From Pelagibacteraceae bacterium (GTDB lineage: Bacteria > Pseudomonadota > Alphaproteobacteria > HIMB59): 64,000 bases of DNA. The position numbers and the translations under genes were made by a program. How positions within the stretch are numbered: the stretch's first letter is position 1; the number at the start of each line of letters is the position of its first letter. Below, in pieces: positions 1-64,000 of this stretch. The stretch is from the NCBI GenBank assembly GCA_002705265.1, contig PAHR01000026.1:1-64000 (forward strand). Reading direction: 5' to 3'. The notes under the pieces are model-generated. The model was not told the DNA's origin. It was given only the letters and a program-made list of their open reading frames with translations, and made no database searches.

Positions 1-777
1 GATTTTTCACAAAGTTGTCGTTTTCCTATAGTTGGAGCTTTAATGCAACCTAGAGGCGGAACAGCTCGCCATGATGCTGTTGCTTGGGGTTACGCTAGGC
101 AAGCTGATTCAATGGGAGTAGATATTATTCAAAATTGTGAAGTGACTGGTTTTGATGTTGAAAATGGAAAAGTTAGTGGTGTCAGAACTTCAAGAGGAGA
201 CATTAAAACAAAAAAAGTTGGTCTTTGTGTTGCTGGAAGCACAACTCTACTTGCTGACAAATTAAATATGAGACTTCCTATTGAAGCACATGTTCTTCAA
301 GCTTGTGTTTCAGAGCCAGTTAAACCTTTGCTTCATAATGTTGTAACTTTTGGAGCGGGTCATTTTTATTGTAGTCAATCTGATAAGGGTGAAATGGTTA
401 TGGGAGGAGATCTTGATGGATATAATAGTTATGCTCAAAGAGGGAATTTACCTATGATCCAACATGTTTTGTCAGGAGGATTAGCAGTGTTCCCTAACTT
501 TAGTAGATTAAAAATGCTAAGAACTTGGGGTGGAATTATGGATATGTCTATGGATGGAACGCCAATAATTGATAAAACACATATTGATGGAGTTTATTTA
601 AACTGCGGCTGGTGCTATGGAGGTTTTAAAGCAACCCCTTCTTCAGGTTTTGTATTTGCTCATACTATAGCAAAAGATGAAGTACATGAATTGAATGCAC
701 CGTTGAATTTAAAAAGGTTTCATACAGGAAACATAATTGATGAAAAAGGCGTTGGTCCGAAACCTTGGATAGGATAA
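1..777 (+). CDS. soxB: Sarcosine oxidase beta-like subunit / N-methylglutamate dehydrogenase subunit A (C-terminal part, 5' truncated by window edge)
   Basis: Open frame runs from base 1 (DFSQSCRFPIVGALMQPRGGTARHDAVAWGYAR...), SoxB-type DAO flavoprotein signature; followed by soxD-, soxA- and soxG-like genes. Confidence 0.93.
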   Translation, partial: DFSQSCRFPIVGALMQPRGGTARHDAVAWGYARQADSMGVDIIQNCEVTGFDVENGKVSGVRTSRGDIKTKKVGLCVAGSTTLLADKLNMRLPIEAHVLQACVSEPVKPLLHNVVTFGAGHFYCSQSDKGEMVMGGDLDGYNSYAQRGNLPMIQHVLSGGLAVFPNFSRLKMLRTWGGIMDMSMDGTPIIDKTHIDGVYLNCGWCYGGFKATPSSGFVFAHTIAKDEVHELNAPLNLKRFHTGNIIDEKGVGPKPWIG

Positions 778-780
778 CTC

Positions 781-1047
781 ATGTTAGAAATTAAATGTCC
801 TTATTGCGGAAAACGCTCACAAAATGAATTCTCTTATGGTGGTGATGCTAATATTAAAAGACCTAAATTAGGAGATGAAGTTTCTACAAAAGATTGGGAT
901 GATTTTGTTTACTTTAGAGATAATCCAAGAGGTAAGCACTCTGAATTTTGGCATCATGTTTCAGGATGCAGACAATGGTTTAAAGCATCAAGAGATACAG
1001 CTACACATGAAATATTTAAAACTGCAAGATTGGACGAGGATTTATAA
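781..1047 (+). CDS. soxD: Sarcosine oxidase delta-like subunit / N-methylglutamate dehydrogenase subunit B
   Basis: IKCPYCGKRSQNEFSYGGDANIKRP...HHVSGCRQWF, zinc-binding SoxD pattern; position between soxB and soxA. Confidence 0.93.
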   Translation: MLEIKCPYCGKRSQNEFSYGGDANIKRPKLGDEVSTKDWDDFVYFRDNPRGKHSEFWHHVSGCRQWFKASRDTATHEIFKTARLDEDL

Positions 1048-1052
1048 GTTTT

Positions 1053-4052
1053 ATGACAGCAACATATAGAACTAACTCAGAAGACAACTTTATTAATAAA
1101 AATAAAGTAATAAATTTTACTTTTAATGGAAAATCTTATAAGGGCTACGAAGGAGACACCCTTGCTTCTGCTTTAATCGCTAATGGAGTTCACTTAGTTG
1201 GAAGAAGTTTTAAATACCATAGACCAAGAGGATTTCTTGGCGTTGGAGTTGAAGAGCCAAATGCAATGGTTCAACTTCATGAAGGTCATAAGTCAGAGCC
1301 AAATATCATAGCAACAGAAGTTGAGTTAGTAGAAGGATTAAAAGCAAAGAGTCAAAACTGCTGGCCTTCTGTTAAATTTGATATCGGTGAAATTAACGAT
1401 TTATTAAAAAGTTTTTTCCCAGCAGGTTTTTATTACAAGACCTTTATGTGGCCAAAAAGTTTTTGGATGTTGATATATGAACCTTTTATAAGAAAAGCAG
1501 CCGGAATGGGAGTTGCGCCTACAAAACCTGACCCTGATAGATATGAGCATAATTATGAACATTGTGATGTTTTGGTTGTAGGATCTGGTCCTTCTGGATT
1601 AGCTTCAGCACTAGCAGCAGCAAATAATGGAGCTAAAGTAATTTTAGCAGAAGATAAAGCTCATTTCGGAGGATCTTTATTAACTGATAATGTTACAGTA
1701 GGAAATAAAACAGGAAAAGAATGGGCTGAAGAAACCATTTCTCATTTAAAAAACCTCCCAAACGTTATTGTAAAAAATCGATCTCAGGTTTTTGGTTATT
1801 ATGATCATAATATGACAGTGATGTTCGAAAGAGTTAGTGATCACATAGAAAATCCTTCTGAATATACTCCAAGACAAAGACTACATTATATTAGAGCAGG
1901 AGAAGTAGTTGTTTCAACAGGATCAATTGAAAGACCTCTTTCTTTTGGAAATAATGACCGACCTGGAATCTTTTTATCATCTGCTGCAAATGAGTATATG
2001 AAAATTTACGGTACACTTGTTGGAAAAAAACCTATTATTTTTACAAACAATGACACTGCTTACAAGACTGCAATTGAGTTTAAGAAAAATAATATCAATC
2101 CTGTTATTCTAGATACCCGTGACTCTTCTTCAGGAGATCTTGTTAAAGAAGCAGAATCTCTTGGACTAGATATAAAATTTAATTACGGTGTTGCAAATGT
2201 TAAAGGACGTTTAAAAATATCATCCGCTACTATTGGAAAACTATCCTCTGATAAAGAAAGTTTTACTGAATTACAAGAAATTGATTGCGATTGTATTTGT
2301 ATGTCTGGAGGTTGGACTCCAACAGTTCACCTATCTTCTCAAGCTGGAAATAAACTTAAGTTTGATGAAAAAATTGATGCATTTATTCCAAATACTAAAA
2401 GGCAAAAGGAAACTGCTATTGGTGCTGCTAATGGTTCTTTTACTCTAAGTCAATCGCTAGCAGAAGGTTTTCAAGTGGGTTTTGATTTATCAAATTCGAT
2501 TACATCTAATAATAAAAAAACACCCTTACCTACATCTAATGAACCTTCTTATGAAGATCATGACAAGTTTTGGTGTATGCCGCTTCCTCAAAATCAAAAA
2601 CCTAAAAGATTTATAGATTTTCAAAATGATGTAGCTGTGTCTGATGTTGAGCTTGCAGTGAGAGAAGGATTTCGTTCAATCGAACATGTTAAGAGATATA
2701 CAACTCTTGGTATGGCTGGAGACCAGGGTAAAACAAGTAATTTAAATGGATTACAACATGTATCAAATATTCAAAAAAAGATAGTACCAGAAGTAGGCCA
2801 TACTACATTTAGACCTCCTTATACCCCTGTTACTATAGGAACAATTGTTGGTAGAGAAGTTGGAAATCATTTCCAGCCTTCTAGAAAAACACCAACACAT
2901 AATTGGCATGTAGAAAATAATGTAGTTTTTACTAATGCTGGTCTTTGGTTAAGACCACGTTATTACCCAAGGGGAAACGAAACTATGCAAGAAGCAGTTA
3001 ATAGGGAATCTTTAAATGTTAGGCAAAACGTTGGTATTTGCGATGTAACATCTCTAGGAAAAATAGATATTAAAGGACCCGATGCCTCAGAACTTTTAAA
3101 CAGAGTTTATACAAATGCATGGAAAAAACTTCCTGTTGGAAAAGCAAGATACGGAGTTATGTTAAGAGAAGATGGGATGGTATTTGATGATGGTACCACA
3201 ACAAGACTTTCTGAAAATCATTTTCATATGACCACAACTACAGCTCAGGCAGCAAATGTTTTATCTCATTTAGAGTTTTATCTTCAAGTAGTATGGCCTG
3301 AATTAAATGTTAATGTTCTTTCTACAACAGAAGAGTGGTCTGGAGCAGCTATAGCAGGACCTAAATCAAGAGATCTAATGAAAAAGATTTTCCCTTTAGT
3401 TGATTTTTCTACAGAAAAATTTCCTTTTATGGGAGTTGTTGAAACAGAGGTTTTAGGCATTCATGCAAAAATTTATAGAATCTCCTTTTCAGGTGAGCTT
3501 GCTTATGAAGTTAATGTTGAATCAAATCACGGTTTATATATGTGGAATAAAATCATTGAAGTTGGAAAAGAATTTGGAATACAGCCTTATGGAACAGAAG
3601 CTTTAGCTACGTTGAGAATTGAAATGGGACATGTCTCAGGTCCTGAGTTAGATGGACGGGCAGTACCTTATGATATTGGGTTACAAGGTATGGTTAGTCA
3701 GAAAAAAGATTTTATTGGTAAGAGGTCTTTGCAAAAAGAAGCTTTTATTCAACCTGATAGGCAAACTTTAGTAGGGATCATTCCTATAGATAAGAAAACT
3801 AAAATTCCTGAAGGGTCACATTTGGTAGAAAATGATAAAGCAGCACTGCCAAATCCTAAGCTTGGCCATGTATCATCCTCATGTTGGAGCGTTGAATATA
3901 ATAATCCTTTCTCTATAGCTGTTTTAAAAGATGGTAAAAATAAAATTGGTGAAAAATTATTTGCTGTATATCCATTAAAAAACATCTCAATTCCAGTGGA
4001 AGTTGTTTCTTCTCATTATGTTGATCCAAATGGCGAAAGGGTGAGAGTTTAA
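1053..4052 (+). CDS. soxA: Sarcosine oxidase alpha-like subunit / N-methylglutamate dehydrogenase subunit C
   Basis: 999 aa; N-terminal Fer2-like domain (FNGKSYKGYEGDTLASALIANG), FAD/NAD Rossmann motif (VLVVGSGPSGLASALAAA), C-terminal GCV_T-like domain. Confidence 0.95.
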   Translation: MTATYRTNSEDNFINKNKVINFTFNGKSYKGYEGDTLASALIANGVHLVGRSFKYHRPRGFLGVGVEEPNAMVQLHEGHKSEPNIIATEVELVEGLKAKSQNCWPSVKFDIGEINDLLKSFFPAGFYYKTFMWPKSFWMLIYEPFIRKAAGMGVAPTKPDPDRYEHNYEHCDVLVVGSGPSGLASALAAANNGAKVILAEDKAHFGGSLLTDNVTVGNKTGKEWAEETISHLKNLPNVIVKNRSQVFGYYDHNMTVMFERVSDHIENPSEYTPRQRLHYIRAGEVVVSTGSIERPLSFGNNDRPGIFLSSAANEYMKIYGTLVGKKPIIFTNNDTAYKTAIEFKKNNINPVILDTRDSSSGDLVKEAESLGLDIKFNYGVANVKGRLKISSATIGKLSSDKESFTELQEIDCDCICMSGGWTPTVHLSSQAGNKLKFDEKIDAFIPNTKRQKETAIGAANGSFTLSQSLAEGFQVGFDLSNSITSNNKKTPLPTSNEPSYEDHDKFWCMPLPQNQKPKRFIDFQNDVAVSDVELAVREGFRSIEHVKRYTTLGMAGDQGKTSNLNGLQHVSNIQKKIVPEVGHTTFRPPYTPVTIGTIVGREVGNHFQPSRKTPTHNWHVENNVVFTNAGLWLRPRYYPRGNETMQEAVNRESLNVRQNVGICDVTSLGKIDIKGPDASELLNRVYTNAWKKLPVGKARYGVMLREDGMVFDDGTTTRLSENHFHMTTTTAQAANVLSHLEFYLQVVWPELNVNVLSTTEEWSGAAIAGPKSRDLMKKIFPLVDFSTEKFPFMGVVETEVLGIHAKIYRISFSGELAYEVNVESNHGLYMWNKIIEVGKEFGIQPYGTEALATLRIEMGHVSGPELDGRAVPYDIGLQGMVSQKKDFIGKRSLQKEAFIQPDRQTLVGIIPIDKKTKIPEGSHLVENDKAALPNPKLGHVSSSCWSVEYNNPFSIAVLKDGKNKIGEKLFAVYPLKNISIPVEVVSSHYVDPNGERVRV

Positions 4053-4657
4053 TGAACCCAGAAATGATATATTTGTCTCCTTTATTCAATGATCATAAAA
4101 TTGGAAATTTTGGAGATTATAAAAATAAAAACCAAAAAGACCTTATTAAGATAAAAGAAATTACAAAAGTTAATATTTTTCAAGTAGCTAAATATAAAAA
4201 CAGTAACATAAAAATAGAAAATATTAATATGGATAACTTATCATTTCCTAATAAATACCCAGAGGTTTCATGTAATTCTGAAACGAGAATATTATGGACT
4301 GGCCCTGATGTTTGGTTAATAATTACTTCAAATCAAAATATTGAAAAAGAAATAAGTTTAAAATTATCTGAAAAAGATTTTGCTATTACTGACTTATCTC
4401 ATTCCAGAGCAATTATAGAAATATCTGGTAAACAATCTTTAGATGTTTTAAAAAAAGGAACTCCATTAAATTTAAATAGTTCAGAATTCAAAAAAAATAA
4501 CTGTTCTAATTCAACTTATAATGGAATTAGCTTTATTCTTGATTTTATTGATGAAGATCCGCTTACTTTTAGACTTTTTTGTCTAAGAAGTTTTGGTGGT
4601 TCTTTTTATCACAGCATAACAGATGCCGCTTTAGAATATGGTTATGTTGGAGAATAA
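4052..4657 (+). CDS. soxG: Sarcosine oxidase gamma-like subunit / N-methylglutamate dehydrogenase subunit D
   Basis: 201 aa, overlaps soxA stop (taATGa); WTGPDVWLI and DLSHSRAIIEISG motifs of SoxG. Confidence 0.88.
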   Translation: MNPEMIYLSPLFNDHKIGNFGDYKNKNQKDLIKIKEITKVNIFQVAKYKNSNIKIENINMDNLSFPNKYPEVSCNSETRILWTGPDVWLIITSNQNIEKEISLKLSEKDFAITDLSHSRAIIEISGKQSLDVLKKGTPLNLNSSEFKKNNCSNSTYNGISFILDFIDEDPLTFRLFCLRSFGGSFYHSITDAALEYGYVGE

Positions 4658-4660
4658 AAT

Positions 4661-5551
4661 ATGTGTGGTATCGTTGGAATTTATCTAAAAAATAAAGATC
4701 TTTCAAAAAATTTAGGAAAATACTTAGCGGGTATGATGCAAGGAATGGCTACTCGCGGTCCTGATAGTGCTGGATTTGCAATATATTCTGATCTAAAAAA
4801 GCCCAAAGACTTTAAATATTCAATTTGTTTATTAAATGATTTTTCTTTTAGTTCTTTTAAAAAATTAATTACTAAAAAATTTAAAAACATTAAACTTAAG
4901 CAAGTATCAGACCATATTGTGTTAACTTCGAGTGAAGAACCTAAAAAAATTAAATCTTTTTTAAGTAATCATCATAATAATATTTCCTTAGTTGGTTACG
5001 GAAAATCAATTGAAATTTTTAAGCAAGTAGGAAACCCTAAAGAAGTAATTAAAAATTTTAATTTAGATAACTTCGCTGGTACTCATGCGATTGGCCATAC
5101 AAGAATGGCAACTGAAAGTGCGATAACAACTAATGGATCACACCCTTATTCAACAGGGCAAGATGAATGTTTAGTTCACAATGGATCCTTATCTAATCAT
5201 AATAATTTAAGAAGAATATTATTAAATGAAGGTCAAAAATTTGACTCGGAAAATGACACCGAAGTTGCAGCCGGATATATATCAAATAGCTTACTAAAAA
5301 ACATTTCTTTAAAACAAACTTTAATAAATGGATTAAAAGACCTAGATGGTTTTTATACCTTTATAACTGGAACAAAAGAAGGTTTTGCTATTGTAAGAGA
5401 TGAAATAGCATGTAAGCCTGCTGTGATTGCAGAAACAAAAGACTATGTTGCTATAGCTTCAGAATTTCAAGCTATGGCACACCTGCCTGGAGTAAATAAA
5501 GCAAATATTTTTGAACCTGATCCTGGGGTAGTTTATTCATGGGGCAGATGA
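4661..5551 (+). CDS. mgsA: Class II glutamine amidotransferase (GlxB / N-methylglutamate synthase subunit A-like)
   Basis: MCGIVGIYL with N-terminal Cys2, ATRGPDSAGFAIY, GIGHTRMATES-type motif; directly after soxBDAG. Confidence 0.85.
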   Translation: MCGIVGIYLKNKDLSKNLGKYLAGMMQGMATRGPDSAGFAIYSDLKKPKDFKYSICLLNDFSFSSFKKLITKKFKNIKLKQVSDHIVLTSSEEPKKIKSFLSNHHNNISLVGYGKSIEIFKQVGNPKEVIKNFNLDNFAGTHAIGHTRMATESAITTNGSHPYSTGQDECLVHNGSLSNHNNLRRILLNEGQKFDSENDTEVAAGYISNSLLKNISLKQTLINGLKDLDGFYTFITGTKEGFAIVRDEIACKPAVIAETKDYVAIASEFQAMAHLPGVNKANIFEPDPGVVYSWGR

Positions 5552-6234
5552 TTAATTTAGATTTAAAAAAACAAACTCTAAGAGAAGTAAACGATCTACT
5601 ACAAAATATAGACACAAAAGCTAATTTAAGAAATTATTTAGTTTCAAATCCTAGTGGAAATCATGCAGTTTGCGCAGGATTAAAAGACGAAATGGAAGTT
5701 TTAATTAAGGGTCATGTTGGTTATTACTGTGCAGGAATGAATCAAAAAGCATTAATTACAATTGAAGGAAATGTAGGAACTGGTGTAGCTGAAAATATGA
5801 TGTCAGGAACAGTCCATGTAAAAGGAAATGCCTCTCAATCTGCAGGAGCCACAGCTCATGGAGGAACTCTTATTATAGAAGGAAACGCCAGTTCAAGATG
5901 CGGTATCTCAATGAAAGGTATAGATATAATTGTTAAAGGGTCTGTCGGCCATATGTCTGCTTTTATGGCTCAATCAGGAAATTTAGTTGTTTGTGGAGAT
6001 GCAGGTGACGCTTTAGGCGACAGTTTATATGAAGCTAAATTATTTATTAAAGGATCAGTTAAGTCTCTAGGCGCTGATTGTGAAGAAAAAAAAATGACTA
6101 AACAAGATAAAGACACATTAAAAATATTATTAAAAAAATCTAAAATTACAGATTTAAAACCTGAGGATTTTCAAATGTATGGTTCAGCTAAAAAATTATA
6201 TAATTTTAATATAGATAATGTATCGGAATATTAA
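5539..6234 (+). CDS. mgsB: Glutamate synthase beta-helix (GXGXG) domain protein (GlxC / N-methylglutamate synthase subunit B-like)
   Basis: Gly-rich repeats GNVGTGVAENMMSGTVHVKGNASQSAGATAHGG; overlaps mgsA. Confidence 0.87.
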   Translation: MGQMINLDLKKQTLREVNDLLQNIDTKANLRNYLVSNPSGNHAVCAGLKDEMEVLIKGHVGYYCAGMNQKALITIEGNVGTGVAENMMSGTVHVKGNASQSAGATAHGGTLIIEGNASSRCGISMKGIDIIVKGSVGHMSAFMAQSGNLVVCGDAGDALGDSLYEAKLFIKGSVKSLGADCEEKKMTKQDKDTLKILLKKSKITDLKPEDFQMYGSAKKLYNFNIDNVSEY

Positions 6235-6236
6235 AA

Positions 6237-7556
6237 ATGAGCGATAAATTTAAAACAACACCAAGACAGTCTTGGACATTTGATGAATATACCAACTCTG
6301 AAATTCGACGAGCCGCAGAAACTGGAATATATGACATAAGAGGAGGAGGTTCTAAAAGAAAACTTCCTCACTTTGATGATTTACTCTTCTTAGGAGCTTC
6401 TATGTCTAGATATCCACTAGAGGGGTATAGGGAAACTTGTAATACTAAAGTATCTCTTGGAACTAGGTATGCAAAAAATCCATTAAAACTTGATATTCCA
6501 ATTACAATTGCTGGAATGAGTTTTGGAGCTCTGTCTGGTCCCGCCAAAGAAGCTTTAGGAAGAGGGGCAAGTGCAGCAGGAACTTCTACTACGACTGGTG
6601 ATGGAGGGATGACACCTGAGGAAAGAGGCCAATCAAAATTTTTAGTTTACCAGTTATTGCCGTCTAGGTACGGAATGAATCCTAATGATCTTAGAAAAGC
6701 AGATGCAATTGAAGTTGTAATTGGTCAAGGAGCTAAACCTGGAGGAGGAGGAATGCTTCTCGGCCAAAAGATTAGTGATAGAGTAGCAGAAATGAGAACC
6801 TTGCCAAAAGGAATAGATCAAAGATCTGCTTGCAGGCATCCAGATTGGACTGGTCCTGATGATTTAGAAATTAAAATATTAGAATTGAGGGAAATAACGG
6901 GTTGGAAAGTTCCAATCTTTATAAAAGTTGCTGGAGCAAGACCTTACTATGATACTGCCTTAGCAGTAAAAGCTGGAGCTGATGTTGTTGTATTGGATGG
7001 AATGCAAGGAGGAACAGCAGCTACTCAAGAAGTATTTATTGAAAATGTAGGACAACCTACATTAGCTTGTATAAGACCGGCGGTTCAAGCCCTACAAGAT
7101 TTAGGAATGCACAGAAAAGTTCAATTAGTTATTTCAGGTGGAATTCGCAATGGAGCCGATGTAGCTAAAGCTATGGCCTTAGGAGCAGATGCTGTTTCTA
7201 TAGGTTCAGCTGCTTTAATTGCTTTAGGAGATAATGATCCCAAATGGCAAGAAGAATATAAAAAACTTGGTACTACAGCTGGGGCTTATGACGATTGGCA
7301 CGAAGGCAAAGATCCAGCTGGTATAAACACACAAGATCCTAAGTTAATGAAAAGATTTGATCCTATAGCTGGAGGAAGAAGACTTTCTAATTACTTAAAA
7401 GTAATGACTTTAGAAGCTCAAACTATTGCTAGGGCTTGTGGAAAAAATGATTTACATAACCTAGAACCTGAAGACTTATGCGCTTTAACAGTAGAAGCTG
7501 CAGCAATGGCTGGCGTGCCTTTATCTGGAACAAATTGGATACCAGGCAATACTTAA
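6237..7556 (+). CDS. mgsC: Glutamate synthase FMN-domain protein (GlxD / N-methylglutamate synthase subunit C-like), lacking the usual Fe-S cysteines
   Basis: FGALSGPAKEALGRGASAAGTSTTTGDGGM, GQGAKPGGGGMLLGQK, SGGIRNGADVAKAMALGADAVSIGSAAL. Confidence 0.88.
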   Translation: MSDKFKTTPRQSWTFDEYTNSEIRRAAETGIYDIRGGGSKRKLPHFDDLLFLGASMSRYPLEGYRETCNTKVSLGTRYAKNPLKLDIPITIAGMSFGALSGPAKEALGRGASAAGTSTTTGDGGMTPEERGQSKFLVYQLLPSRYGMNPNDLRKADAIEVVIGQGAKPGGGGMLLGQKISDRVAEMRTLPKGIDQRSACRHPDWTGPDDLEIKILELREITGWKVPIFIKVAGARPYYDTALAVKAGADVVVLDGMQGGTAATQEVFIENVGQPTLACIRPAVQALQDLGMHRKVQLVISGGIRNGADVAKAMALGADAVSIGSAALIALGDNDPKWQEEYKKLGTTAGAYDDWHEGKDPAGINTQDPKLMKRFDPIAGGRRLSNYLKVMTLEAQTIARACGKNDLHNLEPEDLCALTVEAAAMAGVPLSGTNWIPGNT

Positions 7557-7603
7557 TTAATTTAATTTTTTATTTCTTGAAAAAAAATATAAAGTATTGT
7601 TTA

Positions 7604-7619
7604 TTCCGTATTATGAAAC
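7604..7619 (+). promoter_or_regulatory. Candidate operator TTCCGTATTATGAAAC upstream of iclR-type regulator
   Basis: 14/16 identical to TTCCATAATATGAAAC at 8509-8524, imperfect palindrome; both lie in the intergenic regions flanking the iclR gene. Confidence 0.5.
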
Positions 7620-7640
7620 ATTATTATAATTAAGTTATTT

Positions 7641-7660
7641 TGAATAACGCGTGTTATTCA
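7641..7660 (+). promoter_or_regulatory. Perfect inverted repeat TGAATAAC-GCGT-GTTATTCA in the iclR promoter region
   Basis: 8-bp perfect arms with 4-bp spacer, 31 bp upstream of iclR ATG. Confidence 0.5.
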
Positions 7661-7690
7661 CATATCTTTATTATTTTTTAAAAAACACAT

Positions 7691-8455
7691 ATGGAAGATA
7701 AATATATAAATAAGTCTTTAGAAAAATCTTTTAAAATTTTAGAAATTTTATCTCAATCTATTTTTCCTTTGAAAGCAAGTTTAATATCGAGAAAATCATG
7801 TATGTCAAGAACGACAACTTTTAGATTATTGTCTGTGTTAAATAAATTAGGTTATATTCACAAAAATACTTCTACAAATACTTATACTATCGGACATAAA
7901 GCTTTTCAATTTGGTGAAATTTCAGATTACCTTCAGTCAATTTCTGATGAAGCTAAAGATATATTGGAAGAACTTTCGAAACAAACTGGTCTTATAACAT
8001 ATTTAGCAATGCTAGAAGGACCTCAAATAGTTCACTCAGATAAAATTTCTTCACAAACCGATTCTGGTAATTTTAGAACTTTTAGAATGAGGTTAGATGC
8101 ACACTGCTGTGCTTTAGGTAAAGTGATTTTAGCTTATAGGCCAGATAATGAAATATCACTTATATACAAAAGTTATAATTTTTATCCTCATACTACTAAT
8201 ACTATAAATAATATTAATTCTCTTAAGAAAGAATTGAATTTAATAAAAAAACAAGGATACGCTCTTAATCATGGAGAAACATTTGAAAATGTTTATGGCA
8301 TTGGAGTAGCTATTCTAGATAATGAAAAGAGATCTTTTGCTGGTCTGTCTTTCTCCGGTAGTAAGAATCTAATGTCTCCTAAAGAACTTCCTTTATTTGT
8401 TAAACTATTACAGTCAGCTTCAATAAAAATAACTAACCTAATTGTTAACAAGTAA
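7691..8455 (+). CDS. IclR-family transcriptional regulator
   Basis: N-terminal HTH (SLEKSFKILEILSQS...SLISRKSCMSRTTTFRLLSVLNKLGYI) and IclR effector-binding domain (RLDAHCCALGKVILAY). Confidence 0.93.
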   Translation: MEDKYINKSLEKSFKILEILSQSIFPLKASLISRKSCMSRTTTFRLLSVLNKLGYIHKNTSTNTYTIGHKAFQFGEISDYLQSISDEAKDILEELSKQTGLITYLAMLEGPQIVHSDKISSQTDSGNFRTFRMRLDAHCCALGKVILAYRPDNEISLIYKSYNFYPHTTNTINNINSLKKELNLIKKQGYALNHGETFENVYGIGVAILDNEKRSFAGLSFSGSKNLMSPKELPLFVKLLQSASIKITNLIVNK

Positions 8456-8508
8456 ATACAAAAAACTCTTATATTGTTGATAACATTCAATTTTGAGCTA
8501 AAATTTTG

Positions 8509-8524
8509 TTCCATAATATGAAAC
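8509..8524 (+). promoter_or_regulatory. Candidate operator TTCCATAATATGAAAC upstream of FAD oxidoreductase
   Basis: Near-identical to site at 7604-7619; 55 bp upstream of the oxidoreductase ATG. Confidence 0.5.
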
Positions 8525-8578
8525 CTAATGTGTATTTATTTATACTAAAGATAAGAATATAAAAAAATCGGAGGTTTT

Positions 8579-9925
8579 ATGGGAATACCTACAAATTGTG
8601 AATACCTTATTATAGGAGCGGGAATTCATGGGTTAAGCACAGCTTGGCACCTTTGTCAAAAATTATCAAAAAAAGGTCAGTTAAAAGAAAATTCAGTTGT
8701 TGTGCTGGAAAAAACAAAAGTAGCAGATGGTGCAAGTGGTGTAGCATGTGGAATTGTTAGAAATAATTATTATCAGCCAGCTATGAGAAGATTAATGGAT
8801 CACTCTATAAAAGTTTGGAATGCGAATGCAGATGCTTTAACTTTTAAGCCTGTAGGTTATATGCAAATAAATTCTGAACTAATGCGTGAAGGAATGTCTG
8901 AAGTTTACGAGCAACAAAAAGAAATCAATTTTGAATCAACTTTTATTGAAGGCAAAGATGATTGTGATAAATATATGAAAGATCTTTTACCAGATTGGCA
9001 AGCTGAAGATATTACTTCTGTTCTCCATGAGAAAAATAGTGGTTATGGAGCTAATAGAGGAGCTATTGAAGGTTTTTATAAATTAGCTTTAAATGCAGGA
9101 GCAAAAGTTTTTGAAGGAGTTGAGGTAACAAATTTATTGTCTTCGAATGGTAGTGGATCAATATCTGCTGTTGAAACTTCCGAGGGTAAAATTGAATGTA
9201 CTCAACTTGTAGTAGCAGCAGGACCTTGGGTTAGAAAATTTTGGGAAATCTTAGAACTTCCAAATACAGTTAAAATAAAAAAACCAGATGGGACTTTCAC
9301 AGAAGACTTACAAATGTGGTCATATATGGCTTTGGAAGAAGGTGAACTTGAAGTAGATCCCCATTCTTTTAAAACTTCTAATGGAAAAGAATACCCAGTG
9401 ATTCATGTAGATACTGAAGCAACTTTAATTTCTAATAAAACAGGTGAAGTTATTCATGAGAATGAAATGTGGGGTTTTTATTATAAACCTGATGTTTATA
9501 GAAATTGTATTCAAGGAGGATCTTCTCCTTATGATATTCAAAAATCCAATAAAGATGTTGCAGTAGATCCTTATGGTCATAATTCTCTTGAGTTTCAACC
9601 CACAGCTTTTTTTGAAGATAAATGGACTTCTGCAATGGCTTTTTGTCAAAAGCAATTTGATGGATGTCACGGAAAATATAGAAAACAAAAAGGTGGAGGA
9701 ATTGGTTGTGTAACCCCAGACCGTTTTCCTGTCTTTGACCAATATAAAGAAAACGTTTATATTATTGCTGATGCTAATCACGGCTATAAAATGGCTGGTA
9801 TAGGAGATTTAGTTTCAGAAGAATTATTAGGAGGAAAATCTGATATTTTAGAACCTTTTAGATTTTCTAGATATGAAGAAGGGAAATTACATCCGGTCTC
9901 TAAGAGCCCGTTCCCTTGGAGTTGA
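8579..9925 (+). CDS. FAD-dependent oxidoreductase, DAO family (SoxB-like, substrate unknown)
   Basis: YLIIGAGIHGLSTAWHLCQ dinucleotide-binding motif; DGASGVACGIVRNNYYQPAM; VAAGPWVRKFW; strong RBS cggaggtttt. Confidence 0.9.
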   Translation: MGIPTNCEYLIIGAGIHGLSTAWHLCQKLSKKGQLKENSVVVLEKTKVADGASGVACGIVRNNYYQPAMRRLMDHSIKVWNANADALTFKPVGYMQINSELMREGMSEVYEQQKEINFESTFIEGKDDCDKYMKDLLPDWQAEDITSVLHEKNSGYGANRGAIEGFYKLALNAGAKVFEGVEVTNLLSSNGSGSISAVETSEGKIECTQLVVAAGPWVRKFWEILELPNTVKIKKPDGTFTEDLQMWSYMALEEGELEVDPHSFKTSNGKEYPVIHVDTEATLISNKTGEVIHENEMWGFYYKPDVYRNCIQGGSSPYDIQKSNKDVAVDPYGHNSLEFQPTAFFEDKWTSAMAFCQKQFDGCHGKYRKQKGGGIGCVTPDRFPVFDQYKENVYIIADANHGYKMAGIGDLVSEELLGGKSDILEPFRFSRYEEGKLHPVSKSPFPWS

Positions 9926-9945
9926 TGTAGAGGAGGAAAAGTAAA

Positions 9946-11406
9946 ATGACACCATTAGAGACATACGTAGCAGACAAAGAAAGAAATGAAAACGTTAAAA
10001 AAGTAAGAAAAAAAATAGATGAGCTTGGCATAGATTATATTTATTATCAGTTTATTTCAGTAACAGGAAGAATAGTAGGTAAGGGCGTTCCCGCAGATCA
10101 TTGGGAAAGTATGGCTAAAAAAGGTTTCCAATTGGTTTATGGAGCAACAGCAAACTTATTTACAAATAGGCATGGCAACTATATTGGATATGGACCAGAA
10201 GCTCATGAATTAGTTGGTATTCCTGATCCAGAAACTTTTATTCAAATTCCTTGGGACAAAAGAATTGCTAGAGTTTTTTGTACTTGTTTTAGAAATAGAG
10301 AAGAAGAGGAAAACCCAGGTGGTTTTTTAACTTCTGATTGTCGAGGAAACCTAAAAAGACAACATAAAGATTTTAAAGACAAGCACGGACTAGAATTAAG
10401 AGCAGGTACTGAGCCTGAGATGATGTGGTTAACTAAAAAAGACGATGGCACTCCAACAGGATCAGGTTTTTCAAAACCTTATTGCTATCATATTGATCAA
10501 TTTGAATCTTTAAGACCTGTTTATATGAAGGTTATTGAATACTCAAGAGCAATGGGTCTTGATATAATTCAAGGCGACCATGAGGACGCACCAGGCCAAC
10601 TTGAACTTAACTTTAATTATGATGAAGTAGTAAGAAATGCTGACAGACTCTCAACATATAGGCAAATTTGTGCACAAGTAGCTAGAGAGTTTAATTTAAT
10701 TGCATGTTTCTTATCTAAACCTTTTGTTGGTGTTTCCGCATCAGGATGTCATACGAATATTTCATTATGGAAAGAAGGGTCTGATAAAATAGTTTCTTGT
10801 GGTAATAAACAACTTCCAGGTATGGAACAAGTTTTTCATCATAGAGAAGGTGGTGAAAATGTATTTATGCCTGATACTGATGATAGAAGAATACCAGGAA
10901 AAGTAGGGTTACATGCAATAGGTGGTGTAATGGAACATCTTCCTGCGTTAACAGCTTTAGGTTCTTCCACAGTTAATTCATATAGAAGGCTTTGGGATGC
11001 TGGTTTTTGGGCTCCTGTTTATGCTGATTGGGGTTATCAAAATAGAACTTGTGGTTTAAGAGTTTCTGCTCCTGGACGATTTGAATATCGATCAGTTGAT
11101 TCAGCTCATAATCCATATCTGATGGGTTCAGGTTTATTAGCTGCTTTTGATCACGGCATTGACGAAAAAATGGATCCTGGAAAACCTGAGCAAGCAAACA
11201 TGTATGAAGCAAACGAGGGTAAAGAAAAACTTCCAATGACCTTAGGTGAAGCACTTGAAAAATTAGACAAAGATGAACGTATTCAAGGAGCATTACCAGG
11301 AGACATGTTAAGAGTATTTACTGAATATAAAAGAGATGAATGGGAAGAATTCCTAGCAACTCCAACTCAGTGGGATCTTGATAAATATTTGGATTGTTTG
11401 CCATAA
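9946..11406 (+). CDS. Glutamine synthetase family protein (amine-glutamate ligase candidate)
   Basis: QGDHEDAPGQLELNF, SGCHTNISLW, STVNSYRRL, NRTCGLRVSAPGRFEYRSVDSAHNPYL; GS catalytic-domain signatures. Confidence 0.92.
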   Translation: MTPLETYVADKERNENVKKVRKKIDELGIDYIYYQFISVTGRIVGKGVPADHWESMAKKGFQLVYGATANLFTNRHGNYIGYGPEAHELVGIPDPETFIQIPWDKRIARVFCTCFRNREEEENPGGFLTSDCRGNLKRQHKDFKDKHGLELRAGTEPEMMWLTKKDDGTPTGSGFSKPYCYHIDQFESLRPVYMKVIEYSRAMGLDIIQGDHEDAPGQLELNFNYDEVVRNADRLSTYRQICAQVAREFNLIACFLSKPFVGVSASGCHTNISLWKEGSDKIVSCGNKQLPGMEQVFHHREGGENVFMPDTDDRRIPGKVGLHAIGGVMEHLPALTALGSSTVNSYRRLWDAGFWAPVYADWGYQNRTCGLRVSAPGRFEYRSVDSAHNPYLMGSGLLAAFDHGIDEKMDPGKPEQANMYEANEGKEKLPMTLGEALEKLDKDERIQGALPGDMLRVFTEYKRDEWEEFLATPTQWDLDKYLDCLP

Positions 11407-11425
11407 AAAACAAGGAGTAAGTAAT

Positions 11426-12373
11426 ATGTGCGGAATAGCAGGAGTAATAAATAGAGCTAGCAAGACAGTTAATGTTGGTGAACAAATGAAGTTAATGCTT
11501 CAAGGAATTAAACATAGAGGCCCTGATTCAACTGGCTATGCTATGTATGGTAAACCAATAAAAGAAGGTTTTATTTTAAGATTTAAAATTTCTGAGAATA
11601 CTGCTGAGCAAAGTAAAGCTAAAGCAGAGGACCCTGAAATTTTAAAAGATCGTAAAAAACAAATCGATAAAATAATGAAAGATCATGGTGCTAAAGTAAC
11701 TAAACAATCTTCTAGTACACCATATGCTTTCCGCTATGAATTTACTTATAAGAGTGAAAATTTAGAAGAGTTAGCGAAAGCTATTGAATCGGTTGAAAAA
11801 GCAGAAATACTTTCAATTGGTAAAGGCCTTGAACTCATAAAAGACTTAGGAGATGCTACTACCGTTTCAGATCAGTATGGGTTAAGTAAATTTATGGGAA
11901 CTCATGGTATTGGTCATACTAGAATGGCTACAGAATCGGATGTTGACATTAAATCAGCACATCCATATTGGGCTTTTCCTTATCAAGATGTTGCCGTAGT
12001 TCACAATGGCCAACTTACTAATTATTGGGGCAATAGAAGAATTTTAGAAAGAAGTGGTTATAGATTTAACTCAAACTGTGACTCTGAAATTATTGCTGTA
12101 TACATTGCCGATAAAATGGCAAATGGTATTGATCTTGAAAAGGCAATGCATGATAGTCTTGATGAACTAGATGGTGTATTTACTTATATTGTTTCTACAA
12201 AAGATAAGCTAGGAATGGCTAAAGACCATATGGCTGCAAAACCAATGGTTATATATGAAGGTGATGATATTGTTGCTTGTGCCTCAGAGGAAGTTGCAAT
12301 TAGAAATATTTTTCCTCATGAAATTACAACGTATGACCCATTTGAAGCGGAGGTAAAAGTATGGCAGGGCTAG
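11426..12373 (+). CDS. Class II glutamine amidotransferase domain protein (split glutamate synthase-like, second copy)
   Basis: Start placed at internal ATG giving MCGIAGVINR (Cys2 nucleophile) preceded by RBS aaggagtaagta; RGPDSTGYAMY; GIGHTRMATESDVD. Confidence 0.88.
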   Translation: MCGIAGVINRASKTVNVGEQMKLMLQGIKHRGPDSTGYAMYGKPIKEGFILRFKISENTAEQSKAKAEDPEILKDRKKQIDKIMKDHGAKVTKQSSSTPYAFRYEFTYKSENLEELAKAIESVEKAEILSIGKGLELIKDLGDATTVSDQYGLSKFMGTHGIGHTRMATESDVDIKSAHPYWAFPYQDVAVVHNGQLTNYWGNRRILERSGYRFNSNCDSEIIAVYIADKMANGIDLEKAMHDSLDELDGVFTYIVSTKDKLGMAKDHMAAKPMVIYEGDDIVACASEEVAIRNIFPHEITTYDPFEAEVKVWQG

Positions 12374-13197
12374 AAAAAAAGAAAACAGCTTTTGATGATG
12401 AGAATTTATCAGGAAGATCTCAAAAATTATTTTTTGATATTACAGAAGAGGAAAACTTTACTTACTATGGCAACCATGATGTTGATTTCAATAAAAGAAT
12501 AGAAATTGATTGTGAAAATTTAAACGGCAATCAATTAAATCAAAAAATTCGTGATGCAATAAGAAATGGTTATGGCACCGTGGCTATCAAAAATCCTGGA
12601 GCTAAACATGCTCTTGGAGTTGGAATTCTTAATAAACTAAATTTAATATTTGAAGGAAGTCTCGGTTATTTTGGAGTTGGCTGTATAGACGGTCCTACAG
12701 TTAGAATTAATGGTAGAGTCGGATGGTCTTGTGCTGAAAATATGATGTCAGGAAAAGTTGTTGTCGAAAATAATGCTGGATCATGTTTTGGTGCAGCTTT
12801 AAGAGGAGGAGACTTAATCGTAAAAGGTAATGCGGGTGCAAGAACAGGAATTGATATGAAGGGTGGAACTATTTTGATAGGCGGTAATGCTGGAGCATAT
12901 ACAGGATTTATGATGCAAAGGGGTAGAATAATTGTTTGCGGTGATGTAAGTGCAAATATGGGCGACTCTATGTATGATGGAATTATTTTTGTTGGTGGTG
13001 ATCCGAAATCACTAGGTACTGATTGTGTTGAAGGAGAAATGAACGAACATGAAGTTAGATGGTTAGAACAAAAATTTAAAAATGCAGAAATTCAACCAAA
13101 AGTTCCCGCATCAAAGTTTAAAAAATATGTAGCAGGTAGGATGCTTTGGAATTATGACAATTTAGAACCTGCAGAAAAGAAAGGTATTTTAGGTTAA
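12361..13197 (+). CDS. Glutamate synthase GXGXG-domain protein (second copy)
   Basis: GRVGWSCAENMMSGKVVVENNAGSCFGAALRGGDLIVKGNAGARTGIDMKGG repeats; overlaps preceding gene. Confidence 0.88.
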   Translation: MAGLEKKKTAFDDENLSGRSQKLFFDITEEENFTYYGNHDVDFNKRIEIDCENLNGNQLNQKIRDAIRNGYGTVAIKNPGAKHALGVGILNKLNLIFEGSLGYFGVGCIDGPTVRINGRVGWSCAENMMSGKVVVENNAGSCFGAALRGGDLIVKGNAGARTGIDMKGGTILIGGNAGAYTGFMMQRGRIIVCGDVSANMGDSMYDGIIFVGGDPKSLGTDCVEGEMNEHEVRWLEQKFKNAEIQPKVPASKFKKYVAGRMLWNYDNLEPAEKKGILG

Positions 13198-13200
13198 AGA

Positions 13201-14535
13201 ATGACAAAACGTAATACACAACTATTAGGTCAAAATTCCATATTTACTCCCGAAGTTATGGATGACATTCATATTAAGGCACAATTAGGTCGCTACCGTA
13301 TGCGAGGTATGGCTTTAATGAAAAAAATACCTCATTGGGATGATTTGGTTTTTCTCCCAGGTACTTTAACAAGATTTGTTATAGAAGGTTATCGAGAGAA
13401 ATGTCTTACTGAAACCATAATTGGTCCAAGAGCAAAAAATCCTATTAAACTTGATATACCTGTCTATATAACAAGTATGAGTTTCGGAGCATTATCCTAT
13501 GAAGCTAAAACTGCTTTAGCTAGAGGGGCTTCAATGGCAGGGAGTGCTACATGTTCTGGTGAAGGTGGAATGATACCTGATGAGAGAAGATATTCTAATA
13601 AATGGTACTATCAGTGTATACAATCTAGATATGGGTTTAATCCTCATCATGCTCAATTAGCTGATGCAATTGAAGTTTTTATTGGACAAGGACAAAAGGT
13701 AGGTATGGGCGGACATCTTATGGGTCAAAAAGTTACAGATCAAGTAGCAGAGATGAGATCTCTACCAGCAGGTATAGATCAAAGATCTCCAGCAAGACAC
13801 CCAGATTGGATGGGGCCAGATGACCTTGCTTTAAAAGTTCAAGAATTAAGAGAACTAACAGATAACCAAGTTCCAATTCAGTTAAAATTAGGAGCTTCAA
13901 GAGTCTATGATGATGTTCGTATGGCAGCTAAATGTGATCCGGATTCAATATTTCTTGATTCTATGGAAGGGTCAACAGCAGCAGGACCACACATCGCTGC
14001 TTCAAATACCGGCATACCTGGAATAGGGGCAGTTAGAGAAGCAAGAAGAGCTTTAGACGATGTTGGTAAATCTGGAGAAATCTCTCTTGTTTTTGCTGGT
14101 GGTATTAGAGATGGTGCTGATATGGCTAAAGCTTTAGCTTTAGGTGCAGATGCAATAGCAATTGGAACCGCTGGTCTTGTCGCATTAAATTGTAATAAAG
14201 ACACACCTGAAGCTGACTATGAAAAAGAAATGGGAGTAGAAGCAGGTTATTGCTATCACTGTCATACTGGTAGATGTCCTGTAGGAGTAGCTACACAAGA
14301 TCCTATTCTTAGAAGTAGATTAGATCCTACTGAAGCTGCAGATAGAGTTTATAATCTTTTAAGTACTATGACTTTAGAATGCCAAATGTTAGCAAGAGCA
14401 TGTGGTAAGACAAATATTCATTCACTTGAACCAGAAGACTTAGCTGCTTTAACTATGGAATCATCAGCAATGGCAAAAGTGCCTCTTGCTGGCACTGACC
14501 TTACCGTCGGTGTTGATAATTATCACTCAATATAG
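13201..14535 (+). CDS. Glutamate synthase FMN/Fe-S domain protein (second copy, Fe-S cysteines retained)
   Basis: SFGALSYEAKTALARGASMAGSATCSGEGGM; AGYCYHCHTGRCPVGVATQDP; GGIRDGADMAKALALGADAIAIGTA. Confidence 0.92.
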   Translation: MTKRNTQLLGQNSIFTPEVMDDIHIKAQLGRYRMRGMALMKKIPHWDDLVFLPGTLTRFVIEGYREKCLTETIIGPRAKNPIKLDIPVYITSMSFGALSYEAKTALARGASMAGSATCSGEGGMIPDERRYSNKWYYQCIQSRYGFNPHHAQLADAIEVFIGQGQKVGMGGHLMGQKVTDQVAEMRSLPAGIDQRSPARHPDWMGPDDLALKVQELRELTDNQVPIQLKLGASRVYDDVRMAAKCDPDSIFLDSMEGSTAAGPHIAASNTGIPGIGAVREARRALDDVGKSGEISLVFAGGIRDGADMAKALALGADAIAIGTAGLVALNCNKDTPEADYEKEMGVEAGYCYHCHTGRCPVGVATQDPILRSRLDPTEAADRVYNLLSTMTLECQMLARACGKTNIHSLEPEDLAALTMESSAMAKVPLAGTDLTVGVDNYHSI

Positions 14536-14544
14536 GAGATTAAA

Positions 14545-15027
14545 ATGGTAAAAAATAAAAAAACTTCAAAAAAATCTTCGCTAAAGAAAAAAGCAAAAAA
14601 AGCAACTACTTCTAAATCTAATTATAAAGTTGTAGGAGGGGCAAAGTTAAAAGACAAAGAAATAAAAACATCTAGGGAGAAAATGATAGGCCAGCATATT
14701 GGATATAGATATGACGTTAATTTAATTCCTGATTACAAAAAAATAACTCCTTTTTTGAAAAAATACGTAGATATTATGGGATGGGATGATTTAAATTGGT
14801 TAGAGGATATTCATATGGGATTTGAAGGTGATAATCCAGCTGTGTTTGATAGAAATGCTAATGCTTGGATTACTCTTCCTAAGAAAATGAAACTACCAAA
14901 AGATCAACAAGATAGAGATATGTTAGCAAGAGAATTACTTATTAAATTCCAAATGTCTCCAGATCATCCTTTAGTTCAATTAAAGAGAACATATGCAAAA
15001 GGTGAAAATTTTAAATTAGTTGAATAA
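14545..15027 (+). CDS. Conserved-looking hypothetical protein with Lys-rich N-terminal tail
   Basis: ORF 160 aa directly downstream of FMN-domain gene with RBS taggagatt; no family recognised. Confidence 0.7.
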   Translation: MVKNKKTSKKSSLKKKAKKATTSKSNYKVVGGAKLKDKEIKTSREKMIGQHIGYRYDVNLIPDYKKITPFLKKYVDIMGWDDLNWLEDIHMGFEGDNPAVFDRNANAWITLPKKMKLPKDQQDRDMLARELLIKFQMSPDHPLVQLKRTYAKGENFKLVE

Positions 15028-15048
15028 ATTATTTTTAATAAGAGGATT

Positions 15049-15432
15049 TTAATAAATTTTAACTTCTTCTAATCCTTTTTCTCTATCAATAAATTTTTGT
15101 TCTATTTTAATAGCTTCGAATTCTTTATTAACTAATTCAAATATTATTTTTGGATCAAAATCTGCACAAGAATAAACATCAAGTTGTAATAAAGCGGGGT
15201 TAATTTCATCCCAAGTATGTAAAGCTATATGACTAGTTTCTATAATTGTTACTGAAGTCATTCCTTTATTTCCTTTTATTTCACAATATGTTGTATAAGG
15301 ACCACCAAGAATTTTCATATCGATTTTTTTTATTAATTGTCTAATCCAATCAGTTAAAGTATTTATATCTTTGTTAGTAGGTGGTTTTTTAATATTAGCT
15401 CTTATAATTAAGTGTTTATGTTTTACTGTCAT
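15049..15432 (-). CDS. S-adenosylmethionine decarboxylase-like protein (SpeD/SpeH family, pyruvoyl enzyme)
   Basis: GNKGMTSVTIIETSHIALHTWDE...LQLDVYSCADF resembles SpeD self-cleavage and catalytic motif (SESHxxIHTWPE...DVFTCG). Confidence 0.8.
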   Translation of the reverse strand: MTVKHKHLIIRANIKKPPTNKDINTLTDWIRQLIKKIDMKILGGPYTTYCEIKGNKGMTSVTIIETSHIALHTWDEINPALLQLDVYSCADFDPKIIFELVNKEFEAIKIEQKFIDREKGLEEVKIY

Positions 15433-15483
15433 ATCTTTTCTTTACTTTAACTTATTTATTATAAAATTAAAAAATATAATAAA

Positions 15484-16041
15484 CTAATCTGTAATTCTTA
15501 TTAATTCTGATTTTTTCCAATCAGGTATAAATTTAATAATATCAATATCATTTCCTAAACCTGGATTAAAATTTTTATTATGCCAAAATATATTTTCCCA
15601 ATGATCTTCATCTCTATCTAATTTAAAAGGCGAACACTTTAATTTATAATTTGTTGAAAGATGTAAGAAATCTAAATAGCAAGTACCATCTTTTATAATT
15701 TTTTTTTGTATAGTTGAATCTATAGGAAAAGTAGCAAATAATGAGTCTGAAAATTTATGTCGATCCAAAAAATAATCTGAAGATAGAAACTTTTTCATTT
15801 TATCAAATCGAGTAGCTGGGTCGTAGGTTTGTTTATAGGTATGTTCAAACATTTTTGTTGTATTAACAGGATCACTTTCAGTAATTACAACTATTACTTT
15901 ATTTAATTCGTTTCCTTTCTTGTCTAAAAGCATTGGTGACATGGAAGAGTTTGGTTTTCCTCCTTGTACGCGAAATGCCTGAACTCTCGATTGACATTGC
16001 CAGTCTAGAAATTTTTCTCTTAAAATTTCAGGTGAAAGCAT
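15484..16041 (-). CDS. Hypothetical protein (start placed at internal ATG; ORF track start 16077 overlaps the upstream GS gene)
   Basis: Open frame MLSPEILREKFLDWQCQSRVQAFRVQGG..., co-directional and immediately downstream of the GlnT/GmaS-like gene. Confidence 0.65.
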   Translation of the reverse strand: MLSPEILREKFLDWQCQSRVQAFRVQGGKPNSSMSPMLLDKKGNELNKVIVVITESDPVNTTKMFEHTYKQTYDPATRFDKMKKFLSSDYFLDRHKFSDSLFATFPIDSTIQKKIIKDGTCYLDFLHLSTNYKLKCSPFKLDRDEDHWENIFWHNKNFNPGLGNDIDIIKFIPDWKKSELIRITD

Positions 16042-16046
16042 TTTGT

Positions 16047-17354
16047 TTAACAGTCCAGAGTAGTATTTCTTTCCCAATTAGAAAGAAAATTAGCATATGA
16101 TTGCCATTCTTTATTTTTGAGTTTTACATAACTATCGACAAATTGGTCTCCAAATCCTTCTCTAATAATCTTTGAAGATTGAAAATTCCTTATTGAGTCT
16201 AGTAAATTTAATGGAAGTTTTTTAACTTTTCCAGCTTTATGCCCTTCAGTATACATATTTATATCAAGTCTTTTTCCTGGATCTCTTTTGTTTTTAATTC
16301 CATCTAAACCTAAAATAAGACTTCCTGCTTGAAGTAAATATGGATTTGAGGCACCATCCATTAATCTTAATTCAAATCTTCCTGGACCCGGAACTCTAAC
16401 CATATGTGTTCTGTTATTACCTGCCCATGTAATAGAACTTGGAGACCAAGTAGCTCCAGATAATGTTACCGAACCATTAATCCTTTTATAGCTATTTACT
16501 GTTGGATTAAATATTGCGGCCATTTTATCAGCACTATTAACTATACCTCCTAAAAATTGATAACCAGTTTTAGAAAGACCTAATTCATCTTTTTTATCTA
16601 AGAACAAATTCTTTTTTCCAGATTTATCCCAAATTGAAATATGACTATGGCAGCCATTTCCAGTTAAGTTTGAAAATGGTTTTGGCATAAAAGTTGCTCT
16701 CAAGCCATGTTTTTCAGCAATTGTTTTAGTCATAAATTTAAAAAAAGCATGCCTATCTGCTGTCTTTAGACAATCTGAAAAATCCCAATTCATTTCAAAT
16801 TGCCCATTAGCATCCTCATGGTCATTTTGATAAGGTTTCCATCCTAATGAAATCATAGAGTCACAAATTTCTGTGATCACATCATATCTTCTCATTAAAG
16901 CAGATGAATCGTAACAAGGTTTTTCTTGAGTATCTTTAAGATCAGATAAAGAAGTTCCATCAGAATTTACTAAAAAATATTCACATTCAACTCCTGACTT
17001 CATATGCATTCCTAATTTTGAAGCTTTTTCTATTTGTCTTTTAAGTGCTATACGAGGGGAAGCTTCTACTGGCTTACCATCCATATACAAATCTGATGCT
17101 ACCCATGCTATTCTTTTATCCCAAGGAAGTTGTATAACACTATCTCCGTCAGGTATTCCAAACATATCAGGGTCAGAAGGAGACATATCTAACCAAGTTG
17201 CAAAACCTGCAAAACCTGCACCCTCGGATTGAATTTCATCTATAGCTGTTGCTGGAACTAATTTTGATCGCAATACTCCAAATAGATCAACGAAACTAAC
17301 AAAAAAATATTGAATTTTATTTTTCTTTGCATAATTAAATAAGTTTATTGACAT
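16047..17354 (-). CDS. Type III glutamine synthetase-like protein (GlnT / gamma-glutamylmethylamide synthetase GmaS candidate)
   Basis: FDVSFVDLFGVLRSKLVPA-like N-terminus, YQNDHEDANGQFEMNW, GNGCHSHISIWD, NPTVNSYKRING, WAGNNRTHMVRVPGPGRFELRLMDGASNPYL. Confidence 0.88.
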   Translation of the reverse strand: MSINLFNYAKKNKIQYFFVSFVDLFGVLRSKLVPATAIDEIQSEGAGFAGFATWLDMSPSDPDMFGIPDGDSVIQLPWDKRIAWVASDLYMDGKPVEASPRIALKRQIEKASKLGMHMKSGVECEYFLVNSDGTSLSDLKDTQEKPCYDSSALMRRYDVITEICDSMISLGWKPYQNDHEDANGQFEMNWDFSDCLKTADRHAFFKFMTKTIAEKHGLRATFMPKPFSNLTGNGCHSHISIWDKSGKKNLFLDKKDELGLSKTGYQFLGGIVNSADKMAAIFNPTVNSYKRINGSVTLSGATWSPSSITWAGNNRTHMVRVPGPGRFELRLMDGASNPYLLQAGSLILGLDGIKNKRDPGKRLDINMYTEGHKAGKVKKLPLNLLDSIRNFQSSKIIREGFGDQFVDSYVKLKNKEWQSYANFLSNWERNTTLDC

Positions 17355-17535
17355 TTTAACTCCTTCTTATTGACCGAATGATTTCACAACAAAAATTCAA
17401 TAAAATCAATGTTTTTTTTTATGTTTGTGTTCCACATTAGGGAATATAGGGGTATTTTTTACTTGTTAAAAGAGTAAGATTTTTACAGGAATAGGGATCG
17501 ATAGATTCCTAAAAGAATATATTAAGGAGAATTAA

Positions 17536-18837
17536 ATGACTTTAGAAGAACTAACGTCGTACGTTGTAGTTCAGTCTGCTACCGTCGCTGAAGCGTGGTA
17601 TTATGTATGTACTGGACTTATGGTAGCAATTCACGTCGGTTTTTTAATGTATGAGGTAGGCGCTTCAAGAATGAAGAATGCCGTTTCCTCTGGTGTTAAA
17701 AACTTACTCGCTTTTGCGTTTATGATTCCGACTTTTTGGCTATTTGGTTGGTATATCTATCTTGCATTCCCACATGGGTTAGTGCCAATGGATATGGAAG
17801 GATATGGTGTTCCTTGGAATGTTTCTATGGGTCCAATGCTTTCCGATCAACTAACAGGTGTTTTCTGGGCTGCATTTACTTTGTTTGCTTGTACAACTGC
17901 ATCTGTATTTTCAGGAGCTGTAATTGAAAGAATTAGAATAAGTTCTTTTACTTTCTTAGCAGTCTTACTTGGTTCCGTTTGTTGGAACTTAGGCGCTTCA
18001 TGGGGATGGCACTATGATGGTTGGCTAGTAACTCAATTTGGTTATCATGATGTAGCAGCAGCTGGTGTTGTTCATATGATTGCAGGTTGGTTTGCTTTTG
18101 GTGTTATTTTAAATTTAGGACCAAGAGTTGGTAGATACAATGCTGATGGATCAATGAACGAAATCGAAGGACATGACTTACGTTTCTCATTTATTGGATT
18201 ACTTATGATAATCGTTGGTTTCTTTGGTTTCTTAGGTGCTTGTTTGATTTGGCCAGGATTACCTGCTTTAGGTATGCAAGAGGTTACAACATGGACAAAT
18301 ATCTACGGTGCTCCAGCAACTATGAGTTCATTTGCTTACAATACCTTAATGGGTCTTGGGGGCGGAATGATTGGTGCTTTCTGGATGAGTAAAGGTAATC
18401 CTTTTTGGATGATGTCAGGTGGACTGGCGGGAATATTCTCCTGTGCTGCTGGCCTAGACATTTGGTACCCAGGACTTGCTTTTGTATTAGGTTTTGTAGG
18501 TGGAGTAATTATTATTCCAGCTAATAATCTTTTACATAGTATCTTTAAAATAGATGATCCAGTTGGAGCTGTATCCATTCATGGTGTTGCAGGTATTTGG
18601 GGTGTATTAGCAATGGGTTTATTTGCCTCTGGTATAGCTGGACCTTCTGAAGCTATTCCAGCAGTATCGCTATGGGGTCAATTTGTTGGCTGTATAGTAA
18701 TGTTTGCTGTAGGTTTTGTACCCGGATATGTTGTATCATTTATTATGAAAATGATGGGATGGCTAAGAGTACCAGATCACGTTCAAATTGCTGGTATTGA
18801 TAAAGCTGAACTTGGTTTAAAAGCCACGAATTATTAA
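17536..18837 (+). CDS. amtB: Ammonium transporter Amt
   Basis: 433 aa multi-TM; MYEVGASRMKNAVSSGVKNLLAF, GVVHMIAGWFAFG, VSIHGVAGIWGVLAMGLFA signatures. Confidence 0.96.
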   Translation: MTLEELTSYVVVQSATVAEAWYYVCTGLMVAIHVGFLMYEVGASRMKNAVSSGVKNLLAFAFMIPTFWLFGWYIYLAFPHGLVPMDMEGYGVPWNVSMGPMLSDQLTGVFWAAFTLFACTTASVFSGAVIERIRISSFTFLAVLLGSVCWNLGASWGWHYDGWLVTQFGYHDVAAAGVVHMIAGWFAFGVILNLGPRVGRYNADGSMNEIEGHDLRFSFIGLLMIIVGFFGFLGACLIWPGLPALGMQEVTTWTNIYGAPATMSSFAYNTLMGLGGGMIGAFWMSKGNPFWMMSGGLAGIFSCAAGLDIWYPGLAFVLGFVGGVIIIPANNLLHSIFKIDDPVGAVSIHGVAGIWGVLAMGLFASGIAGPSEAIPAVSLWGQFVGCIVMFAVGFVPGYVVSFIMKMMGWLRVPDHVQIAGIDKAELGLKATNY

Positions 18838-18857
18838 TTGTTTGAAAGGATAAAAAC

Positions 18858-19034
18858 ATGAACTCATGGCCAGGACCTGAAAATAGCTGGGAAGGCGTTG
18901 ACGCCTATTTTACCTCAGCTAACAGCGAAGGTACTTTGATCTTTTGGACACTTGTAAGCATAGCGATACTTGTCTTTGTGACTTGGTCTGCAGCTAGACA
19001 CGAGTCCGAAACAGATAAAAATACCAACAAGTAA
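18858..19034 (+). CDS. Small single-TM protein downstream of amt (not in ORF track)
   Basis: 58 aa: MNSWPGPENSWEGVDAYFTSANSEGTLIFWTLVSIAILVFVTWSAARHESETDKNTNK; RBS tgaaagga 5'; one hydrophobic helix. Confidence 0.65.
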   Translation: MNSWPGPENSWEGVDAYFTSANSEGTLIFWTLVSIAILVFVTWSAARHESETDKNTNK

Positions 19035-19049
19035 TTTTTATTTAATTTA

Positions 19050-19077
19050 TTAAGGAGCGATTTTTATCGCTCCTTAA
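19050..19077 (+). terminator. Strong hairpin after the amt/small-ORF unit
   Basis: TTAAGGAGCGAT-TTTT-ATCGCTCCTTAA, 12-bp perfect stem, 4-nt loop; no long downstream T-tract. Confidence 0.6.
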
Positions 19078-19098
19078 TTACTTACAAATGAGCTTTTA

Positions 19099-19278
19099 AT
19101 GGAATACACCGGCGCTAGTTTATATATCAAAAATTTTGTTCAATTAGTTTTAGATCATAAGTTTTATGCAAGTATAGCTTGGATAATAATTATGGCTATA
19201 GTTCTTAGAAAATTAGCAAAAAAAGATAACGATATTTATCTCAAAGAAGGTTTTTTTAAACAAACAAAAAAAAAGTAA
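19099..19278 (+). CDS. Small membrane protein (not in ORF track)
   Basis: 59 aa: MEYTGASLYIKNFVQLVLDHKFYASIAWIIIMAIVLRKLAKKDNDIYLKEGFFKQTKKK; 4 nt upstream of the amidotransferase gene. Confidence 0.5.
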   Translation: MEYTGASLYIKNFVQLVLDHKFYASIAWIIIMAIVLRKLAKKDNDIYLKEGFFKQTKKK

Positions 19279-19282
19279 TCCA

Positions 19283-20026
19283 ATGAAAATCCTTGTGGTT
19301 AATGGTTGGTCTGAAGATGGTGATAAAGACCATATTAAAGCAGGTTGTATTTTACAAACGAATATCTTTGTTAACATAATTAAAAGATATTTACCAAATG
19401 TCATTGTTGATGTTTTTAATTCTTATGAATTTCATGATCAATTTGAACTTAAGTCCTACCAAGCTTTTATGTGGACTGGAGGAGGTGGTAATATTTATGA
19501 TAAAAACAAACATAACAAATCTCAAATACAATTATGTCAAGAAATTTTAGAACTTCAAAAACCCATATGGGGAAGTTGCTGGGGAATGCAGGTTTTAGTT
19601 TCTGCATTGGGAAGAAAGGTTGTTAAAACTAATATTCCAGAATTTGGATATTCTAAAAATATAAAAATAATAAATCCTATTTTAAATAATTCTATATACA
19701 AAAATAAGGAATTGGTTTTTGATGCGCCTGCACATCATTACGATATAATTACTGAAGTGCCAAATGGATTTGAGATTATTTCAGAAAATAATAATTGTAT
19801 TCAGTCGATTTACTCTCCTTCTAAAAATATATTTTGTACTCAATACCATCCTGAATTACCATACGATTACATTGCTAATTTAATGATTTATTGGAAAAAC
19901 AACTATATAAATTATTACACCCCAGAAGACTTTAACAATCTAATAAAATATTTAAGAATTAAAGAACAAAAAGACTCTGGTAGTAGATTATTAGAGATAA
20001 GGAACTGGTTAAAATACTTAGTTTAA
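19283..20026 (+). CDS. Class I glutamine amidotransferase-like protein
   Basis: WGSCWGMQVLVSALG nucleophile elbow; CTQYHPE His-Glu. Confidence 0.88.
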   Translation: MKILVVNGWSEDGDKDHIKAGCILQTNIFVNIIKRYLPNVIVDVFNSYEFHDQFELKSYQAFMWTGGGGNIYDKNKHNKSQIQLCQEILELQKPIWGSCWGMQVLVSALGRKVVKTNIPEFGYSKNIKIINPILNNSIYKNKELVFDAPAHHYDIITEVPNGFEIISENNNCIQSIYSPSKNIFCTQYHPELPYDYIANLMIYWKNNYINYYTPEDFNNLIKYLRIKEQKDSGSRLLEIRNWLKYLV

Positions 20027-20271
20027 TTTTCTTTGGTTGCTATTGTTAGAAGAACTAAAGCTATTATAGCTAATAATCCAGATCCAATTGAAAAGTAGAA
20101 TATATTTAAAGCAGCTTTCAAAAAAGTGCTCTTATCAATAATTTTGTAAGCAAAAATTGGGTTCTCTAGACCTTGGTCTATAATAGTCATGAATGTAAGT
20201 ATAATGAAAGTTGTTCCAAAAGCTCTTTTGTAAAATTTTTTCCAACTTCGTTTAAATAAACTTATATTCAT
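20023..20271 (-). CDS. Small two-TM hypothetical membrane protein
   Basis: 82 aa ORF with hydrophobic segments; convergent with amidotransferase gene. Confidence 0.55.
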   Translation of the reverse strand: MNISLFKRSWKKFYKRAFGTTFIILTFMTIIDQGLENPIFAYKIIDKSTFLKAALNIFYFSIGSGLLAIIALVLLTIATKEN

Positions 20272-20369
20272 TATTAATTATTAACATAATAAAAATATAT
20301 TTCTTAATGAAAAATTAAATTACATAAACTATAATAATTGAATCAATTAAACTATATTAGGAGTTTTAA

Positions 20370-21767
20370 ATGGGGGAATATATTGAAAATTTTGAGGATT
20401 GTTTACCTGATCCAAAAAAAGTTAAAGAAATAAAAAAAGAGTTAGAATCAAAGGGAGTTAAATATATATATTCAAATTGGATTGATTTTTTAGGCAGCCC
20501 TAAAACGAAACCTATGCCTATTAGTGATTTTGAAGATCTTTGTAGCGGGAAAGGGCCACAATTTGCAGTTCATTCGGTTTCTTTTGTACCTGAATTAACC
20601 CCTGCAGATAATGATCAAATTCCAGTTCCAGATTTAGATTCATTATTAATTTGCCCATGGGATAAAACATGTGCATGGGTTTTTTCTGATCTTTGGTGGA
20701 ATGGAAAACCTTATGATGTTTGTCCAAGGCAAACTTTAAAAAAACAAATTTTCAAAAACTCTCAATCTGATTTAAAATTTTATGTAGGTATTGAGCCGGA
20801 ATTTTTTGTAATGAAATGGGAAGATGGTAAGCCAGTCAAAGCCATTGACAATGATCCTATACCATTAAGAAGACAAGCTTTTGGTTATGATTCAGAATAC
20901 TCCATTGATGGAATGAATTTTTTAAAAGAAGTTATTGATATTTTAAATGAAGAACTAAAATGGAATTTGCATGATGTTGTTGCTGAAGGAGCTTATGGAC
21001 AATATGAATTAGATTTTGGATATACAGATATTTTATCTATGGCAGATAGATTTGTTTTTTTAAGAGTTCTTTTAAAAGAAATAGCAAAAAAACATGGTTA
21101 TTTTGTATCTTTTATGCCAAAAACTCAAATAAGTGATTGGAGATCTGGAGCTCACATTAACCATAGTGTTGAGTGCATCAGTGAAAAAAATAAAAATATT
21201 TATAAGGATGGAGACCAGTTTTCATCTAGAGCTTATAATGCAGTAGCAGGTATTTTAGAGCACGGAGCTGCTATTACAGCATTAGCTTGCCCTACAGTTA
21301 ATTCTTATAATGGATTTGTTCCTTCTGTTGAGGGATTAGACGGAGGTATGCATACATGGGCTCCAACTCATATGACTTATGGAAATAACAATAGGTCTTC
21401 TATGTTAAGACTTCCTCAAAATAGATTTTGTATTGAAGACAGAGCTTCAGATTTAACGCAAAATCCATATTTAACATTTTCATTACTTTCGGCTGCTGCC
21501 ACAAAAGGTATAACTAAAAATATGAAACCCCCTGAAGCAACCAATAAAAGTCTCTATGATATAACTGAAGAAGAAGGAAAAAACATTAAAACTCTTCCTA
21601 GAAACTTATTAGAAGCGATTGATGCATTTAAAGACGATCCTTTAACTAAAGAGGTATTTACAGAACCAATGAGAAATAATTTTATTGGTTATAAATATGA
21701 TGAGTGGAGAAGGTACCATACAACTACTACTGATTGGGAAATTCAAGAATATTTAAAGCTATTTTAA
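20370..21767 (+). CDS. Divergent glutamine synthetase family protein (third GS-like ligase)
   Basis: VAEGAYGQYELDFGY, RSGAHINHSVEC, CPTVNSYNGF, NNRSSMLRLPQNRF; RBS taggagtt. Confidence 0.88.
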   Translation: MGEYIENFEDCLPDPKKVKEIKKELESKGVKYIYSNWIDFLGSPKTKPMPISDFEDLCSGKGPQFAVHSVSFVPELTPADNDQIPVPDLDSLLICPWDKTCAWVFSDLWWNGKPYDVCPRQTLKKQIFKNSQSDLKFYVGIEPEFFVMKWEDGKPVKAIDNDPIPLRRQAFGYDSEYSIDGMNFLKEVIDILNEELKWNLHDVVAEGAYGQYELDFGYTDILSMADRFVFLRVLLKEIAKKHGYFVSFMPKTQISDWRSGAHINHSVECISEKNKNIYKDGDQFSSRAYNAVAGILEHGAAITALACPTVNSYNGFVPSVEGLDGGMHTWAPTHMTYGNNNRSSMLRLPQNRFCIEDRASDLTQNPYLTFSLLSAAATKGITKNMKPPEATNKSLYDITEEEGKNIKTLPRNLLEAIDAFKDDPLTKEVFTEPMRNNFIGYKYDEWRRYHTTTTDWEIQEYLKLF

Positions 21768-22778
21768 TTGATAATTGATACAAATATTAAAAGTTATGTT
21801 TTAGATAATTTTCTACTCAAGTCTGGTAAAACTCTATCTTTAAATCTTTCATACTTAACTTTAGGAGAATTAAACGATAAAAAAGATAATGTTATAGTTT
21901 ATCCAACTAGATATGCGGGCACACACATGGAGCAAGATTATTTAATTGGAGAACAATTAGCATTAAATCCTAAGAAATATTTTATAATAATACCAAATAT
22001 GTTTTGTAATGGTGTCTCTTCTTCACCTAGTAATAATCCACAACCATTAAATGGACCAAATTTTCCATTAATAACTATTCAAGACAATGTTACCGCTCAA
22101 CACAATTTAATAAAAAATATTTTTAATATTAAAAAAATTAAATTAGTTGTTGGTTGGTCAATGGGTGGCCAACAAGCTTACCAATGGGCCGCTCAGTATC
22201 AGGATATGGTAGAAAATATAGTAGTAATGTGCGCTCATGCTAAAACAAGCGGTCATACCCATGTTTTTTTAGAAGGCATGTATGCGGCTCTAACATCGGA
22301 TTTAAATTGGAATGAGGGCAATTATAAAGAACAACCAAATGCAGGTAAAACCACTATGGCAATGGCTTGGGCTGGTTGGGCTCTTGGTCAAAATTGGTTT
22401 AGGGAGAAACTTTATCTAAAAGATGGTTATAAAAATCCTCAAGAAGTCCTCGATAAGTTATGGAAAACTATTTATTATAAAAGAGATGCAAATGATCTTT
22501 TAGCAATGATTAGAACCTGGCAAGAGCATGATATTAGTAATAATGATAAATTTAATGGTAACTTAATTGAAGCTTTAAAATCTATAAAAGCAAAAGTAAT
22601 ATTGATGCCTGGTATCAATGATTTATATTTTCCTCCTGAAGAAAATAAAGAAGAATTAAAGACTTTAAAAAATGGAAAATTAGAGATTATACCCTCTAAT
22701 TATGGTCATTATGCAGGAGCTGCAAAAAGTAAAGAAGATCTTGATTTTGTAAATAATCAGATCAAAATTTTACTTTGA
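21768..22778 (+). CDS. Alpha/beta hydrolase, homoserine O-acetyltransferase (MetX)-like; TTG start
   Basis: YPTRYAGTHMEQDYLIG...; LVVGWSMGGQQAYQWAAQY nucleophile elbow; PGINDLYFPPE; NYGHYAG. Confidence 0.82.
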   Translation: MIIDTNIKSYVLDNFLLKSGKTLSLNLSYLTLGELNDKKDNVIVYPTRYAGTHMEQDYLIGEQLALNPKKYFIIIPNMFCNGVSSSPSNNPQPLNGPNFPLITIQDNVTAQHNLIKNIFNIKKIKLVVGWSMGGQQAYQWAAQYQDMVENIVVMCAHAKTSGHTHVFLEGMYAALTSDLNWNEGNYKEQPNAGKTTMAMAWAGWALGQNWFREKLYLKDGYKNPQEVLDKLWKTIYYKRDANDLLAMIRTWQEHDISNNDKFNGNLIEALKSIKAKVILMPGINDLYFPPEENKEELKTLKNGKLEIIPSNYGHYAGAAKSKEDLDFVNNQIKILL

Positions 22779-23716
22779 TTAAAATTTTATTAATTTTTAT
22801 AACCTTAATATTTTCTTCTAATATATATGCTGACCCAAGATTAGAGGCAGATATTAAAAAACTATCCAAGAAAAACGCATTTATAAATTCAAAAGGTAAA
22901 GAATACAAACTTGATGAAAATATAGATAAGTCAAAAATTCTTTTGATTGTATGGAGCCATGGTCAGTTAGATGGTTGGGGTCAAAAAACAGAAAATTGTA
23001 AAGCCTCGTGGAATAAAGTACCCCCAATTTTAAAAAATATTGAAAAAACAAACATTAATGGTTTGGAAATAAGACTTTATCGGGTTTGTAGTGGGGTAAG
23101 AGGATTAAGGCAAAAAGAGTTGGACATTTATAATGATAATTATAATACAGATATTGGTATGGAAAGTATTTTTCAATTTAAAGATAAATCTGGTGTCAGG
23201 TTAATTGATAAAGAAACGTATGTAAGAAAACCAATGGTCATAAAAATGAAAGTCAATGAGCTTTTATCTCAAGGTTTTAAAAACATTGTACTTGCTGGTC
23301 ATTCAGCAGGAGCTTGGGACTCAATAAATATTATAGCTAATAATTCTAATTTAGTAGATGGCGTGATAGCATTTAATCCTGCAAGGCATGGCAAATATGC
23401 TAAAGCGCTTAAAAAAAATGATGTAAATAAATGGTGGAGCCAGGAAAGAGAATATAAAATATCATTATTAAATCTCAATAACTTAAAGCAACCTATTTTA
23501 GCTTACTCTCATGATGGAGATGATTTTTCTAATCCAACTACCCTTAGTTTTTTATCTAAGCTAGATTTAGTAAATTTTATTGATTATTCATCTTCTGATT
23601 GTGAAGGTCAGATTATGACAGGAGGTGATCATGGTATTTCTATTGATAAATGCTTTGGAAATAAAGTTAGCCGTCAAAATGAAATTATTGATTATTTAAA
23701 GAGTATTAATTTTTAA
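22775..23716 (+). CDS. Putative exported alpha/beta hydrolase-fold protein
   Basis: N-terminal signal-like segment IKILLIFITLIFSSNIYA; NIVLAGHSAGAWDSINI. Confidence 0.7.
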   Translation: MIKILLIFITLIFSSNIYADPRLEADIKKLSKKNAFINSKGKEYKLDENIDKSKILLIVWSHGQLDGWGQKTENCKASWNKVPPILKNIEKTNINGLEIRLYRVCSGVRGLRQKELDIYNDNYNTDIGMESIFQFKDKSGVRLIDKETYVRKPMVIKMKVNELLSQGFKNIVLAGHSAGAWDSINIIANNSNLVDGVIAFNPARHGKYAKALKKNDVNKWWSQEREYKISLLNLNNLKQPILAYSHDGDDFSNPTTLSFLSKLDLVNFIDYSSSDCEGQIMTGGDHGISIDKCFGNKVSRQNEIIDYLKSINF

Positions 23717-24914
23717 AAGAAATTTTAAAAATTCTTTTCTTCCCAATTTTTAGAATAGAACCTTCATCTTTATCTGTTATTTCATGATTAATGTCACTAA
23801 TTGCAATATCATTGATTTTAATTCCACTATTTTCAATCATTCGCTTTGCTTCAGACTTAGATGCTATTAAGTTATTTATAACTAAAATATCAGTTATTTT
23901 TAATGAGACATCTTTTTTAATCTGAATTAAATCGATATCTTGATTAAAGTTTTTATTTTCAAATAAATCTGTAGCTTTTTGTTCGGCTTTTAATGCATCT
24001 TCTTCAGTATGGCAATCTGAAGTAACAATCAGAGCTAACTTTTTTTTAGCTTTATTAATATCTTCATCTATAAGAGAAGTAATTTCATCTTTATCTAAAT
24101 CTGAAAATATTAGTAAAAGATTTTCGACATCTTTATCGTCAACATTTCTCCAATATTGAAAGAAATCAAATGAACTAAATTTTTCTTGATCTATCCAGAC
24201 AGCACCTTTTTCAGTTTTTCCCATTTTTTTACCTGAGGAAGTTGTAAGTAGGGGGGTTGTTAGACCATAAGCATCTTTTTTATTAATTTTAGAAATTATT
24301 TCTATGCCTAGAACAATATTTCCCCATTGATCAGATCCTCCTATTTGAAGAGAACAGTTATGGTTTTTATTTAAATAATAAAAATCATAACCTTGCAATA
24401 CCATGTAGTTAAATTCTAAAAAAGATAAGGATTGTTCTCTCTTAAGTCTTTCTTTAACACTTTCAAATGTCAGCATTCTATTAATTGAAATGTGACTACC
24501 TACAGTTCTTAATAATTCAATATAATTTAAATCTGAGAGCCATGTATCATTATTTGCGTATGTAATTTTGTCTTTATAATCCCTGAAGTAATGATTAAAA
24601 ATTTTCTTAAAATTTTCAATATTAGCTTCAATAGTTTTATATTCTAAAATTTTCCTAGATTCATCTTTACCTGAAGGATCTCCAACTTTTGTAGTGCCTC
24701 CTCCTAGAAGTATGATTGCGTGGTGCCCTAATTCTACTAATTTTTTTATAGCTCTTAATTGAACCAAACTGCCAGCATGTAACGCATCTGAAGTAGCATC
24801 AAAACCAATATAAAAATATGATTTTTCTTTATTTAATTGTTTATTAAGCTCTTCTTCATTGGTGCATTGATGGAATAAATGTCTATCTTTGAATTGTTGT
24901 ATATAATCAATCAC
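23706..24914 (-). CDS. tyrS: Tyrosyl-tRNA synthetase
   Basis: YIGFDATSDALHAGSLVQL, GGSDQWGNI, KMGKTEKGAVW, C-terminal S4 domain. Confidence 0.96.
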   Translation of the reverse strand: MIDYIQQFKDRHLFHQCTNEEELNKQLNKEKSYFYIGFDATSDALHAGSLVQLRAIKKLVELGHHAIILLGGGTTKVGDPSGKDESRKILEYKTIEANIENFKKIFNHYFRDYKDKITYANNDTWLSDLNYIELLRTVGSHISINRMLTFESVKERLKREQSLSFLEFNYMVLQGYDFYYLNKNHNCSLQIGGSDQWGNIVLGIEIISKINKKDAYGLTTPLLTTSSGKKMGKTEKGAVWIDQEKFSSFDFFQYWRNVDDKDVENLLLIFSDLDKDEITSLIDEDINKAKKKLALIVTSDCHTEEDALKAEQKATDLFENKNFNQDIDLIQIKKDVSLKITDILVINNLIASKSEAKRMIENSGIKINDIAISDINHEITDKDEGSILKIGKKRIFKISFKN

Positions 24915-24947
24915 ATTTAATAATTAACATAATTTTAAATTAATAAA

Positions 24948-26000
24948 ATGGAATATATTGCTATTGGTTCAATGTCGGGTACTTCTTTAGATGGAGTTGA
25001 TATTAGTATCATAAAAAGCAACGGTAAAGACACTTTCACAGAAATAGATAATTATTTTCACCCTTACCCTAAGGACTTAATTACAAGTCTTAAAAGTTCA
25101 ATTAATCAAAATTACTTGGTAGATTCTAAATTACCTACATTAATTTCAAATGAATATAACAAAGCAATAGAACATATAGTCAGTAAAAACAAATCAATTC
25201 AGATAGACGTAATTGGAATTCATGGTCAAACTATTTTTCATGATGAAAAATTAAAAATCTCAATTCAAATTTTCGATAAGAAAAAAATTAAAACAGTTTG
25301 CCCATTCCTCATATCTAATTTTAGGAAAAATGATTTATTGAACGGAGGTACAGGAGCTCCAATAATCCCAATATTTCATAAACTTATAGCAGAAAAATTT
25401 AAATTAAATAATTGTATGTTTGTTAATATAGGTGGAGTAACAAACATAACAAATATAAAAGAAAATCATATTGATGCGTATGATTTATGTTTTGGCAATG
25501 CATTATCTGATGATCTTGTTAATTTAAGCGATAAAAATTTTTCATACGATAATGATGGTGATTTTTCAAGAGGAGGGAGTTTAATTAAACAAATAGAAAA
25601 GATTATTTTATCCGATCCTTATTTTAGTAAATCTTCACCTAAAAGTTTAGATAGAAACTATTTTCATAAATACTTTAATATTATAACAGAACATTCACAT
25701 AGATCGCTTAAAGATACTCTTTTTACTTTATGGAATATTCTGGGCTCTAAAATTTTATATGCATCCAATAATTCAAAAATTATTTTATGTGGTGGCGGTA
25801 GAAAGAATAGTACATTAAAAGAAATTCTTAATAATTTAAAATTAAATGTAATTGATGTTGATGAGTTAGGAATCAATGGTGATTTTATCGAGTCACAAGG
25901 TATCGGATACTTGGCAATTAGGAGATTATTAAAACTCCCTTCTTCTTTTGATAAAACTACTGGAATTAAAAAAGAAACTTTTTTAGGTGAAATTAATTAG
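24948..26000 (+). CDS. anmK: Anhydro-N-acetylmuramic acid kinase
   Basis: AIGSMSGTSLDGVDISI; FVNIGGVTNIT; LCGGGRKN. Confidence 0.95.
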   Translation: MEYIAIGSMSGTSLDGVDISIIKSNGKDTFTEIDNYFHPYPKDLITSLKSSINQNYLVDSKLPTLISNEYNKAIEHIVSKNKSIQIDVIGIHGQTIFHDEKLKISIQIFDKKKIKTVCPFLISNFRKNDLLNGGTGAPIIPIFHKLIAEKFKLNNCMFVNIGGVTNITNIKENHIDAYDLCFGNALSDDLVNLSDKNFSYDNDGDFSRGGSLIKQIEKIILSDPYFSKSSPKSLDRNYFHKYFNIITEHSHRSLKDTLFTLWNILGSKILYASNNSKIILCGGGRKNSTLKEILNNLKLNVIDVDELGINGDFIESQGIGYLAIRRLLKLPSSFDKTTGIKKETFLGEIN

Positions 26001-26634
26001 ATCTATTCTTTTTTATGTACTTTGACATTGTGTTCATCAATGGTTCTGTTTGATTTTCAAATAAATGGTTTGATTTTGATATAGTTTCCATTGAAACTTT
26101 AGCATTTTTTTGTTTTTTAAAGCTTTCGAAGAACATTTTCAAGCTATCTTTTTTTACTATCTCATCTTGTTCGGCTCTGATAATAAGTGATTTAATTGGA
26201 CATGGTGACAGGAAATTAAAGTCGTAAAGATTTACAGGTGGAGCTATAAGTATTAACCCATCAACCTCTGGCCTTCTCATCAATGTCTGAAATCCTATCC
26301 AAGCTCCAAAAGAAAAACCTACTATCCAGCATGATTTGAAATCTTCATTTTTTTTTTGTAACCAATCTAAGGAAACACTCGCATCATTAAGCTCTCCTTC
26401 ACCTTCTGTAAAAGCTCCATCACTTTTACCAACTCCCCTGAAATTAATTCTAAGTGTAGAAAAACCATTATCTTTCATTACTTTAAAGGCAGCATAATTC
26501 ACTTTGGAATCCATAGTACCACCATGTTTAGGATTAGGGTGAAGTACTATAGCAATATTAGGCTTTTCTTCTTCACTAGGTGAGTATTTTGCTTGAAGCT
26601 TTCCCTCTCCCCCTTGTATAAATACCTCTGGCAT
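25993..26634 (-). CDS. Alpha/beta hydrolase
   Basis: VLHPNPKHGGTMDSKV, LRINFRGVGKSDGAF, WIVGFSFGAWIG. Confidence 0.88.
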   Translation of the reverse strand: MPEVFIQGGEGKLQAKYSPSEEEKPNIAIVLHPNPKHGGTMDSKVNYAAFKVMKDNGFSTLRINFRGVGKSDGAFTEGEGELNDASVSLDWLQKKNEDFKSCWIVGFSFGAWIGFQTLMRRPEVDGLILIAPPVNLYDFNFLSPCPIKSLIIRAEQDEIVKKDSLKMFFESFKKQKNAKVSMETISKSNHLFENQTEPLMNTMSKYIKKNRSN

Positions 26635-26683
26635 ATTAAGGTCGAGATTGTATTGTATTTCAGATCAAAAAAGCAAGGTTTAA

Positions 26684-27784
26684 ATGAACTCATTAGGATT
26701 TAATAAAGAACCATCAAAAACCACAGTTGTGGTGGCTATGTCTGGAGGTGTGGATAGCTCTGTAACAGCAGGTATTTTAAAAGAACAAGGTTATAATGTT
26801 ATTGGAATTACTTTACAGCTTTATACATCCAATAATACTGCCAAAAAAGGTTCATGCTGTTCAGGATTAGATATTTATGATGCAAGAAGAGTAGCAAGAA
26901 AACTTAATATTCCTCACTATGTATTTAATTATGAAAAAACATTTAAGAGAGATGTCATCGACTATTTCATTGAGTCTTACGCCAAAGGAGACACTCCAAT
27001 ACCTTGTATAAAATGTAACGAAACAGTTAAATTTAGAGATCTTATGTCTTTTGCAAAAAAACTAGAAGCGGATTGTATGGCAACAGGTCATTATGTTAAA
27101 CGAGAAGGAGCTGAAAAAAAAGCTTTAATGTATAGAGCAAGTGATAAGTCTAAAGACCAGAGTTACTTTTTATTTGCAACAACTCAGGAGCAATTAGATT
27201 TTTTAAGATTTCCCTTAGGTTCTTTGTCTAAAAAAGAAACTAGAAATTTTGCTAAAAAAATGGAACTCAATGTTTACGATAAAAAAGACAGTCAAGATAT
27301 ATGCTTTATACCTGATGGAGACTATAAAAGTTTTATAAAAATTAATTCTAAAGAAGGACTAATTAAAGATACTTTAGGAAATACCTTAGGTAGGCATGAG
27401 GGAATTCATAATTTTACAATAGGGCAAAGAAGAGGAATGGGAATTTCTTCTGAGAATCCACTTTATGTCGTTGATATTTTAAAAGACTCCAATGAAATAA
27501 TTGTAGGTGATAAGAATAAACTTTTTGGTCAGTCACTGACCTTAGATGAATTAAACTTTATAATGCCAGATATAGATTTAAAAAAGGATAATTTTGAGAT
27601 CAAATGCAGTGCCAAGATTAGATCTTTATCCACCCCTAGTATTGGTAGACTTATAAAAGAAGAGGGAATATATTTTTTTATATTTGATGAACCTACTGAA
27701 TCAATTACTAGAGGTCAGGCATGTGTTCTTTATGATAAGGAAAGAGTCTTAGGTGGTGGAATAATTAGAGAAAAATTGAACTAA
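26684..27784 (+). CDS. mnmA: tRNA-specific 2-thiouridylase MnmA
   Basis: VAMSGGVDSSVTAGIL, PCIKCNETVKF, DQSYFLFATTQ, SQDICFI. Confidence 0.96.
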   Translation: MNSLGFNKEPSKTTVVVAMSGGVDSSVTAGILKEQGYNVIGITLQLYTSNNTAKKGSCCSGLDIYDARRVARKLNIPHYVFNYEKTFKRDVIDYFIESYAKGDTPIPCIKCNETVKFRDLMSFAKKLEADCMATGHYVKREGAEKKALMYRASDKSKDQSYFLFATTQEQLDFLRFPLGSLSKKETRNFAKKMELNVYDKKDSQDICFIPDGDYKSFIKINSKEGLIKDTLGNTLGRHEGIHNFTIGQRRGMGISSENPLYVVDILKDSNEIIVGDKNKLFGQSLTLDELNFIMPDIDLKKDNFEIKCSAKIRSLSTPSIGRLIKEEGIYFFIFDEPTESITRGQACVLYDKERVLGGGIIREKLN

Positions 27785-27846
27785 TTTGCTTTTAATCTCG
27801 TATTTAATTGCATAATTAATACTTAAATCTATATATTTAAAATAAA

Positions 27847-29304
27847 ATGGCAGCTACAGAAAAAACAATTAGTCAAGTCACCAAATTAGGAAGTTCTGAT
27901 TATAAATATGGTTTTTCTTCTAATATTGAAGATGTAAAAGCACCAAAGGGCCTTAATCCAGATGTTGTTAAATATATCTCTGCTCAAAAAAATGAACCCA
28001 AGTGGTTGTTAGATTGGAGACTAAAGGCATTAGAAACTTTTTTTAATTTAAAAAAACCTGAATGGGCAAAATTAAAGATCCCAGAAATTGACTTTCAAGA
28101 TTATTACTATTATTCCTCTCCAAAGAGTATTAAAGACAAACCAAAATCTTTAGATGAAATTGATCCAGAAATTTTAAAAACATATGAAAAGCTAGGAATT
28201 CCTCTACAAGAACAAAAAGTCCTTTCAGGTATTGCGGTTGATGTAGTTTTAGATTCAGTTTCTATTGCAACTACATATCGTAAGCAACTAAGTGAATTAG
28301 GAATTATTTTTTGCTCTATTTCTGAAGCTATTAAAGATTATCCTGATTTAGTAAAAAAATATTTAGGTAGCGTTATACCTGTTGCAGATCATTCATTTGC
28401 TGCATTAAACTCAGCAGTTTTTACGGATGGTTCTTTTGTTTACATTCCAGAAAATGTTAGATGTCCAGTTGAACTTTCAACTTACTTCAGAATTAATGCA
28501 AAGAATACAGGGCAGTTTGAAAGAACTTTAATCATAGCTGATAAGAATAGTTATGTTAGTTATTTAGAAGGATGCACAGCTCCTATGAGAGATGAAAATC
28601 AACTACACGCAGCCAATGTTGAGTTAATTGCTCTTGATAACGCAGAAATAAAATACTCAACAGTGCAAAATTGGTACCCAGGAGATAAGGAAGGTAAAGG
28701 CGGTATATACAATTTTGTAACTAAGCGAGGTGCTTGTAGAGGGGATAATTCAAAAATTTCTTGGACTCAAGTCGAGACAGGTTCTGCTATCACTTGGAAA
28801 TATCCTAGCTGTATTCTACAAGGAGATAATTCAAAAGGAGAATTTTATTCAGTGGCAATAACCAATAACTGTCAACAAGCTGATACTGGAACTAAAATGA
28901 TTCATATTGGAAAAAATACTACTAGTAAAATTATTTCAAAAGGTATTTGTGCTGGTCAAGCCGATAATACATATAGAGGTCAAGTTAAAATTAGTTCTAA
29001 AGCAAAAAAAGCAAGAAACTTTACACAATGCGATTCCTTGTTAATTGGAAATACTTGCGGTTCCCACACAGTTCCTTATATTGAATCCTCTAACTCAGAT
29101 TCACAAATAGAACATGAGGCTACAACTTCTAAAATTAATGAGGAACAATTATTTTATTGCCAACAAAGAGGGCTTTCAAATGAAGAAGCTGTTGGATTGA
29201 TAGTAAATGGTTTTTGTAAGGAGGTACTTCAACACCTTCCTATGGAATTTGCTGTTGAAGCACAAAAGTTAGTGAGCATAAGTTTAGAGGGAAGTGTAGG
29301 TTAA
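27847..29304 (+). CDS. sufB: Fe-S cluster assembly protein SufB
   Basis: [45 protein letters not shown]. Confidence 0.97.
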
Positions 29305-30048
29305 ATGTTAGAAATCAAAGACTTAAAAGTTTCAGTAGATCAAAAAAAAATTTTAAAAGGATTATCGCTTAAAATCAATAAAGGAGAGGTTCATGCTTTA
29401 ATGGGCCCGAATGGATCAGGTAAAAGCACTTTGTCTTATGTTCTGTCAGGAAAAGATAATTATAATATAGATGAAGGCAGCATTTCTTTTAAAAATGAAA
29501 ATCTATTAAATATGGATGTTGATGAGAGAGCTAATAAAGGTCTTTTTCTTGCCTTTCAATATCCTATGGAAATACCAGGAGTTCAAACTTCATTTTTTTT
29601 AAGAACAGCTATTAATGCAAAAAGAAAATTTCTCAATTTACCAGAATTAGATGCTTTGGAATTCGCAAAGTCATTAAAAACAATCAGTGAAGATTTAAGC
29701 ATAGACCCAGAAATACTAAAAAGAGATTTAAATTTAAATTACTCTGGTGGAGAAAAAAAGAAACAAGAGATACTCCAGCTTTCTATGTTAAATCCTGATT
29801 TAGCAATATTAGATGAAACAGACTCTGGTCTAGATATAGATGCCTTGAGAGTTGTCGCGGATGGCGTAAATAAATTTAGAAGTTCAGATAATGCATTTTT
29901 AATAATAACGCATTATCAACGTTTATTGGACTATGTAAAACCTGATTTTGTTCATATTATAGCTGATGGAAATATAGTTAATTCCGGTGATTATTCTTTA
30001 GCTATTGAATTAGAAGAAAAAGGTTATGAAAAAATGGCAAATGTATAA
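29305..30048 (+). CDS. sufC: Fe-S cluster assembly ATPase SufC
   Basis: ABC ATPase GPNGSGKST, NYSGGEKKKQEILQ, LDETDSGLDIDAL. Confidence 0.97.
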   Translation: MLEIKDLKVSVDQKKILKGLSLKINKGEVHALMGPNGSGKSTLSYVLSGKDNYNIDEGSISFKNENLLNMDVDERANKGLFLAFQYPMEIPGVQTSFFLRTAINAKRKFLNLPELDALEFAKSLKTISEDLSIDPEILKRDLNLNYSGGEKKKQEILQLSMLNPDLAILDETDSGLDIDALRVVADGVNKFRSSDNAFLIITHYQRLLDYVKPDFVHIIADGNIVNSGDYSLAIELEEKGYEKMANV

Positions 30049-31163
30049 TGAAATTACAGCCCCTTGTTGATCTCCTACTAAACAATAATAAAATTTACGA
30101 ATATATTTCTCTTAATTTGACATCAAGAGATCCTTTTTCTAATCCAAAAATAGAAAACTACAAATATTCTCAATTAAATAAGCTAGATTATAATAAATCG
30201 CTTAATAATATTTATGAATGTGATTTGGAGGTAAAAGATAATTTTATAAACAATTATCTACTTAATAAAAAGATTGTAGAAATTGATAAAAAGCTCTTAA
30301 GTTGGAATTTTAAAGGACCTGATAGTGCTTTAAGATTAGCTGCGTTAATAAAAAACCCCAAGCTTAATATTTATGATTTAGATAATTTTAAAGAAAATGT
30401 TTGTATTATTGATATATCAAAATATGAAGATTTAAATATCGAATTTAATTATTCAAAAAAAGCTAAATTGTCGATTTTATTAATAGACTCAGATAAGAAC
30501 AAAAATAGTAATCCTAGGTATATAAGTTTTAATTTATCTAAAGACTCGGAAATTGAAATACTTTCAATAAATCTTAACAAGTCAATTAGCTTATTATTTT
30601 ATGAGTTTAATTTATCAGATTTTTCTAAAGTAAATGTTACTACAATTCAGGCCAATAATTTACATTTAAGAAATGAATTTTATTTTAATTTACAGTCAAA
30701 TTGTTCTGCAAAAATATCTGGTGCTAATTTTTGTAATTCCGGGGTTAATGATAATTATTCTTTTATGCAGCATTCTAATCCTAACTCATCAAGTAGAGAG
30801 GTTTTTAAGTCAATTGTAGATAAAGGCGCCATAACAAATTTTCAGGGAAAAATTTATGTAGATAGTATTGCTCAAAAAACTGATGGTTATCAAATGAGTA
30901 AATCTTTGTTATTGGATGATATTTCTCGTTGTAATAATAAACCTGAATTAGAGATATATGCTGATGATGTAAAATGTAGCCATGGCTCAACAGTAAGTAA
31001 AATTGACAACGATTTACTTTATTATTTTAATTCAAGAGGAATTAACTCTGAATTAGCAATTAATATTCTTAAAAAAGCATTTATAAAAGAAATATTAGAT
31101 TCCATAGAAACCTTACCATTAAGAAGTGTATCTGATAGAATTGTATCTAATTTTTTATCATGA
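30048..31163 (+). CDS. sufD: Fe-S cluster assembly protein SufD
   Basis: Between sufC and sufS; LEIYADDVKCSHGSTVSKID. Confidence 0.92.
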   Translation: MKLQPLVDLLLNNNKIYEYISLNLTSRDPFSNPKIENYKYSQLNKLDYNKSLNNIYECDLEVKDNFINNYLLNKKIVEIDKKLLSWNFKGPDSALRLAALIKNPKLNIYDLDNFKENVCIIDISKYEDLNIEFNYSKKAKLSILLIDSDKNKNSNPRYISFNLSKDSEIEILSINLNKSISLLFYEFNLSDFSKVNVTTIQANNLHLRNEFYFNLQSNCSAKISGANFCNSGVNDNYSFMQHSNPNSSSREVFKSIVDKGAITNFQGKIYVDSIAQKTDGYQMSKSLLLDDISRCNNKPELEIYADDVKCSHGSTVSKIDNDLLYYFNSRGINSELAINILKKAFIKEILDSIETLPLRSVSDRIVSNFLS

Positions 31164-32371
31164 CGAGTATTTTAAAATCTGATTTTCCTATATTGCAAAA
31201 AAAAATTAGAGATGAAAATATTACTTACTTAGATACGGCTTCTTCCTCTCAGAAACCATTAGCAGTAATAAATAGTATATCTGATTTTTATTTAAACTCT
31301 TATGAAAATGTACATAGAGGTATGAACTCACTTAGTATTGATGCTACTGAAGCTTTTGAAGGCACTAGAGAAACAGTAAGAAAATTTATTAATGCTAAAA
31401 GTTCAAATGAAATAATATTTACTAAAAATGCTACTGAAGGTTGTAATATTATTGCTAATGCTTTCTCATCAATTTTAAAGGAAGGTGATGAAATAATAAC
31501 AACTGAGCTCGAGCATCATTCTAATTTTTTACCCTGGCAATCTCTTTCAAAAAAAAATAATTTAAATTTAAAGATAATATCGCTTAACAAAAAAGGAATT
31601 ATTAGCGAAGAAGATATAATTAATGCTATTACTGATAAGACTAAGCTTGTTGCTATTTCTCAAATGTCGAATGTGACAGGTCAAATTTTTGATATTAAAA
31701 ATATAAAAAAAAAATCAAATTCAAAAGCTTTATTTTTTATTGATGGCTGTCAGTCAATTGCCCATATGAAAGTTGATGTCCATGATTTAGATTGTGATTT
31801 TTTTGTATTTTCTTCTCACAAACTTTATGGACCCTCTGGTATAGGGGTTTTGTATGGAAAAGAAAGCATACTAAATAATTTACCAGCTGTAGTTTTGGGA
31901 GGAGGTATGATTACTAATGTAGAGTTAGATGATTTCACACCAGCTTTACTTCCTAATAAATTTGAAGCAGGTACACCTCCAATCGAAGCAACAGTTGGCT
32001 TATCTACGGCAATTAATTACTTAAAAGATAAAGACTTTTATAGTTTCTTTGATTATGAAATAAAACTAAGGACAATCTTAATAGAAGAATTAAAAATACT
32101 TGGAAATATTGATATTTATGGTAACGATGAATACACACCAGCATCTTCTATAGTATCTTTTAATGTTCATGGGAAAAATCATAATGATATTGCTACTTTT
32201 TTAGATCAATATGGTGTCATGATTAGGAGTGGGCATCACTGTTGCCAACCTTTTATGAAAAAAATAAATATTCCAGGTAGCTGTAGAGTTTCCTTTGGTA
32301 TTTATAATTCTGAAGAAGATATTGAGATATTTTTGAAATCTCTAAAAAAAACCATAAAATTACTATCATGA
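31160..32371 (+). CDS. sufS: Cysteine desulfurase SufS
   Basis: TYLDTASSSQKP, VFSSHKLYGPSGIGVLYG, RSGHHCCQPF. Confidence 0.96.
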   Translation: MTSILKSDFPILQKKIRDENITYLDTASSSQKPLAVINSISDFYLNSYENVHRGMNSLSIDATEAFEGTRETVRKFINAKSSNEIIFTKNATEGCNIIANAFSSILKEGDEIITTELEHHSNFLPWQSLSKKNNLNLKIISLNKKGIISEEDIINAITDKTKLVAISQMSNVTGQIFDIKNIKKKSNSKALFFIDGCQSIAHMKVDVHDLDCDFFVFSSHKLYGPSGIGVLYGKESILNNLPAVVLGGGMITNVELDDFTPALLPNKFEAGTPPIEATVGLSTAINYLKDKDFYSFFDYEIKLRTILIEELKILGNIDIYGNDEYTPASSIVSFNVHGKNHNDIATFLDQYGVMIRSGHHCCQPFMKKINIPGSCRVSFGIYNSEEDIEIFLKSLKKTIKLLS

Positions 32372-32760
32372 TTGAAGATAAATCACTCTCAGATTTTATG
32401 CCCAAGTTAAATACTGAAGGCGAAGTCGTCCTAGGTAGTACAAAAGAAAATATAAGCCATAATATTAGAAAAGATGAGGTTGTAGAAAAATTAAGCAATA
32501 TTAATGACCCTGAATTAGGCATTAATATTTATGATCTAGGTTTAATTTATGATTTTTCTATTTCTTCTACAAATGATATTAATATTTCAATGACTTTAAC
32601 TACTGTTAATTGCCCTGTGGCAGACTCTATGCCCAATGATGTAGCTAAAGAAATAGCGTCAATTGAGGATTGTGGTAAGGTAAAAGTAAAATTAACATTT
32701 GAACCCCCTTGGACTAAAGATATGATGAGCGAGGAAGCTAAATTAGCTTTAGGTTTTTAA
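32368..32760 (+). CDS. sufT: SufT / DUF59 (MIP18-family) Fe-S assembly protein
   Basis: LSNINDPELGINIYDLGLIYDF; LTTVNCPVADSMP; TFEPPWTKDMMSEEAK. Confidence 0.9.
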   Translation: MIEDKSLSDFMPKLNTEGEVVLGSTKENISHNIRKDEVVEKLSNINDPELGINIYDLGLIYDFSISSTNDINISMTLTTVNCPVADSMPNDVAKEIASIEDCGKVKVKLTFEPPWTKDMMSEEAKLALGF

Positions 32761-32763
32761 ATT

Positions 32764-33102
32764 ATGCCACAATTATTTTCAGTCACAGACACAGCTCTTA
32801 CTAAAATTAAAAATATGCTATCTGATCAAAAAGATAAAAAAGGATTAAGAATTGGATTAAACACAAAAGGTTGTGCGGGGTTAAGTTATACAATGGATTA
32901 TGCTACAAATGAAAATATACAAGAATGTGAAAAAATTGAAGACTATGACATACCTTTATTTATAGATAATAAAGCAGTTATGTATATTGTTGGAACAGAG
33001 ATGGATTTTATTAAGGAAGAATTTGGAGAGAGGTTTGTATTTAATAACCCAAATCAGACAAGTGAATGTGGTTGTGGAGAAAGTTTCCACGTTGATCCTT
33101 AA
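32764..33102 (+). CDS. sufA: A-type Fe-S carrier (SufA/IscA-like)
   Basis: GLRIGLNTKGCAGLSYTMDYA; NPNQTSECGCGESFHV. Confidence 0.92.
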   Translation: MPQLFSVTDTALTKIKNMLSDQKDKKGLRIGLNTKGCAGLSYTMDYATNENIQECEKIEDYDIPLFIDNKAVMYIVGTEMDFIKEEFGERFVFNNPNQTSECGCGESFHVDP

Positions 33103-33121
33103 AATTACCTTATAAAAAATT

Positions 33122-34030
33122 ATGGCAGTTATTTTTGGGTTATTGTCAGCTCTTAGTTTTGGAATAGGGGATTTTTTAGCAAGATTTTCATCAAGGGAAA
33201 TAGGGTTTCAAAGATCTTTATTTTGGATGCTAGTTGTAGGTGGTTTTTTTTATTTATCCCTCTATTCAATTTTTTTTGGTGGGTTTAACCCAAATCTCAA
33301 GGGATTAATTTACTGTTTAATAGCAGGAATTTTAATTATGCTTGGCCTTTTATGTCTTTATAACGGACTTGAAAGAGGACCGGTATCAATAGTCGCTGCA
33401 ATAGCTGCCACAAATCCTTTTTTTGTATTTTTAATTAGAGTTTTTATTTTTGGAGAAAATCCGACTATTTTTCAATGGACTTCAACAATTGTAATTATCT
33501 TAGGGGCTATTTTAATTTCTTTAAGTGCTAGTACTTTTAAAAAAAGCTTAGGTATGAATATCAACCAAATAAAAAACTCAGTTTTCATTGCTTTTGCTGC
33601 AAGTTTATTTTTAGCTATAGGATTGACTGTTTCTCAGGAGGCTTCTAAATTTTTAAACAGCACAGAAACAGTAATTTATATTAGATTCTTTAGTTTGTTT
33701 TCGATTGCTATTATATTGATAGCATTAAAAATTAAGCCAATTCTTACAAAGAAATCAATCCCAATACTTTTTTTTCAAGGAATACTAGAAACTACTGGTT
33801 ATTTTTTTTTAGTGTCTGCTTTTGTATTTGATCCACTTGGTATAGCTGTAGTTGTTTCTTCAGCTTTTGGTTTAGTGACTATAATTCTTGCTAGAATTGT
33901 ACTTAAAGAAAAAATTGAAAAGATTCAAATTTCAGGAATTATATTTACATTTATTGGCGTTGTTGGTATTTCAACTAATGTTGAACTATATAATATATTT
34001 ATAAATTATTTATCTAATTTGTTTTCGTAA
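33122..34030 (+). CDS. EamA/DMT-family transporter
   Basis: Ten hydrophobic segments, EamA duplication. Confidence 0.85.
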   Translation: MAVIFGLLSALSFGIGDFLARFSSREIGFQRSLFWMLVVGGFFYLSLYSIFFGGFNPNLKGLIYCLIAGILIMLGLLCLYNGLERGPVSIVAAIAATNPFFVFLIRVFIFGENPTIFQWTSTIVIILGAILISLSASTFKKSLGMNINQIKNSVFIAFAASLFLAIGLTVSQEASKFLNSTETVIYIRFFSLFSIAIILIALKIKPILTKKSIPILFFQGILETTGYFFLVSAFVFDPLGIAVVVSSAFGLVTIILARIVLKEKIEKIQISGIIFTFIGVVGISTNVELYNIFINYLSNLFS

Positions 34031-34915
34031 TCTACTGACATCAAAATTAGCTGAATTTATCATTATAGATATACAAATAATAAACCCTCCAACTAAAGTA
34101 TAAAATCCAGGAGTTTCATTAACTCCTAAAAAAGGCACCCAAGCCCATAAAATTCCTCCGATTACTTCTAAAAGTGAAAGTAAGGTAAGTTCACCTGATA
34201 GTAATTTTTTTGAACCTATACTGTAAAGTATTAAACCTGAACCTACGATAGTTCCATGTAATAAGCTTAATAAAATATTTCTTAAGGGAATATAAATAGA
34301 ACCTTGTAGCCCCATGAGAATAATAAATGAAAAAATTGCACAAAAAATTCCCGCATAAACTAAAATATAAAATTTTTTTAAATCATTTTTTTTTCTTAAC
34401 ATAACTGTAAAGCCCGCAAAACCAATACTAGCTATCAATCCTGTTATAAGACCAAAAAGTGAACCAGTGATTTTTCCTTGAAAGACCATAATAATTACAC
34501 CTGATAAAGCTATCAACATAGCTATAAGGTTTTTTTTTGAAATCTTTTCCTTTATTAATATAAAAGCAATGATTGAAGCCAAAAAAGGAATTAAAGCAAA
34601 CATTAATAAAGTAACTGCTGCTGTAGTATTTGTTATTGAATAAATAAAACCAATAAATGTTGAAGTTAATAATAGTCCACCAACTATAGTAGTTTTATCA
34701 AAAGCAAGTAAGTTTTTAATAAAATCTATTTTATCATTAAATAGTAAATAAACACTTATTATGGAAGCTACTGTTAGTCCTCTAATTATCAAATATGGTA
34801 ATTGATATAATTGAGGATCTATCATGCTCTTAACTACAACAGCTCCAAAACTCCATACAATTCCACTCATCAAGACTAGAAATATAGCCTTATTGTGATT
34901 ACTCATCATTTTCAA
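34010..34915 (-). CDS. EamA/DMT-family transporter
   Basis: SGIVWSFGAVVVKSM; multi-TM EamA pattern. Confidence 0.87.
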   Translation of the reverse strand: MKMMSNHNKAIFLVLMSGIVWSFGAVVVKSMIDPQLYQLPYLIIRGLTVASIISVYLLFNDKIDFIKNLLAFDKTTIVGGLLLTSTFIGFIYSITNTTAAVTLLMFALIPFLASIIAFILIKEKISKKNLIAMLIALSGVIIMVFQGKITGSLFGLITGLIASIGFAGFTVMLRKKNDLKKFYILVYAGIFCAIFSFIILMGLQGSIYIPLRNILLSLLHGTIVGSGLILYSIGSKKLLSGELTLLSLLEVIGGILWAWVPFLGVNETPGFYTLVGGFIICISIMINSANFDVSRLRKQIR

Positions 34916-34921
34916 ATTTTT

Positions 34922-36694
34922 TTATTCAAAGAAATCTATTAGAGACTCAATATTATTAATTATCTTATTTTCACCCGATTTATTTCTTAAAGTAAAATTT
35001 CCACTTTCAATTTCTTTTTCTCCTATAACTAATGTGTAAGGAATTTTTTTGGCAACAGAACTTCTGATTTTATAACCAAGTTTATTATCAGAGTCATCTA
35101 CAATTGATCTTATTTTATGATTAATCTTTATATTTAGTTCATTACAGTAATCAGCAAATTTTTCTGAAATGGGTAGAATAGCTAACTGTATAGGAGTTAT
35201 GAGTAATGGAAGCCAACCATTAGTATTTTCTAAAATAATAGCAATAAATCTTTCCAAAGATCCAACTAAAGCTCTATGAATCATAATTGGAGTCTTATTG
35301 TCATCATTTTTATCTTTGTATTTTGCTCCAAGTCTACTTGGTAAATTGAAATCTATTTGTATAGTTCCACATTGCCATTCTCTTCCAAGTGAGTCTTCAA
35401 GAGTAAACTCTATCTTAGGTCCATAAAAAGCACCTTCACCTTCTAGTATGTTAAAAATTTTTCCACTATCTGATAAAACTTTTTTAAGTTGTACCTCTGC
35501 ATTTTCCCAATCCTCATCTGATCCAATGCTTTTCTCTGGTCTTGTAGAAATATTATATTTTACTTTTGTAAATCCAAATTCTTTATAAATTTTTTCAATA
35601 AGTGTTGAAGTTTCATTGCAAACTTCATAAATCTGATCTTCAGTACAAAAAATATGAGCATCATCCATAGTAAAACCTCTTACTCTAAATAATCCATTTA
35701 AAGCACCTGAAGGTTCATATCGGTGGCATTTACCAAATTCTGAATACCTCAAAGGTAAGTCTTTGTAAGTAATTAGCTCTGAGTTAAATAGCACAATGTG
35801 GCATGGACAATTCATTGGTTTCAGAGCAAAAGTTTTATTATCTGTTTCAGTTGTAAACATGTTTTCTTTAAAGTTATCCCAGTGACCTGATTTTACCCAA
35901 AGCTCATTTGAAACTAATTCTGGGGTTTTGACTTCAAAATAATTTAACTTTCTTTGTTCTTCTCTGATGTAATTAGTAATATTACTATATAGGGTAAGTC
36001 CATTAGCTTTCCAAAATACATTTCCAGCAGAAAATTCAGTAAGAAGAAATAGGCCCATCTCTGTTCCAAGCTTTCTATGGTTTCTTTCTTTTGCTTCCTC
36101 AATATTTTTTAAATGATTTTCAAGATCTTTTTTTGAAAACCATGCTGTTGCGTAAATACGCTGTAGCATTTTATTGGTACTTATACCTCTCCAATACGCA
36201 CCAGAAATATTTATAATTTTAAAATGAGCATCATACTCACTAGTATTTTGATGATGAGGGCCTTTGCAAAGATCTATAAAATTTTTCTGTTCATAAAGAG
36301 TCAATTTTTTATCTTTTATATTTTCTATTAAATCAATTTTATAACTATTGCCCTTAAAGATTTTTAAAGCTTCATTTTTGCTAATTATTTTTTTATCAAA
36401 ACCTCGACCTTCTTTAAGTATTTCTGACATCTTGCTTTCGATTTTGTTTATATCTTCTTCATTTAAACTTCTTTCAATATCAAAGTCATAGTAAAAACCA
36501 TTTTTTATAAAAGGTCCTATAGTAGGTTTTGCAGTTGGAAATAATGAAATAACAGCTTCGGCTAATATATGAGCCATATCATGTCTCATTATATTTAAAG
36601 CATCTTCGCTAAATTTTTTTATTGGCTTACTTCCTTGAATATTATCATCAGAATAATCACCATCTAAAGTTCTGTAAGCTACTATTTCATTCAT
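34922..36694 (-). CDS. thrS: Threonyl-tRNA synthetase (short N-terminus, starts near the editing-domain region)
   Basis: RHDMAHILAEAV, FALKPMNCPCHIVLF, RGFTMDDAHIFC. Confidence 0.95.
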   Translation of the reverse strand: MNEIVAYRTLDGDYSDDNIQGSKPIKKFSEDALNIMRHDMAHILAEAVISLFPTAKPTIGPFIKNGFYYDFDIERSLNEEDINKIESKMSEILKEGRGFDKKIISKNEALKIFKGNSYKIDLIENIKDKKLTLYEQKNFIDLCKGPHHQNTSEYDAHFKIINISGAYWRGISTNKMLQRIYATAWFSKKDLENHLKNIEEAKERNHRKLGTEMGLFLLTEFSAGNVFWKANGLTLYSNITNYIREEQRKLNYFEVKTPELVSNELWVKSGHWDNFKENMFTTETDNKTFALKPMNCPCHIVLFNSELITYKDLPLRYSEFGKCHRYEPSGALNGLFRVRGFTMDDAHIFCTEDQIYEVCNETSTLIEKIYKEFGFTKVKYNISTRPEKSIGSDEDWENAEVQLKKVLSDSGKIFNILEGEGAFYGPKIEFTLEDSLGREWQCGTIQIDFNLPSRLGAKYKDKNDDNKTPIMIHRALVGSLERFIAIILENTNGWLPLLITPIQLAILPISEKFADYCNELNIKINHKIRSIVDDSDNKLGYKIRSSVAKKIPYTLVIGEKEIESGNFTLRNKSGENKIINNIESLIDFFE

Positions 36695-37022
36695 ATGTTA
36701 GCTCCTTATAGAAGCATGTTTTGCTCCCAGTGTGACATGCTTTGTTTTCATTTAGATCAACTTTATAAACTAAAGAATCATTATCACAATCAATAAGAAC
36801 TTGCTTAATTTTTAAATAGTTACCTGAGGTATGACCTTTTAACCAAAGCTCGTTTCTGCTTCTACTCCAAAAATGTGCTAATTTTTTTTCTAGAGTAAGT
36901 TTTATCGCTTCTTGATTTGAGTAGGCAAACATTAGTATTTCATTAGTACTGTCTTCTTGTACTAATACAGGCACAAGGCCATCTTTATTATATTTGATAT
37001 TTGATAATTTTGTTTTTTCCAC
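36687..37022 (-). CDS. hisI: Phosphoribosyl-AMP cyclohydrolase
   Basis: MFAYSNQEAIKLTLEKKLAHFWSRSRNELWLKGHTSGN; DCDNDSLVYKV; ACHTGSKTCF. Confidence 0.95.
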   Translation of the reverse strand: MEKTKLSNIKYNKDGLVPVLVQEDSTNEILMFAYSNQEAIKLTLEKKLAHFWSRSRNELWLKGHTSGNYLKIKQVLIDCDNDSLVYKVDLNENKACHTGSKTCFYKELTYE

Positions 37023-37057
37023 TAATTTACAATAATTAATATAAGTTATATTTAATC

Positions 37058-37765
37058 ATGAGTTTTACTGTAATTGCGCCAATTTTCAACGAAGAAAAAA
37101 ACATAGAATCCCTCTATAATGAAATTAAAAATAGTTGTAATAAAATACCATTAACTCAAGTGATATTTGTCAATGATTGCTCAAATGACGGCTCATTGGA
37201 AGAATTAAAAAAAATAAAAAATGATCTTTTTGAATTTATAAGCCATGATTCGAAACAAGGTCAAAGTGCTGCTATTCATACAGGCATACTTCATTCAAAG
37301 AATGACATAATATTAACCATTGATGGCGATCTTCAAAATAATCCTTTAGACATACCCAAAGTTTATAAAAAATATATGGAACTAAAAGATCAAAATATTT
37401 TTTTGCAAGGATATAGACATACAAGAAAAGATACTTTTTCTAAAATTATTGCCTCTAAAATAGCTAACTATATTAGAACTTTAATTTTAGATGATAATCA
37501 TCCTGACTCTGGATGTGGGCTAAAAATATTTAGTAAAAAAAAATATTTTTTAATTCCACATTTTAAAAATATGCATAGATTTATGCCCTTTTTATTTAAA
37601 ATGATAGGTTGCAAAACTCATGTTATAAATGTTAGTCATAGGAACAGAAATGCAGGTAATAGTAAATATACAAATTTTGGCAGAGCTTTGTCAGGTATTT
37701 TTGATTTGATTGGAGTAGTTTGGTTGAAAAAAAGATATTTAAAAAGTTTTCAAAAGAAAGGATAG
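37058..37765 (+). CDS. Glycosyltransferase family 2 (dolichol-phosphate mannosyltransferase-like)
   Basis: VIAPIFNEEKNIESLY; FVNDCSNDGS; TIDGDLQNNPLDIP; RHRNAGNSKY-type motif. Confidence 0.9.
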   Translation: MSFTVIAPIFNEEKNIESLYNEIKNSCNKIPLTQVIFVNDCSNDGSLEELKKIKNDLFEFISHDSKQGQSAAIHTGILHSKNDIILTIDGDLQNNPLDIPKVYKKYMELKDQNIFLQGYRHTRKDTFSKIIASKIANYIRTLILDDNHPDSGCGLKIFSKKKYFLIPHFKNMHRFMPFLFKMIGCKTHVINVSHRNRNAGNSKYTNFGRALSGIFDLIGVVWLKKRYLKSFQKKG

Positions 37766-37773
37766 TTATTTAA

Positions 37774-38037
37774 TTGTCGAAAGAAACAATTTGGCTAGCA
37801 ATTGGTTTTTTTGGCCAGGGACTATTTTTTATGAGATGGGTAGTTCAATGGATATCTTCTGAGAGAAAAAAGAAAAGTGAAATTCCTGTTTTATTTTGGT
37901 TTTTTAGTTTAATAGGAGGTATGATTACCTTGGTTTATGCTATCTATAGAGTTGACCCAGTTTTCATTATGGCTCAATCCTTCGGATTAGTTGTTTATTT
38001 TAGAAATATTTATTTTATATATTTTAATAAAAAATGA
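37774..38037 (+). CDS. Lipid A biosynthesis N-terminal domain (LAB_N) membrane protein; TTG start
   Basis: GFFGQGLFFMRWVVQWISSERKKKSEIPVLFWFFSLIGG. Confidence 0.85.
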   Translation: MSKETIWLAIGFFGQGLFFMRWVVQWISSERKKKSEIPVLFWFFSLIGGMITLVYAIYRVDPVFIMAQSFGLVVYFRNIYFIYFNKK

Positions 38038-38963
38038 TTTTTCACGTTGCTCCGATGATGGGCTACACAGATTATTATTTTAGAAATTTGTTACATTTTT
38101 TATATGGGGATAGAATTAAAACCTATTCTGAAATGATTGTTGATAAGGCAATTATTCATAATACTAATAATATATTAAATAAACATTTTTGTTATTCTAA
38201 TAGAAGTGTACTCCAAATAGCAGGTTCAAATCCCAAAGAAATAAAAGAATGTATAAAAATTATTGATGAAATACCTTATATAAAAGAAATTAACTTTAAC
38301 TTAGGATGTCCAAGCTCAAGAGTTCAGGAGAATAATTTAGGTTTGTCATTAACCCAATATCCTGAAATTGTAGAAAACTGCCTTGAACAGTTAATAAAAT
38401 CTAAAAAAAAAATATCTGTAAAATGTAGGCTTGGCTTAGGACTAAAAGAAGACCAAAAATACATAGATAATTTCATCTTATTATTTAAAAAATATAATAT
38501 TAATAAAATTATTATCCATTGTCGAAATGGAGTATTAACTTTTAATACAAAAAATAATAGAAAAATACCTAATATTAATTACGAATTATTTTTTAAATGT
38601 AAAAAAAAATACTCAGATTTAATTTTAATACCAAATGGTGAAATAAATAATCAAGATATTATAAATTATTTCTCAAATAATCTAGTTAAGGAAGTAATGA
38701 TTGGTAGAAAGTTTAGTGAAGACCCTCTTTTTCTTAATTACAATGAAATTTTACAAATTGAAGATATAGGTCTTTCTATATCTAATTATTTGGACTTTAT
38801 TCAAAAATATCCTATTTTTAAAATTAATTTATTAATTAAATCTTTATTACCTCTTTTCAATAATCTAAAGGACTCAAAAAAACACAAAAAAAATATACAA
38901 TCACTCTGTTCTTTAGATGAAATCAAATTATTTTTCAAAGAAAGAACGTTCATTTGGAATTAG
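38034..38963 (+). CDS. dusA: tRNA-dihydrouridine synthase (DusA-like)
   Basis: VAPMMGYTDYYFRNLL; LQIAGSNPKE; INFNLGCPSSRVQ; IHCRNG. Confidence 0.87.
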   Translation: MIFHVAPMMGYTDYYFRNLLHFLYGDRIKTYSEMIVDKAIIHNTNNILNKHFCYSNRSVLQIAGSNPKEIKECIKIIDEIPYIKEINFNLGCPSSRVQENNLGLSLTQYPEIVENCLEQLIKSKKKISVKCRLGLGLKEDQKYIDNFILLFKKYNINKIIIHCRNGVLTFNTKNNRKIPNINYELFFKCKKKYSDLILIPNGEINNQDIINYFSNNLVKEVMIGRKFSEDPLFLNYNEILQIEDIGLSISNYLDFIQKYPIFKINLLIKSLLPLFNNLKDSKKHKKNIQSLCSLDEIKLFFKERTFIWN

Positions 38964-41281
38964 ATTTACTATTAAATTATTCAAATTTCATAAAAAATAA
39001 CCAACATATTTTTTCCAATTTAAAGAAAGAAAATTTAAGAAAAGATTCTGTATTAAGATATTTTAACAGCGAGCTACCAAAATACTTTGATTCAAAATCA
39101 AAAAATTATGAAAATTTTCAAAATTTAAAAAATGAAATTATTCTTCTTGTTTTCATAGCTCATTACGTTGGTATAAATGATCATTTATCTTCTACTAGAT
39201 TATGGTCAATTATAATGAAGAAATACCTTTCTAGAATTTTTAATCATTATTTATCTCTTAAATACAATAATTATAAAAATTTTTTTTTTATAATAGCTTT
39301 GGGTAAATTGGGAGTCAAAGACTTAAATTATTCCAGTGACATTGATTTAATTATTATCTTTGACTCAAAAAAAAGCACAATACCAATTAGAGATTTTGAT
39401 AAAACTATAAAGGAAATTTTATCTAAGGTTTCAAACTCATCTAATTCATTTTTTCATAAAATTGATATGAGGTTGAGGCCAGATTTTGGCAACGAATTTA
39501 TTGTATCTGATTACGAAAATTCCATAGATTACTATTCTTCTGTAGGAAGAAATTGGGAAAGACTTGCTTTTCATAGATCTTGCTTTTTATGTGGTAGCCA
39601 TTCTCTCTATATAGATTTTAAAAATTCTATAAATGGTTTTTTATACCGACAAACCTTTGATTTTTATGCAATCGATGAAATAAAAAAACTTTTTAAATTT
39701 TCGCAAAACCATGATTCAAAAATTAATATTAAATCATCAAGTGGTTACATTAGAACTTGTGAGAATATTGTTCATTTTTTGCAACTTCTATGGTCTGGTA
39801 AAATTAAAAAGCTTAGAAATATATCTATTCATAAATTATTTAAAGTCTTAGAAAGTAATCAAAATATTATTAAAAAGGAAGATATTTTTTTAATTAAAAA
39901 AGCATATTACTATTATAGATGGATAGAGGATTTATTACATATTAAGCATAACTCTAAGCAAAATGTTATTTCTTTAGAAAATCATGACCTTGCTCAATTT
40001 GATTCTAATTTTGATATTAAAATATTAGAATTTAGCAAAAATATTAAAAATATTTTTGACAAATTATTTATAGACATTCACATTAATCCTTCATTTAAAA
40101 TTGATAATTTTAATACTAATAGCAGGGATATAATTCAAACTTGGTTTAACAAATCAAAAAATAAAATAGCTTCAGGTCAAATCAAAAAAGATTTTGATAA
40201 TATTATTAATGCTTATTTAAACATAGTTTATCAATTAGAAAAAAGAGACGAGCTTATAATAAAGTTTGATTTTTTGTTAACATATTATAAGTCTGGAATT
40301 CATTTAGCAGCTTTATATAAATATAATAATAGAATTATTAATGAGTTAGTTTTTATTTTCTCCAATTCTACTAAACTTACTAATCAACTTAATAAGTATA
40401 ATTTTCTTGTAGAAACGCTTGTTTATTATTTTAATCATGGATCAGATCATCTAATTACCAAAATTATTTATAAAAAAGACTTTGATATTGATTTAAAAAA
40501 TTTAATTAATAGTTTATATGAATCTCTTTTTTTATTTGATTATTTATTTCTAAAAGAAAAGATCTCTTTCAATAGTTATCAATTCCAAAGGAGCAGAAAT
40601 ATTAGATCTTTTATTTTTCAATTATTTACATTAGTTAAAAATTTTTACATAAAGGATAATAAGTTAATAAATACAGATATATTTCCTGTATTATATGGAA
40701 GTACCGCCTTATTCCAAAATTTATCATATTCCGATTCAGATATTTTTTTTATTAAAATGGATAATAATATTTCGCACTTAGATTCAATAAAAATAGTAAA
40801 GAGATTTTATCTAATTATAAACCAATATTTAGATAAGAAAATGGTCAATATTGACTATAGAAATAAGCCTTTTGGTAATAACTCTGAAATTATTATTTCA
40901 TATGAAGATTTTATAAAATTTTACAAAAATAATAATGATGATTTTCATAAATTTAGTTTTTATAAATGTGACTTAATTACAAATATTTTAAAATATAAAA
41001 AAGATTTTTTTTATAATAAGAAAAAAATTATAAGTACCTTTAATAATGTTAATCCAGTTTATCTTGATAAAATGATAAAAGTCAAAACTACTTCTTTAGA
41101 CTTAAAGTCAGTAATTACAATTTATGATTTGTTGTTAATTTTTGATAAAATAAATAACTCTGAAAAATTTAATATCATTAACGACCTTATTTTTTTAAAA
41201 AGATCTTTAAATGAAGAAGACTTAAAAAATATTAATACAAATATAGATTTAAGCTTTTATATTAAGAAAATAAAAACCTAA
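38954..41281 (+). CDS. glnE: Glutamine synthetase adenylyltransferase/deadenylylase GlnE, divergent; TTG start
   Basis: N domain ALGKLGVKDLNYSSDIDLIIIFD; C domain YGSTALFQNLSYSDSDIFFI degenerate but DxD retained; adjacent to glnA/glnB. Confidence 0.8.
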   Translation: MELDLLLNYSNFIKNNQHIFSNLKKENLRKDSVLRYFNSELPKYFDSKSKNYENFQNLKNEIILLVFIAHYVGINDHLSSTRLWSIIMKKYLSRIFNHYLSLKYNNYKNFFFIIALGKLGVKDLNYSSDIDLIIIFDSKKSTIPIRDFDKTIKEILSKVSNSSNSFFHKIDMRLRPDFGNEFIVSDYENSIDYYSSVGRNWERLAFHRSCFLCGSHSLYIDFKNSINGFLYRQTFDFYAIDEIKKLFKFSQNHDSKINIKSSSGYIRTCENIVHFLQLLWSGKIKKLRNISIHKLFKVLESNQNIIKKEDIFLIKKAYYYYRWIEDLLHIKHNSKQNVISLENHDLAQFDSNFDIKILEFSKNIKNIFDKLFIDIHINPSFKIDNFNTNSRDIIQTWFNKSKNKIASGQIKKDFDNIINAYLNIVYQLEKRDELIIKFDFLLTYYKSGIHLAALYKYNNRIINELVFIFSNSTKLTNQLNKYNFLVETLVYYFNHGSDHLITKIIYKKDFDIDLKNLINSLYESLFLFDYLFLKEKISFNSYQFQRSRNIRSFIFQLFTLVKNFYIKDNKLINTDIFPVLYGSTALFQNLSYSDSDIFFIKMDNNISHLDSIKIVKRFYLIINQYLDKKMVNIDYRNKPFGNNSEIIISYEDFIKFYKNNNDDFHKFSFYKCDLITNILKYKKDFFYNKKKIISTFNNVNPVYLDKMIKVKTTSLDLKSVITIYDLLLIFDKINNSEKFNIINDLIFLKRSLNEEDLKNINTNIDLSFYIKKIKT

Positions 41282-42693
41282 TAATCATAGTATAAATCAA
41301 ATTCTTTTGGTGTTACCGCAAGTTTATTAGGATTTATTTCTTCTTCTCTTTTATAGTCAATAATAGATTCAATTAAATCTTTAGTAAATACATTACCCTC
41401 CAGAAGATAACCATGATCGGCTTCAAGATTATTGATAGATTCTTCTAACGAACCTGGAACTTCTTTAACATTTTCTTGTTCCTCTGGTGGTAAATCATAA
41501 AGGTTTTTATCCATAGGTTCACCGGGGTCCATTCTATTTTTTATTCCATCCAACCCAGCCATAACCATTGCTGAAAATGCTAGATATGGGTTTGCTGTTG
41601 CATCCGGGCATCTAAATTCAACTCTTTTTGCTTTAGGAGATGGAGAGTAAGCTGGAATTCTGCAAATAGCGCTTCTATTTCTATTTGAATAAGCTAATTT
41701 TACCGGTGCTTCATATCCTGGAACTAGTCTTTTAAATGAGTTAATTGTTGGATTTGTAAATGCAAGTAGAGATGGGGCATGTTTTAAAAGCCCACCAATA
41801 TAAAATCTTGCTTCGTCACTTAAATTAGCATAACCACCTTCTTTAAAAAAAATTGGTTTACCTTTTGACCAAATACTTTGATGACAGTGCATGCCTGATC
41901 CATTGTCATTAGACAAGGGCTTCGGCATAAAAGTAGCACTTAGTCCATTCATTTTAGCTGTGTTTCTAACTACATACTTGTATTTTTGTAAATCATCTGC
42001 ATGAGACAGTAGTGTATCAAACTTTAAATCTATTTCTTGTTGTCCTGCAGTAGCTACCTCATGATGTTGAGCTTCAACTTTCATTCCAATTGACACCATA
42101 TGATTTACCATCTCAGATCTAACATCTTGCATTGTATCATGAGGTGGGCAGGGAAAATATCCACCCTTGTTTCTTACTTTATATCCTAGGTTAGGATTTT
42201 CATCAGAGCTTTTATTCCAAATTGCTTCACCAGAATCTACAGAGAAAAAAGCATTATGAGGTTCAGTAGAAATTCTAACATCACTAAATAAAAAGAATTC
42301 TGCTTCAGCTCCAAAAAAAATACTATCACCAACACCTGATGATTTTACATATTCTTCTGCTTTTTTCGCAACATACCTCGGATCTTTATCATATTTTTGT
42401 CCTGTTATAGGATCTTGAATATCGCAAATTAAAACTAAAGTAGGGTCGGAAAAAAATGGATCAATAAATGCAGTTGAAGCATCTGGAATTAATATCATAT
42501 CACTCGCTTCGATATTTTGAAAACATCTTATTGAAGATCCATCAAAGCCAATGCCTTCTTCAAAAACTTCTTTTTCAAAAGTACCTATATGAATTGAAAA
42601 GTGATGCCAAGTACCTAGAGGGTCAGTAAATCTGAAATCTATATATTTAATATTTTGTTCATCTATAATTTTTTGTATTGATTTTGTATCCAT
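41278..42693 (-). CDS. glnA: Glutamine synthetase type I
   Basis: FTDPLGTWHHFSI, FDGSSIRCFQNIEASDM, GSGMHCHQSIW, NPTINSFKRLVPGYEAPV, adenylylation motif KNLYDLPPEE. Confidence 0.97.
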   Translation of the reverse strand: MDTKSIQKIIDEQNIKYIDFRFTDPLGTWHHFSIHIGTFEKEVFEEGIGFDGSSIRCFQNIEASDMILIPDASTAFIDPFFSDPTLVLICDIQDPITGQKYDKDPRYVAKKAEEYVKSSGVGDSIFFGAEAEFFLFSDVRISTEPHNAFFSVDSGEAIWNKSSDENPNLGYKVRNKGGYFPCPPHDTMQDVRSEMVNHMVSIGMKVEAQHHEVATAGQQEIDLKFDTLLSHADDLQKYKYVVRNTAKMNGLSATFMPKPLSNDNGSGMHCHQSIWSKGKPIFFKEGGYANLSDEARFYIGGLLKHAPSLLAFTNPTINSFKRLVPGYEAPVKLAYSNRNRSAICRIPAYSPSPKAKRVEFRCPDATANPYLAFSAMVMAGLDGIKNRMDPGEPMDKNLYDLPPEEQENVKEVPGSLEESINNLEADHGYLLEGNVFTKDLIESIIDYKREEEINPNKLAVTPKEFDLYYDY

Positions 42694-42735
42694 TTTATTA
42701 ATTTTATTACTCCTATTTTTTTTATTTAAAATATT

Positions 42736-43113
<378 letters not shown>

Positions 43114-43176
43114 CTATAGTTTAAATTAATCCTATTTGTCTTTATTTAATAACTATATTATAAATATCGCACTTGT

Positions 43177-43254
43177 GGCGGGTGTAGCTCAGTTGGTTAG
43201 AGCGCCGGTTTGTGGTACCGGAGGTCGGGGGTTCGAGACCCCTTACTCGCCCCA
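43177..43254 (+). tRNA. tRNA-His (GTG), with G-1 and encoded CCA
   Basis: Cloverleaf GGCGGGTGTAGCTCAGTTGGTTAGAGCGCCGGTTTGTGGTACCGGAGGTCGGGGGTTCGAGACCCCTTACTCGCCCCA. Confidence 0.96.
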
Positions 43255-43268
43255 GTATATTATTATGT

Positions 43269-43350
43269 GCGGCTGTGGCGGAATGGTAGACGCGCTGGTC
43301 TTAGGAACCAGTGGGCAACCGTGGGAGTTCGAGTCTCTTCAGCCGCACCA
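43269..43350 (+). tRNA. tRNA-Leu (TAG), encoded CCA
   Basis: GCGGCTGTGGCGGAATGG...CTGGTCTTAGGAACCAG...TTCGAGTCTCTTCAGCCGCACCA; class II variable arm. Confidence 0.96.
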
Positions 43351-43368
43351 AAAATTAATAGGATAAAT

Positions 43369-44625
43369 ATGAATTATAAATCAATATCAAAAAAACAACA
43401 CCAATCTCAGTTCGATGTATCTCTTGATAAAAAAGAAATAGAGAGCATCATTTCAAAAAAAATTTTGGAAAAACAACCTACTTTTGAGGTCTCAGGTTTT
43501 AGAAAAGGCAAAGTACCAACAAACATAATAAAAAGTAAAATTGGACTCCAGATTGAAAATGAGGTTCTTAATGAGCAGGTATCTAAAAATATTACTGAAA
43601 TCACTTCTAAAGAAAAGATTATATCTTTAGTTCAACCGGAACTCGAATTTAAGGACAATTTTAATTTTAAAGTTTCTTTTTACCATAAACCAAAGATTGA
43701 TATGGCAAACTTAAAAGAAGTTGAGGTTAAAACTTATGTAGTTGATCTTGAGAAAAAAGATATAGACTCTTTTAGAGATAAAATTAGAAAAGAATATTTT
43801 ACCTTAAAAGAAGAAAATAAAGTAACTAGTAAGTCAGTTATTGATTTTGAAATAAATAATTACTCTGATGATTTAAAGAATTTATTTTCTCAAAAAAAAG
43901 TAAGAATAGACCTTAATACAAATACAAAAGAAGATATTTTTCTTCATTTAAAAAAGATTTTAATTGATTGCGAGGTCAAACAAAAGATAGAAACTCAAAT
44001 TAAAGAAAAAAAATTAGAAATTACTATTATGAATACCTTCAAAAAAATATTTCCAGAAACTGATCAAGAGTTATTAAAAGTTTTAAAGATTAAAGATATG
44101 AATGAATTAAATGATCAGATTAAAAATAAATTAAATTCTGACATAGACGCAATGAAAAAAGATTATTACATAGAAGAATTGTTAAAATCCTTAAGTGAAA
44201 AAAAAGATATAAATATACATGATGATGTTATTAACCTTGAGCTTAAGAGAAATTATTCTATCAATATTTCTGATCTAAAAAAAGAACACCAAGAAAAAGT
44301 GGATAATTTAAAAAAAATGCTTTTGGATAATTTAAAAAAAGATGTTTTATACTCTGAGCTAGTTGCTTTTTTTAAAGTCTCAGTTGAACAAAAAGAACTG
44401 CAAGAATACATAAAATCTCACTTTAGAGACAAAATAGACCAAAGAACTGCAGAAATGGCTTATGCCACATTGCTTAGAAATAAAATTGCTATTGAGTCTA
44501 TGAAAGCTTTTAAAGTAAAAGAAACTAAGTTAAGTTTAGATAATTTTATGAAATTAAATTCTTTAAACCAGCAACATAATCATGAACATGATCACAAAGA
44601 AAAAGAAAGTAATAGTAATAAATGA
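43369..44625 (+). CDS. tig: Trigger factor
   Basis: Start set at ATG after tRNA-Leu ([17 protein letters not shown]); [19 protein letters not shown]; upstream of clpP-clpX-lon. Confidence 0.9.
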
Positions 44626-45224
44626 AAAATGAAATGAACCTTATACCCATTGTAGTTGAACAATCAGGCAAAGGTGAAAGATCTTTTGATATTTATTCAA
44701 GATTACTGAGAGAAAGAATTATTTTTTTAACAGGACCTATAGATGATAATTTATCTTCACTTATTTGTGCTCAATTACTTTTTTTAGAGTCAGAATCCCC
44801 TGAAGAAACTATAAATTTATATATAAATTCACCTGGAGGTATAGTTTCTGCTGGTTTGGCTATGTATGATACCATGCAATACATTAAATGCCCAGTATCT
44901 ACTGTATGTTTAGGTCAAGCAGCTTCAGCTGCTTCTTTAATTTTATGTGCTGGAGATAACGGAAGTAGGTACTCAACACCAAATGCAAAAATTATGATTC
45001 ATCAACCTTCAGGAGGGTTTTCTGGACAAGCTTCAGATATTAAAATTCACGCTGAAGAAATATTAAAAACAAAAAAAAGAATAAATGAAATTTATCAAAA
45101 GCATTTAAATATTAGTCTAAATGAGATTGATAAAGCCATGGAAAGAGATAAATTTTTTGATGCTGAAGAAGCTATGAAATTTGGCTTAATTGACAAAGTC
45201 ATAACAAAAAGAAATGATAAATAA
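44622..45224 (+). CDS. clpP: ATP-dependent Clp protease proteolytic subunit
   Basis: [42 protein letters not shown]. Confidence 0.97.
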
Positions 45225-46469
45225 ATGACAGATGTTCCAGTGACTTCAGATGAGAAAAAAATTTCGTGTTCTTTTTGTGGTAAAATTCAAGAAGAAGTAA
45301 AAAAACTGATCGCAGGACCTAATGTTTACATCTGCAATGAATGTGTTGTTTTATGTAAAGATATTCTTGCCGAAGATGATAAAATAGATACAAAAAAAAA
45401 ATTTGATATACCTAAACCTAGTGAGATCTATAATTACTTAGAGAACCATATAATTGGTCAAGAACAGGCAAAAAAAATATTGTCAGTTGCTGTTTATAAT
45501 CATTACAAAAGAGTACAAAAGCCTTTAAAAGATATTGAAATTTCAAAATCCAATATTCTTTTAATAGGTCCGACTGGATGTGGAAAAACTTTATTAGCCC
45601 AAACACTAGCTAAGTTTCTTAATGTTCCTTTTACTATTGCTGACGCAACCACTTTAACTGAAGCTGGTTACGTGGGCGAAGATGTTGAAAATATAATTTT
45701 GAGACTGTTGCAACAATGTGATTATGACGTAAATTCTGCTCAAAAGGGGATCGTTTATATTGACGAAATCGATAAAGTTGGAAGAAAAAGTGAAAACCCA
45801 TCCATTACAAGAGACGTATCTGGAGAAGGTGTGCAACAGGCATTATTAAAAATAATCGAAGGCACAACATCTAGCGTCCCACCACAAGGAGGAAGAAAAC
45901 ATCCTCAGCAAGAATTCCTTCAAGTAAATACAAAAAATATTCTTTTTATATGTGGGGGAGCTTTTGAAGGGATTGAAAAAATTATTAAAAATAGAATTAA
46001 TAAGAAAACAATTGGTTTTAACAAGCTACTTTCTGAAAAAGAAGAGTTTAAGACACAGTTAGAAAATGATGATTTGATTAAATTTGGATTAATACCGGAA
46101 TTAGTTGGCAGACTACCTGTAAATGCCAATTTAAATGAATTGAATCTAGATGATTTACAAAAAATTCTTATAACCCCAAAAAATGCTATTTCAAAACAAT
46201 ATGAAGCTCTTTTTTCATTTGAAGGCGTTAATTTTGAAATTACAGAAGATGGAAGAAAGCAAATAGCATTATTAGCCCAAGAAAAGAAAATTGGTGCCAG
46301 GGGTCTAAGATCAATATTGGAAAAACTTTTGCTTGATTGTATGTTTGATATACCGGATAAAAATGATGTAGAGAAAGTACTTTTAAACAAAGAAGCCGTC
46401 TTATCTAATCAACCAATAATAGTATATAAAGAAAAAGTAAAAATTAAAAAAAAAGTAGGTGAAAATTAA
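45225..46469 (+). CDS. clpX: ATP-dependent Clp protease ATP-binding subunit ClpX
   Basis: [27 protein letters not shown] zinc domain; [22 protein letters not shown]. Confidence 0.97.
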
Positions 46470-46493
46470 AAATTCATCACTATCTTATAATTA

Positions 46494-48914
46494 ATGAAAA
46501 AAACTTACGAAACTGGACCTATACTGCCCCTTAGGGATCTTGTTGTTTATCCTTCAATTACTTCTCCTCTTTTTGTAGGTAGATCAAAATCTATTGATGC
46601 AATAAATTTTGCGATGAATAACAATGATAAAATTATTTACCTTTTCACACAAAAAGAACCTACTCAGGATGATCCAAAACCAGTTGATATTTACTCCTAT
46701 GGTGTAAAATCCAAAATTATTCAATTTCTTAAATTGCCAGATAATACATATAAAGTACTAACAGAAGGTTTGGAGATTTTTAAAATTAAATCTCAAATTA
46801 AGGAAAAAAGTACTTTCTTATCAGCGAAGTTAGAAAAAATTTCTATAATAAAAAAAAGCAATGTTGAATTAAAAGCTTCACTAAGAGTGATAAAAAATGA
46901 ATTCCAAAATTATATCCAAAATATTGGAAATAATAACGACATTTTAGAAGGTTTATTAAACATAGATGACCCTTACAAGTTTGTTGATAACGTTTATTAC
47001 AATTTAAACATGTCTATCGAAGAAAAACAAAAAAACTTAGAAACTTTTGATGTAAATAAAAAAATTAAAAATTTACTCAATTATTTTTCAAAAGAACTTA
47101 ATTTTTCTGCTTTAGAAAAAAAGATAAAAAATAGAGTTAAGAGACAGATGGAAAAAACTCAAAGAGAATATTATTTAAATGAACAAATGAAAGCAATTCA
47201 AAAAGAATTAGGTGATGGGGAAGAAGGAACTAATGAGTATTCAGAAATCGAAAAAAAGATTAATGAGACTCAATTGTCAAAAGAAGCTAAAGATAAATCT
47301 ATTAATGAATTTAAAAAATTAAAAAATATGAGTCCTATGTCAGCTGAAGCATCAGTTATTAGAAATTACTTAGAGTGGATGTTAGACATACCTTGGGAAA
47401 AATTTTCAAAAGAGTCCAATAATATCGCTGCTGCTGAAAAAATTCTTAATGAAGACCATTATGGTTTGGATAAAGTAAAAGAAAGAATTCTTGAATTTCT
47501 CGCTGTTAAAAAAAGATCAAATAAATCGACTGGAACTATATTATGTTTTATTGGACCCCCAGGAGTTGGTAAAACTTCTTTAGGGAAGTCAATCGCTAGA
47601 GCTACTGGTAGAGAATTTGCTAAATTTTCTCTAGGTGGTATCAGAGATGAGGCGGAGATTAGGGGACATAGAAGAACTTATATAGGTTCTATGCCAGGAA
47701 GATTTATTCAAGCAATGAAAAAAGCAAAAACTAGTAACCCAATCATTCTTCTTGATGAAATTGACAAAATTGGCAATGACTGGAGGGGAGATCCTTCTTC
47801 AGCTTTACTTGAAGTTTTAGATCCTGAACAGAATAATCAATTTAACGATCATTATCTTGAAGTTGATTATGATCTTTCCAATGTAATGTTTATATGTACT
47901 GGTAATACATATAATATACCTGGACCCCTATTAGATAGATTAGAAATTATAGAAGTTTCTGGCTATACAGAAAAAGAAAAAGTAGAAATTGCTAAAAGAT
48001 ATTTAGTTCCAAAGAAGATGAAGAAAAATTTTGTAAAATCATCTGAATTTAAATTTAATAGAGATTCCATTATTAAGATAGTAAGAAATTATACTAGAGA
48101 GTCTGGAGTTAGAGGTTTGGAACAAATTTTTGACAAATTATTTAGGAAGCTAGTTTTTAGTTTAGAAAAAAACAAAACTAGAAATAACAAAAAGAAAATT
48201 TTTGATTCTAAGTTAATTAAGGAATTTCTTGGTGCAGAAAAATTTAAAGATTCAACTTTAGAAAAGAAAAATTTAGTTGGTATAACTCATGGTCTTGCCT
48301 GGACACAAGTAGGAGGCGATCTTTTAAATATTGAAGTTAATTTATCTTCTGGTAAGGGAATAATTAACGCTACTGGTAAATTAGGTGAAGTAATGAAAGA
48401 GTCCATTACTGCTGCTTTAGGTTATATTAAATCAAATTCAGTAGAGTTTGGAATAAATCCTAAAATTTTTGATAAGATTGATATTCACTTACATGTCCCT
48501 GAAGGATCTATTCCAAAAGATGGTCCAAGTGCGGGTATTACTATGTTTACCTCTCTCATATCTGCTTTAACTGATATAAAAGTTAAAAAAGATGTTGCTA
48601 TGACAGGAGAGATTACTTTAAAGGGCAGAGTTCTTCCGATTGGAGGACTGAAAGAAAAATTATTGGCTGCCATTAGATACGGTATAAAGACTGTTATTAT
48701 CCCTAAAGATAATGAAAAAGATCTTTTGGAAATTCAAAAAGATATTCAAAACAAGTTAAAAATAGTAACTGTTGAATATGCCCAAGAAGTACTTGATTTA
48801 GCTTTAACAAGCAAAATATCAAAAATTGACAAGAAACTTGACTGGAGAAGTATAGTTTCTGATGCAGTAAATAAAAAAACCCCCAAAAATCAACAAAAAA
48901 CTTTCGTAAACTAG
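46494..48914 (+). CDS. lon: ATP-dependent protease Lon
   Basis: GPPGVGKTSLGKSIARA; LLDEIDKIGNDWRGDPSSALLEVLDPEQN; VPEGSIPKDGPSAGITMFTSL. Confidence 0.97.
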   Translation: MKKTYETGPILPLRDLVVYPSITSPLFVGRSKSIDAINFAMNNNDKIIYLFTQKEPTQDDPKPVDIYSYGVKSKIIQFLKLPDNTYKVLTEGLEIFKIKSQIKEKSTFLSAKLEKISIIKKSNVELKASLRVIKNEFQNYIQNIGNNNDILEGLLNIDDPYKFVDNVYYNLNMSIEEKQKNLETFDVNKKIKNLLNYFSKELNFSALEKKIKNRVKRQMEKTQREYYLNEQMKAIQKELGDGEEGTNEYSEIEKKINETQLSKEAKDKSINEFKKLKNMSPMSAEASVIRNYLEWMLDIPWEKFSKESNNIAAAEKILNEDHYGLDKVKERILEFLAVKKRSNKSTGTILCFIGPPGVGKTSLGKSIARATGREFAKFSLGGIRDEAEIRGHRRTYIGSMPGRFIQAMKKAKTSNPIILLDEIDKIGNDWRGDPSSALLEVLDPEQNNQFNDHYLEVDYDLSNVMFICTGNTYNIPGPLLDRLEIIEVSGYTEKEKVEIAKRYLVPKKMKKNFVKSSEFKFNRDSIIKIVRNYTRESGVRGLEQIFDKLFRKLVFSLEKNKTRNNKKKIFDSKLIKEFLGAEKFKDSTLEKKNLVGITHGLAWTQVGGDLLNIEVNLSSGKGIINATGKLGEVMKESITAALGYIKSNSVEFGINPKIFDKIDIHLHVPEGSIPKDGPSAGITMFTSLISALTDIKVKKDVAMTGEITLKGRVLPIGGLKEKLLAAIRYGIKTVIIPKDNEKDLLEIQKDIQNKLKIVTVEYAQEVLDLALTSKISKIDKKLDWRSIVSDAVNKKTPKNQQKTFVN

Positions 48915-48983
48915 TAGATTTGTATTGATTTTTAAGCATTTTTTTTATTACAATTGAATTATAGAATCATAGGGAGTTTAGAC

Positions 48984-49265
48984 ATGAATAAAAATGAATT
49001 AATTGCAGAATATAGCTCAAGAAATAGTGTTGGTAAGTCAGATGCAACTAAGGCAGTTGATAGTCTTTTCGAAATCATTACTTCAACATTAAAGGGAGGT
49101 GGTGATGTTAAGATTGCTGGTTTTGGTACTTTTAAAGTAGCAGATACAAAAGCCAAGACTGGTAGAAACCCAAGAACTGGTGAGTCGATACAAATAGCAG
49201 CATCAAAAAAACCAAAATTTCTTGCTGGTAAACAGCTAAAAGAACTAATAAAGTCCACAGTCTAA
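48984..49265 (+). CDS. hup: DNA-binding protein HU
   Basis: MNKNELIAEYSSRNSVGKSDATKAVDSL; GFGTFKVADTKAKTGRNPRTGESIQIAASKKPKF. Confidence 0.95.
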   Translation: MNKNELIAEYSSRNSVGKSDATKAVDSLFEIITSTLKGGGDVKIAGFGTFKVADTKAKTGRNPRTGESIQIAASKKPKFLAGKQLKELIKSTV

Positions 49266-49271
49266 TAAACA

Positions 49272-49347
49272 GGGCGATTAGCTCAGTTGGTAGAGCATCT
49301 CGTTTACACCGAGAGGGTCGGCGGTTCGAGTCCGTCATCGCCCACCA
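49272..49347 (+). tRNA. tRNA-Val (TAC), encoded CCA
   Basis: GGGCGATTAGCTCAGTTGGTAGAGCATCTCGTTTACACCGAGAGGGTCGGCGGTTCGAGTCCGTCATCGCCCACCA. Confidence 0.97.
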
Positions 49348-49361
49348 TTTATTAGTGCGCC

Positions 49362-49438
49362 GGGGGCGTAGTTCAGTTGGTTAGAACGCCTGCCTGTCAC
49401 GCAGGAGGTCGCGAGTTCGAGTCTCGTCGCTCCCGCCA
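49362..49438 (+). tRNA. tRNA-Asp (GTC), encoded CCA
   Basis: GGGGGCGTAGTTCAGTTGGTTAGAACGCCTGCCTGTCACGCAGGAGGTCGCGAGTTCGAGTCTCGTCGCTCCCGCCA. Confidence 0.97.
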
Positions 49439-49544
49439 TTCTTTTTGTAATGGAATTCAATAAGCTTCCAAAATTATTTAGTTGCGTCACTTTTTTGAGG
49501 TGAAAATATAAAAATCATCTCTATCTTATATATATTGGAGACTC

Positions 49545-49904
49545 ATGCATAATAACGATTATTTTTTTATTTTAATTTTTATTTTAATTGCAGCAGGTAT
49601 GGCATTAGCCATGTATATCCTTTCGAAAGTACTCTCCCCGAGTTCACCAGATAGTGAAAAACTTTCTGCTTACGAGTGTGGTTTTGAAGCTTTTGATGAT
49701 ACGAGATCTAAGTTTGACGTAAGGTTTTATCTTGTTTCAATATTATTTATAATTTTTGATTTGGAAATTGCTTTTTTATTTCCTTGGGCAGTTAGTCTTA
49801 AAAATATTGGTGCACTTGGTTTTTATTCAATGATGTTTTTTTTATTTATACTCACTATTGGTTTTATTTATGAATGGAAGAACGGAGCTTTAGATTGGGA
49901 ATAG
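49545..49904 (+). CDS. nuoA: NADH-quinone oxidoreductase subunit A
   Basis: [40 protein letters not shown]. Confidence 0.96.
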
Positions 49905-50398
49905 AAAAATATAACTCTTTAAATTTAGAGGAAGTTTTTGAAAAAAAAGGTTTTGTTACTTCCAACTTTGAAAACTTAATTAATTGGGCAAGGGCAGGGT
50001 CTCTATGGCCAATGACCTTCGGACTTGCATGTTGTGGAGTAGAAATGATGCATTCTTATATGAGTAGATATGATTTAGACAGACTAGGTGTGATACCAAG
50101 AGGTTCTCCAAGACAATCTGACGTGATGATTGTTGCTGGAACTTTAACTAATAAAATGTCTAGTGCTCTTAGAAAAGTTTACGACCAAATGCCTGAACCT
50201 CGATGGGTGATTTCTATGGGCTCATGTGCTAATGGAGGTGGTTATTATCATTATTCTTATTCAGTAGTTAGAGGTTGTGATCGAATAGTTCCAGTCGATA
50301 TCTATGTACCAGGATGTCCTCCCACTGCAGAAGCTCTTTTATATGGAATAATGCAATTACAAGACAAGATAACAAAGAAAAAGAAAATTTTTAGATAA
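49874..50398 (+). CDS. nuoB: NADH-quinone oxidoreductase subunit B
   Basis: [66 protein letters not shown]. Confidence 0.97.
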
Positions 50399-50404
50399 AA
50401 CAAA

Positions 50405-50998
50405 ATGATAGCCGAATTGCTTCAAAAATACTCTGTAGGGAATTTTTTTTACCCAATTAAATCTGAAGCAGAAGGTATTTTAATTAAAAAAGATTTCATA
50501 ATTGAAGTAGTCCAAAAATTAAAAGAAGATGAAGACTTATTGTTTGACCAGCTAATTGATGTTACAGCTACTGATAACCTGCAATCCGAAGCAATGTCTT
50601 CTAACGATAGATTTACTTTAATTTATACTTTTCTAAGTTTGAAAAAAAATAATCGTTTTTTTTTATTTACAAATGTATCTGAAGAAAATCCTGTTATAGA
50701 TTCAATAACTCAAATTTTTGAAACAGCAAATTGGTATGAGAGAGAATGTTATGATCTATTTGGCATCACTTTTAAAAATCACCCTAGTCTTCAAAGAATA
50801 ATGAATGATTATAACTTTAAGGGCTATCCTCTAAGAAAAGACTTCCCTTTAACGGGATATGAAGAGGTTAGGTATGATGAGAACTTAAAAAAAGTTGTTT
50901 ATGAACCAGTTGATTTAAAACAAGAATTTAGAGACTTCGATAATGAAAGCCCTTGGGAAGGTATTAAAGATATTGTTAAAGAGGGTCTAGACAAGTAA
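50405..50998 (+). CDS. nuoC: NADH-quinone oxidoreductase subunit C
   Basis: WYERECYDLFGITFKNHPSLQRIMNDYNFKGYPLRKDFPLTGY. Confidence 0.96.
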   Translation: MIAELLQKYSVGNFFYPIKSEAEGILIKKDFIIEVVQKLKEDEDLLFDQLIDVTATDNLQSEAMSSNDRFTLIYTFLSLKKNNRFFLFTNVSEENPVIDSITQIFETANWYERECYDLFGITFKNHPSLQRIMNDYNFKGYPLRKDFPLTGYEEVRYDENLKKVVYEPVDLKQEFRDFDNESPWEGIKDIVKEGLDK

Positions 50999-51004
50999 TT
51001 AAAT

Positions 51005-52180
51005 ATGTCTGAAAATTTTAAACCAGTTACTTTAAATTTTGGCCCTCAGCATCCTGCTGCTCATGGCGTATTAAGATTACTTGTTCAGCTTGATGGAGAA
51101 GTAGTTAATAAAGCCGAACCTCATATTGGATTATTGCATAGGGGAACAGAAAAATTAATTGAACATAAAACTTACACCCAGGCAATTCCATATTTTGACA
51201 GATTGGATTATGTTTCTCCAATGTGTCAAGAACATGCTTTTGCAATAGCTGTGGAGAAACTATTAAATATAGATCCACCAGTTAGAGCAAAGTATATAAG
51301 AGTTATGTTTGCTGAGCTCACAAGAATTCTAAACCACTTATTAAATATACCTGCTTTTGCAATGGACATAGGAGCTGCAACTCCAATGCTATGGGCGTTT
51401 GAAGAAAGAGAAAAAATGCTTGAATTTCATGAAGCTGTATCTGGAGCTCGTTTTCATGCCGCTTATTTTAGACCAGGAGGAGTGCATCAAGATATGCCGG
51501 ATGGGCTTTTAGAAAAAATGAAAACCTACTTTGAGGGATTTCCAAAATTTATTGATACCCTAGAGGAATTATTAACTGAGAATAGAATTTTTAAACAACG
51601 ATCAGTAGATATAGGAATAATGTCAAAAGAAGATGCTATTGATTTAAGTTGTAGTGGCCCTGTGTTAAGAGCTAGTGGTGTGGCTTGGGATCTAAGAAAA
51701 TCTCAACCCTATGATATTTATTCTGAACTAGATTTTAAAATCCCAGTTGGAAAAACTGGTGACACCTATGACAGGTATTTAGTTCGAATGGAAGAGATGA
51801 GGGAGTCTGTAAAAATTATAAATCAATGCATAGAAAAAATTCCAACAGGCCCTGTGATGATAGAGAATAATAAAATTACCCCACCTAAAAGATCTGAAAT
51901 GAAGGACTCAATGGAAGCTATAATTCACCATTTTAAATTATTTACTGAGGGCTATAGGGTTCCCGAAGGTATTACTTATTCAGCCGTAGAAGCACCAAAA
52001 GGAGAATTTGGTTTGGTGTTAATAGCTGATGGAACTTCTAAACCATATAGATGTAAGTTAAGAGCTCCTGGTTTCCCGCACTTACAGGCCTTGCATTATT
52101 TATCTAAAGGTCATCAACTAGCTGATATTCCTTCTATTTTAGGAAGTTTAGATATTGTATTCGGAGAAATAGATAGATGA
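51005..52180 (+). CDS. nuoD: NADH-quinone oxidoreductase subunit D
   Basis: [38 protein letters not shown]. Confidence 0.97.
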
Positions 52181-52764
52181 GTTCAGGTCACCCAGGTCTA
52201 ATTAATGATTTTATTGAAAAAGGGGAGCCATTTCATTGGTCTGATAAAAATCTTAAAGAAATTGAAATTATAAAATCTAAATATCCTGAAGACAGACATC
52301 AAAGTGCTGTTATGCCTTTATTATATTTAGCTCAAAATCAAAATAATAATTGGCTTAGTACAGAATGTATTGAAGCTGTTTCAAAGGCTTTAGCTATGCC
52401 AAAAATAAGAGTAGCTGAAGTCGCTACATTTTATTCAATGTTTAATCTCAAACCTGTAGGAAAAAATTTAATACAAGTTTGCAGAACATCACCATGTATG
52501 CTAAGAGGTTCAAAAAAAATTACTGATACAATTATAAAAGAAACCAAATGTGGAATTAACCAAACTACAGATGATGGTTTATTTACAGTTGTTGAAGTAG
52601 AATGCTTGGGTGCATGTTCCAATGGACCAATGATTCAAATTAATAATGATTTTTACGAAGATCTTAATGAAGAAAACACCAAAAAGATTATTGAAAATAT
52701 AAAGGAAAATAAACCAAACAAGGTTGGCTCTCAAACAGGAAGGGTGTCTTCAGAAAATGCTTAA
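52177..52764 (+). CDS. nuoE: NADH-quinone oxidoreductase subunit E
   Basis: [50 protein letters not shown]. Confidence 0.96.
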
Positions 52765-54025
52765 AATAGAAGATAAAATTTTTCAAAATTTACATGGATT
52801 CAACGATCCTTTTTTAGAAGGAACTTTAAAAAGAGGAACTTGGTCTAACACTAAAGACCTTTTAAAAAAAGAACCTAATGAAATTATTGAAATGACAAAA
52901 GCAAGCCAGTTAAGAGGTAGAGGTGGAGCTGGTTTTTCTACAGGAATGAAATGGTCTTTTATGCCAAAAGATACTGGGAAGCAACACTATCTTGTAGTTA
53001 ATGCAGATGAATCTGAACCTGGAACCTGTAAAGATAGAGAAATCATTAGGAATGACCCTCATATGCTAATTGAAGGTTGTTTAATAGCTTCATATGCCAT
53101 CCAAGCAACTAAGTGTTATATCTATATAAGAGGTGAATATTATTTTGAATACGAACAATTAGAAAAAGCCATAAAAGAAGCTTATAGCAAAAATTTAGTT
53201 GGAAAAAATGCTTGTGGAAGTGATTTTAATTTCGATATTTATGTTCATAGAGGTGCTGGCGCCTATATATGTGGAGAGGAGACGGCTTTATTAGAGAGTT
53301 TAGAGGGAAAGAAAGGGCAGCCTAGACTTAAACCTCCATTTCCAGCTGGTGCTGGATTATATGGAATGCCTACAACAATTAATAATGTTGAGTCTATTGC
53401 TGTTGTACCAACGATATTAAGAAGGGGCTCAGAATGGTTTAAGGGTATTGGCGAAGAAAACAACACTGGTACAAAGGTTTATTGTATTTCTGGTAATGTA
53501 AATAATCCATGTACTATTGAAGAAGAAATGGGTATCCCCTTAAAAGAATTAATAGAAAAATATGCTGGTGGCGTTCAAGGAGGATGGAGTAAATTACAAG
53601 CCATAATACCTGGGGGATCTAGTACACCTTTATTACCAAAGACTATTTGTGAAACTGTTAAAATGAATTTTGATGATCTTAAAAAAAATGGATCTGGTTT
53701 AGGCACAGCAGGTGTAATTGTTGTAAATAAAGACTTTGATATTACAGAAGTAATTGAAAGATTTGCTCACTTTTATAAACATGAAAGTTGTGGTCAATGT
53801 ACACCTTGTAGAGAGGGGACTGGTTGGATGCACCGTATGATGCAAAAACTATTAAAAGGTGAAATTTCTCCAGAACAAATGGAATTGCTAGAAAATGTTA
53901 CAAAGCAAATTGAAGGTCATACTATTTGTGCCTTAGGCGATGCAGCAGCATGGCCTATACAAGGACTTATTAAGAATTTTAAAAGTGAGTTACTAGCTAA
54001 ATATGAAAGTAAGAGAATTGAATAA
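52757..54025 (+). CDS. nuoF: NADH-quinone oxidoreductase subunit F
   Basis: Start set at internal ATG ([14 protein letters not shown]); [34 protein letters not shown]. Confidence 0.96.
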
Positions 54026-56070
54026 TGAGTGAAGAAAATTTAATTACAGTTAAAGTAAATCAAAAGGAAGTACAGGTTGATAAAAACTTAACAGTTATGC
54101 AAGCTTGTGAAATTGCCGGTGAAGAAATTCCAAGATTTTGCTACCACGATAAATTATCAATAGCAGGAAACTGTAGAATGTGTTTAGTTGAAATTGAAAA
54201 AGCACCTAAGTTAGGATCATCATGCACCATGCCTTTAATGGAAGGTATGTCAATTATAACTAATTCAGAAAAAGTTAAACAAGGAAGAAAAGGTGTTATG
54301 GAATTTCTTCTTATAAACCATCCTTTAGATTGTCCTATATGCGATCAAGGTGGTGAATGCGATTTGCAAGATCAGGCCATGTACTATGGCTTTGACAGAT
54401 CTAGATATAGTGAAAATAAAAGAGCTGTAGAGAATAAAAATATGGGTCCCTTAGTTAATACTATCATGACAAGATGTATTCACTGTACAAGATGTGTTAG
54501 ATTTGCATCAGAAGTAGCTGGTGTTCCAGAAATAGGTATGCTTGGTAGGGGAGAAAATGCTGAAATTACTACTTATCTTGAAAAATCAATTACATCAGAA
54601 CTTTCAGGTAATGTTATAGATTTATGTCCTGTCGGAGCTTTAACAAGCAAACCTTATAAGTTTAAAGCTAGGCCATGGGAGTTAAAGAGAACAGATAGTA
54701 TTGATATTTTTGACGGAGTTGGTTCAAATATAAGAATTGATAGTAGAGCAGAAGAGATTCTTCGAATAACTCCTAGAGTTAATGAGAATGTAAATGAGGA
54801 ATGGATTTCTGATAAAGTGAGATTTAATTATGATGCTTATTATAATCAAAGAATAGATCATCCTTTTTTGAGAAAAGGAAAGAAATTAGTAGCTTCATCA
54901 TGGGGTGAAGTTTTAAAAGAACTTGAAAAAAAGTTATCAAAGTCATCGCCTTTTGCAATATTAGGACCTCATACCGATCTTGAAACTGGGTATGCAGTTA
55001 AAAAGTTTATGTCGAACTTTGGAGATAAAAGAGTTGAAGTTAGAACTGATAATCAGACTATTTTGTTAAATAATAACCAAAGCTTCACTTTTAATTCAAG
55101 CATATCTGAAATAGAAAATTCTGACTTAATTATTTTAATTGGCACTAATCCAAAATTTGAAGCTCCTATAATTAATTATAAAATTTTAAAGTCTTATAAT
55201 AGTGGATTTGAAATATTTAATATAGGTGAAGACATAAATCTTAATTATCCAACAAACTATTTAGGTAAAGATCTAAACTCACTTAAAGATCCAGTTTTAT
55301 TAAAAAAAATTAAATCAGCTAGAAAGCCTATGGTTATTGTGGGTTCTGCCTTTACTTCTTTTTGTTCTGAAACTGATCTAACTTCTTTATTTAGTTTTTC
55401 TAATGTAAATAAAATCATTACAAAAGAAAAAAATGACTTAAATTTTTTAACACCTTATGCTTCAAGAGTAGGACAACTTCTTCTTAATAATACTCAAAAT
55501 ATAAATTCTAAGCCGATGGATCTAGTTGCTTCAAAGTTTAAAGATGGAACTTACGACACAATTATTTCATTTAATTCAGAAGAGATTTCAAGTCCTTTAT
55601 TTTCTAATGCTTTTAAAGTATATTTTGGTCACCATGGAGATGAGGGAGCTATGTCCTCAGATATTGTGTTACCATCACCCTTATTTACAGAAAAAGAAGG
55701 TACTTTTGTAAATACAGAAGGAAGAGTTCAGCTGGCATATAAATGTCATAATACTATTGGTGAATCTAAAGAAGAGTGGAAAATTCTTAAAAAACTTTCA
55801 GATTTAATCGGATTTGAAAATAACTTTGATGTATTAAATGATTTAAGACAAGAGCTTTTAGAGAATATTGATTTCTCATTGAATATAAATAAAATTATTA
55901 AAACTAATGCTGCTGAATATAATCAAGATGTCATTTTCTCTTCTAATATTTTTAATTATCCGATAGATAACTTCTATATGTCTGATGTAGTTTCAAAAAA
56001 TTCAAAAATAATGGCAAAATGTGTTCAAGAAATACTAGATAAAAATTTAGATAAGGTTGTTAACCAATAA
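54025..56070 (+). CDS. nuoG: NADH-quinone oxidoreductase subunit G
   Basis: [59 protein letters not shown]. Confidence 0.96.
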
Positions 56071-57068
56071 TGCCTTTAACTATTGTTGAAATTCTTCTAG
56101 GTGTTTTAAAAATTTTTTCTTTTATGATGCCAGTTTTGATTTCTGTAGCTCTACTTGTATATATGGAAAGAAAAGTATTGGGAGCTATTCAGTTAAGAAG
56201 AGGCCCTAATGTTGTTGGTCCTTTTGGTATCTTGCAAAGTTTTGCAGATGTTTTAAAACTTTTAACAAAAGAGAATTTACTACCAACAAATTCCAATAAG
56301 TTTCTTTTTATATTTGCCCCTATGTTAACCCTTTTGTTGGCTTTAATTGCTTGGGCTGTAATTCCTGTTAGTTCAACTTATGTCATAGCTAATATAAATA
56401 TTGGAATTTTATATCTTTTTGCAGTTTCTTCTTTTGGTGTCTATGGAGTAATTATAGCAGGATGGGCTAGTAATTCTCAATATCCTTTTTTAGGAGCACT
56501 TAGATCTGCAGCTCAAATGATATCCTATGAAGTATCAATTGGTTTTGTAATCATTACTGTTTTGATCTGTGTAGGATCTTTAAATTTAATAGATATTGTA
56601 GAGAGTCAAAAAAATGTTTGGTTTGCGTTACCTTTGTTTCCAATGTTTGTTGTTTTCATTATTTCAGCACTAGCTGAAACAAATAGATTACCTTTCGATC
56701 TTCCTGAAGATGAAGCAACTTTAGTAGCTGGATTTTTTACTGAATACTCATCTATTTCTTTTGGTTTATTTTTTTTAGGTGAATACGCAAATATGATTTT
56801 AATGAGCTCTTTAACTGTAATCTTATTTTTAGGTGGGTGGTATCCTCCTATTGATATATTTCCACTTAATGCCATTCCAGGATTAATTTGGTTTTGTTTT
56901 AAGGTTTTTTTGATACTTTTTGTTTTTCTATGGGTAAGAGCTACATTTCCTCGATATAGATATGATCAATTAATGAGACTAGGTTGGAAAATATTTTTAC
57001 CACTTACTTTAATATGGGTGGTATTAACTTCTTCTTTTTTATTTTACTTTGATATGCTGCCAAAATAA
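56070..57068 (+). CDS. nuoH: NADH-quinone oxidoreductase subunit H
   Basis: [59 protein letters not shown]. Confidence 0.97.
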
Positions 57069-57070
57069 TC

Positions 57071-57559
57071 ATGAATTATATAATTAAACAAATAAAATCT
57101 TTTGTCTTATATGAATTAGTTAAAGGAATGTCTTTGACTCTTAGATATTTTTTTAAACCTAAGGTGACATTAAATTATCCAAATGAAAAAGGTCCTTTGA
57201 GTCCAAGATTTAGAGGAGAACATGCTCTTAGAAGGTATCCTAATGGTGAAGAGAGATGTATAGCTTGTAAATTATGTGAAGCTGTTTGTCCTGCTCAAGC
57301 CATAACTATTGAAGCAGAAGAAAAAACTGACGGAAGTAGAAGGACAACGAGATACGACATAGATATGACGAAGTGTATTTATTGTGGTCTCTGTCAGGAA
57401 GCTTGTCCAGTTGACGCAATTGTCGAAGGGCCAAATTTTGAATTTGCAACTGAAACTAGAGCTGAATTACTATATGACAAGGAAAAGCTTCTTAAAAATG
57501 GAGATATATGGGAAAAGCAAATCAGTGATAATATTAAAGCAGATAGAAAGTTTAGATAA
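57071..57559 (+). CDS. nuoI: NADH-quinone oxidoreductase subunit I
   Basis: Two 4Fe-4S motifs [16 protein letters not shown] and [16 protein letters not shown]. Confidence 0.97.
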
Positions 57560-58156
57560 TTGTTTGCTCTAGGAACTTTTTATTTTTTTTCAATTTTTTT
57601 AATCTTTACTTCCCTTTCAGTTATTTTTTCAAAAAATCCTGTTAATTCAGTATTATTTCTTGTTCTATCATTTTTAAATACAACTTTCCTTTTTATTTTA
57701 ATCGGTGCTGAGTTTGTCGGAATTATTTTAGCTATTGTTTACATAGGTGCAGTAGCCATCCTTTTTCTTTTTGTAGTAATGATGTTAGACATAGAATTAA
57801 TTGACATAGTTTCTAATATAAAAAAATACATACCTCTGGCATCAATGTTTGGAATAGTAATTATTTCTGAAATTATTTACTTAACAGTTGTAAAAGTATC
57901 AAAAGGTGATTTGGTTTTTCAAGTTTCTAATACTAATAATACTGAAAGCATTGGTAATGTTCTTTATACGAAATTTTTTATTGACTTTCAGCTTAGCGGA
58001 ATAGCTCTTTTGTTGGCAATGATCGGAGCTATTGTTTTAACTCATATTTATAAACCAAGTATAAAAAGACAGAACATATATGATCAAAATTCTGTAATTG
58101 GATCAGAAAGAGTATCTTTGAAAAATGTAAAGAAAGGTGAAGGTATTGATACTTAG
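57560..58156 (+). CDS. nuoJ: NADH-quinone oxidoreductase subunit J (TTG start)
   Basis: SKNPVNSVLFLVLSFLNTTFLFILIGAEFVGIILAIVYIGAVAILFLFVVMML. Confidence 0.95.
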   Translation: MFALGTFYFFSIFLIFTSLSVIFSKNPVNSVLFLVLSFLNTTFLFILIGAEFVGIILAIVYIGAVAILFLFVVMMLDIELIDIVSNIKKYIPLASMFGIVIISEIIYLTVVKVSKGDLVFQVSNTNNTESIGNVLYTKFFIDFQLSGIALLLAMIGAIVLTHIYKPSIKRQNIYDQNSVIGSERVSLKNVKKGEGIDT

Positions 58157-58460
58157 TATTACCTATAATCATTTTTTCATATTATCAACGATACTTTTTG
58201 TAATTGGTTGTTTTGGTTTATTTTTAAATAGAAGAAATATGATTTTAATTTTGATGTGTATAGAAATAATTCTTCTTGCAGCTAATATAAACTTTGTTTC
58301 AGCTTCTATATTTTTGCAAAATATCGATGGTCAAATTTTTTCTATATTTATTCTTACAATTGCAGCTGCTGAAGCTGCAATAGGTTTAGCAATACTAGTA
58401 GTATATTTTAGAAATAAAGGAGAAATTGATGTCACTAAAATCAATAAACTAAAAGACTAA
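58137..58460 (+). CDS. nuoK: NADH-quinone oxidoreductase subunit K (GTG start)
   Basis: NMILILMCIEIILLAANINFV; TIAAAEAAIGLAILVVYFR. Confidence 0.95.
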   Translation: MKVLILSITYNHFFILSTILFVIGCFGLFLNRRNMILILMCIEIILLAANINFVSASIFLQNIDGQIFSIFILTIAAAEAAIGLAILVVYFRNKGEIDVTKINKLKD

Positions 58461-60376
58461 TGTTATATTATAAGTTACTTTTTTTTATACCTTTGATATC
58501 AACTGTAATAACTTATCCTTCTGGATTAATTTTAAATGATAAGGTAGCAGGATTACTTTCTTCAGCTTTAATTTCTATTGCCGCTTTATTAAGCTGGCTT
58601 TGTTTTTTTTCCTTTTTAAATAATAATCTTGACCCTTTTTCTTTGTCTGTATTAGATTGGATTTTAATTTCAGAATCGTATCTTGGCTGGTCTATAGCTA
58701 TTAATTCTTTAACTTTATTGATGCTTACATTGGTTTTGACGGTATCCGCTTTAGTTCATATTTATTCAATTGAATACATGTCCCATGATAAATCAAAAAA
58801 TAGATTCATGACATACCTTAGTTTTTTTACCTTTTGTATGGTTGCCTTAGTTGTTAGTGATAATATAGTTCAATTATTTTTTGGTTGGGAAGGAGTAGGT
58901 GTAGCTTCATATCTTTTAATTGGTTTTTGGCATCATAAAAAATCAGCAAACAATGCAGCTATAAAAGCATTTATAGTTAATAGAGTTACTGATTTTGGGT
59001 TTTTGATTGGTATTTCACTGCTTTACATTCATTCGGACTCGTTAATAATTTCTGATATAATAAATTCTAAAGATTATTTACAATCAATTGAATTTAATTT
59101 TTTATTTTTTGAAACAAATATTTTAACCTTATCTTGTTTTTTTTTATTTATTGGTGCTATGGGAAAATCTGCTCAATTTGGATTTCATACTTGGTTGCCT
59201 GATGCTATGGAAGGTCCTACACCAGTATCAGCTTTAATTCATGCAGCTACTATGGTTACAGCTGGAGTTTTTTTAATTGTAAGATTCAGTGAGATTATTG
59301 TGATGTCTGAGTTTATTTTGAACTTCATATTAATAATTGGATTATTAACTGCTTTTTTTGCAGCAACTGTCGCTTTATTTCAAAAAGATATTAAGAAAGT
59401 AATTGCTTATTCAACTTGTAGTCAACTTGGATTTATGTTTGTAGCTTGCGGACTTGGTGCATTTAATGTTGCGATATTTCATCTAATTACCCATGGCTAT
59501 TTTAAAGCTTTATTATTTTTAACTTCTGGTTCTGTGATACATGGAATTCATGATGAACAAGATATGGATAAAATGGGAAATTTATTTACAAAAATGAAAA
59601 TTACCACTGTTGCTATGTGGATAGGTACTTTAGCTATTATTGGATTTCCATTTATGTCAGGATATTACTCAAAAGATCTAATACTTAATGCTTCATTTAA
59701 TAATAATGGTTTGGGTTGGTTAATTTATATATTTTTAGCTTTAATTTCTGCTATGACAGCTTTTTATTCCTTTAGACTTTTATTTAAAGTTTTTCATGGA
59801 GATTATAGAGGAACCTATGATTTTGATAAAATCCACGAGTCAAATTTTATAATTCTTGTTCCTTTATTTTTATTAAGTATAGGTGCGATATTTGCAGGAA
59901 ATTATTTTAATGAAATATTATCTGGCTATAACTCAAATAATTTTTGGAATGGAATAATTTATCTCAGTAATGAACACCACTCACATTCATCCTTGTTTTC
60001 ACTCTTATCTAAAACAATGATCGCTTTAGCTATTTGTTACTGTGTTTATTTGTATGCTTTTAATCAAAGTAAAATTGAAATCTACAAAAACAAAATGAAG
60101 TCATTATATAGTTTTTTTCTTAATAAATGGTTTTTTGACGAATTATATGAAAAATATTTAGTTAACCCTTTTTATAATTCAGGTTTATTTTTATGGAAAA
60201 AAATTGATCAAAACTTAATAGATGCTTTAATACCTAATGGTACTGCCAAAATCGTTTCAATTATAGCCAATTATACAAAAAAAATTCAAACAGGGTATTT
60301 ATTTGATTACACTTTTATAATTATATTTGGATTTACTTTTTTTATATCAATAATTTTTTATTTTGCATTAATTTAA
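58460..60376 (+). CDS. nuoL: NADH-quinone oxidoreductase subunit L
   Basis: GWEGVGVASYLLIGFWH; FHTWLPDAMEGPTPVSALIHAATMVTAG; IAYSTCSQLGFMFVACG. Confidence 0.97.
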   Translation: MLYYKLLFFIPLISTVITYPSGLILNDKVAGLLSSALISIAALLSWLCFFSFLNNNLDPFSLSVLDWILISESYLGWSIAINSLTLLMLTLVLTVSALVHIYSIEYMSHDKSKNRFMTYLSFFTFCMVALVVSDNIVQLFFGWEGVGVASYLLIGFWHHKKSANNAAIKAFIVNRVTDFGFLIGISLLYIHSDSLIISDIINSKDYLQSIEFNFLFFETNILTLSCFFLFIGAMGKSAQFGFHTWLPDAMEGPTPVSALIHAATMVTAGVFLIVRFSEIIVMSEFILNFILIIGLLTAFFAATVALFQKDIKKVIAYSTCSQLGFMFVACGLGAFNVAIFHLITHGYFKALLFLTSGSVIHGIHDEQDMDKMGNLFTKMKITTVAMWIGTLAIIGFPFMSGYYSKDLILNASFNNNGLGWLIYIFLALISAMTAFYSFRLLFKVFHGDYRGTYDFDKIHESNFIILVPLFLLSIGAIFAGNYFNEILSGYNSNNFWNGIIYLSNEHHSHSSLFSLLSKTMIALAICYCVYLYAFNQSKIEIYKNKMKSLYSFFLNKWFFDELYEKYLVNPFYNSGLFLWKKIDQNLIDALIPNGTAKIVSIIANYTKKIQTGYLFDYTFIIIFGFTFFISIIFYFALI

Positions 60377-61840
60377 ATGAATTTTAGTTTCCCAATTATT
60401 ACTCTTCTAATTTTAACCCCGGTCATTGGTGCAATTACCTTATCATTAACTAAGAGTGATCAAATAAATAAAAAAACTATTCTTCTAGCTGGTCTATGGA
60501 TCTCTATAGGTGAGTTCTTATTGAGTTTATTATTGCCTGTATTTTATGATAAATCTAAAAATGGATACCAATTTATTGAGTTTCATACTTGGTTTGAGCA
60601 ATTTGATATAAATTATTATGTAGGAGTTGATGGCATATCAATTCCTTTAATTCTTCTCACAACTTTTTTAATTCCTATTTGTTTGTTGTGTTCATGGAAC
60701 TCCATAAAAAAAAGAGTAAAGGAGTATGTAATATATTTTTTGCTTTTAGAAAGTTTCATCATTGGTGTGTTTGTTAGTATAGATATTGTTATTTTTTATG
60801 TATTTTTTGAATCTGTTTTAATACCAATGTTTTTGATAATTGGTATATGGGGTGGTGAGAATAGAGTTTATGCTTCTTTTAAGTTTTTTCTTTATACCTT
60901 AGCAGGGTCTGTTCTAATGCTATTAGCTATAATATATATACTTATTACTGTTCAGACAGGAAATATCGATATTATTAAAAATTTTAATTTTGATGAATCA
61001 ATTCAACTTGTTTTATTCTTATGTTTTTTTGCTTCTTTTGCTGTCAAAGTACCTATGTTTCCTTTTCATACTTGGCTGCCTGACGCTCATGTACAAGCTC
61101 CAACAAGTGGGTCGGTAATACTTGCTGGTGTTTTGCTTAAATTAGGAGGTTATGGTTTTTTACGACTTTCAATTCCTTTTTTTGATTTTGCTTCTATTTA
61201 TTTTCAGCCCTTTATTTTCACCTTAAGTTGTATAGCAATAACTTATACCTCTATAGTGGCTCTCAGACAGGAAGATATGAAAAAAATGATAGCTTACTCT
61301 TCAGTGGCTCATATGGGTTTTGTCACTATAGGCCTATTTACTTTAACTCAAGATGGAGTTAATGGAGGTTATTTTCAAATGATCAGTCATGGATTAGTTT
61401 CTGCTGCTTTATTTTTAATTGTAGGAGTAGTTTATGAGAGAAAACATTCTAGATCCATAGCAGATTACAGTGGTCTAGCTAATACTATGCCAAAATACTC
61501 TGCCTTCTTTATGTTATTTATGTTAGCTTCCGTAGGTCTCCCTGGTACAAGTGGTTTTGTTGGAGAATTTTTGGTTATTTTATCAACTATTAAAATAAGT
61601 ATTTACTTAACTATATTTACTGCTGTTGGAGTAGTGGTTGGAGCAGCTTATATGTTATTGCTATACAAAAATATTAATTTTGGTCAAGTTAATAACAATT
61701 TAAAAGAAATGAAAGATTTAAATTTTATAGAGATTTCGTATTTTACTATAATTTCTATTATGGTAGTTGTTTTAGGAATTTACCCTAAGTTATTATTAAA
61801 ATTAGTTGATGCAAGTATATCGCTTTCAGTTTTATCATGA
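60377..61840 (+). CDS. nuoM: NADH-quinone oxidoreductase subunit M
   Basis: YYVGVDGISIPLILLTTFL; FHTWLPDAHVQAPTSGSVILAGVLLKLGGYG. Confidence 0.97.
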   Translation: MNFSFPIITLLILTPVIGAITLSLTKSDQINKKTILLAGLWISIGEFLLSLLLPVFYDKSKNGYQFIEFHTWFEQFDINYYVGVDGISIPLILLTTFLIPICLLCSWNSIKKRVKEYVIYFLLLESFIIGVFVSIDIVIFYVFFESVLIPMFLIIGIWGGENRVYASFKFFLYTLAGSVLMLLAIIYILITVQTGNIDIIKNFNFDESIQLVLFLCFFASFAVKVPMFPFHTWLPDAHVQAPTSGSVILAGVLLKLGGYGFLRLSIPFFDFASIYFQPFIFTLSCIAITYTSIVALRQEDMKKMIAYSSVAHMGFVTIGLFTLTQDGVNGGYFQMISHGLVSAALFLIVGVVYERKHSRSIADYSGLANTMPKYSAFFMLFMLASVGLPGTSGFVGEFLVILSTIKISIYLTIFTAVGVVVGAAYMLLLYKNINFGQVNNNLKEMKDLNFIEISYFTIISIMVVVLGIYPKLLLKLVDASISLSVLS

Positions 61841-63216
61841 TTAATTTAAGTTTTTATTTACCAGAAATTTTTATACTTTCTTTGATTATAATATCCTTAC
61901 TAATTGGGTTATATTATAAGAATTCTAATACCATTTTATTAGGTTTAAATTTTATTGGTTTAATTTTAATTTCTTTATTTTATGCATTTTCTCCTGAAAG
62001 TTTCTTAGGTGGTGAAAATAGCATGATAGCTTTGTCAAAAATTATAATTTTAATATCAACTGCCATTTATATTCTTATGATAAAAAAATCTTTAGATTTA
62101 GATTCAATATATAGATTCGAGTTTTTGCTTTTTGTATTATTTGCAATTTTAGGTTCTTTTGTTCTTATATCGAGTGATAATTTTCTTACAGCATTTATAG
62201 GTATAGAAATACAGTCTTTATCTCTATATCTTATGGCTTCTTTTAATACTAAAAGTTTATCTTCAAATGAAGCCGGAGTTAAATACTTTTCTCTAGGTGC
62301 GTTATCTTCAGGTTTTTTATTATTCGGTATTTCAATGGTTTATTTTGATAATTCTTCTATTCAATTTTCAGAAATAAATAAAATAACTTATTTTAGTGAA
62401 ATAGGTTTAGCTATAATTGCTATCTCTTTATTTTTCAAAGTTGCAGCAGCTCCTTTTCATATATGGACACCAGATGTATATGAAGGATCACCGACTATAT
62501 CGGTTTTATTTTTTGCTACAATTCCAAAATTAGCTTCATTAGTATTTTTATTCAGATTTTATAATGAACTTAATATCAAAGATTACGATTCAATAGATTT
62601 TATTTTTAAAATAGTTTGTATCTTATCTTTACTTATAGGTGCCTATGGTGCAATAACTCAAAAAGTTATAAAAAGATTATTAGCTTTCAGTTCAATCAAT
62701 CATGTTGGTTTTATTTTAATATCAATTATAAGTTTTAAATTTTTGTCTGAAGGAACTTTTTTCTTCTATTTAATTATCTATTTAGTTACTTCTTTTGGTG
62801 TATTTTCAATATTAATTTCTTTAAGAGCAGATAAAGAAGAAATAACTTTAATTAGCCAATTTTCTGGTCTAAAAACTTATAGTAGGTCTAAATCCATAGC
62901 TCTTTTAATCCTTTTATTTTCTTTAGCTGGAATTCCTCCTTTTGCTGGATTTTTTGCTAAGTTTTTTGTTTTAAATGCCGCTATTAACGAAGGTTATATT
63001 TTTATTTCAACAATTGCTGTTGTTACTTCTGTTATTGCTGCTTTTTATTATTTAAGAATTATTAAAAATATGTTTTTTGATGAACCTGATAGTAAAATAA
63101 AAGTTAAATCAATGTTTTATAATAATATTACGTATATATCGAGTGCCACTTTTGTAACGTTATTTGCAATATACCCAGACCCTTTAATTTTTTTGATTAA
63201 TAGCTACTTTAATTAA
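61837..63216 (+). CDS. nuoN: NADH-quinone oxidoreductase subunit N
   Basis: GIEIQSLSLYLMASF; FKVAAAPFHIWTPDVYEGSPTISVLFFATIPKLASL. Confidence 0.97.
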   Translation: MINLSFYLPEIFILSLIIISLLIGLYYKNSNTILLGLNFIGLILISLFYAFSPESFLGGENSMIALSKIIILISTAIYILMIKKSLDLDSIYRFEFLLFVLFAILGSFVLISSDNFLTAFIGIEIQSLSLYLMASFNTKSLSSNEAGVKYFSLGALSSGFLLFGISMVYFDNSSIQFSEINKITYFSEIGLAIIAISLFFKVAAAPFHIWTPDVYEGSPTISVLFFATIPKLASLVFLFRFYNELNIKDYDSIDFIFKIVCILSLLIGAYGAITQKVIKRLLAFSSINHVGFILISIISFKFLSEGTFFFYLIIYLVTSFGVFSILISLRADKEEITLISQFSGLKTYSRSKSIALLILLFSLAGIPPFAGFFAKFFVLNAAINEGYIFISTIAVVTSVIAAFYYLRIIKNMFFDEPDSKIKVKSMFYNNITYISSATFVTLFAIYPDPLIFLINSYFN

Positions 63217-63217
63217 T

Positions 63218-63916
63218 TTGGTAAATATTCTTTTTGACAGCAAAGCTTCTACTCAAGACCTACCTAGAATTATAGACAAGTATATTTTAAATAATAAAAT
63301 TTTTATAATTCAATCTTTTACTCAATATAAGGGCAAAGGAACACATAATAGAAAATGGTATAGCCCAAAAGGAAATTTATATTTTACTATTATCCTTAAA
63401 AGAAAATTTAAATCAATTATTAATATGAATGTTTTTGTATGTTATTTAATTCATAAATATTTTGAAAATAAATTAAAAATTTCATTACAATATAAATGGC
63501 CGAATGATCTATACTATCAAGATAAAAAAATAATAGGAATTCTTAATCAGAATGAAATAACAGGTAATTTATGTAAATTTAAAATAGGCATTGGAATAAA
63601 CATAAACAATAATATTAAAAATTCTAATTTTAAATCAATTTCTTTGAAAGATATTATTAAAAAAAAAATTAATATTTTAGATTTTTCTAATGATATACAA
63701 ACATATCTTAGTCAAAACATATTAAAAATTTTTTTAATAAAAGATATAGTAAATTATTTAAATAGATATTTACTATTAACTAATACAAAGTATAAAATTA
63801 AATATCAAAACAAAACATATAAAAACATTAGTATATTAAACTTAAATTATAATTTAACATTAAAAATTAAAATTATGAATAATATTATAAATATTATGTA
63901 TGGAGAGTTAGAATGA
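63218..63916 (+). CDS. birA: Biotin--[acetyl-CoA-carboxylase] ligase (TTG start)
   Basis: QYKGKGTHNRKWYSPKGNLYFTIIL; LQYKWPNDLYYQDKKIIGIL; GIGININN. Confidence 0.9.
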   Translation: MVNILFDSKASTQDLPRIIDKYILNNKIFIIQSFTQYKGKGTHNRKWYSPKGNLYFTIILKRKFKSIINMNVFVCYLIHKYFENKLKISLQYKWPNDLYYQDKKIIGILNQNEITGNLCKFKIGIGININNNIKNSNFKSISLKDIIKKKINILDFSNDIQTYLSQNILKIFLIKDIVNYLNRYLLLTNTKYKIKYQNKTYKNISILNLNYNLTLKIKIMNNIINIMYGELE

Positions 63917-64000
63917 AAGTTCTTGTAGATATAGGTAATAGCTCAATTAAAAAAATGTATTTTTTAAATAATGAATTAAAAAATAAGAAAACTTTAAATT
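63913..64000 (+). CDS. coaX: Type III pantothenate kinase (5' end only, truncated by window edge)
   Basis: MKVLVDIGNSSIKKMYFLNNELKNKKTLN; CoaX N-terminal DIGN motif and nuo-birA-coaX gene order. Confidence 0.7.
   Translation, partial: MKVLVDIGNSSIKKMYFLNNELKNKKTLN

Follow-up and report, generated by a model that had tools for sequence, protein, structure and literature searches.

The window analysed here (the whole stretch of 64,000 nucleotides, positions 1 to 64,000 of contig PAHR01000026.1 of a Pelagibacteraceae bacterium) carries a second set of genes built like the N-methylglutamate pathway, which raises the question of which amine this set handles. A preliminary description had taken it for a further module of the N-methylglutamate-pathway type, acting perhaps on an amine other than methylamine, and had left the substrate open. 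Our analysis supports this reading, as both the ligase and the FMN subunit fall outside the known groups, and suggests that the substrate is probably dimethylamine.

A six-gene operon beside the standard N-methylglutamate pathway

Six open reading frames, all co-directional and separated by 20, 19, -13, 3, and 9 bases, form one tight operon, hereafter the module. The co-directional arrangement of a DAO-type protein, a GS-like ligase, and a split trio with tiny gaps or overlaps, as first described, was confirmed, and the domains were identified by Pfam. The features of the locus are as follows.

1..4657, plus strand: MgdABCD, the SoxBDAG-like N-methylglutamate dehydrogenase; the window edge truncates its first gene
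4661..7556, plus strand: MgsABC (N-methylglutamate synthase)
7691..8455, plus strand: IclR-family regulator (PF01614/PF09339), located upstream of the module and syntenic within the order
8579..9925, plus strand: DAO, a DAO-family FAD protein (PF01266), proposed N,N-dimethylglutamate demethylase
9946..11406, plus strand: GSx, a GS-family ligase (PF00120, Gln-synt_C, in two pieces), proposed gamma-glutamyl-dimethylamide synthetase; own clade, GmaS amine-site residues
11426..12373, plus strand: xA, class II glutamine amidotransferase subunit (PF13522/PF13537)
12361..13197, plus strand: xB, GXGXG-domain subunit (PF01493), adjacent in synteny
13201..14535, plus strand: xC, FMN/Fe-S glutamate-synthase-like subunit (PF01645, Glu_synthase); own clade, Fe-S cysteines
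14545..15027, plus strand: 160-aa protein, companion of the trio, present in 50/50 trio loci
15484..16050, minus strand: u197, predicted split-barrel (PNPOx/heme-oxygenase-like) protein by AlphaFold and Foldseek, oriented convergently to the module across many lineages
16047..17354, minus strand: GmaS, the gamma-glutamylmethylamide synthetase belonging to the standard pathway, scoring 638 bits against TIGR03105 and clustering with RhGmaS (7cql)
17536..18837, plus strand: Amt, ammonium/methylammonium transporter, often beside the module (27/50 loci)
41278-42693: ordinary GlnA

The module therefore adjoins both MgdABCD-MgsABC and GmaS in the window: MgdABCD, MgsABC, and the IclR regulator lie upstream, and u197 and GmaS (both on the minus strand) followed by Amt lie downstream. 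The Tdm protein of the same genome is encoded on contig C32. For u197, AlphaFold predicted a split barrel (pLDDT 95), and Foldseek matched this model to FMN/heme split barrels (E values of 1.1e-4 to 1e-3). The 160-aa protein gave no Pfam match, and its predicted structure, a poor prediction with a pLDDT of 69.8, gave no fold match. The preliminary description had called it a lysine-rich unknown protein; the protein is indeed present, but the lysine-rich tail is specific to the lineage of the window, and the conserved part is the C-terminal ~115 residues.

The ligase and the FMN subunit form clades of their own

As in the N-methylglutamate pathway, a split GATase-GXGXG-FMN trio adjoins the ligase. 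Trees built with IQ-TREE placed GSx in a single clade (support, 98/99) outside the GmaS/GlnT group (100/99), which includes the solved RhGmaS, and also outside the PuuA and GlnA groups. Similarly, xC formed its own clade (99/99), apart from the MgsC-like proteins of Sinorhizobium, Paracoccus aminophilus, Acidithiobacillus, and others, with the MgsC/GlxD and GltB groups both separate from it; in the GSx and xC trees alike, the deep branching order is uncertain because the outgroup branches are long. Membership of the ligase or the FMN subunit in a characterised clade, which the preliminary description had named as evidence against its reading, was thus not observed for any of the GmaS/GlnT, PuuA, GlnA, MgsC/GlxD, and GltB groups.

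To compare the ligase active sites, we took the definition of the amine site from the work on RhGmaS (PMC7948447). The RhGmaS residues K30, Y147, Q175, D177, E179, E186, N188, E122, R312, and R317 are kept in GSx. All seven residues of the monomethylamine site are retained, as in GmaS and unlike in GlnA or PuuA, and GSx lacks the ammonium-binding Asp. Changes relative to RhGmaS were F47L, A48V, Y174I (near the amine site), and H237N. RhGmaS itself accepts dimethylamine poorly, with a Km of 16 mM (PMC7948447), so the ligase fold is capable of dimethylamine ligation.

The start of xA was assigned to ATG 11426 rather than TTG 11378, giving the N terminus MCGIAG and therefore placing Cys2 as the expected N-terminal nucleophile. 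Among 81 xA homologues, Cys2 was found in 80 and the HNG motif in all. The three subunits correspond to the GltB domains GATase, GXGXG, and FMN/Fe-S; the [3Fe-4S] cysteines of the FMN domain are kept in xC and are lost in the MgsC of the window. The trio nevertheless differs from GltB/GltD in being encoded by three separate genes, in having no GltD in the operon and an alkylamine-type ligase as its partner, and in lying far outside GltB in the tree. Together with the amine site of GSx and the presence of a normal GlnA at 41278-42693 in the window, the separation of GSx and xC from GlnA and GltB makes it very improbable that the module is an ordinary ammonia-assimilating GS/GOGAT-like system, for which the homology to GS and GOGAT speaks.

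Conservation and spread of the module

Orthologues of the DAO were found through most of the genus of the window at 75 to 85% identity (60 relatives). A second family within the order had the DAO at 51% identity (in four genomes), GSx at 75%, and xC at 87%, and the arrangement DAO-GSx-xA-xB-xC-160aa with u197, GmaS, and Amt was syntenic in both families. MgdABCD-MgsABC was adjacent to the module only in the family of the window when these two families were compared. Since the gene order is kept in the genus, in the second family, and far beyond, it is not due to chance.

Ligases of the GSx clade occurred in 39 of 386 evenly sampled alphaproteobacterial genomes; in 37 the ligase was of the module type, mostly at ~70% identity. 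A scan of named genomes, covering the best 80 of 538 relatives, extended the family to Alpha- and Gammaproteobacteria and Cyanobacteria and, by record title, to Gemmatimonadota, Latescibacterota, and Acidobacteria; many of these best 80 carried the core GSx-xA-xB-xC-160aa. Taklimakanibacter lacteus SYSU D60012 (L190) has this core along with the DAO. Cyanobacteria had GSx without the trio, located beside Tmm in two loci, one of which also contained Tdm.

We then tallied the neighbourhoods of 50 loci having the trio and enough flanking sequence. The 160-aa gene was present in all 50, u197 in 33, the DAO in 32, and Amt in 27. Tdm or Tmm was found in 24, GmaS nearby in 11, SoxB-like genes in 7, and dimethylformamidase in 2. 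The conserved core of the module is the ligase, the trio, and the 160-aa protein.

The module accompanies dimethylamine-releasing enzymes and is nearly exclusive with dmmDABC

Proteins encoded beside the module matched the NCBIfam equivalogs Tdm (NF053776) and Tmm (NF058570); all scored above the curated cut-off except one Tdm, which fell just short of it. Tdm, the TMAO demethylase, releases dimethylamine (PMC8918994). Across the 386 alphaproteobacterial genomes, Tdm was present in 27 of 37 genomes with the module and in 7 of 349 without it (Fisher P value, 6e-27, with kinship ignored). In the SAR11-like order around G259 (68 genomes), GSx and Tdm each occurred in 28 genomes and together in 27, and all seven genomes of the G259 genus that lack GSx also lack Tdm. 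The genomes in these counts are related and are not independent observations, and since the two are often neighbours, some of their association is due to their being lost together.

Dimethylformamidase, like Tdm, releases dimethylamine. Genes of the dimethylformamidase type were commoner in module genomes (18/37 versus 56/349; P value, 2e-5, with kinship ignored), and in two loci, L084 and L135, dimethylformamidase adjoins the module. Of the ten module genomes without Tdm, only 4 have a dimethylformamidase-type gene.

To our knowledge, Dmm is the only aerobic dimethylamine-degrading enzyme known from the sea. Searching for Dmm through one subunit, with the HODM profile, gave matches in none of the 27 Tdm-positive genomes with the module and in 5 of the 7 without it (P value, 8e-5, with kinship ignored). 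HODM proteins also occur outside dmm clusters (in G081 and genus g1), so that the Pfam HODM family by itself overestimates Dmm; true clusters were therefore checked, which gave a strict figure of 4/7 (G215, G303, G332, and G359). The other three Tdm-positive genomes without the module (G028, G081, and G383) showed no dmmDABC cluster either. In Tdm-positive genomes, the distribution of the module is thus near-exclusive with that of dmmDABC. The two systems would fill the same metabolic slot and lie among similar TMA/TMAO genes; however, they have no protein in common, as the module contains no HODM subunit with DmmA, DmmB, and DmmD, and Dmm is an oxygenase, whereas the module would use ATP-dependent ligation and flavoproteins. 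The best-supported element of our proposal is dimethylamine as the substrate, which we consider likely.

A proposed dimethylamine branch of the N-methylglutamate pathway

If the module works like GmaS-MgsABC, GSx would use ATP to join glutamate and dimethylamine to gamma-glutamyl-dimethylamide. The amidotransferase xA would hydrolyse this product, and the dimethylamine would be channelled within xABC to the FMN site; its reductive addition to 2-oxoglutarate there would give N,N-dimethylglutamate. The DAO may then take off one methyl group, as formaldehyde or as a tetrahydrofolate-bound C1 unit, leaving N-methylglutamate, from which MgdABCD would take the second methyl to give glutamate. The MgdABCD step, from N-methylglutamate to glutamate, is already known. 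The substrates and products of all the new genes are those that we infer. We regard it as reasonably probable that the module constitutes a dimethylamine branch of the N-methylglutamate pathway that needs no oxygenase. Less secure than dimethylamine as the substrate are the dimethylglutamate intermediate and the part played by the DAO; both are drawn by analogy, and their chances are about even. Retention of Mgd was considered as proof of the final demethylation step and is weak, since one module-negative genome (G346) retains an MgdC orthologue without MgsC or xC.

The DAO contains a GxGxxG nucleotide-binding motif and shares its fold with sarcosine oxidase beta and MgdA. Residues R61 and K404, which are presumably the binders of the substrate carboxylate, are invariant in the DAO and common to MgdA and SoxB but absent in PuuB. 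Identity to sarcosine oxidase beta and MgdA is only ~20 to 24%; the DAO stands alone, its middle and C-terminal regions have diverged, and the operon encodes no THF-binding subunit. Its best NCBIfam match, TIGR01373, scored 60 bits against a cut-off of 529, so that no curated equivalog was reached, and a plasmid search with the DAO returned only relatives at ~25% identity and no module. Outside the genus of the window, DAO orthologues are ~50 to 54% identical.

The preliminary description had placed this single-subunit oxidoreductase in the position of MgdABCD. The DAO does not look like such a substitute, because MgdABCD lies beside the module in the window, SoxB-like genes do so in some genomes, and the DAO is adjacent in only 32/50 trio loci. 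Its conservation with the ligase and trio, the failure of which the earlier description had named as evidence against its reading, consequently holds for those 32 loci and not for the 18 without an adjacent copy (a count that covers the flanks only, such that distant copies are possible). This makes the DAO the least certain step. Tdm or Tmm is near 11 of these 18 loci, which is in favour of a scheme in which GSx and xABC only capture dimethylamine, the first demethylation is carried out by MgdABCD alone or by a PhyH-type 2-oxoglutarate dioxygenase, and the DAO is accessory. PhyH-type genes recur near GSx, and the SoxB-like genes beside the module in 7/50 loci also fit. In contrast, the DAO is adjacent in 18/21 loci of the class sample, is ~50% identical across families, and retains the residues common to N-methyl amino-acid oxidases. 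Taken together, we judge the capture scheme unlikely.

The resemblance of the module to the N-methylglutamate pathway extends from the GS-family ligase, the split GATase/GXGXG/FMN trio, and the link to a flavin dehydrogenase to the active-site residues retained in ligase and amidotransferase. It could accordingly be a second monomethylamine route, comprising GmaS/MgsABC isoenzymes and a DAO replacing MgdABCD: the architecture is the same, GmaS is nearby in 11/50 loci, and several of the searched module genomes lack an MgsC orthologue. However, the module stands beside a complete GmaS-MgsABC-MgdABCD pathway in the window and beside GmaS-MgsABC in L113, and what it replaces in Tdm-positive genomes is dmmDABC and not GmaS-MgsABC. 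It further differs from the standard pathway in the separate clades of GSx and xC, the extra DAO, the obligate 160-aa protein, and the link to dimethylamine-releasing enzymes. A second monomethylamine route is therefore improbable.

Another amine, or several across the module family, with the Tdm link reflecting a general methylotrophic lifestyle, has a similarly small probability. The 10 module genomes without Tdm are consistent with it, as are the contexts of related ligases. The closest relatives of GSx outside its clade include GS-pair ligases of Paracoccus sp. TOH and Ruegeria sp. SCSIO 43209 (53 to 63% identity) and actinobacterial homologues, including that of Gordonia KTR9 (36 to 40%). 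Unlike GSx, these ligases have no trio and are paired with a second GS or found in other catabolic clusters, with P450, aldehyde dehydrogenase, or, in Gordonia KTR9, a P450-bearing plasmid. The close match between the module and Tdm in the SAR11-like order (27 of 28), the exclusivity with the Dmm profile, and the dimethylformamidase neighbours argue for dimethylamine instead.

A candidate for the missing dimethylamine step in SAR11

SAR11 and its relatives are reported to lack dmmDABC, and this lack has been interpreted as a bottleneck in methylated-amine turnover that helps to account for the dimethylamine aerosols found above the sea (PMC5520151). Strain HTCC1062 grows weakly on TMAO as the sole nitrogen source, and an unknown DmmDABC replacement was postulated (PMC8918994). 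The highly abundant SAR11 is probably among the ocean bacteria carrying the module. The module occurs in ocean bacteria that make dimethylamine yet are without the known aerobic enzyme for degrading it, and, lying directly between tdm and gmaS, it is a concrete and testable candidate for the postulated replacement. Open-licence papers yielded no description of this pathway, and those on N,N-dimethylglutamate or gamma-glutamyl-dimethylamide belonged, judged by title, to medicine or natural products; a description elsewhere is possible.

It is an even call whether SAR11, the HIMB59/AEGEAN-169 group, and many Gammaproteobacteria share a widespread and so far overlooked route that joins dimethylamine to glutamate, shifts it to the alpha-nitrogen position as N,N-dimethylglutamate, and then removes both methyl groups with no oxygenase involved. 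If so, estimates of marine dimethylamine consumers would be revised, and a secondary-amine branch would be added to glutamate-linked methylotrophy.

In the closed genome G446, which is probably that of Pelagibacter ubique HTCC1062, the gene order is TmoX / Tdm-116 aa-DAO-GSx-xA-xB-xC-160aa-Amt-MgsABC-GmaS. This order fits the SAR11_13xx numbering of a published study, in which SAR11_1302 is opuAC, 1303 is gcvT-like, 1304 is a "monomeric sarcosine oxidase", 1313-1315 are glxBCD, and 1316 is glnT (PMC3160333). From this correspondence, we infer that SAR11_1304 is the DAO.

Possible replacement of MgsC

In the window, sequence comparison showed that the C subunit of N-methylglutamate synthase (MgsC, 6237-7556) has lost its Fe-S cysteines, with AYDDWHEGKD at the site, while MgsC of a genome of the same genus (G029) retains them. 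Cysteine-less MgsC is also found in Rhodobacteraceae and Sinorhizobium, and the window copy clusters with this type in the tree. The loss relative to its congener, together with this clustering, suggests that the window gene is the product of a gene replacement.

Other genes around the module

Further genes stand out in or near the module regions of the window and of other genomes:

Window 15049-15432 (-): SpeH-like AdoMet decarboxylase, between the 160-aa gene and the split-barrel protein gene u197
Window 19283-21767: class I amidotransferase and a further GS-like ligase (GS20k)
L042 13837-15123, L041 14561-15847, L045 8793-10079 (relatives): extra DAO-family gene, between MgsC and the IclR regulator
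L113 4766-5116, L077 12210-12560 (SAR11-like genomes): conserved 116-aa ORF, between the TMAO demethylase gene (Tdm) and DAO
L124, from about 688 on (Arenicellales genome): second GATase/GXGXG/FMN trio, adjoining the module

The decarboxylase gene is missing from the corresponding gap of the relatives listed; the amidotransferase-GS20k pair is conserved close to the ammonium transporter gene (Amt) in the genus. The window lacks the extra DAO-family gene, whose top NCBIfam match, under the cut-off, was L-pipecolate oxidase. The second Arenicellales trio is more divergent (about 40% to xABC).

Ligases without the trio

Cyanobacterial loci carry the GS-like ligase GSx without a trio, immediately adjoining Tmm (L156 5388-9467, L140 6532-9467) and, in L156, also Tdm; a PhyH-type dioxygenase-like gene recurs close by. 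Genes of a sister GS type, likewise without a trio, each sit with another GS gene that is divergent:

L008 12505-15452
L009 11126-13946
L081, L088, L089, L095

These two ligases probably form another amine-ligation system. Their surroundings are of the P450/ABC-transporter/GATase kind.
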